Positions 1-64,000 of a stretch of DNA of 64,000 nucleotides are shown here, piece after piece. The position numbers and the translations under genes are program-made. Numbering within the stretch: the first letter of the stretch is position 1; every line of letters starts with the position of its first letter. The notes beneath the pieces were generated by a model. That model was not told the origin of the DNA. It saw only the letters and a list, made by a program, of their open reading frames with translations, and did no database searches. This stretch comes from Crossaster papposus (Eukaryota; Echinodermata; Asteroidea; Velatida; Solasteridae): positions 992,001 to 1,056,000 of the forward strand of contig JBAIAA010000009.1 in assembly GCA_037893245.1 (NCBI GenBank). The letters are read 5' to 3'.

Positions 1-594
1 CCAGATTTCTCACTGGAAAAACAAACAAACTGAGAGGCTCATGCGTCAGTATACTGGCGGCATAGGCCTATGTGGCAATACACGTGTACATACATACACA
101 TCAGAAAACATGGCTGCGAATGAGGATAATGTTCTCGACATATATCTGAGCTGCGAACCTCAACGTTGTTGGAGAATGAAGAAACATTCACCACCTCCAC
201 ATCTGAGCTAACATATCGCCAAAATTCTCACCGGAAGAGACCAAAACTTTGAGACACATGCGTCAGGACACTGGCGGCATAGCCCTATGCGGCAATACAC
301 GTGTACACGCATAAACATAAGAAAACATGGCTGCAAAAGAGGATAATTTTATGAACTTATATCTGAGCTGCGAACCTCAACGTTGTTCGAGAATGAAGAG
401 ACACTCACCAGCTCGACATCCGAGCCAAAATATTACCAAATTTCCCACTGGAAAAAAACCAAACTGAGAAACTCATGCGTCAGGATACTGGCGGCAAAGG
501 CCTATGTGGCAATACACGTGTACATACATACACATCAGAAAACATGGCTGCGAATGAGGATAATGTTCTCGACATATATCTGAGCTGCGAACCT

Positions 595-811
595 CAACGT
601 TGTTCGAGAATGAAGAGACACTCACCAGCTCGACATCTGAGCCAAAATATTGCCAAATTTCTCACTGGAACAAACCTAAACTGAGAGACTCATGCGTCCG
701 GACACTGGCGGCATATGCCTATGTGGCACTACACGTGTACATGCAAACACATCAGAAAACATGGCTGCGAATGAGGATATTTTTCTCGACATATATCTGA
801 GCTGCGAGCCT
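595..811 (+). repeat. Reference full-length monomer, class A
   Basis: A typical unit, starting at the anchor. Landmarks in order are the palindrome CAACGTTG (595-602), TCGAGAA (604-610), CTCGACATCTGAGCC (from 629), an AT-rich AAAATATTGCC stretch, the CTCACTGG box, GAGACTCATGCGTC, the palindrome GGCATATGCC (710-719), the palindrome TACACGTGTA (730-739), AAAACATGGCTGCGAATGAG (756-775) and TTTTTCTCGACATATATC. Class A usually has GGCACTACACGTG before the E-box-like core and either ACATACAA or ACATGCAA after it. It commonly ends in CTGCGAGCC, whereas other classes end in CTGCGAACC. Confidence 0.93.
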
Positions 812-969
812 CAACGTTGTTCGAGAATGAAGAGATACTCACAAGCTCGACATCCGAGCCAAATTATTGCCAAATTTCTCACTGGAAAATAAACCCAAAC
901 TGTGAGACTCATGCTTCTGGACACTGGTGACATGATAATGTTCTCGACATGTATCTGAGCTGCGAACCT
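812..969 (+). repeat. Short monomer class S (157-159 bp), 31 copies
   Basis: S replaces the middle of the unit: after GGACACTGG it runs TGACATGATAATGTTCTCGAC, so about 60 bp containing both central palindromes and the AAAACATGG segment are missing. It also carries private bases (CTGTGAGACTCATGCTTCT). Anchor starts of the 31 copies: 812, 1368, 2828, 7978, 8790, 11118, 12577, 13170, 13978, 16738, 18414, 19872, 20680, 22789, 24247, 25055, 26084, 29280, 31608, 33705, 36033, 37913, 38721, 39529, 40771, 42013, 42821, 44496, 45304, 49368 and 51046. Most follow a CACAAGCTCGACATCCGAG first half. Shared private bases suggest a single origin. Confidence 0.92.
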
Positions 970-1186
970 CAACGTTGTTCGAGAATGAAGAGACACTCAC
1001 CAGCTCGACATCTGAGCCAAAATATTGCCAAATTTCTCACTGGAACAAACCTAAACTGAGAGACTCATGCGTCAGGACACTGGCGGCATATGCCTATGTG
1101 GCACTACACGTGTACATACAAACACATCAGAAAACATTGCTGCGAATGAGGATATTTTTTTCGACATATATCTGAGCTGCGAGCCT

Positions 1187-1367
1187 CAACGTTGTTCGAG
1201 ATTATAGAGACACTCACCAGCTGGAACAAACCTAAACTGAGAGACTCATGCGTCCGGACACTGGCGGCATATGCCTATGTGGCACTACACGTGTACATGC
1301 AAACACATCAGAAAACATGGCTGCGAATGAGGATATTTTTCTCGACATATATCTGAGCTGCGAGCCT
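1187..1367 (+). repeat. Monomer with 36-bp internal deletion (181 bp)
   Basis: The sequence passes directly from CACTCACCAGCT to GGAACAAACC, so the CGACATCTGAGCC / AAAATATTGCC / CTCACT part is missing. The distance to the next anchor is 181 bp. This is the only copy of this deletion that I saw, so it was not amplified. Confidence 0.88.
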
Positions 1368-2393
1368 CAACGTTGTTCGAGAATGAAGAGACACTCACAA
1401 GCTCGACATCCGAGCCAAAATATTGCCAAATTTCTCACTGAAAAAAACACCAAACTTTGAGACTCATGCTTCTGGACACTGGTGACATGATAATGTTCTC
1501 GACATGTATCTGAGCTGCGAACCTCAACGTTGTTCGAGAATGAAGAGACACTCACCAGCTCGACATCTGAGCCAAAATATTGCCAAATTTCTCACTGGAA
1601 CAAACCTAAACTGAGAGACTCATGCGTCAGGACACTGGCGGCATATGCCTATGTGGCACTACACGTGTACATACAAACACATCAGAAAACATGGCTGCGA
1701 ATGAGGATATTTTTCTCGACATATATCTGAGCTGCGAGCCTCAACGTTGTTCGAGATTATAGAGACACTCACCAGCTCGACATCCGAGCCAAAATATTGC
1801 CAAATTTCTCACTGGAAAAAACCCCAAACTGAGAGACTCATGCGTCAGGATACTGGCGGCATAGGCCTATGTGGCAATACACGTGTACATACATACACAT
1901 CAGAAAACATGGCTGCGAATGAGGATAATGTTCTCAACATATATCTGAGCTGCGAACCTCAACGTTGTTCGAGAATGAGGAGACACTCACCAGCTCGACA
2001 TCTGAGCCAAAATATTGCCAAATTTCTCACTGGAACAAACATAAACTGAGAGACTCATGCGTCAGGACACTGGCGGCATATGCCTATGCGGCAATACACG
2101 TGTACATACAAACACATCAGAAAACATGGCTGCGAATGAGGATATTTTTCTCGACATATATCTGAGCTGCGAGCCTCAACGTTGTTCGAGAATGAAGAGA
2201 CACTCACCAGCTCGACATCTGAGCCAAAATATTGCCAAATTTCTCACTGGAACAAACCTAAACTTAGAGACTCATGCGTCAGGACACTGGCGGCATATGC
2301 CTATGTGGCACTACACGTGTACATACAAACACATCAGAAAACATGGCTGCGAATGAGGATATTTTTCTCGACATATATCTGAGCTGCGAGCCT

Positions 2394-2610
2394 CAACGTT
2401 GTTCGAGAATAAAGAGACACTCACCAGCTCGACATCCGAGCCAAAATATTGCCAAATTCCTCACTGGAAAAAACCCAAACTGAGAGACTCATGCGTCAGG
2501 ATACTGGCGGCATAGGCCTATGTGGCAATACACGTGTACATACATACACATCAGAAAACATGGCTGCGAATGAGGATAATGTTCTCGACATATATCTGAG
2601 CTGCGAACCT
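2394..2610 (+). repeat. Full-length monomer, class B
   Basis: Differs from class A by GGATACTGG for GGACACTGG, the 12-bp palindrome CATAGGCCTATG (2511-2522) for GGCATATGCC, GGCAATACACGTG, a second ACAT (ACATACATACAC), and GATAATGTTCTCGAC for GATATTTTTCTCGAC. The 10-bp palindrome TACACGTGTA is kept (2529-2538). Class B units are scattered through the array, often next to class A. They are one element of the trimer HOR at 4-6 kb. Confidence 0.88.
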
Positions 2611-4069
2611 CAACGTTGTTCGAGAATGAAGAGACACTCACCAGCTCGACATCTGAGCCAAAATATTGCCAAATTTCTCACTGGAACAAACCTAAACTGA
2701 GAGACTCATGCGTCAGGACACTGGCGGCATATGCCTATGTGGCACTACACGTGTACATGCAAACACACCAGAAAACATGCCTGCGAATGAGGATATTTTT
2801 CTCGACATATATCTGAGCTGCGAGCATCAACGTTGTTCGAGAATGAAGAGACACTCACAAGCTCGACATCCGAGCCAAAATATTGCCAAATTTCTCACTG
2901 GAAAAACAACCAAACTGTGAGACTCATGCTTCTGGACACTGGTGACATGATAATGTTGTCGACATGTATCTGAGCTGCGAACCTCAACGTTGTTCGAGAA
3001 TGAAGAGACACTCACCAGCTCGACATCTGAGCCAAAATATTGCCAAATTTCTCACTGGAACAAACCTAAACTGAGAGACTCATGCGTCCGGACACTGGCG
3101 TCATATGCCTATGTGGCACTACACGTGTACATGCAAACACATCAGAAAACATGGCTGCGAATGAGGATATTTTTCTCGACATATATCTGAGCTGCGAGCC
3201 TCAACGTTGTTCGAGAATAAAGAGACACTCACAAGCTCGACATCCGAGCCAAAATATTGCCAAATTTCTCACTGGAACAAACCTAAACTGAGAGACTCAT
3301 GCGTCAGGACACTGGCGGTATATGCCTATGTGGCACTACACGTGTACATACAAACACATCAGAAAACATGGCTGCGAATGAGGATATTTTTCTCGACATA
3401 TATCTGAGCTGCGAGCCTCAACGTTGTTCGAGATTATAGAGACACTCACCAGCTCGACATCCGAGCCAAAATATTGCCAAATTTCTCGCTGGAAAAAACC
3501 CAAACTGAGAGACTCATGCGTCAGGATACTGGCGGCATAGGCCTATGTGGCAATACACGTGTACATACATACACATCAGAAAACATGGCTGCGAATGAGG
3601 ATAATGTTCTCAACATATATCTGAGCTGCGAACCTCAACGTTGTTCGAGAATGAGGAGAAACTCACCAGTTCGACATCTGAGCCAAAATATTGCCAAAAT
3701 TGTCACTGGAACAAACATAAACTGAGAGACTCATGCGTCAGGACACTGGCGGCATATGCCTATGTGGCAATACACGTGTACATACAAACACATCAGAAAA
3801 CATGCCTGCGAACGAGGATATTTTTCTCGACATATATCTGAGCTGCGAACCTCAACGTTGTTGGAGAATGAAGAGACATTCACCACCTCCACATCTGAGC
3901 TAACATATCGCAAACATTCTCACCGGAAGAGACCAAAACTTTGAGACACATGCGTCAGGACACTGGCGGCATATGCCTATGTGGCACTACACGTGTACAT
4001 ACAAACACATCAGAAAACTTGGCTGCGAATGGGGATAATGTTCTCGACATATATCTGAGCTGCGAACCT

Positions 4070-6241
4070 CAACGTTGTTCGAGAATGAGGAGACACTCAC
4101 CAGCTCGACATCTGAGCCAAAATATTGCCAAATTTCTCACTGGAACAAACCTAAACTGAGAGACTCATGCGTCAGGACACTGTCGGCATATGCCTATGTG
4201 GCAATACACGTGTACATACAAACACATCAGAAAACATGCCTGCGAATGAGGATATTTTTCTCGACATATATCTGAGCTGCGAACCTCAACGTTGTTGGAG
4301 AAAGAAGAGACATTCACCACCTCCACATCTGAGCTAACATATCGCCAAAATTCTCACCGGAAGAGACCAAAACTTTGAGACACATGCGTCAGGACACTGG
4401 CGGCATATGCCTATGTGGCACTACACGTGTACATACAAACACATCAGAAAACATGGCTGCGAATGAGGATATTTTTTTCGACATATATCTGAGCTGCGAG
4501 CCTCAACGTTGTTCGAGATTATAAAGACACTCACCAGCGCGACATCCGAGCCAAAATATTGCCAAATTTCTCATTGGAAAAAACCTAAACTGAGAGACTC
4601 ATGCGTCAGGATATTGGCGGCATAGGCCTATTTGGCAATACACGTGTACATACATACACATCAGAAAACATGGCTGCGAATGAGAATAATTTTCTCGACA
4701 TATATCTGAGCTGCGAACCTCAACGTTGTTCGAGAATAAGGAGACACTCACCAGCTCGACATCCGAGCCAAAATATTGCCAAATTTCTCACTGAAAAAAA
4801 AACCAAACTGAGAGACTCATGCGTCAGGACACTGGCGGCATATGCCTATGTGGCAATACACGTGTACATACAAACACATCAGAAAACATGCCTGTGAACG
4901 AGGATATTTTTCTCGACATATATCTGAGCTGCGAACCTCAACGTTGTTGGAGAATGAAGAGACATTCACCACCTCCACATCTGAGCTAACATATCGCAAA
5001 AATTCTCACCGGAAGAGACCAAAACTTTGAGACACATGCGTCAGGACACTGGCGGCACATGCCTATGTGGCACTACACGTGTACATACAAACACATCAGA
5101 AAACATGGCTGCGAATGAGGATATTTTTCTCGACATATATCTGAGCTGCGAGCCTCAACGTTGTTCGAGATTATAGAGACACTCACCAGCTCGACATCCG
5201 AGCCAAAATATTGCCAAATGTCTCACTGGAAAAAATCCTAAACTGAGAGACTCATGCGTCAGGATACTAGCGGCATAGGCCTATTTGGCAATACACGTGT
5301 ACATACATACACATCAGAAAACATGGCTGCGAATGAGGATAATGTTCTCGACATATATCTGAGCTGCGAACCTCAACGTTGTTCGAGAATGAGGAGACAC
5401 TCACCAGCTCGACATCTGAGCCAAAATATTGCCAAATTTCTCACTGGAACAAACCTAAACTGAGAGACTCATGCGTCAGGACACTGGCGGCATATGCCTA
5501 TGTGGCAATACACGTGTACATACAAACACATCAGAAAACATGCCTGCGAATGAGGATATTTTTCTCGACATATATCTGAGCTGCGAACCTCAACGTTGTT
5601 GGAGAATGAAGAGACATTCACCACCTCCACATCTGAGCTAACATATCGCCAAAATTCTCACCGGAAGAGACCAAAACTTTGAGACACATGCGTCAGGACA
5701 CTGGCGGCATATGCCTATGTGGCACTACACGTGTACATACAAACACATCAGAAAACATGGCTGCGAATGAGGATATTTTTCTCGACATATATCTGAGCTG
5801 CGAGCCTCAACGTTGTTCGAGATTATAAAGACACTCACCAGCTCGACATCCGAGCCAAAATATTGCCAAATTTCTCATTGGAAAAAACCTAAACTGAGAG
5901 ACTCATGCGTCAGGATACTGGCGGCATAGGCCTATTTGGCAATACACGTGTACATACATACACATCAGAAAACATGGCTGCGAATGAGAATAATTTTCTC
6001 GACATATATCTGAGCTGCGAACCTCAACGTTGTTCGAGAATAAGGAGACACTCACCAGCTCGACATCTGAGCCAAAATATTGCCAAATTTCTCACTGGAA
6101 CAAACCTAAACTGAGAGACTCATGCGTCAGGACACTGGCGGCATATGCCTATGTGGCAATACACGTGTACATACAAACACATCAGAAAACATGCCTGCGA
6201 ATGAGGATATTTTTCTCGACATATATCTGAGCTGCGAACCT
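4070..6241 (+). repeat. Trimeric higher-order repeat, about 651 bp
   Basis: The order A-like (AATACACGTG) then D+A then B repeats three times, starting at anchors 4070, 4721 and 5374. A fourth A-like unit (6025) is followed by D+C instead. Trimer lengths are 651, 653 and 651 bp, with small A-run slips. Private variants shared across copies, such as GGCCTATTTGGC in the B units, show that the trimer was the amplified unit. Confidence 0.85.
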
Positions 6242-6458
6242 CAACGTTGTTGGAGAATGAAGAGACATTCACCACCTCCACATCTGAGCTAACATATCGC
6301 CAAAATTCTCACTGGAAGAGACCACAACTTTGAGACACATGCGTCAGGACAATGGCGGCATAGGCCTATGCGGCAATACACGTGTACACGCATAAACATA
6401 AGAAAACATGGCTGCGAATGAGGATAATTTTATAAACTTATATCTGAGCTGCGAACCT
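6242..6458 (+). repeat. Full-length monomer, D half joined to C half
   Basis: The first half is the divergent D form: TTGGAGAATG, CATTCACCACCTCCACATC, CTAACATATCGCC and a GAAGAGACC box. The second half is C: the 14-bp palindrome GCATAGGCCTATGC (6358-6371), ACACGCATAAACATA, and a TTTTATAAACTTA form (TTTTATGAACTTA elsewhere) in place of TTCTCGAC. D and C usually travel together, but D is also joined to A (for example 4287-4503) and C to an A/B first half (for example 13,544-13,760). The halves therefore recombine. Confidence 0.87.
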
Positions 6459-7329
6459 CAACGTTGTTCGAGAATGAAGAGACACTCACCAGCTCGACAT
6501 CCGAGCCAAAATATTACCACATTTCTCACTGGAAAAAAACCAAACTGAGTGACTCATGCGTCACGATACTGGCGGCATAGGCCTATGTGGTAATACACGT
6601 GTACATACATACACATCAGAAAACATGGCTGCGAATGAGGATAATGTTCTCGACATATATCTGAGCTGCGAACCTCAACGTTGTTCGAGAATGAAGAGAC
6701 ACTAACCAGCTCGACATCTGAGCCAAAATATTGCCAAATTTCTCACTGGAACAAACCTAAACTGAGAGACTCATGCGTCAGGACACTGGCGGCATATGCC
6801 TATGTGGCACTACACGTGTACATGCAAACACATCAGAACACATGGCTGCGAATGAGGATATTTTTCTCGACATATATCTGAGCTGCGAGCCTCAACGTTG
6901 TTCGAGAATGAAGAGACACTCACAAGCTCGACATCCGAGCCAAAATATTGCCAAATTTCTCACTGGAACAAACCTAAACTGAGAGACTCATGCGTCAGGA
7001 CACTGGCGGCATATGCCTATGTGGCACTACACGTGTACATACAAACACATCAGAAAACATGGCTGTGAATGAGGATATTTTTCTCGACATATATCTGAGC
7101 TGCGAACCTCAACGTTGTTCGAGAATGAAGAGACACTAACCAGCTCGACATCTGAGCCAAAATATTGCCAAATTTCTCACTGGAACAAACCTAAACGGAG
7201 AGACTCATGCGTCAGGATACTGGCGGCATAGGCCTATTTGGCAATACACGTGTACATACATACACATCAGAAAACATGGCTGCGAATGAAGATAATGTTC
7301 TCGACATATATCTGAGCTGCGAACCTCAA

Positions 7330-10300
7330 CGTTGTTCGAGAATGAGGAGACACTCACCAGCTCGACATCTGAGCCAAAATATTGCCAAATTTCTCACTGG
7401 AACAAACCTAAACTGAGAGACTCATGCGTCAGGACACTGGCGGCATATGCCTATGTGGCAATACACGTGTACATACAAACACATCAGAAAACATGCCTGC
7501 GAATGAGGATATTTTTCTCGACATAAATCTGAGCTGCGAACCTCAACGTTGTTGGAGAATGAAGAAACATTCACCACCTCCACATCTGAGCTAACATATC
7601 GCCAAAATTCTCACCGGAAGAGACCAAAACTTTGAGAGACATGCGTCAGGACAATGGCGGCATAGGCCTATGCGGCAATACACGTGTACACGCATAAACA
7701 TAAGAAAACATGGCTGCGAATGAGGATAATTTTATGAACTTATATCTGAGCTGCGAACCTCAACGTTGTTCGAGAATGAAGAGACACTAACCAGCTCGAC
7801 ATCTGAGCCAAAATATTGCCAAATTTCTCACTGGAACAAACCTAAACTGAGAGACTCATGCGTCAGGACACTGGCGCCATATGCCTATGTGGCACTACAC
7901 GTGTACATGCAAACACATCAGAAAACATGGCTGCGAATGAGGATATTTTTCTCGACATATATCTCAGCTGCGAGCCTCAACGTTGTTCGAGAATGAAGAG
8001 ACACTCACAAGCTCGACATCCGAGCCAAAATATTGCCAAATTTCTCACTGAAAAAAAAAACCAAACTGTGAGACTCATGCTTATGTTCACTGGTGACATG
8101 ATAATGTTCTCGACATGTATCTGAGCTGCGAACCTCAACGTTGTTCGAGAATGAAGAGACACTCATCAGCTCGACATCTGAGCCAAAATATTGCCAAGTT
8201 TCTCACTGGAAAAAACCTAAACTGAGAGACTCATGCGTTAGGACACTGGCGGCATATGCCTATGTGGCACTACACGTGTACATACAAACACATCAGAAAA
8301 AATGGCTGCGAATGAGGATAATGTTCTCGACATATATCTGAGCTGCGAACCTCAACGTTGTTCGAGAATGAAGAGACACTAACAAGGTCGACATCTGAGC
8401 CAAAATATTGCCAAATTTCACACTGGAACAAACCTAAACTGAGAGACTCATGCGTCAGGACACTGGCGGCATATGCCTATGTGGCACTACACGTGTACAT
8501 GCAAACACATCAGAAAACATGGCTGCGAATGAGGATATTTTTCTCGACTTTTATCTGAGCTGCGAGCCTCAACGTTGTTCGAGAATGAAGAGACACTCAC
8601 AAGCTCGACATCCGAGCCAAAATATTGCCAAATTTCTCACTGAAAAAAACCCACCAAACTGAGAGACTCATGCGTCAGGATACTGGCGGCATAGGCCTAT
8701 GTGGCAATACACGTGTACATACATACGCATCAGAAAACATGGCTGCGAATGAGGATAATGTTCTCGACATATATCTGAGCTGCGAACCTCAACGTTGTTC
8801 GAGAATGAAGAGACACTCACCAGCTCGACATCTGAGCCAAAATATTGCCAAATTTCTCACTGGAAAAACAAAACAAACTGTGAGACTCATGCTTCTGGAC
8901 ACTGGTGACATGATAATGTTCTCGACATGTATCTGAGCTGCGAACCTCAACGTTGTTCGAGAATGAAGAGACACTCATCAGCTGGACATCTGAGCCAAAA
9001 TATTGCCAAATTTCTCACTGGAACAAACCTAAACTGAGAGACTCATGCGTCAGGACACTGGCGGCATATGCCTATGTGGCAATACACGTGTACACGCATA
9101 AACATAAGAAAACATGGCTGCGAATGAGGATAATTTGATGAACTTATATCTGAGCTGTGAACCTCAACGTTGTTCGAGAATGAACAGACACTCACCAGCT
9201 CGACATTTGAGCTAAAATATTGCAAAATTTCTCACTGGAACAAACCTAAACTGAGAGACTCATGCGTCAGGACACTGGCGGCATATGCCTATGTGGCAAT
9301 ACACGTGTACATACAAACACATCAGAAAACATGGCTGCGAATGAGGATAATGTTCTCGACATATATCTGAGCTGCGAACCTCAACGTTGTTCGAGAATGA
9401 GGAGACACTCACCAGCTCTACATCTGAGCCAAAATATTGCCAAATTTCTCACTGGAACAAACCTAAACTGAGAGACTCATGCGTCAGGACACTGGCGGCA
9501 TATGCCTATGTGGCAATACACGTGTACATACAAACACATCAGAAAACATGCCTGCAAATGAGGATATTTGTCTCGACATATATCTGAGCTGAGAACCTCA
9601 ACGTTGTTGGAGAATGAAGAGACATTCACCACCTCCATATCTGAGCTAACATATCGCCAAAATTCTCACCGGAAGAGACCAAAACGTTGAGACACATGCG
9701 TCAGGACACTGGCGGCATAGGCCTATGCGGCAATACACGTGTACACGCATAAACATAAGAAAACATGGCTGTGAATGAGGATAATTTTATGAACTTATAT
9801 CTGAGCTGCGAACCTCAACGTTGTTCGAGAATGAAGAGACACTCACCAGCTCGACATCTGAGCCAAAATATCGCCAAAATTCTCACCGGAAGAGACCAAA
9901 ACTTTGAGACACATGCGTCGGGACACTGGCGGCATAGGCCTATGCGGCAATACACGTGTACACGCATAAACATAAGAAAACATGGCTGCGAATGAGGATA
10001 ATTTTATGAACTTATATCTGAGCTGTGAACCTCAACGTTGTTCGAGAATGAACAGACACTCACCAGCTCGACATTTGAGCCAAAATATTGCAAAATTTCT
10101 CACTGGAACAAACCTAAACTGAGAGACTCATGCGTCACGACACTGGCGGCATATGCCTATGTGGCAATACACGTGTACATACAAACACATCAGAAAACAT
10201 GGCTGTGAATGAGGATAATGTTCTCGACATATATCTGAGCTGCGAACCTCAACGTTGTTCGAGAATGAGGAGACACTCACCAGCTCGACATCTGAGCCAA

Positions 10301-10890
10301 AATATTGCCAAATTTCTCACTGGAACAAACCTAAACTGAGAGACTCATGCGTCAGGACACTGGCGGCATATGCCTATGTGGCAATACACGTGTACATACA
10401 AACACATCAGAAAACATGCCTGCGAATGAGGATATTTTTCTCGACATATATCTGAGCTGCAAACCTCAACGTTGTTGGAGAATGAAGAGACATTCACCAC
10501 CTCCACATCTGAGCTAACATATCGCCAAAATTCTCACCGGAAGAGACCAAAACTTTGAGACACATGCGTCAGGACACTGGCGGCATAGGCCTATGCGGCA
10601 ATACACGTGTACACGCATAAACATAAGAAAACATGGCTGTGAATGAGGATAATTTTATGAACTTATATCTGAGCTGCGAACCTCAACGTTGTTCGAGAAT
10701 GAAGAGACACTCACCAGCTCGACATCTGAGCCAAAATATTGCCAAAGTTCTCACTGGAACAAACCTAAACTTAGAGACTTATGCGTCAGGACACTGGCGG
10801 CATATGCCTATGTGGCACTACACGTGTACATACAAACACATCAGAAAACATGGCTGCGAATGAGGATATTTTTCTCGACATATATCTGAG
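7330..10890 (+). repeat. Segmental block, left copy (partner 24.4-28.2 kb)
   Basis: Matches the second copy with offsets that step between 17,077 and 17,294 bp, exactly one monomer apart. Shared markers include TGGCGCCATATG (7873 / 24,950), AACAAGGTCGACATC (8382 / 25,459), TCGACTTTTATCTG (8545 / 25,622), and AAACCCACCAAACTGA. The left copy has a C-like unit at 8948 that the right one lacks. Confidence 0.82.
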
Positions 10891-11452
10891 CTGCGAGCCT
10901 CAACGTTGTTCGAGAATGAAGAGACACTCACCAGCTCGACATCCGAGCCAAAATATTGCCAAATTTCTCACTGGAAAAAACCTAAACTGAGAGACTCATG
11001 CGTCAGGATACTGGCGGCATAGGCCTATGTGGCACTACACGTGTACATGCAAACACATCAGAAAACATGGCTGCGAATGATGATATTTTTCTCGACATAT
11101 ATCTGAGCTGCGAGCCTCAACGTTGATCGAGAATGAAGAGACACTCACAAGCTCGACATCCGAGCCAAAATATTGCCAAATTTCTCACTGGAAAAAAAAC
11201 CAAACTGTGAGACTCAAGCTTCTGGACACTGGTGACATGATAATGTTCTCGACATGTATCTGAGCTGCGAACCTCAACGTTGTTCGAGAATGAAGAGACA
11301 CTCATCAGCTCGACATCTGAGCCAAAATATTGCCAAATTTCTCACTGGAACAAACCTAAACTGAGAGACTCATGCGTCAGGACACTGGCGGCATATGCCT
11401 GTGTGGCACTACACGTGTACATACAAACACATCAGAAAACATGGCTGCGAAT
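10785..11452 (+). repeat. Duplicated block, offset 2,052 bp, copy 1
   Basis: Shares rare variants with 12,837-13,504: AATGATGATATTTTT, CAACGTTGATCGAG, GACTCAAGCTTCTGG and GCCTGTGTGGCAC. The offset is 2,052 bp. Immediately outside these limits the copies differ. Confidence 0.85.
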
Positions 11453-12836
11453 GAGAATATTTTTCTCGACATATATCTGAGCTGCGAACCTCAACGTTGT
11501 TCGAGAATGAAGAGACACTCACCAGCTCGACATCCGAGCCAAAATATTGACAAATTTCTCACTGGAAAAAAACCAAACTGAGAGACTCATGCGTCAGGAT
11601 ACTGGCGGCATAGGCCTATGTGGCAATACACGTGTACATACATACACATCAGAAAACATGGCTGCGAATGAGGATAATGTTCTCGACATATATCTGAGCT
11701 GCGAACCTCAACGTTGTTCGAGAATGAGGAGACACTCACCAGCTCGATATCTGAGCCAAAATATTGCCAAATTTCTCACTGGAACAAACCTAAACTGAGA
11801 AACTCACGCGTCAGGACACTGGCGGCATATGCCTATGTGGCAATACACGTGTACATACAAACACATCAGAAAACATGCCTGCGAATGAGGATATTTTTCT
11901 CGACATATATCTGAGCTGCGAACCTCAACGTTGTTGGAGAATGAAGAGACATTCACCACCTCCACATCTGAGCTAACATATCGCCAAAATTCTCACCGGA
12001 AGAAACCAAAACTTTAAGACACATGCGTCAGGACACTGGCGGCATAGGCCTATGCGGCAATACACGTGTACACGCATAAACATAAGAAAACATGGCTGCG
12101 AATGAGGATAAGTTTATGAACTTATATCTGAGCTGCGAACCTCAACGTTGTTCGATAATGAAGAGACACTCACCAGCTCGACATCCGAGCCAAAATATTA
12201 CCAAATTTCTCACTGGAAAACACCCAAACTGAGGGACTCATGCGTCAGGATACTGGCGGCATAGGCCTATGTGGCAATACACGTGTACATACATACACAT
12301 CAGAAAACATGGCTGCGAATGAGGATAATGTTCTCGACATATATCTGAGCTGCGAACCTCAACGTTGTTTGAGAATGAAGAGACACTCACCAGCTCGACA
12401 TCCGAGCCAAAATATTGCCAAATTTCTCACTGGAACAAACCTAAACTGAGAGACTCATGCGTCAGGACACTGGCGGCATATGCCTATGTGGCACTACACG
12501 TGTACATGCAAACACATCAGAAAACATGGCTGCGAATGAGGATATTTTTCTCGACATATATCTGAGCTGCGAGCCTCAACGTTGATCGAGAATGAAGAGA
12601 CACTCACAAGCTCGACATCCGAGCCAAAATATTGCCAAATTTCTCACTGGAAAAAAACAAAAAAACTGTGAGACTCATGCTTCTGGACACTGGTGACATG
12701 ATAATGTTCTCGACATGTATCTGAGCTGCGAACCTCAACGTTGTTCGAGAATGAAGAGCCACTCATCAGCTCGACATCTGAGCCAAAATATTGCCAAATT
12801 TCTCACTGGAACAAACCTAAACTGAGAGACTCATGC

Positions 12837-13504
12837 GTCAGGACACTGGCGGCATATGCCTATGTGGCACTACACGTGTACATACAAACACATCAGAAAA
12901 CATGGCTGCGAATGAGGATATTTTTCTCGACATATATCTGAGCTGCGAGCCTCAACGTTGTTCGAGAATGAAGAGACACTCACCAGCTCGACATCCGAGC
13001 CAAAATATTGCCAAATTTCTCACTGGAAAAAACCTAAACTGAGAGACTCATGCGTCAGGATACTGGCGGCATAGGCCTATGTGGCACTACACGTGTACAT
13101 GCAAACACATCAGAAAACATGGCTGCGAATGATGATATTTTTCTCGACATATATCTGAGCTGCGAGCCTCAACGTTGATCGAGAATGAAGAGACACTCAC
13201 AAGCTCGACATCCGAGCCAAAATATTGCCAAATTTCTCACTGGAAAAAAAACCAAACTGTGAGACTCAAGCTTCTGGACACTGGTGACATGATAATGTTC
13301 TCGACATGTATCTGAGCTGCGAACCTCAACGTTGTTCGAGAATGAAGAGACACTCATCAGCTCGACATCTGAGCCAAAATATTGCCAAATTTCTCACTGG
13401 AACAAACCTAAACTGAGAGACTCATGCGTCAGGACACTGGCGGCATATGCCTGTGTGGCACTACACGTGTACATACAAACACATCAGAAAACATGGCTGC
13501 GAAT
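12837..13504 (+). repeat. Duplicated block, offset 2,052 bp, copy 2
   Basis: Partner of 10,785-11,452, carrying the same four private variants. Its S monomer starts at 13,170, against 11,118 in copy 1. Confidence 0.85.
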
Positions 13505-13543
13505 GAGGATATTTTTCTCGACATATATCTGAGCTGCGAGCCT

Positions 13544-15200
13544 CAACGTTGTTCGAGATTATAGAGACACTCGCCAGCTCGACATCCGAGCCAAAATATT
13601 GACAAATTTCTCACTGGAAAAAACCGAAACTGAGAGACTCATGCGTCAGGATACTGGCGGCATAGGCCTATGTGGCAATACACGTGTACACGCATAAACA
13701 TAAGAAAACATGGCTGCGAATGAGGATACTTTTATGAACTTATATCTGAGCTACGAACCTCAACGTTGTTCGAGAATGAAGAGACACTCACCAGCTCGAC
13801 ATCCGAGCCAAAATATTGCCAAATTTCTCACTAGAACAAACCTAAACTGAGAGACTCATGCGTCAGGACACTGGCGGCATATGCCTATGTGGCACTACAC
13901 GTGTACATGCAAACACATCAGAAAACATGGCTGCGAATGAGGATATTTTTCTCGACATATATCTGAGCTGCGAGCCTCAACGTTGTTCGAGAATGAAGAG
14001 ACACTCACAAGCTCGACATCCGAGCCAAAATATTGCCAAATTTCTCACTGGAAAAAAAACCAAACTGTGAGACTCATGCTTCTCGACACTGGTGACATGA
14101 TAATGTTCTCGACTTGTATCTGAGCTGCGAACCTCAACGTTGTTCGAGAATGAAGACACACTCACCAGCTCGACATCTGAGCCAAAATATTGCCAAATTT
14201 CTCACTCGAACAAACCTAAACTGAGAGACTCAGGCGTCAGGACACTGGCGGCATATGCCTATGTGGCACTACACGTGTACAAACAAACACATCAGAAAAC
14301 ATGGCTGCGAATGAGGATATTTTTCTCGACATATATCTGAGCTGCGAACCTCAGAGTTGTTCGAGAATGAGGAGACACTCACCAGCTCAACATCTGAGCC
14401 AAAATATTACCAAATTTCTCACTGGAACAAACCTAAACTAAGAGACTCATGCGTCAGGACACTGGCGGCATATGCATATGTGGCAATACACGTGTACATA
14501 CAAACACATCAGAAAACATGGCTGCGAATGAGCATATTTTTCACGACATATATCTGAGCTGCGAACCTCAACGTTGTTGGAGAATGAAGAGACATTCACC
14601 ACCTCCACATCTGAGCTAACATATCGCCAAAATTCCCACCGGAAGAGACCAATACTTTGAAACACATGCGTCAGGACACTGGCGGCATAGGCCTATGCGG
14701 CAATACACGTGTACACTCATAAACATAAGAAAACATGGCTGCGAATGAGGATATTTTTCTCGACATATATCTGAGCTGCGAGCCTCAACGTTGTTCGAGA
14801 ATGAAGAGACACTCACCGGCTCGACATCCGAGCCAAAATATTGCCAAATTTCTCACTGGAACAAACCTAAACTGAGAGACTCATGCGTCAGGACACTGGC
14901 GGCATATGCCTATGTGGCACTACACGTGTACATGCAAACACATCAGAAAACATGGCTGCGAATGTGGATATTTTTCTCGACATATATCTGAGCTGCGAGC
15001 CTCAACGTTGTTCGAGAATGAAGAGACATTTACCACCTCCACATGTGAGCTAACATATCGCCAACATTCTCACCGGAAGAGACCCAAACGTTGAGACACA
15101 TGCGTCAGGACACTGGCGGCATAGGCCTATGCGGCAATACACGTGTACACGCATAAACATAAAAAACATGGCTGCGAATGAGGATAATTTTATGAACTTA
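13544..15200 (+). repeat. Segment duplicated at 17,980-19,636 (offset 4,436 bp)
   Basis: Contains in order a B/C hybrid, A, S (13,978), A, a CAGAG-type unit (CCTCAGAGTTG, then GAGCATATTTTTCACGAC), D+C with ACACTCATAAAC, and A with AATGTGGATATT. The second copy differs from it at only a handful of bases that I noticed, for example CAGGCGTCAGG here against CATGCGTCAGG at 18,668, and CAATACTTTG against CAAAACTTTG. After about 15,200 the copies diverge. Confidence 0.83.
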
Positions 15201-15435
15201 TATCTGAGCTGCGAACCTTAACGTTGTTCGAGAATGAAGAGACACTCACCAGCTCGACATCTGAGCCACAATATTGCCAAATTTCTCACTGGAACAAACC
15301 TAAACTTAGAGACTCATGCGTCAGGACACTGGCGGCATATGCCTATGTGGCACTACACGTGTACATACAAACACATCAGAAAACATGGCTGCGAATGAGG
15401 ATATTTTTCTCGACATATATCTGAGCTGCGAGCCT

Positions 15436-18400
15436 CAACGTTGTTCGAGAATGAAGAGACACTCACCAGCTCGACATCTGAGCTAACATATCGCCAACAT
15501 TCTCACCGGAAGAGACCAAAACTTTGAGACACATGCGTCAGGACACTGGCGGCATAGGCCTATGCGGCAATACACGTGTACACGCATAAACATAACAAAA
15601 CATGGCTGCGAATGAGGATAATTTTATGAACTTATATCTGAGCTGCGAACCTCAACGTTGTTCGACAATAAAGAGACACTCACCAGCTCGACATCTGAGC
15701 CAAAATATTGCCAAATTTCTCACTGGAACAAACCTAAACTTAGAGACTCATGCGTCAGGACACTGGCGGCATATGCCTATGTGGCACTACACGTGTACAT
15801 ACAAACACATCAGAAAACATGGCTGCGAATGAGGATATTTTTCTTGACATATATCTGAGCTGCGAGCCTCAACGTTGTTCGAGATTATAGAGACACTCAC
15901 CAGCTCGACATCTGAGCCAAAATATTGCCAAATTTCTCGCTGGAACAAACCTAAACTGAGAGACTCATGCGTCAGGACACTGGCGGCATAGGCCTATGTG
16001 GCAATACACGTGTACATACATACACATCAGAAAACATGGCTGCGAATAAGTATAATGTTCTCGACATATATCTGAGCTGCGAACCTCAACGTTGTTCGAG
16101 AATGAAGAGACACTCACCAACTCGACATCTGAGCCAAAATATTACCACATTTCTCACTGGAACAAACCTAAACTGAGAGACTCATGCGTCAGGACACTGG
16201 CGGCATATGCCTATGTGGCACTACACGTGTACATACAAACACATCAGAAAACATGTCTGCGAATGAGGATATTTTTCTCGACATATATCTGAGCTGCGAG
16301 CCTCAACGTTGTTCGAGATTATAGAGACACTCACCAGCTCGACATCCGAGCCAAAATATTGCCAAATTTCTCACTGGAAAAAACCGAAACTGAGAGACTC
16401 ATGCGTCAGGATACTGGCGGCATAGGCCTATGTGGCAATACACGTGTACACGCATAAACATAAGAAAACATGGCTGCGAATGAGGATACTTTTATGAACT
16501 TATATCTGAGCTACGAACCTCAACGTTGTTCGAGAATGAAGAGACACTCACCAGCTCGACATCCGAGCCAAAATATTGCCAAATTTCTCACTAGAACAAA
16601 CCTAAACTGAGAGACTCATGCGTCAGGACACTGGCGGCATATGCCTATGTGGCACTACACGTGTACATGCAAACACATCAGAAAACATGGCTGCGAATGA
16701 GGATATTTTTCTCGACATATATCTGAGCTGCGAGCCTCAACGTTGTTCGAGAATGAAGAGACACTCACAAGCTCGACATCCGAGCCAAAATATTGCCAAA
16801 TTTCTCACTGGAAAAAAAACCAAACTGTGAGACTCATGCTTCTCGACACTGGTGACATGATAATGTTCTCGACTTGTATCTGAGCTGCGAACCTCAACGT
16901 TGTTCGAGAATGAAGACACACTCACCAGCTCGACATCTGAGCCAAAATATTGCCAAATTTCTCACTCGAACAAACCTAAACTGAGAGACTCATGCGTCAG
17001 GACACTGGCGGCATATGCCTATGTGGCACTACACGTGTACATACAAACACATCAGAAAACATGGCTGCGAATGAGGATATTTTTCTCGACATATATCTGA
17101 GCTGCGAGCCTCAACGTTGTTCGAGAATGAAGAGACACTCACCAGCTCGACATCTGAGCTAACATATCGCCAACATTCTCACCGGAAGAGACCAAAACTT
17201 TGAGACACATGCGTCAGGACACTGGCGGCATAGGCCTATGCGGCAATACACGTGTACACGCATAAACATAACAAAACATGGCTGCGAATGAGGATAATTT
17301 TATGAACTTATATCTGAGCTGCGAACCTCAACGTTGTTCGACAATAAAGAGACACTCACCAGCTCGACATCTGAGCCAAAATATTGCCAAATTTCTCACT
17401 GGAACAAACCTAAACTTAGAGACTCATGCGTCAGGACACTGGCGGCATATGCCTATGTGGCACTACACGTGTACATACAAACACATCAGAAAACATGGCT
17501 GCGAATGAGGATATTTTTCTTGACATATATCTGAGCTGCGAGCCTCAACGTTGTTCGAGATTATAGAGACACTCACCAGCTCGACATCTGAGCCAAAATA
17601 TTGCCAAATTTCTCGCTGGAACAAACCTAAACTGAGAGACTCATGCGTCAGGACACTGGCGGCATAGGCCTATGTGGCAATACACGTGTACATACATACA
17701 CATCAGAAAACATGGCTGCGAATAAGTATAATGTTCTCGACATATATCTGAGCTGCGAACCTCAACGTTGTTCGAGAATGAAGAGACACTCACCAACTCG
17801 ACATCTGAGCCAAAATATTACCACATTTCTCACTGGAACAAACCTAAACTGAGAGACTCATGCGTCAGGACACTGGCGGCATATGCCTATGTGGCACTAC
17901 ACGTGTACATACAAACACATCAGAAAACATGTCTGCGAATGAGGATATTTTTCTCGACATATATCTGAGCTGCGAGCCTCAACGTTGTTCGAGATTATAG
18001 AGACACTCACCAGCTCGACATCCGAGCCAAAATATTGCCAAATTTCTCACTGGAAAAAACCGAAACTGAGAGACTCATGCGTCAGGATACTGGCGGCATA
18101 GGCCTATGTGGCAATACACGTGTACACGCATAAACATAAGAAAACATGGCTGCGAATGAGGATACTTTTATGAACTTATATCTGAGCTACGAACCTCAAC
18201 GTTGTTCGAGAATGAAGAGACACTCACCAGCTCGACATCCGAGCCAAAATATTGCCAAATTTCTCACTAGAACAAACCTAAACTGAGAGACTCATGCGTC
18301 AGGACACTGGCGGCATATGCCTATGTGGCACTACACGTGTACATGCAAACACATCAGAAAACATGGCTGCGAATGAGGATATTTTTCTCGACATATATCT

Positions 18401-18787
18401 GAGCTGCGAGCCTCAACGTTGTTCGAGAATGAAGAGACACTCACAAGCTCGACATCCGAGCCAAAATATTGCCAAATTTCTCACTGGAAAAAAAACCAAA
18501 CTGTGAGACTCATGCTTCTCGACACTGGTGACATGATAATGTTCTCGACTTGTATCTGAGCTGCGAACCTCAACGTTGTTCGAGAATGAAGACACACTCA
18601 CCAGCTCGACATCTGAGCCAAAATATTGCCAAATTTCTCACTCGAACAAACCTAAACTGAGAGACTCATGCGTCAGGACACTGGCGGCATATGCCTATGT
18701 GGCACTACACGTGTACATACAAACACATCAGAAAACATGGCTGCGAATGAGGATATTTTTCTCGACATATATCTGAGCTGCGAACCT
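15436..18787 (+). repeat. Tandem pair of a 1,676-bp eight-monomer unit
   Basis: Unit 1 is 15,436-17,111 and unit 2 is 17,112-18,787. Each has seven 217-bp monomers and one S monomer (16,738 and 18,414). Private markers include TTCGACAATAAAGAG, GCGAATAAGTATAATG, ACATGTCTGCG, GAGCTACGAACC and CACTCGAAC. I saw no difference between the two units by eye, so this duplication is very recent or strongly homogenised. Confidence 0.88.
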
Positions 18788-20575
18788 CAGAGTTGTTCGA
18801 GAATGAGGAGACACTCACCAGCTCAACATCTGAGCCAAAATATTACCAAATTTCTCACTGGAACAAACCTAAACTAAGAGACTCATGCGTCAGGACACTG
18901 GCGGCATATGCATATGTGGCAATACACGTGTACATACAAACACATCAGAAAACATGGCTGCGAATGAGCATATTTTTCACGACATATATCTGAGCTGCGA
19001 ACCTCAACGTTGTTGGAGAATGAAGAGACATTCACCACCTCCACATCTGAGCTAACATATCGCCAAAATTCCCACCGGAAGAGACCAAAACTTTGAAACA
19101 CATGCGTCAGGACACTGGCGGCATAGGCCTATGCGGCAATACACGTGTACACTCATAAACATAAGAAAACATGGCTGCGAATGAGGATATTTTTCTCGAC
19201 ATATATCTGAGCTGCGAGCCTCAACGTTGTTCGAGAATGAAGAGACACTCACCGGCTCGACATCCGAGCCAAAATATTGCCAAATTTCTCACTGGAACAA
19301 ACCTAAACTGAGAGACTCATGCGTCAGGACACTGGCGGCATATGCCTATGTGGCACTACACGTGTACATGCAAACACATCAGAAAACATGGCTGCGAATG
19401 TGGATATTTTTCTCGACATATATCTGAGCTGCGAGCCTCAACGTTGTTCGAGAATGAAGAGACATTTACCACCTCCACATGTGAGCTAACATATCGCCAA
19501 CATTCTCACCGGAAGAGACCCAAACGTTGAGACACATGCGTCAGGACACTGGCGGCATAGGCCTATGCGGCAATACACGTGTACACGCATAAACATAAAA
19601 AACATGGCTGCGAATGAGGATAATTTTATGAACTTATATCTGAGCTGCGAACCTCAACGTTGTTCGAGAATGAAGAGACACTAACCAGCTCGACATCTGA
19701 GCCAAAATATTGCCAAATTTCTCACTGGAACAAACCTAAACTGAGAGACTCATGCGTCAGGACACTGGCGCCATATGCCTATGTGGCACTACACGTGTAC
19801 ATGCAAACACATCAGAAAACATGGCTGCGAATGAGGATATTTTTCTTGACATATATCTGAGCTGCGAGCCTCAACGTTGTTCGAGAATGAAGAGACACTC
19901 ACAAGCTCGACATCCGAGCCAAAATATTGCCAAATTTCTCACTGAAAAAAAAAACCAAACTGTGAGACTCATGCTTCTGTTCACTGGTGACATGATAATG
20001 TTCTCGACATGTATCTGAGCTGCGAACCTCAACGTTTTCTAGAATGAAGAGACACTCATCAGCTCGACATCTGAGCCAAAATATTGCCAAGTTTCTCACT
20101 GGAACAAACCTAAACTGAGAGACTCATGCGTCAGGACACTGGCGGCATATGCCTATGTGGCAATACACGTGTACATACAAACACATCAGAAAACATGCCT
20201 GCGAATGAGGATATTTTTCTCGACATAAATCTGAGCTGCGAACCTCAACGTTGTTGCAGAATGAAGAAACATTCACCACCTCCACATCTGAGCTAACATA
20301 TCGCCAAAATTCTCACCGGAAGAGACCAAAACTTTGAGACACATGCGTCAGGACAATGGCGGCATAGGCCTATGCGGCAATACACGTGTACACGCATAAA
20401 CATAAGAAAACATAGCTGCGAATGAGGATAATGTTATGAACTTATATCTGAGCTGCGAACCTCAACGTTGTTCGAGAATGAAGAGACACTAACCAGCTCG
20501 ACATCTGAGCCAAAATATTGCCAAATTTCTCACTGGAACAAACCTAAACTGAGAGACTCATGCGTCAGGACACTG
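16985..20575 (+). repeat. 3.6-kb segment duplicated at offset 4,375, copy 1
   Basis: About 3.6 kb matching 21,360-24,950. Reading both copies side by side I noted one substitution, t at 20,010 against g at 24,385. The limits are set by divergence at about 16,985 (CTGAGAG versus CTTAGAG) and at about 20,576 (TGGCGGCATATG versus TGGCGCCATATG). Confidence 0.87.
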
Positions 20576-21359
20576 GCGGCATATGCCTATGTGGCAATAC
20601 ACGTGTACATACAAACACATCAGAAAACATGCCTGCGAATGAGGATATTTGTCTCGACATATATCTGAGCTGCGAACCTCAACGTTGTTCGAGAATGAAG
20701 AGACACTCACAAGCTCGACATCCGAGCCAAAATATTGCCAAATTTCTCACTGGAAAAAAAACCAAACTGTGAGACTCATGCTTCTCGACACTGGTGACAT
20801 GATAATGTTCTCGACTTGTATCTGAGCTGCGAACCTCAACGTTGTTCGAGAATGAAGACACACTCACCAGCTCGACATCTGAGCCAAAATATTGCCAAAT
20901 TTCTCACTGGAACAAACCTAAACTGAGAGACTCATGCGTCAGGACACTGGCGGCATATGCCTATGTGGCACTACACGTGTACATGCAAACACATCAGAAA
21001 ACATGGCTGCGAATGTGGATATTTTTCTCGACATATATCTGAGCTGCGAGCCTCAACGTTGTTCGAGAATGAAGAGACATTTACCACCTCCACATGTGAG
21101 CTAACATATCGCCAACATTCTCACCGGAAGAGACCCAAACGTTGAGACACATGCGTCAGGACACTGGCGGCATAGGCCTATGCGGCAATACACGTGTACA
21201 CGCATAAACATAAAAAACATGGCTGCGAATGAGGATAATTTTATGAACTTATATCTGAGCTGCGAACCTTAACGTTGTTCGAGAATGAAGAGACACTCAC
21301 CAGCTCGACATCTGAGCCAAAATATTGCCAAATTTCTCACTGGAACAAACCTAAACTTA

Positions 21360-24300
21360 GAGACTCATGCGTCAGGACACTGGCGGCATATGCCTATGTG
21401 GCACTACACGTGTACATACAAACACATCAGAAAACATGGCTGCGAATGAGGATATTTTTCTCGACATATATCTGAGCTGCGAGCCTCAACGTTGTTCGAG
21501 AATGAAGAGACACTCACCAGCTCGACATCTGAGCTAACATATCGCCAACATTCTCACCGGAAGAGACCAAAACTTTGAGACACATGCGTCAGGACACTGG
21601 CGGCATAGGCCTATGCGGCAATACACGTGTACACGCATAAACATAACAAAACATGGCTGCGAATGAGGATAATTTTATGAACTTATATCTGAGCTGCGAA
21701 CCTCAACGTTGTTCGACAATAAAGAGACACTCACCAGCTCGACATCTGAGCCAAAATATTGCCAAATTTCTCACTGGAACAAACCTAAACTTAGAGACTC
21801 ATGCGTCAGGACACTGGCGGCATATGCCTATGTGGCACTACACGTGTACATACAAACACATCAGAAAACATGGCTGCGAATGAGGATATTTTTCTTGACA
21901 TATATCTGAGCTGCGAGCCTCAACGTTGTTCGAGATTATAGAGACACTCACCAGCTCGACATCTGAGCCAAAATATTGCCAAATTTCTCGCTGGAACAAA
22001 CCTAAACTGAGAGACTCATGCGTCAGGACACTGGCGGCATAGGCCTATGTGGCAATACACGTGTACATACATACACATCAGAAAACATGGCTGCGAATAA
22101 GTATAATGTTCTCGACATATATCTGAGCTGCGAACCTCAACGTTGTTCGAGAATGAAGAGACACTCACCAACTCGACATCTGAGCCAAAATATTACCACA
22201 TTTCTCACTGGAACAAACCTAAACTGAGAGACTCATGCGTCAGGACACTGGCGGCATATGCCTATGTGGCACTACACGTGTACATACAAACACATCAGAA
22301 AACATGTCTGCGAATGAGGATATTTTTCTCGACATATATCTGAGCTGCGAGCCTCAACGTTGTTCGAGATTATAGAGACACTCACCAGCTCGACATCCGA
22401 GCCAAAATATTGCCAAATTTCTCACTGGAAAAAACCGAAACTGAGAGACTCATGCGTCAGGATACTGGCGGCATAGGCCTATGTGGCAATACACGTGTAC
22501 ACGCATAAACATAAGAAAACATGGCTGCGAATGAGGATACTTTTATGAACTTATATCTGAGCTACGAACCTCAACGTTGTTCGAGAATGAAGAGACACTC
22601 ACCAGCTCGACATCCGAGCCAAAATATTGCCAAATTTCTCACTAGAACAAACCTAAACTGAGAGACTCATGCGTCAGGACACTGGCGGCATATGCCTATG
22701 TGGCACTACACGTGTACATGCAAACACATCAGAAAACATGGCTGCGAATGAGGATATTTTTCTCGACATATATCTGAGCTGCGAGCCTCAACGTTGTTCG
22801 AGAATGAAGAGACACTCACAAGCTCGACATCCGAGCCAAAATATTGCCAAATTTCTCACTGGAAAAAAAACCAAACTGTGAGACTCATGCTTCTCGACAC
22901 TGGTGACATGATAATGTTCTCGACTTGTATCTGAGCTGCGAACCTCAACGTTGTTCGAGAATGAAGACACACTCACCAGCTCGACATCTGAGCCAAAATA
23001 TTGCCAAATTTCTCACTCGAACAAACCTAAACTGAGAGACTCATGCGTCAGGACACTGGCGGCATATGCCTATGTGGCACTACACGTGTACATACAAACA
23101 CATCAGAAAACATGGCTGCGAATGAGGATATTTTTCTCGACATATATCTGAGCTGCGAACCTCAGAGTTGTTCGAGAATGAGGAGACACTCACCAGCTCA
23201 ACATCTGAGCCAAAATATTACCAAATTTCTCACTGGAACAAACCTAAACTAAGAGACTCATGCGTCAGGACACTGGCGGCATATGCATATGTGGCAATAC
23301 ACGTGTACATACAAACACATCAGAAAACATGGCTGCGAATGAGCATATTTTTCACGACATATATCTGAGCTGCGAACCTCAACGTTGTTGGAGAATGAAG
23401 AGACATTCACCACCTCCACATCTGAGCTAACATATCGCCAAAATTCCCACCGGAAGAGACCAAAACTTTGAAACACATGCGTCAGGACACTGGCGGCATA
23501 GGCCTATGCGGCAATACACGTGTACACTCATAAACATAAGAAAACATGGCTGCGAATGAGGATATTTTTCTCGACATATATCTGAGCTGCGAGCCTCAAC
23601 GTTGTTCGAGAATGAAGAGACACTCACCGGCTCGACATCCGAGCCAAAATATTGCCAAATTTCTCACTGGAACAAACCTAAACTGAGAGACTCATGCGTC
23701 AGGACACTGGCGGCATATGCCTATGTGGCACTACACGTGTACATGCAAACACATCAGAAAACATGGCTGCGAATGTGGATATTTTTCTCGACATATATCT
23801 GAGCTGCGAGCCTCAACGTTGTTCGAGAATGAAGAGACATTTACCACCTCCACATGTGAGCTAACATATCGCCAACATTCTCACCGGAAGAGACCCAAAC
23901 GTTGAGACACATGCGTCAGGACACTGGCGGCATAGGCCTATGCGGCAATACACGTGTACACGCATAAACATAAAAAACATGGCTGCGAATGAGGATAATT
24001 TTATGAACTTATATCTGAGCTGCGAACCTCAACGTTGTTCGAGAATGAAGAGACACTAACCAGCTCGACATCTGAGCCAAAATATTGCCAAATTTCTCAC
24101 TGGAACAAACCTAAACTGAGAGACTCATGCGTCAGGACACTGGCGCCATATGCCTATGTGGCACTACACGTGTACATGCAAACACATCAGAAAACATGGC
24201 TGCGAATGAGGATATTTTTCTTGACATATATCTGAGCTGCGAGCCTCAACGTTGTTCGAGAATGAAGAGACACTCACAAGCTCGACATCCGAGCCAAAAT

Positions 24301-24950
24301 ATTGCCAAATTTCTCACTGAAAAAAAAAACCAAACTGTGAGACTCATGCTTCTGTTCACTGGTGACATGATAATGTTCTCGACAGGTATCTGAGCTGCGA
24401 ACCTCAACGTTTTCTAGAATGAAGAGACACTCATCAGCTCGACATCTGAGCCAAAATATTGCCAAGTTTCTCACTGGAACAAACCTAAACTGAGAGACTC
24501 ATGCGTCAGGACACTGGCGGCATATGCCTATGTGGCAATACACGTGTACATACAAACACATCAGAAAACATGCCTGCGAATGAGGATATTTTTCTCGACA
24601 TAAATCTGAGCTGCGAACCTCAACGTTGTTGCAGAATGAAGAAACATTCACCACCTCCACATCTGAGCTAACATATCGCCAAAATTCTCACCGGAAGAGA
24701 CCAAAACTTTGAGACACATGCGTCAGGACAATGGCGGCATAGGCCTATGCGGCAATACACGTGTACACGCATAAACATAAGAAAACATAGCTGCGAATGA
24801 GGATAATGTTATGAACTTATATCTGAGCTGCGAACCTCAACGTTGTTCGAGAATGAAGAGACACTAACCAGCTCGACATCTGAGCCAAAATATTGCCAAA
24901 TTTCTCACTGGAACAAACCTAAACTGAGAGACTCATGCGTCAGGACACTG
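21360..24950 (+). repeat. 3.6-kb segment duplicated at offset 4,375, copy 2
   Basis: Partner of 16,985-20,575. It includes the third 1,676-bp unit, the CAGAG-type unit at 23,163 and the S monomers at 22,789 and 24,247. Its last unit, with CGTTTTCTAGAATG, is followed by another copy of the A-with-GCGCCATATG unit. Confidence 0.87.
21487..23162 (+). repeat. Third copy of the 1,676-bp unit
   Basis: Matches 17,112-18,787 at offset 4,375 with all the same private markers, and its S monomer starts at 22,789. It lies inside the larger 4,375-offset duplication, so it was probably copied as part of that longer segment. Confidence 0.87.
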
Positions 24951-25866
24951 GCGCCATATGCCTATGTGGCACTACACGTGTACATGCAAACACATCAGAA
25001 AACATGGCTGCGAATGAGGATATTTTTCTTGACATATATCTGAGCTGCGAGCCTCAGCGTTGTTCGAGAATGAAGAGACACTCACAAGCTCGACATCCGA
25101 GCCAAAATATTGCCAAATTTCTCACTGAAAAAAAAAACCAAACTGTGAGACTCATGCTTCTGTTCACTGGTGACATGATAATGTTCTCGACATGTATCTG
25201 AGCTGCGAACCTCAACGTTGTTCTAGAATGAAGAGACAATCATCAGCTCGACATCTGAGCCAAAATATTGCCAAGTTTCTCACTGGAACAAACCTAAACT
25301 GAGAGACTCATGCGTCAGGACACTGGCGGCATATGCCTATGTGGCACTACACGTGTACATACAAACACATCAGAAAAAATGGCTGCGAATGAGGATAATG
25401 TTCTCGACATATATCTGAGCTGCGAACCTCAACGTTGTTCGAGAATGAAGAGACACTAACAAGGTCGACATCTGAGCCAAAATATTGCCAAATTTCACAC
25501 TGGAACAAACCTAAACTGAGAGACTCATGCGTCAGGACACTGGCGGCATATGCCTATGTGGCACTACACGTGTACATGCAAACACATCAGAAAACATGGC
25601 TGCGAATGAGGATATTTTTCTCGACTTTTATCTGAGCTGCGAGCCTCAACGTTGTTCGAGAATGAAGAGACACTCACAAGCTCGACATCCGAGCCAAAAT
25701 ATTGCCAAATTTCTCACTGAAAAAAACCCACCAAACTGATAGACTCATGCGTCAGGATACTGGCGGTATAGGCCTATGTGGCAATACACGTGTACAAACA
25801 TACACATCAGAAAACATGTCTGCGAATGAGGATAATGTTCTCGACATATATCTGAGCTGCGAATCT

Positions 25867-26083
25867 CAACGTTGTTCGAGAATGAAGAGACACTCACCAG
25901 CTCGACATTTGAGCCAAAATATTGCAAAATGTCTCACTGGAACAAACCTAAACTGAGAGACTCATGCGTCAGGACACTGGCGGCATATGCCTATGTGGCA
26001 ATACACGTGTACATACATACGCATCAGAAAACATGGCTGCGAATGAGGATAATGTTCTCGACATATATCTGAGCTGCGAACCT
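25867..26083 (+). repeat. Single-monomer gain inside the 24.4-28.2 kb block
   Basis: A unit absent at the matching place in the 7.3-10.9 kb copy. It has GAATCTCAACG, CGACATTTGAGCC and TTGCAAAATGTCTC, and causes the offset to rise from 17,077 to 17,294. Confidence 0.7.
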
Positions 26084-26892
26084 CAACGTTGTTCGAGAAT
26101 GAAGAGACACTCACCAGCTCGACATCTTAGCCAAAATATTGCCAAATTTCTCACTGGAAAAAAAAACCAAACTGTGAGACTCATGCTTCTGGACACTGGT
26201 GACATGATAATGTTCTCGACATGTATCTGAGCTGCGAACCTCAACGTTGTTCGAGAATGAAGAGACACTCATCAGCTCGACATCTGAGCCAAAATATTGC
26301 CAAATTTATCACTGGAACAAACCTAAACTGAGAGACTCATGCGTCAGGACACTGGCGGCATATGCCTATGTGGCAATACACGTGTACATACAAACACATC
26401 AGAAAACATGGCTGCGAATGAGGATAATGTTCTCGACATATATCTGAGCTGCGAACCTCAACGTTGTTCGAGAATGAGGAGACACTCACCAGCTCGACAT
26501 CTGAGCCAAAATATTGCCAAATTTCTCACTGGAACAAACCTAAACTGAGAGACTCATGCGTCAGGACACTGGCGGCATATGCCTATGTGGCAATACACGT
26601 GTACATACAAACACATCAGAAAACATGCCTGCGAATGAGGATATTTGTCTCGACATATATCTGAGCTGCGAACCTCAACGTTGTTGGAGAATGAAGAGAC
26701 ATTCACCACCTCCATATCTGAGCTAACATATCGCCAAAATTCTCACCGGAAGAGACCAAAACGTTGAGACACATGCGTCAGGACACTGGCGGCATAGGCC
26801 TATGCGGCAATACACGTGTACACGCATAAACATAAGAAAACATGGCTGTGAATGAGGATAATTTTATGAACTTATATCTGAGCTGCGAACCT

Positions 26893-27326
26893 CAACGTTG
26901 TTCGAGAATGAAGAGACACTCACCAGCTCGACATCTGAGCCAAAATATCGCCAAAATTCTCACCGGAAAAGACCAAAACTTTGAGACACATGCGTCGGGA
27001 CACTGGCGGCATAGGCCTATGCGGCAATACACGTGTACACGCATAAACATAAGAAAACATGGCTGTGAATGAGGATACTTTTATGAACTTATATCTGAGC
27101 TGCGAACCTCAACGTTGTTCGAGAATGAAGAGACACTCACCAGCTCGACATCTGAGCCAAAATATCGCCAAAATTCTCACCGGAAGAGACCAAAACTTTG
27201 AGACACATGCGTCGGGACACTGGCGGCATAGGCCTATGCGGCAATACACGTGTACACGCATAAACATAAGAAAACATGGCTGCGAATGAGGATAATTTTA
27301 TGAACTTATATCTGAGCTGTGAACCT
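26893..27326 (+). repeat. Recent one-monomer duplication
   Basis: Units 26,893-27,109 and 27,110-27,326 are adjacent and nearly identical. Both have AAAATATCGCC and ATGCGTCGGGACAC, and their first halves directly follow the CTGTGAATG variant. GGAAAAGACC (26,969) and GGAAGAGACC (27,181) differ. The 9.8-kb counterpart has only one such unit. Confidence 0.78.
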
Positions 27327-28454
27327 CAACGTTGTTCGAGAATGAACAGACACTCACCAGCTCGACATTTGAGCCAAAATATTGCCAAATTTCTCACTGG
27401 AACAAACCTAAACTGAGAGACTCATGCGTCACGACACTGGCGGCATATGCCTATGTGGCAATACACGTGTACATACAAACACATCAGAAAACATGGCTGC
27501 GAATGAGGATAATGTTCTCGACATATATCTGAGCTGCGAACCTCAACGTTGTTCGAGAATGAGGAGACACTCACCAGCTCGACATCTGAGCCAAAATATT
27601 GCCAAATTTCTCACTGGAACAAACCTAAACTGAGAGACTCATGGGTCAGGACACTGGCGGCATATGCCTATGTGGCAATACACGTGTACATACAAACACA
27701 TCAGAAAACATGCCTGCGAATGAGGATATTTTTCTCGACATATATCTGAGCTGCAAACCTCAACGTTGTTGGAGAATGAAGAGACATTCACCACCTCCAC
27801 ATCTGAGCTAACATATCGCCAAAATTCTCACCGGAAGAGACCAAAACTTTGAGACACATGCGTCAGGACACTGGCGGCATAGGCCTATGCGGCAATACAC
27901 GTGTACACGCATAAACATAAGAAAACATGGCTGTGAATGAGGATAATTTTATGAACTTATATCTGAGCTGCGAACCCCAACGTTGTTCGAGAATGAAGAG
28001 ACACTCACCAGCTCGACATCCGAGCCAAAATATTGCCAAAGTTCTCACTCGAACAAACCTAAACTTAGAGACTTATGCGTCAGGACACTGGCGGCATATG
28101 CCTATGTGGCACTACACGTGTACATACAAACACATCAGAAAACATGGCTGCGAATGAGGATATTTTTCTCGACATATATCTGAGCTGCGAGCCTCAACGT
28201 TGTTCGAGATTATAGAGACACTCACCAGCTCGACATCCGAGCCAAAATATTGCCAAATTTCTCACTGGAAAAAATCCAAACTGAGAGACTCATGCGTCAG
28301 GATACTGGCGGCATAGGCCTATGTGGCAATACACGTGTACATACATACACATCAGAAAACATGGCTGCGAATGAGGATAATGTTCTCGACATATATCTGA
28401 GCTGCGAACCTCAACGTTGTTCGAGATTATAGAGACACTCACCAGCTCGACATC

Positions 28455-30235
28455 TGAGCTAACATATCGCCAAAATTCTCACCGGAAGAGACCAAAACTT
28501 TGAAACACATGCGTCAGGACACTGGCGGCATAGGCCTATGCGGCAATACACGTGTACACTCATAAACATAAGAAAACATGGCTGCGAATGAGGATATTTT
28601 TCTCGACATATATCTGAGCTGCGAACCTCAACGTTGTTCGAGAATAAAGAGACACTCACCAGCTCGACATCCGAGCCAAAATATTGCCAAATTTCTCACT
28701 GGAACAAACCTAAACTTAGAGACTCATGCGTCAGGACACTGGCGGCATATGCCTATTTGGCACTACACGTGTACATACAAACACATCAGAAAACATGGCT
28801 GCGAATGAGGATATTTTTCTTGACATATATCTGAGCTGCGAGCCTCAACGTTGTTCGAGATTATAGAGACACTCACCAGCTCGACATCTGAGCCAAAATA
28901 TTGCCAAATTTCTCGCTGGAACAAACCTAAACTGAGAGACTCATGCGTCAGGACACTGGCGGCATAGGCCTATGTGGCAATACACGTGTACATACATACA
29001 CATCAGAAAACATGGCTGCGAATAAGGATAATGTTCTCGACATATATCTGAGCTGCGAACCTCAACGTTGTTCGAGAATAAAGAGACACTCACCAACTCG
29101 ACATCTGAGCCAAAATATTACCAAATTTCTCACTGGAACAAACCTAAACTGAGAGACTCATGCGTCAGGACACTGGCGGCATATGCCTATGTGGCAATAC
29201 ACGTGTACATACATACACATCAGAAAACATGGCTGCGAATAAAGATATTTTTCTCGACATATATCTGAGCTGCGAGCCTCAACGTTGTTCGAGAATGAAG
29301 AGACACTCACAAGCTCGACATCCGAGCCAAAATATTGCCAAATTTCTCACTGGCAAAAAAACCAAACTGTGAGACTCATGCTTCTGGACACTGGTGACAT
29401 GATAATGTTCTCGACATGTATCTGAGCTGCGAACCTCAACGTTGTTCGAGAATGAAGAGACACTCATCAGCTCGACATCTGAGCCAAAATATTGCCAAAT
29501 TTCTCACTGGAACAAACCTAAACTGAGAGACTCATGCGTCAGGACACTGGCGGCATATGCCTATGTGGCACTACACGTGTACATACAAACACTTCAGAAA
29601 ACAAGGCTGCGAATGAGGATATTTTTCTCGACATATATCTGAGCTGCGAGCCTCAACGTTGTTCGAGATTATAAAGACACTCACCAGATCGACATCCGAG
29701 CCAAAATATTGCCAAATTTCTCACTGGAAAAAACCCAAACTGAGAGACTCATGCGTCAGGATACTGGCGGCATAGGCATATGTGGCAATACACGTGTACA
29801 TACATACACATCAGAAAACATGGCTGCGAATGAGGATAATGTTCTCGACATAAATCTGAGCTGCGAACCTCAGAGTTGTTCGAGAATGAGGAGACACTCA
29901 CCAGCTCAACATCTGAGCCAAAATATTACCAAATTTCTCACTGGAACAAACCTAAACTGAGAGACTCATGCGTCAGGACACTGGCGGCATATGCATATGT
30001 GGCAATACACGTGTACATACAAACACATCAGAAAACATGGCTGCGAATGACCATATTTTTCACGACATATATCTGAGCTGCGAACCTCAACGTTGTTGGA
30101 GAATGAAGAGACATTCACCACCTCCACATCTGAGCTAACATATCGCCAAAATTCTCACCGGAAGAGACCAAAACTTTGAAACACATGCGTCAGGACACTG
30201 GCGGCATAGGCCTATGCGGCAATACACGTGTACAC
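28455..30235 (+). repeat. Segment duplicated at 30,783-32,563 (offset 2,328 bp)
   Basis: Shared markers are GAGAATAAAGAGACAC, TTTTTCTTGACAT, CGAATAAGGATAATG, CTGGCAAAAAAACC, AACACTTCAGAAAACAAGG and CCTCAGAG/GG. The unit is ten full monomers plus one S (29,280 / 31,608). The copies part at the C half, with ACACTCATAAAC here and ACACGCATAAAC in the second copy. Confidence 0.84.
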
Positions 30236-32035
30236 TCATAAACATAAGAAAACATGGCTGCGAATGAGGATATTTTTTTTCGACATATATCTGAGCTGCG
30301 AGCCTCAACGTTGTTCGAGAATGAAGAGACACTCACCGGCTCGACATCCGAGCCAAAATATTGCCAAATTTCTCACTGGAACAAACCTAAACTGAGAGAC
30401 TCATGCGTCAGGACACTGGCGGCATATGCCTATGTGGCAATACACGTGTACATAAAAACACATTAGAAAACATGCCTGCGAATGAGGATATTTTTCTCGA
30501 CATAAATCTGAGCTGCGAACCTCAGAGTTGTTCGAGAATGAGGAGACACTCACCAGCTCAACATCTGAGCCAAAATATTACCAAATTTCTCACTGGAACA
30601 AACCTAAACTGAGAGACTCATGCGTCAGGACACTGGCGGCATATGCATATGTGGCAATACACGTGTACATACAAACACATCAGAAAACATGGCTGCGAAT
30701 GAGCATATTTTTCACGACATATATCTGAGCTGCGAACCTCAACGTTATTGGAGAATGAAGAGACATTCACCACCTCCACATCTGAGCTAACATATCGCCA
30801 AAATTCTCACCGGAATAGACCAAAACTTTGAAACACATGCGTCAGGACACTGGCGGCATAGGCCTATGCGGCAATACACGTGTACACTCATAAACATAAG
30901 AAAACATGGCTGCGAATGAGGATATTTTTCTCGACATATATCTGAGCTGCGAACCTCAACGTTGTTCGAGAATAAAGAGACACTCACCAGCTCGACATCC
31001 GAGCCAAAATATTGCCAAATTTCTCACTGGAACAAACCTAAACTTAGAGACTCATGCGTCAGGACACTGGCGGCATATGCCTATGTGGCACTACACGTGT
31101 ACATACAAACACATCAGAAAACATGGCTGCGAATGAGGATATTTTTCTTGACATATATCTGAGCTGCGAGCCTCAACGTTGTTCGAGATTATAGAGACAC
31201 TCACCAGCTCGACATCTGAGCCAAAATATTGCCAAATTTCTCGCTGGAACAAACCTAAACTGAGAGACTCATGCGTCAGGACACTGGCGGCATAGGCCTA
31301 TGTGGCAATACACGTGTACATACATACACATCAGAAAACATGGCTGCGAATAAGGATAATGTTCTCGACATATATCTGAGCTGCGAACCTCAACGTTGTT
31401 CGAGAATAAAGAGACACTCACCAACTCGACATCTGAGCCAAAATATTACCAAATTTCTCACTGGAACAAACCTAAACTGAGAGACTCATGCGTCAGGACA
31501 CTGGCGGCATATGCCTATGTGGCAATACACGTGTACATACATACACATCAGAAAACATGGCTGCGAATAAAGATATTTTTCTCGACATATATCTGAGCTG
31601 CGAGCCTCAACGTTGTTCGAGAATGAAGAGACACTCACAAGCTCGACATCCGAGCCAAAATATTGCCAAATTTCTCACTGGCAAAAAAACCAAACTGTGA
31701 GACTCATGCTTCTGGACACTGGTGACATGATAATGTTCTCGACATGTATCTGAGCTGCGAACCTCAACGTTGTTCGAGAATGAAGAGACACTCATCAGCT
31801 CGACATCTGAGCCAAAATATTGCCAAATTTTTCACTGGAACAAACCTAAACTGAGAGACTCATGCGTCAGGACACTGGCGGCATATGCCTATGTGGCACT
31901 ACACGTGTACATACAAACACTTCAGAAAACAAGGCTGCGATTGAGGATATTTTTCTCGACATATATCTGAGCTGCGAGCCTCAACGTTGTTCGAGATTAT
32001 AAAGACACTCACCAGATCGACATCCGAGCCAAAAT
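29265..32035 (+). repeat. 2.8-kb segment duplicated at 33,690-36,460 (offset 4,425 bp)
   Basis: Fourteen consecutive anchors match at offset 4,425, from 29,280/33,705 to 31,982/36,407, including the same 218-bp unit with a long T-run (at about 30,281 and 34,706). The match ends inside the unit at 36,407, where sequence switches to that of the unit at 32,199. That gives a hybrid monomer at the breakpoint. Confidence 0.84.
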
Positions 32036-33004
32036 ATTGCCAAATTTCTCACTGGAAAAAACCCAAACTGAGAGACTCATGCGTCAGGATACTGGCGGCA
32101 TAGGCATATGTGGCAATACACGTGTACATACATACACATCAGAAAACATGGCTGCGAATGAGGATAATGTTCTCGACATAAATCTGAGCTGCGAACCTCA
32201 GAGGTGTTCGAGAATGAGGAGACACTCACCAGCTCAACATCTGAGCCAAAATATTACCAAATTTCTCACTGGAACAAACCTAAACTGAGAGACTCATGCG
32301 TCAGGACACTGGCGGCATATGCATATGTGGCAATACACGTGTACATACAAACACATCAGAAAACATGGCTGCGAATGAGCATATTTTTCACGACATATAT
32401 CTGAGCTGCGAACCTCAACGTTGTTGGAGAATGAAGAGACATTCACCACCTCCACATCTGAGCTAACATATCGCCAAAATTCTCACCGGAAGAGACCAAA
32501 ACTTTGAAACACATGCGTCAGGACACTGGCGGCATAGGCCTATGCGGCAATACACGTGTACACGCATAAACATAAAAAAACATGGCTGCGAATGAGGATA
32601 ATTTTATGAACTTATATCTGAGCTGCGAACCTCAACGTTGTTCGAGAATGAAGAGACACTCACCAGCTCGACATCTGAGCCAAAATATTGCCAAATTTCT
32701 CACTGGAACAAACCTAAACTTAGAGACTCATGCGTCAGGACACTGGCGGCATATGCCTATGTGGCACTACACGTGTACATACAAACACATCAGAAAACAT
32801 GGCTGCGAATGAGGATATTTTTCTCGACATATATCTGAGCTGCGAGCCTCAACGTTGTTCGAGAATGAAGAGACACTCACCAGCTCGACATCCGAGCCAA
32901 AATAATGCCAAATTTCTCACTGGAAAAAACCCAAACTGAGAGACTCATGCGTCAGGATACTGGCGGCATAGGCCTATGTGGCAATACACGTGTACATGCA
33001 CGTT

Positions 33005-33020
33005 TGTTTATGGTGTAAAT
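33005..33020 (+). repeat. Left terminal inverted repeat core, copy 1
   Basis: TGTTTATGGTGTAAAT, the exact reverse complement of 33,179-33,194. It continues imperfectly outward to the element end and inward as CGAGGA against GGAGGA. The matching core in copy 2 is at 37,213-37,228. Confidence 0.85.
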
Positions 33021-33178
33021 CGAGGAGTTTCCTTTGTTCCTCTCGAAAATTTCCTTTGTTTGTACTCTAACGTTTTTCGACGGCTCTCATTGGTTTTGTA
33101 CACGAATCTCAATCGAGGTCGTCCTCTATTCTAACCCTAACCCCAATTCACCTTCGTGTCGCCAGGTATGTGTCCTCC

Positions 33179-33194
33179 ATTTACACCATAAACA
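33179..33194 (-). repeat. Right terminal inverted repeat core, copy 1
   Basis: ATTTACACCATAAACA, pairing perfectly with 33,005-33,020. In copy 2 it is at 37,387-37,402. Confidence 0.85.
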
Positions 33195-36100
33195 GACGCA
33201 TACATACACATCAGAAAACATGGCTGCGAAAGAGGATAATGTTCTCGACATATATCTGAGCTGCGAACCTCAACGTTGTTCGAGAATGAAGAGACACTCA
33301 CCAGCTCGACATCTGAGCCAAAATATTGCCAAATTTCTCGCTGGAACAAACCTAAACTGAGAGACTCATGCGTCAGGACACTGGCGGCATAGGCCTATGT
33401 GGCAATACACGTGTACATACATACACATCAGAAAACATGGCTGCGAATGAGGATAATGTTCTCGACATATATCTGAGCTGCGAACCTCAACGTTGTTCGA
33501 GAATGAAGAGACACTCACCAACTCGACATCTGAGCCAAAATATTACCAAATTTCTCACTGGAACAAACCTTAACTGAGAGACTCGTGCGTCAGGACACTG
33601 GCGGCATATGCCTATGTGGCACTACACGTGTACATACAAACACATCAGAAAACATGACTGCGAATGAGGATATTTTTCTCGACATATATCTGAGCTGCGA
33701 GCCTCAACGTTGTTCGAGAATGAAGAGACACTCACAAGCTCGACATCCGAGCCAAAATATTGCCAAATTTCTCACTGGCAAAAAAACCAAACTGTGAGAC
33801 TCATGCTTCTGGACACTGGTGACATGATAATGTTCTCGACATGTATCTGAGCTGCGAACCTCAACGTTGTTCGAGAATGAAGAGACACTCATCAGCTCGA
33901 CATCTGAGCCAAAATATTGCCAAATTTCTCACTGGAACAAACCTAAACTGAGAGACTCATGCGTCAGGACACTGGCGGCATATGCCTATGTGGCACTACA
34001 CGTGTACATACAAACACTTCAGAAAACAAGGCTGCGAATGAGGATATTTTTCTCGACATATATCTGAGCTGCGAGCCTCAACGTTGTTCGAGATTATAAA
34101 GACACTCACCAGATCGACATCCGAGCCAAAATATTGCCAAATTTCTCACTGGAAAAAACCCAAACTGAGAGACTCATGCGTCAGGATACTGGCGGCATAG
34201 GCATATGTGGCAATACACGTGTACATACATACACATCAGAAAACATGGCTGCGAATGAGGATAATGTTCTCGACATAAATCTGAGCTGCGAACATCAGAG
34301 TTGTTCGAGAATGAGGAGACACTCACCAGCTCAACATCTGAGCCAAAATATTACCAAATTTCTCACTGGAACAAACCTAAACTGAGAGACTCATGCGTCA
34401 GGACACTGGCGGCATATGCATATGTGGCAATACACGTGTACATACAAACACATCAGAAAACATGGCTGCGAATGACCATATTTTTCACGACATATATCTG
34501 AGCTGCGAACCTCAACGTTGTTGGAGAATGAAGAGACATTCACCACCTCCACATCTGAGCTAACATATCGCCAAAATTCTCACCGGAAGAGACCAAAACT
34601 TTGAAACACATGCGTCAGGACACTGGCGGCATAGGCCTATGCGGCAATACACGTGTACACTCATAAACATAAGAAAACATGGCTGCGAATGAGGATATTT
34701 TTTTTCGACATATATCTGAGCTGCGAGCCTCAACGTTGTTCGAGAATGAAGAGACACTCACCGGCTCGACATCCGAGCCAAAATATTGCCAAATTTCTCA
34801 CTGGAACAAACCTAAACTGAGAGACTCATGCGTCAGGACACTGGCGGCATATGCCTATGTGGCAATACACGTGTACATAAAAACACATTAGAAAACATGC
34901 CTGCGAATGAGGATATTTTTTTCGACATAAATCTGAGCTGCGAACCTCAGAGTTGTTCGAGAATGAGGAGACACTCACCAGCTCAACATCTGAGCCAAAA
35001 TATTACCAAATTTCTCACTGGAACAAACCTAAACTGAGAGACTCATGCGTCAGGACACTGGCGGCATATGCATATGTGGCAATACACGTGTACATACAAA
35101 CACATCAGAAAACATGGCTGCGAATGAGCATATTTTTCACGACATATATCTGAGCTGCGAACCTCAACGTTATTGGAGAATGAAGAGACATTCACCACCT
35201 CCACATCTGAGCTAACATATCGCCAAAATTCTCACCGGAAGAGACCAAAACTTTGAAACACATGCGTCAGGACACTGGCGGCATAGGCCTATGCGGCAAT
35301 ACACGTGTACACTCATAAACATAAGAAAACATGGCTGCGAATGAGGATATTTTTCTCGACATATATCTGAGCTGCGAACCTCAACGTTGTTCGAGAATAA
35401 AGAGACACTCACCAGCTCGACATCCGAGCCAAAATATTGCCAAATTTCTCACTGGAACAAACCTAAACTTAGAGACTCATGCGTCAGGACACTGGCGGCT
35501 TATGCCTATGTGGCACTACACGTGTACATACAAACACATCAGAAAACATGGCTGCGAATGAGGATATTTTTCTTTACATATATCTGAGCTGCGAGCCTCA
35601 ACGTTGTTCGAGATTATAGAGACACTCACCAGCTCGACATCTGAGCCAAAATATTGCCAAATTTCTCGCTGGAACAAACCTAAACTGAGAGACTCATGCG
35701 TCAGGACACTGGCGGCATAGGCATATGTGGCAATACACGTGTACATACATACACATCAGAAAACATGGCTGCGAATAAGGATAATGTTCTCGACATATAT
35801 CTGAGCTGCGAACCTCAACGTTGTTCGAGAATAAAGAGACACTCACCAACTCGACATCTGAGCCAAAATATTACCAAATTTCTCACTGGAACAAACCTAA
35901 ACTGAGAGACTCATGCGTCAGGACACTGGCGGCATATGCCTATGTGGCAATACACGTGTACATACATACACATCAGAAAACATGGCTGCGAATAAAGATA
36001 TTTTTCTCGACATATATCTGAGCTGCGAGCCTCAACGTTGTTCGAGAATGAAGAGACACTCACAAGCTCGACATCCGAGCCAAAATATTGCCAAATTTCT

Positions 36101-37205
36101 CACTGGCAAAAAAACCAAACTGTGAGACTCATGCTTCTGGACACTGGTGACATGATAATGTTCTCGACATGTATCTGAGCTGCGAACCTCAACGTTGTTC
36201 GAGAATGAAGAGACACTCATCAGCTCGACATCTGAGCCAAAATATTGCCAAATTTTTCACTGGAACAAACCTAAACTGAGAGACTCATGCGTCAGGACAC
36301 TGGCGGCATATGCCTATGTGGCACTACACGTGTACATACAAACACTTCAGAAAACAAGGCTGCGAATGAGGATATTTTTCTCGACATATATCTGAGCTGC
36401 GAGCCTCAACGTTGTTCGAGATTATAAAGACACTCACCAGATCGACATCCGAGCCAAAATATTACCAAATTTCTCACTGGAACAAACCTAAACTGAGAGA
36501 CTCATGCGTCAGGACACTGGCGGCATATGCATATGTGGCAATACACGTGTACATACAAACACATCAGAAAACATGGCTGCGAATGAGCATATTTTTCACG
36601 ACATATATCTGAGCTGCGAACCTCAACGTTGTTGGAGAATGAAGAGACATTCACCACCTCCACATCTGAGCTAACATATCGCCAAAATTCTCACCGGAAG
36701 AGACCAAAACTTTGAAACACATGCGTCAGGACACTGGCGGCATAGGCCTATGCGGCAATACACGTGTACACGCATAAACATAAAAAAACATGGCTGCGAA
36801 TGAGGATAATTTTATGAACTTATATCTGAGCTGCGAACCTCAACGTTGTTCGAGAATGAAGAGACACTCACCAGCTCGACATCTGAGCCAAAATATTGCC
36901 AAATTTCTCACTGGAACAAACCTAAACTTAGAGACTCATGCGTCAGGACACTGGCGGCATATGCCTATGTGGCACTACACGTGTACATACAAACACATCA
37001 GAAAACATGGCTGCGAATGAGGATATTTTTCACGACATATATCTGAGCTGCGAGCCTCAACGTTGTTCGAGATTGAAGAGACACTCACCAGCTCGACATC
37101 CGAGCCAAAATAATGCCAAATTTCTCACTGGAAAAAACCCAAACTGAGAGACTCATGCGTCAGGATACTGGCGGCATAGGCCTATGTGGCAATACACGTG
37201 TACAT

Positions 37206-37408
37206 GCACGTTTGTTTATGGTGTAAATCGAGGAGTTTCCTTTGTTCCTCTCGAAAATTTCCTTTGTTTGTACTCTAACGTTTTTCGACGGCTCTCATTG
37301 GTTTTGTACACGAATCTCAATCGAGGTCGTCCTCGATTCTAACCCTAACCCCAATTCACCTTCGTGTCGCCAGGTATGTGTCCTCCATTTACACCATAAA
37401 CAGACGCA
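37206..37408. mobile_element. 203-bp terminal-inverted-repeat element, copy 2
   Basis: Same element at the same place in the monomer and at exactly the 4,208-bp offset of the surrounding duplication. It is therefore a passenger copy and not a second insertion. The only difference I saw from copy 1 is g at 37,335 (t at 33,127). Confidence 0.8.
37319..37338. other. Perfect hairpin inside the element, copy 2
   Basis: AATCGAGG, four-base loop TCGT, CCTCGATT: a perfect 8-bp stem. In copy 1 (33,111-33,130) the right arm reads CCTCTATT, so one pair is lost. AATCGAGG also occurs directly next to the left terminal repeat (33,018-33,025). Confidence 0.75.
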
Positions 37409-37794
37409 TACATACACATCAGAAAACATGGCTGCGAAAGAGGATAATGTTCTCGACATATATCTGAGCTGCGAACCTCAACGTTGTTCGAGAATGAAGA
37501 GACACTCACCAGCTCGACATCTGAGCCAAAATATTGCCAAATTTCTCGCTGGAACAAACCTAAACTGAGAGACTCATGCGTCAGGACACTGGCGGCATAG
37601 GCCTATGTGGCAATACACGTGTACATACATACACATCAGAAAACATGGCTGCGAATGAGGATAATGTTCTCGACATATATCTGAGCTGCGAACCTCAACG
37701 TTGTTCGAGAATGAAGAGACACTCACCAACTCGACATCTGAGCCAAAATATTACCAAATTTCTCACTGGAACAAACCTAAACTGAGAGACTCAT

Positions 37795-39410
37795 GCGTCA
37801 GGACACTGGCGGCATATGCCTATGTGGCACTACACGTGTACATACAAACACATCAGAAAACATGACTGCGAATGAGGATATTTTTCTCGACATATATCTG
37901 AGCTGCGAGCCTCAACGTTGTTCGAGAATGAAGAGACACTCACAAGCTCGACATCCGAGCCAAAATATTGCCAAATTTCTCACTGGCAAAAAAACCAAAC
38001 TGTGAGACTCATGCTTCTGGACACTGGTGACATGATAATGTTCTCGACATGTATCTGAGCTGCGAACCTCAACGTTGTTCGAGAATGAAGAGACACTCAT
38101 CAGCTCGACATCTGAGCCAAAATATTGCCAAATTTCTCACTGGAACAAACCTAAACTGAGAGACTCATGCGTCAGGACACTGGCGGCATATGCCTATGTG
38201 GCACTACACGTGTACATACAAACACTTCAGAAAACAAGGCTGCGAATGAGGATAATGTTCTCGACATATATCTGAGCTGAGAACCTCAACGTTGTTTGAG
38301 AATGAAGAGACACTCACCAGCTCGACATCTGAGCCAAAATATTGCCAAATTTCTCACTGGAACAAATCTAAACTGAGAGACTCATGCGTCAGGACACTGG
38401 CGGCATATGCCTATGTGGCAATACACGTGTACATACAAACACATCAGAAAACATGCCTGCGAATGAGGATATTTTTCTCGACATATATCTGAGCTGCGAA
38501 CCTCAACGTTGTTGGAGAATGAAGAGACATTCACCACCTCCACATCTGAGCTAACATATCGCCAAAATTCTCACCGGAAGAAACCAAAACTTTAAGACAC
38601 ATGCGTCAGGACACTGGCGGCATATGCCTATGTGGCACTACACGTGTACATACAAACACATCAGAAAACATGACTGCGAATGAGGATATTTTTCTCGACA
38701 TATATCTGAGCTGCGAGCCTCAACGTTGTTCGAGAATGAAGAGACACTCACAAGCTCGACATCCGAGCCAAAATATTGCCAAATTTCTCACTGGCAAAAA
38801 AACCAAACTGTGAGACTCATGCTTCTGGACACTGGTGACATGATAATGTTCTCGACATGTATCTGAGCTGCGAACCTCAACGTTGTTCGAGAATGAAGAG
38901 ACACTCATCAGCTCGACATCTGAGCCAAAATATTGCCAAATTTCTCACTGGAACAAACCTAAACTGAGAGACTCATGCGTCAGGACACTGGCGGCATATG
39001 CCTATGTGGCACTACACGTGTACATACAAACACTTCAGAAAACAAGGCTGCGAATGAGGATAATGTTCTCGACATATATCTGAGCTGCGAACCTCAACGT
39101 TGTTTGAGAATGAAGAGACACTCACCAGCTCGACATCTGAGCCAAAATATTGCCAAATTTCTCACTGGAACAAATCTAAACTGAGAGACTCATGCGTCAG
39201 GACACTGGCGGCATATGCCTATGTGGCAATACACGTGTACATACAAACACATCAGAAAACATGCCTGCGAATGAGGATATTTTTCTCGACATATATCTGA
39301 GCTGCGAACCTCAACGTTGTTGGAGAATGAAGAGACATTCACCACCTCCACATCTGAGCTAACATATCGCCAAAATTCTCACCGGAAGAAACCAAAACTT
39401 TAAGACACAT
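37795..39410 (+). repeat. 808-bp tandem duplication (three full monomers plus S)
   Basis: Anchors 37,913 / 38,721, 38,070 / 38,878, 38,287 / 39,095 and 38,504 / 39,312 match at offset 808. One visible difference is GAGCTGAGAACC (38,275) against GAGCTGCGAACC (39,083). Shared markers are CATGACTGCG, AACACTTCAG, GTTTGAGAATG and AACAAATCTAAAC. Confidence 0.85.
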
Positions 39411-39528
39411 GCGTCAGGACACTGGCGGCATAGGCCTATGCGGCAATACACGTGTACACGCATAAACATAAGAAAACATGGCTGCGAATGAGGATAATTT
39501 TATGAACTTATATCTGAGCTGCGAACCT

Positions 39529-42012
39529 CAACGTTGTTCGAGAATGAAGAGACACTCACCAGCTCGACATCCGAGCCAAAATATTGCCAAATTTCTCACT
39601 GGAAAAAAAACCAAACTGTGAGACTCATGCTTCTGGACACTGGTGACATGATAATGTTCTCGACTTGTATCTGAGCTGCGAATCTCAACGTTGTTCGAGA
39701 ATGAAGACACACTCACCAGCTCGACATCTGAGCCAAAATATTGCCAAATTTCTCACTGGAACAAACCTAAACTGAGAAACTCATGCGTCAGGACACTGGC
39801 GGCATATGCCTATGTGGCACTACACGTGTACATACAAACACATCAGAAAACATGGCTGCGAATGAGGATATTTTTCTCGACATATATCTGAGCTGCGAGC
39901 CTCAACGTTGTTCGAGAATGAAGAGACACTCACCAGCTCGACATCTGAGCCAAAATATTGCCAAATTTCTCACTGGAACAAACCTAAACTTAGCGACTCA
40001 TGCGTCAGGACACTGGCGGCATATGCCTATGTGGCACTACACGTGTACATACAAACACATCAGAAAACATGGCTGCGAATGAGGATATTTTTCTCGACAT
40101 ATATCTGAGCTGCGAGCCTCAACGTTGTTCGAGAAGGAAGAGACACTCACCAGCTCGACATCCGAGCCAAAATAATGCCAAATTTCTCACTTGAAAAAAC
40201 CCAAACTGAGATACTCATGCGTCAGGATACTGGCGGCATAGGCCTATGTGGCAATACACGTGTACATACATACACATCAGAAAACATGGCTGCGAATGAG
40301 GATAATGTTCTCGACATATATCTGAGCTGCGAACCTCAACGTTGTTCGAGAATGAAGAGACACTCACCAGCTCGACATCTGAGCCAAAATATTGCCAAAT
40401 TTCTCGCTGGAACAAACCTAAACTGAGAGACTCATGCGTCAGGACACTGGCGGCATAGGCCTATGTGGCAATACACGTGTACATACATACACATCAGAAA
40501 ACATGGCTGCGAATGAGGATAATGTTCTCGACATATATCTGAGCTGCGAACCTCAACGTTGTTCGAGAATGAAGAGACACTCACCAACTCAACATCTGAG
40601 CCAAAATATTACCAAATTTCTCACTGGAACAAACCTAAACTGAGAGACTCATGCGTCAGGACACTGGCGGCATATGCCTATGTGGCACTACACGTGTACA
40701 TACAAACACATCAGAAAACATGACTGCGAATGAGGATATTTTTCTCGACATATATCTGAGCTGCGAGCCTCAACGTTGTTCGAGAATGAAGAGACACTCA
40801 CAAGCTCGACATCCGAGCCAAAATATTGCCAAATTTCTCACTGGAAAAAAAACCAAACTGTGAGACTCATGCTTCTGGATACTGGTGACATGATAATGTT
40901 CTCGACTTGTATCTGAGCTGCGAATCTCAACGTTGTTCGAGAATGAAGACACACTCACCAGCTCGACATCTGAGCCAAAATATTGCCAAATTTCTCACTG
41001 GAACAAACCTAAACTGAGAGACTCATGCGTCAGGACACTGGCGGCATATGCCTATGTGGCACTACACGTGTACATACAAACACATCAGAAAACATGGCTG
41101 CGAATGAGGATATTTTTCTCGACATATATCTGAGCTGCGAGCCTCAACGTTGTTCGAGAATGAAGAGACACTCACCAGCTCGACATCCGAGCCAAAATAT
41201 TGCCAAATTTCTCACTGGAACAAACCTAAACTGAGAGACTCATGCGTCAGGACACTGGCGGCATATGCCTATGTGGCACTACACGTGTACATGCAAACAC
41301 ATCAGAAAACATGGCTGCGAATGAGGATATTTTTCTCTACATATATCTGAGCTGCGAGCCTCAACGTTGTTCGAGATTGAAGAGACATTCACCACCTCCA
41401 CATCTGAGCTAACATATCGCCAACATTCTCACCGGAATAGACCAAAACTTTGAGACACATGCGTCAGGACACTGGCGGCATAGGCCTATGCGGCAATACA
41501 CGTGTACACGCATAAACATAAAAAAACATGGCTGCGAATGAGGATAATTTTATGAACTTATATCTGAGCTGCGAACCTCAACGTTGTTCGAGAATGAAGA
41601 GACACTCACCAGCTCGACATCTGAGCCAAAATATTGCCAAATTTCTCACTGGAACAAACCTAAACTGAGAGACTCATGCGTCAGGACACTGGCGGCATAG
41701 GCCTATGTGGCAATACACGTGTACATACATACACATCAGAAAACATGGCTGCGAATGAGGATAATGTTCTCGACATATATCTGAGCTGCGAACCTCAACG
41801 TTGTTCGAGAATGAAGAGACACTCACCAGCTCGACATCTGAGCCAAAATATTACCAAATTTCTCACTGGAAAAAAACCAAACTGAGAAACTCATGGGTCA
41901 GGACACTGGCGGCATATGCATATGTGGCACTACACGTGTACATGCAAACACATCAGAAAACATGGCTGCGAATGAGGATATTTTTCTCGACATATATCTG
42001 AGCTGCGAGCCT
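39529..42012 (+). repeat. Two 1,242-bp spaced S blocks
   Basis: S monomers at 39,529, 40,771 and 42,013 are 1,242 bp apart (five full units plus one S). The segments after the first two share TCGACTTGTATCTG, GCGAATCTCAACG and GAAGACACACTC. The third S is of the ATGTATATGAGC subtype, so the repeat is partial. Confidence 0.7.
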
Positions 42013-42240
42013 CAACGTTGTTCGAGAATGAAGAGACACTCACAAGCTCGACATCCGAGCCAAAATATTGCCAAATTTCTCACTGGCAAAAAAACCAAAC
42101 TGTGAGACTCATGCTTCTGGACACTGGTGACATGATAATGTTCTCGACATGTATATGAGCTGCGAACCTCAACGTTGTTCGAGAATGAAGAGACACTCAT
42201 CAGCTCGACATCTGAGCCAAAATATTGCCAAATTTCTCAC
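41740..42240 (+). repeat. Block repeated at 44,223-44,723 (offset 2,483 bp)
   Basis: Both copies carry ACTCATGGGTCAGG, GGCATATGCATATGTGGCAC, CTGGCAAAAAAACC and an S unit with CATGTATATGAGC. Anchors 41,796, 42,013 and 42,170 match 44,279, 44,496 and 44,653. Confidence 0.78.
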
Positions 42241-45200
42241 TGGAACAAACCTAAACTGAGAGACTCATGCGTCAGGACACTGGCGGCATATGCCTATGTG
42301 GCACTACACGTGTACATACAAACACTTCAGAAAACAAGGCTGCGAATGAGGATATTTTTCTCGACATATATCTGAGCTGCGAGCCTCAACGTTGTTCGAG
42401 ATTATAAAGACACTCACCAGATCGACATCCGAGCCAAAATATTGCCAAATTTCTCACTGGAAAAAACCCAAACTGAGAGACTCATGCGTCAGGATACTGG
42501 CGGCATAGGCCTATGTGGCAATACACGTGTACATACATACACATCAGAAAACATGGCTGCGAATGAGGATAATGTTCTCGACATGTATATGAGCTGCGAA
42601 CCTCAACGTTGTTCGAGAATGAAGAGACACTCACCAGCTCGACATCTGAGCCAAAATATTGCCAAATTTCTCACTGGAACAAACCTAAACTTAGAGACTC
42701 ATGCGTCGGGACACTGGCGGCATATGCGTATGTGGCACTACACGTGTACATACAAACACATCAGAAAACATGGCTGCGAATGAGGATATTTTTCTCGACA
42801 TATATCTGAGCTGCGAGCCTCAACGTTGTTCGAGAATGAAGAGACACTCACAAGCTCGACATCCGAGCCAAAATATTGCCAAATTTCTCACTGGAAAAAA
42901 AACCAAACTGTGAGACTCATGCTTCTGGACACTGGTGACATGATAATGTTCTCGACTTGTATCTGAGCTGCGAGCTTCAACGTTGTTCGAGATTATAGAG
43001 ACACTCACCAGCTCGACATCTGAGCCAAAATATTGCCAAATTTCTCACTGGAAAAAAACCAAACTGAGAGACTCATGCGTCAGGATACTGGCGGCATAGG
43101 CATATGTGGCAATACACGTGTACATACATACACATCAGAAAACATGGCTGCGAATGAGGATAATGTTCTCGCATATATCTGAGCTGCGAACCTCAGAGTT
43201 GTTCGAAAATGAGGAGACACTCACCAGCTCGACATCTGAGCCAAAATATTGCCAAATTTCTCACTGGAACAAACCTAAACTGAGAGACTCATGCTTCAGG
43301 ACACTGGCGGCATATGCATATGTGGCACTACACGTGTACATACAAACACATCAGAAAACATGGCTGCGAATGAGGATATTTTTCTCGACATATATCTGAG
43401 CTGCGAGCCTCAACGTTGTTCGAGAATGAAGAGACATTCACCACCTCCACATCTGAGCTAACATATCGCCAACATTCTCACCGGAATAGACCAACACTTT
43501 GAGACACATGCGTCAGGACACTGGCGGCATAGGCCTATGCGGCAACACACGTGTACACGCATAAACATAAAAAAACATGGCTGCGAATGAGTATAATTTT
43601 ATGAACTTATATCTGAGCTGCGAACCTCAACGTTGTTCGAGAATGAAGAGACACTCACCAGCTCGACATCTGAGCCAAAATATTGCCAAATTTCTCACTG
43701 GAACAAACCTAAACTTAGAGACTCATGCGTCAGGACACTGGCGGCATATGCCTATGTGGCACTACACGTGTACATACAAACACATCAGAAAACATGGCTG
43801 CGAATGAGGATAATGTTCTCGACATATATCTGAGCTGCGAACCTCAACGTTGTTCGAGAATGAAGAGACACTCACCAGCTCGACATCTGAGCCAAAATAT
43901 TGCCAAATTTCTCACTGGAACAAACCTAAACTGAGAGACTCATGCGTCAGGACACTGGCGGCATAGGCCTATGTGGCAATACACGTGTACATACATACAC
44001 ATCAGAAAACATGGCTGCGAATGAGGATAATGTTCTCGACATATATCTGAGCTGCGAACCTCAACGTTGTTCGAGAATGAAGAGACACTCACCAGCTCGA
44101 CATCTGAGCCAAAATATTGCCAAATTTCTCACTGGAACAAACCTAAACTGAAAGACTCAAGCGTCAGGACACTGGCGGCATAGGCCTATGTGGCAATACA
44201 CGTGTACATACATACACATCAGAAAACATGGCTGCGAATGAGGATAATGTTCTCGACATATATCTGAGCTGCGAACCTCAACGTTGTTCGAGAATGAAGA
44301 GACACTCACCAACTCGACATCTGAGCCAAAATATTACCAAATTTCTCACTGGAAAAAAACCAAACTGAGAAACTCATGGGTCAGGACACTGGCGGCATAT
44401 GCATATGTGGCACTACACGTGTACATGCAAACACATCAGAAAACATGGCTGCGAATGAGGATATTTTTCTCGACATATATCTGAGCTGCGAGCCTCAACG
44501 TTGTTCGAGAATGAAGAGACACTCACAAGCTCGACATCCGAGCCAAAATATTGCCAAATTTCTCACTGGCAAAAAAACCAAACTGTGAGACTCATGCTTC
44601 TGGACACTGGTGACATGATAATGTTCTCGACATGTATATGAGCTGCGAACCTCAACGTTGTTCGAGAATGAAGAGACACTCATCAGCTCGACATCTGAGC
44701 CAAAATATTGCCAAATTTCTCACTGGAACAAACCTAAACTGAGAGACTCATGCGTCAGGATACTGGCGGCATAGGCCTATGTGGCAATACACGTGTACAT
44801 ACATACACATCAGAAAACATGGCTGCGAATGAGGATAATGTTCTCGACATATATCTGAGCTGCGAACCTCAACGTTGTTCGAGAATGAGGAGACACTCAC
44901 CACCTCCACATCTGAGCTAACATATCGCCAAAATTCTCACCGGAAGAGACCAACACTTTGAGACACATGCGTCAGGACACTGGCGGCATAGGCCTATGCG
45001 GCAATACACGTGTACACGCATAAACATAAGAAAACATGGCTGCGAATGAGGATAATTTTATGAATTTATATCTGAGCTGCGAACCTCAACGTTGTTCGAG
45101 AATGAAGAGACACTCACCAGCTCGACATCTGAGCCAAAATATTGCCAAATTTCTCACTGGAACAAACCTAAACTTAGAGACTCATGCGTCAGGACACTGG

Positions 45201-46899
45201 CGGCATATGCCTATGTGGCACTACACGTGTACATACAAACACATCAGAAAACATGGCTGCGAATGAGGATATTTTTCTCGACATATATCTGAGCTGCGAG
45301 CCTCAACGTTGTTCGAGAATGAAGAGACACTCACAAGCTCGACATCCGAGCCAAACTATTGCCAAATTTCTCACTGGAAAAAAAACCAAACTGTGAGACT
45401 CATGCTTCTGGACACTGGTGACATGATAATGTTCTCGACTTGTATCTGAGCTGCGAACCTCAACGTTGTTCGAGAATGAAGACACACTCACCAGCTCGAC
45501 ATCTGAGCCAAAATATTGTCAAATTTCTCACTGGAACAAACCTAAACTGAGAGACTCATGCGTCAGGATACTGGCGGCATAGGCATATGTGGCAATACAC
45601 GTGTACATACATACACATCAGAAAACATGGCTGCGAATGAGGATAATGTTCTCAACATATATCTGAGCTGCGAACCTCAGAGTTGTTCGAGAATGAGGAG
45701 ACACTCACCAGCTCGACATCTGAGCCAAAATATTGCCAAATTTCTCACTGGAACAAACCTAAACTGAGAGACTCATGCGTCAGGACACTGGCGGCATATG
45801 CATATGTGGCAATACACGTGTACATACAAACACATCAGAAAACATGGCTGCGAATGAGCATATTTTTCACGACATATATCTGAGCTGCGAACCTCAACGT
45901 TGTTGGAGAATGAAGAGACATTCACCACCTCCACATCTGATCTAACATATCGCCAAAATTCTCACCGGAAGAGACCAAAACTTTGAAACACATGCGTCAG
46001 GACACTGGCGGCATAGGCCTATGCGGCAATACACGTGTACACTCATAAACATAAGAAAACATGGCTGCGAATGAGGATATTTTTCTCGACATATATCTGA
46101 GCTGCGAGCCTCAACGTTGTTCGAGAATGAAGAGACACTAACCAGCTCGACATCCGAGCAAAAATATTGCCAAATTTCTCACTGGAACAAACCTTAACTG
46201 AGAGACTCATGCGTCAGGAAACTGGCGGCATATGCCTATGTGGCACTACGCGTGTACATACAAACACATCAGAAAACATGGCTGCGAATGAGGATATTTT
46301 TCTCGACATATATCTGAGCTGCGAGCCTCAACGTTGTTCGAGAACGAAGAGACACTCACCAGCTCGACATCCGAGCCAAAATATTGCCAAATTTCTCACT
46401 GGAAAAAACCCAAACTGAGAGACTCATGCGTCAGGACACTGGCGGCATAGGCCTATGCGGCAATACACGTGTACACTCATAAACATAAGAAAACATGGCT
46501 GCGAATGAGGATATATTTCTCGACATATATCTGAGCTGCGAGCCTCAACGTTGTTCGAGAATGAAGAGACACTAACCAGCTCAACATCCGAGCAAAAATA
46601 TTGCCAAATTTCTCACTGGAACAAACCAAAACTTAGAGACTCATGCGTCAGGACACTGGCGGCATATGCCTATGTGGCACTACACGTGTACATACAAACA
46701 CATCAGAAAACATGGCTGCGAATGAGGATATTTTTCTCGACATATATCTGAGCTGCGAACCTCAACGTTGTTCGAGAATGAAGAGACACTCACCAGCTCG
46801 ACATCTGAGCCAAAATATTGCCAAATTTCTCACTGGAACAAACCTAAACTGAGAGACTCATGCGTCAGGACACTGGCGGCATAGGCCTATGTGGCAATA

Positions 46900-47085
46900 C
46901 ACGTGTACATACAAACACATCAGAAAACATGGCTGCGAATGAGGATAATTTTATGAACTTATATCTGAGCTGCGAACCTCAACGTTGTTTGAGAATGAAG
47001 AGACACTCGCCTGCTCGAAATCTGAGCCAAAATATTTCCAAATTTCTCACTGGAAAAAACCCAAACTGTTAGACTCATACGTCAG
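46900..47085 (+). repeat. Block repeated at 54,964-55,150 (offset 8,064 bp)
   Basis: Shared rare variants are GTTTGAGAATG, CACTCGCCTGCTCGAAATC, AATATTTCC, AACTGTTAGAC and TCATACGTCAGG. This lies left of its neighbour block at 47 kb but right of it at 54-55 kb, so block order was changed. Confidence 0.82.
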
Positions 47086-47089
47086 GACA

Positions 47090-47540
47090 CTGGCGGCATA
47101 GGCCTATGAGGCAATACACGTGTACATACATACACATAAGAAAACATGGCTACGAATGAGGATAATTTTGTCGACATATATCTGAGCTGCGATCCTCAAC
47201 GTTGTTCGAGAATGAAGAGACACTCACCAGCTCGACATCCGAGCCAAAATATTGCCAAATTTCTCACTGAAAAAAATCCAAACTGAGAGACTCATGCGTC
47301 AGGATACTGGCGGCATAGGCCTATGTGGCAATACACGTGTACATACATACACATCAGAAAACATGGCTGCGAATGAGGATAATGTTCTCGATATATATCT
47401 GAGCTGCGAACCTCAACGTTGTTCGAGAATGAAGAGACACTCACCAGCTCGACATCTGAGCCAAAATATTGCCAAATTTCTCACGGGAACAAACCTAAAC
47501 TTAGAGACTCATGCGTCAGGACACTGGCGGCATATGCCTA
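47090..47540 (+). repeat. Block repeated at 54,286-54,736 (offset 7,196 bp)
   Basis: Shared rare variants are CCTATGAGGCAATAC, ATGGCTACGAATGAG, AATTTTGTCGAC, GCGATCCTCAACG and CTCGATATATATC. In the right copy the block begins at the 67-bp deletion junction (54,280). Confidence 0.82.
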
Positions 47541-47599
47541 TGTGGCACTACACGTGTACATACATACACATCAGAAAACATGGCTGCGAATAAGGATAA

Positions 47600-48930
47600 T
47601 GTTCTCGACATATATCTGAGCTGCGAACCTCAACGTTGTTCGAGAATGAAGAGACACTCACCAACTCGACATCTGAGCCAAAATATTACCAAATTTCTCA
47701 CTGGAAAAAAACCAAACTGAGAGACTCATGGGTCAGGACACTGGCGGCATATGCCTATGTGGCACTACACGTGTACATGCAAACACATCCGAAAACATGG
47801 CTGCGAATGAGGATATTTTTCTCGACATATATCTGAGCTGCGACCCTCAACGTTGTTCGAGATTATAGAGACACTCACCAGATCGACATCCGAGCCAAAA
47901 TATTGCCAAATTTCTCACTGGAAAAAACCCAAACTGAGAGACTCATGCGTCAGGATACTGGCGGCATAGGCCTATGTGGCAATACACGTGTACATACATA
48001 CACATCAGAAAACATGGCTGCGAATGAGGATAAAGTTCTCGACATATATCTGAGCTGCGAACCTCAACGTTGTTCGAGAATGAGGAGACACTCACCAGCT
48101 CGACATCTGAGCTAACATATCGCCAAAATTCTCACCGGAAGAGACCTAAACTGAGAGACTCATGCGTCATGACACTAGCGGCATATGCCTATGTGGCAAT
48201 ACACGTGTACATACAAACACATCAGAAAACATGGCTGCGAATGAGGATAATGTTCTCAACATATATCTGAGCTGCGAACCTCAACGTTGTTCGAGAATGA
48301 GGAGACACTCACCAGCTCGACATCTGAGCCAAAATATTGCCAAATTTCTTACTGGAACAAACATAAACTGAGAGACTCATGCGTCAGGACACTGGCGGCA
48401 TATGCCTATGTGGCAATACACGTGTACATACAAACACATCAGAAAACATGGCTGCGAATGAGGATATTTTTCTCGACATATATCTGAGCTGCGAACCTCA
48501 ACGTTGTTGGAGAATGAAGAGACATTCACCACCTCCACATCTGAGCTAACATATCGCCAAAATTCTCACCAGAAGAGACCAAAACTTTGAGACACATTGC
48601 GTCAGGACACTGGCGGCATAGGCCTATGCGGCAATACACGTGTACACGCATAAACATAAAAAAACATGGCTGCGAATGAGGATACTTTTATGAACTTATA
48701 TCTGAGCTGTGAACCTCAACGTTGTTCGAGAATGAAGAGACACTCACCAGCTCGACATCTGAGCCAAAATATTGCCAAATTTCCCACTGGAACAAACCTA
48801 AACTTAGAGACTCATGCGTCAGGACACTGGCGGCATATGCCTATGTGGCACTACACGTGTACATACAAACACATCAGAAAACATGGCTGCGAATGAGAAT
48901 ATTTTTCTCGACATATATCTGAGCTGCGAG
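47600..48930 (+). repeat. Block repeated at 57,398-58,730 (offset about 9,798 bp)
   Basis: Six units match in order, with ACACATCCGAAAAC, GCGACCCTC, GAGGATAAAGTTC, TCATGACACTAGC, GACACATTGCGTC and CTGTGAACC. This is the likely source or sister of the first part of the 2,603-bp HOR. Confidence 0.83.
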
Positions 48931-51638
48931 CCTCAACGTTGTTCGAGAATGAAGAGACACTCACCAGCTCGACATCATAGCCAAAATATTGCCAAAGTTC
49001 TCACTGGAAAAAACCCAAACTTGGAGACTCATGCGTCAGGATAATGGCGGCATAGGCCTATGTGGCAATACACGTGTACATACATACACATCAGAAAACA
49101 TGGCTGCGAATAAGGATAATGTTCTCGACATATATCTGAGCTGCGAACCTCAACGTTGTTCGAGAATGAAGAGACACTCACAAGCTCGACATCTGAGCCA
49201 AAATATTGCCAAATTTCTCACTGGAACAAACCTAAACTGAGAGACTCATGCGTCAGGACACTGGCGGCATATGCCTATGTGGCACTACACGTGTACATGC
49301 AAACACATCAGAAAACATGGCTGCGAATGAGGATATTTGTCTCGACATATATCTAAGCTGCGAGCCTCAACGTTGTTCGAGAATGAAGAGACACTCACAA
49401 GCTCGACATCCGAGACAAAATATTGCCAAATTTCTCACTGGAAAAAAAACACCAAACTGTGAGACTCATGCTTCTGGACACTGGTGACATGATAATGTTC
49501 TCGACATGTATCTGAGCTGCGAACCTCAACGTTGTTAGAGAATGAAGAGACACTCACCAGCTCGACATCTGAGCCAAAATATTGCCAAATTTCTTACTGG
49601 AACAAACCTAAACTGAGAGACTCATGCGTCAGGACACTGGCGGCATATGCCTATGTGGCACTACACGTGTACATGCAAACACATCAGAAAACATGGCTGC
49701 GAATGAGGATATTTTTCTCGACATATATCTGAGCTGCGAGCCTCAACGTTGTTCGAGAATGAAGAGACATTCACCACCTCCACATCTGAGCTAACATATC
49801 GCCCAAATTCTCACCGGAAGAGACCAAAACTTTGAGACACATGCGTCAGGACACTGGTAGCATAGGCCTATGCGGCAATACACGTGTACACGCATAAACA
49901 TAAGAAAACATGGCTGCGAATAAGGATAATTTTATGAACTTATATCTGAGCTGCGAACCTCAACGTTGTTCGAGAATGAAGAGACACTCACCAGCTCGAC
50001 ATTTGAGCCAAAATATTGCCAAAGTTCTCACTGGAACAAACCTAAACTGAGAGACTCATGCGTCAGGACACTGGCGGCATAGGCCTATGTGGCAATACAC
50101 GTGTACATACATACGCATCAGAAAACATGGCTGCGAATGAGGATAATGTTCTCGACATATATCTGAGCTGCGAACCTCAACGTTGTTCGAGAATGAAGAG
50201 ACACTCACCAGCTCGACATCCGAGCCAAAATATTGCCAAATTTCCCACTGGAACAAACCTAAACTGAGAGACTCATGCGTCAGGACACTGGCGGCATATG
50301 CCTATGTGGCACTACACGTGTACATGCAAACACATCAGAAAACATGGCTGCGAATGAGGATATTTTTCTCGACATATATCTGAGCTGCAAGCCTCAACGT
50401 TGTTCGAGAATGAAGAGACACTCACAAGCTCGACATCTGAGCCAAAATATTGCCAAATTTCTCACTGGAACAAACCTAAACTGAGAGACTCATGCGTCAG
50501 GACACTGGCGGCATATGCCTATGTGGCACTACACGTGTACATGCAAACACATCAGAAAACATGGCTGCGAATGAGGATATTTTTCTCGACATATATCTGA
50601 GCTGCGAGCCTCAACGTTGTTCGAGATTATAAAGACACTCACCAGATCGACATCCGAGCCAAAATATTGCCAAATTTCTCACTGGAAAAAACCCAAACTG
50701 AGAGACTCATGCGTCAGGATACTGGCGGCATAGGCCTATGTGGCAATACACGTGTACATACATACACATCAGAAAACATGGCTGCGAATGAGGATAATGT
50801 TCTCGACATATATCTGAGCTGCGAACCTCAACGTTGTTCGAGAATGAGGAGACACTCACCAGCTCGACATCTGAGCCAAAATATTGCCAAATTTCTCACT
50901 GAAACAAATCTAAACTGAGAGACTCATGCGTCAGGACACTGGCGGCATATGCCTATGTGGCAATACACGTGTACATACAAACACATCAGAAAACAAGCCT
51001 GCGAATGAGGATATTTTTCTCGACATATATCTGAGATGCGAGCCTCAACGTTGTTCGAGAATGAAGAGACACTCACAAGCTCGACATCCGAGCCAAAATA
51101 TTGCCAAATTTTTCACTGGAAAAAAAACACCAAACTGTGAGACTCATGCTTCTGGACACTGGTGACATGATAATGTTCTCGACATGTATCTGAGCTGCGA
51201 ACCTCAACGTTGTTCAAGAATGAAGAGACACTCACCAGCTCGACATCTGAGCCAAAATATTGCCAAATTTCTCACTGGAACAAACCTAAACTGAGAGACT
51301 CATGCGTCAGGACACTGGCGGCATATGCCTATGTGGCACTGCACGTGTACATGCAAACACATCAGAAAACATGGCTGCGAATGAGGATATTTTTCTCGAC
51401 ATATATCTGAGCTGCGAGCCTCAACGTTGTTCGAGAATGAAGAGACATTCACCACCTCCACATCTGAGCTAACATATCGCCAAAATTCTCACCGGAAGAG
51501 ACCAAAACTTTGAGACACATGCGTCAGGACACTGGCAGCATAGGCCTATGCGGCAATACACGTGTACACGCATAAACATAAGAAAACATGGCTGCGAATG
51601 AGGATAATTTTATGAACTTATATCTGAGCTGCGAACGT

Positions 51639-54160
51639 CAACGTTGTTTGAGAATGAAGAGACACTCACCAGCTCGACATCCGAGCCAAAATATTACCAA
51701 ATTTCTCACTGGAAAAAACCCAAACTGAGAGACTCATGCGTCAGGATACTGGCGGCATAGGCCTATGTGGCAATACACGTGTACATACATACACATCAGA
51801 AAACATGGCTGCGAATGAGGATAATGTTCTCGACATATATCTGAGCTGCGAACCTCAACGTTGTTCGAGAATGAAGAGACTCTCACCAGCTCGACATTTG
51901 AGCCAAAATATTGCCAAATTTCTCACTGGAACAAACCTAAACTGAGAGACTCATGCGTCAGGACACTGGCGGCATATGCCTATGTAGCACTACACGTGTA
52001 CATACAAACACATCAGAAAACATGGCTGCGAATGAGGATATTTTTCTCGACATATATCTGATCTGCGAGCCTCAACGTTGTTCGAGAATGAAGAGACACT
52101 CACCAGCTCGACATCCGAGCCAAAATATTGCCAAATTTCTCACTGGAAAAAAACCAAACTGAGAGACTCATGCGTCAGGATACTGGCGGCATAGGCCTAT
52201 GTGGCAATACACGTGTACATTCATACGCATCAGAAAACATGGCTGCGAATGAGGATAATGTTCTCGACATATATCTGAGCTGCGAACCTCAACGTTGTTC
52301 GAGAATGAAGAGACACTCACCAGCTCGACATCTGAGCCAAAATATTGCCAAATTTCTCACTGGAACAAACCTAAACTAAGAGACTCATGCGTCAGGACAC
52401 TGGCGGCATATGCCTATGTGGCACTACACGTGTACATGCAAACACATCAGAAAACATGGCTGCGAATGAGGATATTTTTCTCGACATATATCTGAGCTTC
52501 GAGCCTCAACGTTATTCGAGAATGAAGAGACATTCACCACCTCCACATCTGAGCTAACATATCGCCAAAATTCTCACCGGAAGAGACCAAAACTTTGAGA
52601 CACATGCGTCAGGACACTGGCAGCATAGGCCTATGCGGCAATACACGTGTACACGCATAAACATAAGAAAACATGGCTGCGAATGAGGATAATTTTATGA
52701 ACTTATATCTGAGCTGCGAACGTCAACGTTGTTTGAGAATGAAGAGACACTCACCAGCTCGACATCCGAGCCAAAATATTACCAAATTTCTCACTGGAAA
52801 AAACCCAAACTGAGAGACTCATGCGTCAGGACACTGGCGGCATATGCCTATGTGGCACTACACGTGTACATGCAAACACATCAGAAAACATGGCTGCGAA
52901 TGAGGATATTTTTCTCGACATATATCTGAGCTTCGAGCCTCAACGTTATTCGAGAATGAAGAGACATTCACCACCTCCACATCTGAGCTAACATATCGCC
53001 AAAATTCTCACCGGAAGAGACCAAAACTTTGAGACACATGCGTCAGGACACTGGCAGCATAGGCCTATGCGGCAATACACGTGTACACGCATAAACATAA
53101 GAAAACATGGCTGCGAATGAGGATAATTTTATGAACTTATATCTGAGCTGCGAACGTCAACGTTGTTTGAGAATGAAGAGACACTCACCAGCTCGACATC
53201 CGAGCCAAAATATTACCAAATTTCTCACTGGAAAAAACCCAAACTGAGAGACTCATGCGTCAGGATACTGGCGGCATAGGCCTATGTAGCAATACACGTG
53301 TACATACATACACATCAGAAAACATGGCTGCGAATGAGGATAATGTTCTCGACATATATCTGAGCTGCGAACCTCAACGTTGTTCGAGAATGAAGAGACT
53401 CTCACCAGCTCGACATTTGAGCCAAAATATTGCCAAATTTCTCACTGGAACAAACCTAAACTGAGAGACTCATGCGTCAGGACACTGGCGGCATATGCCT
53501 ATGTGGCACTACACGTGTACATACAAACACATCAGAAAACATGGCTGCGAATGAGGATATTTTTCTCGACATATATCTGATCTGCGAGCCTCAACGTTGT
53601 TCGAGAATGAAGAGACACTCACCAGCTCGACATCCGAGCCAAAATATTGCCAAATTTCTCACTGGAAAAAACCCAAACTGAGAGACTCATGCGTCAGGAT
53701 ACTGGCGGCATAGGCCTATGTGGCAATACACGTGTACATGCATACGCATCAGAAAACATGGCTGCGAATGAGGATAATGTTCTCGACATATATCTGAGCT
53801 GCGAACCTCAACGTTGTTCGAGAATGAAGAGACACTCACCAGCTCGACATCTGAGCCAAAATATTGCCAAATTTCTCACTGGAACAAACCTAAACTAAGA
53901 GACTCATGCGTCAGGACACTGGCGGCATATGCCTATGTGGCACTACACGTGTACATGCAAACACATCAGAAAACATGGCTGCGAATGAGGATATTTTTCT
54001 CGACATATATCTGAGCTGCGAGCCTCAACGTTGTTCGAGAATGAAGAGACATTCACCACCTCCACATCTGAGCTAACATATCGCCAAAATTCTCACCGGA
54101 AGAGACCAAAACTTTGAGACACATGCGTCAGGACACTGGCGGCATAGGCCTATGCGGCAA
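51639..54160 (+). repeat. 1,519-bp (seven-monomer) repeat with internal 434-bp dimer
   Basis: Anchors 51,639 / 53,158, 51,856 / 53,375, 52,073 / 53,592 and 52,290 / 53,809 match at offset 1,519. Markers are GCGAACGTCAACG, AGAGACTCTCACC and TGATCTGCGAGCC. Between them the dimer 52,507-52,940 is repeated at 52,941-53,374 (GAGCTTCGAGCC, ACGTTATTCGAG, TGGCAGCATAGG). Confidence 0.84.
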
Positions 54161-54242
54161 TACACGTGTACACGCATAAACATAAGAAAACATGGCTGCG
54201 AATGAGGATAATTTTATGAACTTATATCTGAGCTGCGAACCT

Positions 54243-54392
54243 CAACGTTGTTCGAGAATGAAGAGACACTCACCAGCTCAGGACACTGGCGGCATAGGCC
54301 TATGAGGCAATACACGTGTACATACATACACATAAGAAAACATGGCTACGAATGAGGATAATTTTGTCGACATATATCTGAGCTGCGATCCT
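54243..54392 (+). repeat. Monomer with 67-bp deletion (150 bp) at a block junction
   Basis: Here CACCAGCTC joins straight to AGGACACTGGCGG. Deletion and junction share TCA, consistent with microhomology or unequal pairing. To its right lie units (54,393 and 54,610) that match 47,197 and 47,414, with the rare GCGATCCTC and TTTTGTCGAC variants. To its left is a block related to 51.6-52.7 kb. Confidence 0.85.
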
Positions 54393-55149
54393 CAACGTTG
54401 TTCGAGAATGAAGAGACACTCACCAGCTCGACATCCGAGCCAAAATATTGCCAAATTTCTCACTGAAAAAAATCCAAACTGAGAGACTCATGCGTCAGGA
54501 TACTGGCGGCATAGGCCTATGTGGCAATACACGTGTACATACATACACATCAGAAAACATGGCTGCGAATGAGGATAATGTTCTCGATATATATCTGAGC
54601 TGCGAACCTCAACGTTGTTCGAGAATGAAGAGACACTCACCAGCTCGACATCCGAGCCAAAATATTGCCAAATTTCTCACTGGAACAATCCTAAACTGAG
54701 AGACTCATGCGTCAGGACACTGGCGGCATATGCCTATGTAGCAATACACGTGTATATACATACACATCAGAAAACATGGCTGCGAATGAGGATAATGTTC
54801 TCGACATATATCTGAGCTGCCAACCTCAACGTTGTTCGAGAATGAAGAGACACTCACCAGCTCGACATCTGAGCCAAAATATTGCCAAATGTCTCACGGG
54901 AACAAACCTAAACTGAGAGACTCATGCGTCAGGACACTGGCGGCATATGCCTATGTGGCAATACACGTGTACATACAAACACATCAGAAAACATGGCTGC
55001 GAATGAGGATAATTTTATGAACTTATATCTGAGCTGCGAACCTCAACGTTGTTTGAGAATGAAGAGACACTCGCCTGCTCGAAATCTGAGCCAAAATATT
55101 TCCAAATTTCTCACTGGAAAAAACCCAAACTGTTAGACTCATACGTCAG

Positions 55150-57800
55150 GACACTGGCGGCATAGGCCTATGTGGCAATACACGTGTACATACATACACA
55201 TCAGAAAACATGGCTGCGAATGAGGATAATGTTCTCGACATATATTTGAGCTGCGAACCTCAACGTTGTTCGAGAATGAGGAGACACTCACCAGCTCGAC
55301 ATCTGAGCCAAAATATTGCCAAATTTCTCACTGGAACAAATCTAAACTGAGAGACTCATGCGTCAGGACACTGGCGGCATATGCCTATGTGGCAATACAC
55401 GTGTACATACAAACACATCAGAAAACAAGCCTGCGAATGAGGATATTTTTCTCGACATATATCTGAGCTGCGAACCTCAACGTTGTTGGAGAATGAAGAG
55501 ACATTCACCACCTCCACATCTGAGCTAACATATCGCCAAAATTCTCACCGGAAGAGACCAAAACTTTGAGACACATGCGTCAGGACACTGGCGGCATAGG
55601 CCTATGCGGCAATACACGTGTACACGCATAAACATACAAAACATGGCTGCGAATGAGGATAATTTTATGAACTTATATCTGAGCTGCGAACCTCAACGTT
55701 GTTCGAGAATGAAGAGACACTCACCAGCTCGACATCTGAGCCAAAATATTGCCAAATTTCTCACTGGAACAAACCTAAACTTAGAGACTCATGCGTCAGG
55801 ACACTGGCGGCATATGCCTATGTGGCACTACACGTGTACATACAAACACATCAGAAAACATGGCTGCGAATGAGGATATTTTTCTCGACATATATCTGAG
55901 CTGCGAGCCTCAACGTTGTTCGAGAATGAAGAGACACTCACCAGCTCGACATCCGAGCCAAAATATTGCCAAATTTCTCACTGGAAAAAACCCAAACTAA
56001 GAGACTCATGCGTCAGGATACTGGCGGCATAGGCCTATGTGGCAATACACGTGTACATACATACACATCAGAAAACATGGCTGCGAATGAGGATAATGTT
56101 CTCGACATATATCTGAGCTGCGAACCTCAACGTTGTTCGAGAATGAAGAGACACTCACCAACTCGACATCTGAGCCAAAATATTACCAAATTTCTCACTG
56201 GAAAAAAACCAAACTGAGAGACTCATGGGTCAGGACACTGGCGGCATATGCCTATGTGGCACTACACGTGTACATGCAAACACATCCGAAAACATGGCTG
56301 CGAATGAGGATATTTTTCTCGACATATATCTGAGCTGCGACCCTCAACGTTGTTCGAGATTATAGAGACACTCACCAGATCGACATCCGAGCCAAAATAT
56401 TGCCAAATTTCTCACTGGAAAAAACCCAAACTGAGAGACTCATGCGTCAGGATACTGGCGGCATAGGCCTATGTGGCAATACACGTGTACATACATACAC
56501 ATCAGAAAACATGGCTGCGAATGAGGATAATGTTCTCGACATATATTTGAGCTGCGAACCTCAACGTTGTTCGAGAATGAGGAGACACTCACCAGCTCGA
56601 CATCTGAGCCAAAATATTGCCAAATTTCTCACTGGAACAAATCTAAACTGAGAGACTCATGCGTCAGGACACTGGCGGCATATGCCTATGTGGCAATACA
56701 CGTGTACATACAAACACATCAGAAAACAAGCCTGCGAATGAGGATATTTTTCTCGACATATATCTGAGCTGCGAACCTCAACGTTGTTGGAGAATGAAGA
56801 GACATTCACCACCTCCACATCTGAGCTAACATATCGCCAAAATTCTCACCGGAAGAGACCAAAACTTTGAGACACATGCGTCAGGACACTGGCGGCATAG
56901 GCCTATGCGGCAATACACGTGTACACGCATAAACATACAAAACATGGCTGCGAATGAGGATAATTTTATGAACTTATATCTGAGCTGCGAACCTCAACGT
57001 TGTTCGAGAATGAAGAGACACTCACCAGCTCGACATCTGAGCCAAAATATTGCCAAATTTCTCACTGGAACAAACCTAAACTTAGAGACTCATGCGTCAG
57101 GACACTGGCGGCATATGCCTATGTGGCACTACACGTGTACATACAAACACATCAGAAAACATGGCTGCGAATGAGGATATTTTTCTCGACATATATCTGA
57201 GCTGCGAGCCTCAACGTTGTTCGAGAATGAAGAGACACTCACCAGCTCGACATCCGAGCCAAAATATTGCCAAATTTCTCACTGGAAAAAACCCAAACTA
57301 AGAGACTCATGCGTCAGGATACTGGCGGCATAGGCCTATGTGGCAATACACGTGTACATACATACACATCAGAAAACATGGCTGCGAATGAGGATAATGT
57401 TCTCGACATATATCTGAGCTGCGAACCTCAACGTTGTTCGAGAATGAAGAGACACTCACCAACTCGACATCTGAGCCAAAATATTACCAAATTTCTCACT
57501 GGAAAAAAACCAAACTGAGAGACTCATGGGTCAGGACACTGGCGGCATATGCCTATGTGGCACTACACGTGTACATGCAAACACATCCGAAAACATGGCT
57601 GCGAATGAGGATATTTTTCTCGACATATATCTGAGCTGCGACCCTCAACGTTGTTCGAGATTATAGAGACACTCACCAGATCGACATCCGAGCCAAAATA
57701 TTGCCAAATTTCTCACTGGAAAAAACCCAAACTGAGAGACTCATGCGTCAGGATACTGGCGGCATAGGCCTATGTGGCAATACACGTGTACATACATACA
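55150..57800 (+). repeat. Tandem duplication of a 1,301-bp six-monomer unit
   Basis: Anchors 55,261, 55,478, 55,694, 55,911, 56,128 and 56,345 match 56,562, 56,779, 56,995, 57,212, 57,429 and 57,646. Both copies have the same 1-bp short C half (CATACAAAACATGG), AACAAATCTAAAC, ACAAGCCTGCG and ACACATCCGAAAAC. No S monomer is present. Confidence 0.87.
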
Positions 57801-60800
57801 CATCAGTAAACATGGCTGCGAATGAGGATAAAGTTCTCGACATATATCTGAGCTGCGAACCTCAACGTTGTTCGAGAATGAGGAGACACTCACCAGCTCG
57901 ACATCTGAGCTAACATATCGCCAAAATTCTCACCGGAAGAGACCTAAACTGAGAGACTCATGCGTCATGACACTAGCGGCATATGCCTATGTGGCAATAC
58001 ACGTGTACATACAAACACATCAGAAAACATGGCTGCGAATGAGGATAATGTTCTCAACATATATCTGAGCTGCGAACCTCAACGTTGTTCGAGAATGAGG
58101 AGACACTCACCAGCTCGACATCTGAGGCAAAATATTGCCAAATTTCTCACTGGAACAAACATAAACTGAGAGACTCATGCGTCAGGACACTGGCGGCATA
58201 TGCCTATGTGGCAATACACGTGTACATACAAACACATCAGAAAACATGGCTGCGAATGAGGATATTTTTCTCGACATATATCTGAGCTGCGAACCTCAAC
58301 GTTGTTGGAGAATGAAGAGACATTCACCACCTCCACATCTGAGCTAACATATCGCCGAAATTCTCACCAGAAGAGACCAAAACTTTGAGACACATTGCGT
58401 CAGGACACTGGCGGCATAGGCCTATGCGGCAATACACGTGTACATGCATAAACATAAAAAACATGGCTGCGAATGAGGATACTGTTATGAACTTATATCT
58501 GAGCTGTGAACCTCAACGTTGTTCGAGAATGAAGAGACACTCACCAGCTCGACATCTGAGCCAAAATATTGCCAAATTTCTCACTGGAACAAACCTAAAC
58601 TTAGAGACTCATGCGTCAGGACACTGGCGGCATATGCCTATGTGGCACTACACGTGTACATACAAACACATCAGAAAACATGGCTGCGAATGAGAATATT
58701 TTTCTCGACATATATCTGAGCTGCGAGCCTCAACGTTGTTCGAGAATGAAGAGACACTCATCAGCTCGACATCTGAGCCAAAATATTGCCAAATTTCTCA
58801 CTGGAACAAACCTAAACTGAGAGACTCATGCGTCAGGACACTGGCGGCATATGCCTATGTGGCACTACACGTGTACATACAAACACTTCATAAAACAAGG
58901 CTGCGAATGAGGATATTTTTCTCGACATATATCTGAGCTGCGAGCCTCAACGTTGTTCGAGATTATAAAGACACTCACCAGATCGACATCCGAGCCAAAA
59001 TATTGCCAAATTTCTCACTGGAAAAAACCCAAACTGAGAGACTCATGCGTCAGGATACTGGCGGCATAGGCCTATGTGGGAATACACGTGTACATACATA
59101 CACATCAGAAAACATGGCTGCGAATGAGGATAATGTTCTCGACATATATCTGAGCTGCGAACCTCAACGTTGTTCGAGAATGAGGCGACACTCACCAGCT
59201 CGACATCTGAGCCAAAATATTGCCAAATTTCTCACTGGAACAAATCTAAACTGAGAGACTCATGCGTCAGGACACTGGCGGCATATGCCTATGTGGCAAT
59301 ACACGTGTACATACAAACACTTCAGAAAACAAGCCTGCGAATGAGGATATTTTTCTCGACATATATCTGAGCTGCGAACCTCAACGTTGTTGGAGAATGA
59401 AGAGACATTCACCACCTCCACATCTGAGCTAACATATCGCCAAAATTCTCACCGGAAGAGACCAAAACTTTGAGACACATGCGTCAGGACACTGGCGGCA
59501 TAGGCCTATGCGGCAATACACGTGTACACGCATAAACATAAAAAACATGGCTGCGAATGAGGATAATTTTATGAACTTATATCTGAGCTGCGAACCTCAA
59601 CGTTGTTCGAGAATGAAGAGACACTCACCAGCTCGACATCTGAGCCAAAATATTGCCAAATTTCTCACTGGAACAAACCTAAACTTAGAGACTCATGCGT
59701 CAGGACACTGGCGGCATATGCCTATGTGGCACTACACGTGTACATACAAACACATCAGAAAACATGGCTGCGAATGAGGATATTTTTCTCGACATATATC
59801 TGAGCTGCGAGCCTCAACGTTGTTCGAGAATGAAGAGACACTCACCAGCTCGACATCTGAGCCAAAATATTGCCAAATTTCTCACTGGAAAAAACCCAAA
59901 CTAAGAGACTCATGCGTCAGGATACTGGCGGCATAGGCCTATGTGGCAATACACGTGTACATACATACACATCAGAAAACATGGCTGCGAATGAGGATAA
60001 TGTTCTCGACATATATCTGAGCTGCGAACCTCAACGTTGTTGGAGAATGAAGAGACATTCACCACCTCCACATCTGAGCTAACATATCGCCAAAATTCTC
60101 ACCGGAAGAGACCAAAACTTTGAGACACATGCGTCAGGACACCGGCGGCATATGCCTATGTGGCACTACACGTGTACATGCAAACACATCCGAAAACATG
60201 GCTGCGAATGAGGATATTTTTCTCGACATATATCTGAGCTGCGACCCTCAACGTTGTTTGAGATTATAGAGACACTCACCAGATCGACATCCGAGCCAAA
60301 ATATTGCCAAATTTCTCACTGGAAAAAACCCAAACTGAGAGACTCATGCGTCAGGATACTGGCGGCATAGGCCTATGTGGCAATACACGTGTACATACAT
60401 ACACATCAGAAAACATGGCTGCGAATGAGGATAAAGTTCTCGACATATATCTGAGCTGCGAACCTCAACGTTGTTCGAGAATGAGGAGACACTCACCAGC
60501 TCGACATCTGAGCTAACATATCGCCAAAATTCTCACCGGAAGAGACCTAAACTGAGAGACTCATGCGTCATGACACTAGCGGCATATGCCTATGTGGCAA
60601 TACACGTGTACATACAAACACATCAGAAAACATGGCTGCGAATGAGGATAATGTTCTCAACATATATCTGAGCTGCGAACCTCAACGTTGTTCGAGAATG
60701 AGGAGACACTCACCAGCTCGACATCTGAGGCAAAATATTGCCAAATTTCTCACTGGAACAAACATAAACTGAGAGACTCATGCGTCAGGACACTGGCGGC

Positions 60801-63800
60801 ATATGCCTATGTGGCAATACACGTGTACATACAAACACATCAGAAAACATGGCTGCGAATGAGGATATTTTTCTCGACATATATCTGAGCTGCGAACCTC
60901 AACGTTGTTGGAGAATGAAGAGACATTCACCACCTCCACATCTGAGCTAACATATCGCCAAAATTCTCACCAGAAGAGACCAAAACTTTGAGACACATTG
61001 CGTCAGGACACTGGCGGCATAGGCCTATGCGGCAATACACGTGTACACGCATAAACATAAAAAACATGGCTGCGAATGAGGATACTGTTATGAACTTATA
61101 TCTGAGCTGTGAACCTCAACGTTGTTCGAGAATGAAGAGACACTCACCAGCTCGACATCTGAGCCAAAATATTGCCAAATTTCTCACTGGAACAAACCTA
61201 AACTTAGAGACTCATGCGTCAGGACACTGGCGGCATATGCCTATGTGGCACTACACGTGTACATACAAACACATCAGAAAACATGGCTGCGAATGAGAAT
61301 ATTTTTCTCGACATATATCTGAGCTGCGAGCCTCAACGTTGTTCGAGAATGAAGAGACACTCATCAGCTCGACATCTGAGCCAAAATATTGCCAAATTTC
61401 TCACTGGAACAAACCTAAACTGAGAGACTCATGCGTCAGGACACTGGCGGCATATGCCTATGTGGCACTACACGTGTACATACAAACACTTCATAAAACA
61501 AGGCTGCGAATGAGGATATTTTTCTCGACATATATCTGAGCTGCGAGCCTCAACGTTGTTCGAGATTATAAAGACACTCACCAGATCGACATCCGAGCCA
61601 AAATATTGCCAAATTTCTCACTGGAAAAAACCCAAACTGAGAGACTCATGCGTCAGGATACTGGCGGCATAGGCCTATGTGGGAATACACGTGTACATAC
61701 ATACACATCAGAAAACATGGCTGCGAATGAGGATAATGTTCTCGACATATATCTGAGCTGCGAACCTCAACGTTGTTCGAGAATGAGGCGACACTCACCA
61801 GCTCGACATCTGAGCCAAAATATTGCCAAATTTCTCACTGGAACAAATCTAAACTGAGAGACTCATGCGTCAGGACACTGGCGGCATATGCCTATGTGGC
61901 AATACACGTGTACATACAAACACTTCAGAAAACAAGCCTGCGAATGAGGATATTTTTCTCGACATATATCTGAGCTGCGAACCTCAAGGTTGTTGGAGAA
62001 TGAAGAGACATTCACCACCTCCACATCTGAGCTAACATATCGCCAAAATTCTCACCGGAAGAGACCAAAACTTTGAGACACATGCGTCAGGACACTGGCG
62101 GCATAGGCCTATGCGGCAATACACGTGTACACGCATAAACATAAAAAACATGGCTGCGAATGAGGATAATTTTATGAACTTATATCTGAGCTGCGAACCT
62201 CAACGTTGTTCGAGAATGAAGAGACACTCACCAGCTCGACATCTGAGCCAAAATATTGCCAAATTTCTCACTGGAACAAACCTAAACTTAGAGACTCATG
62301 CGTCAGGACACTGGCGGCATATGCCTATGTGGCACTACACGTGTACATACAAACACATCAGAAAACATGGCTGCGAATGAGGATATTTTTCTCGACATAT
62401 ATCTGAGCTGCGAGCCTCAACGTTGTTCGAGAATGAAGAGACACTCACCAGCTCGACATCTGAGCCAAAATATTGCCAAATTTCTCACTGGAAAAAACCC
62501 AAACTAAGAGACTCATGCGTCAGGATACTGGCGGCATAGGCCTATGTGGCAATACACGTGTACATACATACACATCAGAAAACATGGCTGCGAATGAGGA
62601 TAATGTTCTCGACATATATCTGAGCTGCGAACCTCAACGTTGTTGGAGAATGAAGAGACATTCACCACCTCCACATCTGAGCTAACATATCGCCAAAATT
62701 CTCACCGGAAGAGACCAAAACCTTGAGACACATGCGTCAGGACACCGGCGGCATATGCCTATGTGGCACTACACGTGTACATGCAAACACATCCGAAAAC
62801 ATGGCTGCGAATGAGGATATTTTTCTCGACATATATCTGAGCTGCGACCCTCAACGTTGTTCGAGATTATAGAGACACTCACCAGATCGACATCCGAGCC
62901 AAAATATTGCCAAATTTCTCACTGGAAAAAAACCAAACTGAGAGACTCATGCGTCAGGATACTGGCGGCATAGGCCTATGTGGCAATACACGTGTACATA
63001 CATACACATCAGAAAACATGGCTGCGAATGAGGATAAAGTTCTCGACATATATCTGAGCTGCGAACCTCAACGTTGTTCGAGAATGAGGAGACACTCACC
63101 AGCTCGACATCTGAGCTAACATATCGCCAAAATTCTCACCGGAAGAGACCTAAACTGAGAGACTCATGCGTCATGACACTAGCGGCATATGCCTATGTGG
63201 CAATACACGTGTACATACAAACACATCAGAAAACATGGCTGCGAATGAGGATAATGTTCTCAACATATATCTGAGCTGCGAACCTCAACGTTGTTCGAGA
63301 ATGAGGAGACACTCACCAGCTCGACATCTGAGGCAAAATATTGCCAAATTTCTCACTGGAACAAACATAAACTGAGAGACTCATGCGTCAGGACACTGGC
63401 GGCATATGCCTATGTGGCAATACACGTGTACATACAAACACATCAGAAAACATGGCTGCGAATGAGGATATTTTTCTCGACATATATCTGAGCTGCGAAC
63501 CTCAACGTTGTTGGAGAATGAAGAGACATTCACCACCTCCACATCTGAGCTAACATATCGCCAAAATTCTCACCAGAAGAGACCAAAACTTTGAGACACA
63601 TTGCGTCAGGACACTGGCGGCATAGGCCTATGCGGCAATACACGTGTACACGCATAAACATAAAAAAAACATGGCTGCGAATGAGGATACTGTTATGAAC
63701 TTATATCTGAGCTGTGAACCTCAACGTTGTTCGAGAATGAAGAGACACTCACCAGCTCGACATCTGAGCCAAAATATTGCCAAATTTCTCACTGGAACAA

Positions 63801-64000
63801 ACCTAAACTTAGAGACTCATGCGTCAGGACACTGGCGGCATATGCCTATGTGGCACTACACGTGTACATACAAACACATCAGAAAACATGGCTGCGAATG
63901 AGAATATTTTTCTCGACATATATCTGAGCTGCGAGCCTCAACGTTGTTCGAGAATGAAGAGACACTCACCAGCTCGACATCAGAGCCAAAATATTGCCAA
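57646..64000 (+). repeat. 2,603-bp twelve-monomer HOR, two full copies and a partial third
   Basis: Copies are 57,646-60,248, 60,249-62,851 and 62,852 to the window edge. Twelve anchors in a row repeat at offset 2,603 (2,605 at the C half of the third copy, where the A-run is longer). Differences are few: GTTTGAG at 60,255 only, CATCAGTAAAC at 57,804 only, CCTCAAGGTTG at 61,983 only, AAAACCTTGAG at 62,717 only, and TGCATAAAC at 58,445 only. The right edge of the HOR lies outside the window. Confidence 0.88.

Follow-up and report, generated by a model that had tools for sequence, protein, structure and literature searches.

How did the same short stretch of foreign DNA come to lie twice, 4,208 bp apart, in a satellite array of Crossaster papposus? 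The window, by which we mean the whole 64,000 bases analysed, is one satellite array with a 217-bp monomer and shorter variants of about 157 bp. A consensus monomer was built from those 217 of the 270 monomer intervals that were exactly 217 bp long, and satellite coverage was determined by blastn against the doubled consensus. The consensus covers 63,604 of the 64,000 bases in a single orientation, with no minus-strand matches. The remaining 396 bases are two 198-bp stretches, at 33001-33198 and 37209-37406, which agrees with the preliminary description of this DNA, where an element present twice was named as the only non-satellite DNA. We found no tRNA genes in the whole window and no Rfam matches up to E = 1 between 32 and 38 kb. 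The satellite consensus itself starts with ATG and holds a 46-codon frame. A role as a present-day gene was rejected, since diversity at codon positions 1, 2 and 3 was 0.110, 0.098 and 0.072, with the third position least variable, the 46-residue reading was obtained from 98 of the 217 monomers, and a Pfam search with one such reading gave no match.

Both copies of the element are bounded by CGTTTG...CAGACG and lie outside the satellite consensus, whose match ends and resumes precisely at the ends of an inverted repeat. In copy 1 the terminal inverted repeats (TIRs) are 26 bp each, located at 33001-33026 (plus strand) and 33173-33198 (minus strand). They match at 24 of 26 positions, compared to 17 of 26 for the best among 20,000 dinucleotide shuffles. 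The perfect 16-bp inverted core reported earlier is real and was placed by a 14-mer table at 33005-33020 and 33179-33194, inside the 26-bp terminal repeat. In addition, the element ends pair when the copies are folded as single-stranded DNA (z-scores of -3.46 and -4.65). The two copies differ at one base, T at 33127 and G at 37335, and this is also the sole difference across the 203 bp for which it had first been claimed. A third copy was not found in the window, relaxed blastn settings included.

The array contains many sites without the element, with which the filled sites can be compared. The flanks of the filled site read CACGTGTACATGCA and CATACATACACATCAG, together 30 bp. Among the 265 empty sites scored by the search pattern, 249 measure 24 bp, 14 measure 21 bp and 2 measure 23 bp; we take the 16 shorter ones to be 24-bp sites that the pattern probably cut early in an A-run. 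A 30-bp filled flank against 24-bp empty sites means that the insertion comprises 198 + 6 bp. The net insertion of 204 bp can thus be divided into a 198-bp element with a 6-bp target-site duplication (CATGCA/CATACA, one mismatch, the CAT part exact) or a 201-bp element with a perfect 3-bp duplication, CAT. While the element proposed earlier was recovered, its length of 203 bp was not, and has to be replaced by one of these two values. In the 6-bp reading, the duplications of copy 1 lie at 32995-33000 (CATGCA) and 33199-33204 (CATACA), and those of copy 2 at 37203-37208 (CATGCA) and 37407-37412 (CATACA), all on the plus strand and identical at an offset of 4208. The corresponding six-base slot of the 265 empty sites reads CATACA in 167 cases, CATGCA in 39 and has other spellings in 59. 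As both spellings are common, a single subsequent substitution or conversion event would be enough to account for the mismatch. The 201-bp reading is less likely and leaves unequal ends, with an extra GCA at the left end only. A two-base (CA) duplication was rejected as unparsimonious, because it needs an empty site of 28 bp, a length at odds with the 24 bp of nearly all scored sites.

Furthermore, we compared the filled site with its element-free paralogues. On the right flank the best of these is 40051-40494 (plus strand), where CACGTGTACAT/ACATACACATCAG stands without the element. It differs from the filled site at 3 of 217 positions on the left flank and at 1 of 230 on the right, where the next-best site has 3 mismatches. 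The left flank is matched slightly better (2/217) by three other element-free sites, at 53523, 55842 and 57143. No single element-free site is best on both flanks, and therefore a parental monomer cannot be named. When 150 bp of each flank were joined and CAT was counted once (300 bp in total), the site at 40118 showed 4 mismatches, and those at 2392 and 53590 showed 5 each; under the six-base reading the best was 53593 with 4 mismatches, followed by 40121 with 5. Further away from 40051-40494 the similarity to the filled site decays. On the left, the three adjoining 217-bp blocks have 12, 54 and 165 mismatches, the third being out of phase; on the right, the blocks have 3, 3, 5 (a 197-bp block) and 13. 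Such a rise is as expected for a constantly reshuffled satellite.

Miniature inverted-repeat transposable elements (MITEs) are short and non-coding, carry TIRs, are flanked by a target-site duplication, and occur in many dispersed copies alongside an autonomous partner. The element studied here has TIRs at both ends (24/26), is at 198 bp, judged on this length, without transposase coding capacity, and may be flanked by a target-site duplication, either of 6 bp and imperfect at one position or of 3 bp and perfect with unequal element ends. A blastn comparison of the element with plasmid and phage sequences gave no match, a negative that says little in collections where a eukaryotic repeat is not expected. 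Exact-match pattern scans of viral and prokaryotic contigs with the element and the satellite likewise found nothing, these again being unlikely places for a eukaryotic repeat.

Several transposon groups were considered as relatives from their published descriptions, as excerpted here. In the fungal IS3EU families the termini are TAYGG..CCRTA, with a 6-bp target duplication immediately outside them (PMC12730594, in excerpt). The element resembles them in its putative 6-bp duplication and in the presence of TATGG/CCATA 8 bp inside both ends, but differs in its outermost ends, CGTTTG..CAGACG. If TATGG..CCATA are taken as the ends instead, the six bases on either side, TTTGTT/AACAGA, form no direct repeat; IS3EU is a lead only. 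The hAT6 group, hAT families with 6-bp target duplications (PMC12730594), would resemble the element in the length of the putative duplication and may be a candidate. The usual hAT duplication is 8 bp in the same excerpt (PMC12730594), and with ends at 33001 and 33198 the two 8-bp flanks, TACATGCA and CATACATA, do not match. EnSpm/CACTA elements, with CAC..GTG termini and a 3-bp duplication (PMC12730594), do not fit either, as the termini here are CGTTTG..CAGACG or GCACG..CAGACG. For Dada elements, the available text of PMC3706591 gives a 6-7 bp target duplication, small RNA genes as targets and, in the families described, no TIRs. The present element has 26-bp TIRs, its target is a satellite, and no Rfam match was found between 32 and 38 kb. 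One could also imagine, as a long shot, that the element represents an undescribed transposon group, characterised by CGTYTG ends, 6-bp target duplications and a preference for GTGTACATACATACAC, the partly palindromic spacer of this satellite. If such a preference existed, the satellite would both provide this group with safe places to insert and copy it.

The region around the two copies is itself duplicated. Long near-identical stretches were sought at ungapped offsets between 100 and 19,999, and the best 60 were examined. Among these, 28865-32038 matches 33290-36463 at an offset of 4,425 with 16 mismatches in 3,174 bp, and 32243-34046 matches 36451-38254 at an offset of 4,208 with 5 mismatches in 1,804 bp (99.7% identity). 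The duplication units measure 4,425 and 4,208 bp and are followed by a partial third. The two offsets differ by 217, as the second unit is without one 217-bp monomer, in register. The statement that the copies sit at the exact offset of the surrounding duplication holds for the highly identical block at offset 4,208 (32243-34046 against 36451-38254) only; upstream, the duplication continues at 4,425. The view that nothing more than a simple 4,208-bp duplication took place was consequently rejected.

Three plus-strand copies of a 757-bp block lie in this region: A0 at 28865-29621, A1 at 33290-34046 and A2 at 37498-38254. They were compared site by site over stretches spanning A0 coordinates 28840-29759. 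The middle stretch equals the right one at 11 sites (33267-33668) and the left one at 14 sites (34047-34161), and two sites (33571 and 33585) are private to it. Of the 11 sites following A2, 4 lie just left of the 757-bp block, and all 14 sites following A0 lie just right of it. The sequence at this junction agrees with A2 as far as 33668 and with A0 starting at 34047, and the 378 bp between (33669-34046, plus strand) are identical in A0, A1 and A2. The middle copy combines the states of both outer ones in a mosaic, as unequal exchange predicts, and a misjoin predicts likewise. On the sequence, the mosaic is what one misaligned exchange between A0 and A2 within the 378-bp interval would leave, although the result would look no different if break-induced or slipped replication had produced this junction. 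The order expected of an exchange product is A0, an element-bearing segment, a hybrid block, a second element-bearing segment and A2. Further nested repeats in the region, at offsets of 2328 and 2097, mean that other orders of events are possible.

All these data are probably best explained by one insertion of a MITE-like element into the 217-bp satellite and a later tandem duplication by misaligned exchange, with the element as a passenger. The element would be a short, non-autonomous TIR transposon of the cut-and-paste type. A transposase provided from elsewhere may have brought about its single insertion, the target being the spacer CACGTGTACATACATACACATCAG, or the CATGCA variant of this spacer, in a 217-bp monomer, most simply with duplication of 6 bp of target. 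Later, A0 and A2, about 4.4 kb apart, would have been exchanged out of register on sister chromatids or homologues, duplicating the intervening 4.4-kb segment together with the element. Unit 2 would have lost one 217-bp monomer in register, or unit 1 would have gained one, the timing of this change being, like the choice of a crossover over break-induced or slipped replication, a matter of interpretation. The order of events, insertion before passenger duplication, is well supported. One insertion followed by segmental copying had also been proposed in the preliminary description, and the empty sites in the array, the identical insertion points and the matching flanks all speak for it. The copying step can be placed at the mosaic junction.

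It is hardly credible that two members of one transposon family inserted independently at the same target. Repeated targeting is conceivable, as the target slot is a repeated motif with 265 comparable empty sites. However, both copies have private flank variants in common (for example, the 14-mers from 33218, over GCGAAAGAGG, occur only twice in the window), and their flanks show 99.7% identity across 1,804 bp. Neither this common flank history nor an identical pair of imperfect ends, CATGCA/CATACA, would be expected of independent insertions. Somewhat less improbable, but still very unlikely, is filler DNA or a captured fragment with chance inverted ends, inserted during break repair. Such an origin would suit a perfect target duplication of only 3 bp and the lack of relatives in the viral, prokaryotic, plasmid and phage collections searched. 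Against it stand a 24/26 inverted repeat at exactly both ends, far beyond the shuffles, and a satellite match that breaks and resumes precisely there.

The tandem doubling itself could be an assembly artefact, in which two alleles or reads of one locus were placed in series and each chromosome carries a single element. We consider this unlikely, though it is the most serious of the alternatives. The alleles would differ by about 0.26% and one monomer, and a difference of 12 in 4,599 sites between the units is comparable to ordinary heterozygosity. Moreover, a misjoin within the 378-bp identical interval leaves the same mosaic. On the other hand, 378 bp is short for an overlap between long reads, should long reads underlie this record. 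The array also holds many other nested near-identical duplications, with offsets of 4375, 2603, 2328, 1676, 808 and others among the best 60 stretches, and such differing offsets fit the expectation for a real satellite.

Passenger duplication of a single insertion, the reading we prefer, has counterparts elsewhere. In Arabidopsis and in human arrays, retroelement insertions that were duplicated along with the centromere satellites around them have been reported. An excerpt of PMC12628747 notes that transposable elements have been observed to insert into satellite arrays, and our locus, a short TIR element inside such an array, is alike in this respect. A mariner-like element and a MITE in the heterochromatin of Messor ants are reportedly the subject of a study cited there. 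Our locus differs from the routes described in that excerpt, in which mostly the transposable element itself becomes a satellite, whereas here it is the host segment whose duplication, after the insertion, can be traced. Unequal crossover is given as a driver of satellite evolution, with break-induced replication also named, in the part of PMC8122249 available to us. As in the Smith model treated there, an out-of-register exchange would have duplicated a multi-monomer segment, the mosaic junction being its expected product; the break-induced replication named in the same text could give the structure seen here as well. What differs is that a foreign element marks the unit, so that both units can be distinguished from the surrounding repeats. 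The locus is a clean, well-resolved instance of known satellite evolution and involves no new mechanism. Where satellite DNA is homogeneous, an inserted foreign sequence provides a useful landmark. This one allows a single duplication to be read, with its likely partners, the 378 bp in which the junction lies, the lengths of the units and their later divergence, and provides a worked case for models of satellite array growth.

The divergence was calculated between the two units without the stretch left of the exchange. Their alignment covers 4,599 sites with 12 differences, or 0.26% (95% Poisson range 0.13 to 0.46%), a count in which the identical 378-bp interval enters both alignments; with this interval counted once, the value is 12 of 4,221, or 0.28%. 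The element had been proposed as a dated marker of the duplication on the basis of its one substitution. This proposal is weak, as the flanks have 11 differences in 4,401 bp, a rate that would give 0.5 differences in 198 bp and with which the observed one is in line. Dating by this substitution is therefore uninformative, and the element is no better a clock than the surrounding satellite. Homogenisation can, in addition, reset satellite divergence clocks.

The variable base lies in an internal hairpin, AATCGAGG-tcgt-CCTC(T/G)ATT, which was obtained by folding both copies and spans 33111-33130 in copy 1. In copy 2, G makes the 8-bp hairpin AATCGAGG-tcgt-CCTCGATT perfect, while T leaves one mismatch in copy 1. 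Because G completes the hairpin, it is probably the older state at 33127/37335, a polarity suggested by the pairing in copy 2.

Besides the element-bearing duplication, the window harbours another large tandem duplication at 16918-24953, which contains no foreign element. Here, 16918-20578 is repeated at 21293-24953 (offset 4,375) with 3 mismatches in 3,661 positions, and from this sequence divergence (0.08%) the duplication looks younger than the element-bearing one.

At the element-bearing unit, a further duplication with an offset of 2,328 is nested (28450-32563; 6 mismatches in 1,786 positions). As a result, blocks of the A type, to which the 757-bp blocks of the inferred exchange belong, recur at approximately 28865, 31193, 33290, 35618 and 37498. 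Near the right end of the window, we found a higher-order repeat of 2,603 bp (57541-63667; 8 mismatches in 3,524 positions), and in an alignment within the window the same offset also pairs 54278-61395 with 56881-64000 at 97.0% identity.

The observed/expected CpG ratio is 0.89 for the window and 1.33 for the element, and therefore neither shows signs of strong CpG loss.

For most 217-bp satellite monomers of the window, the consensus begins with ATGGCTGCGAATGAGG, where it opens a 46-codon frame. Present coding by this frame is disfavoured by the diversity per codon position, and a Pfam search with one 46-residue monomer reading returned no match. Speculatively, the frame may be the leftover of a first exon.
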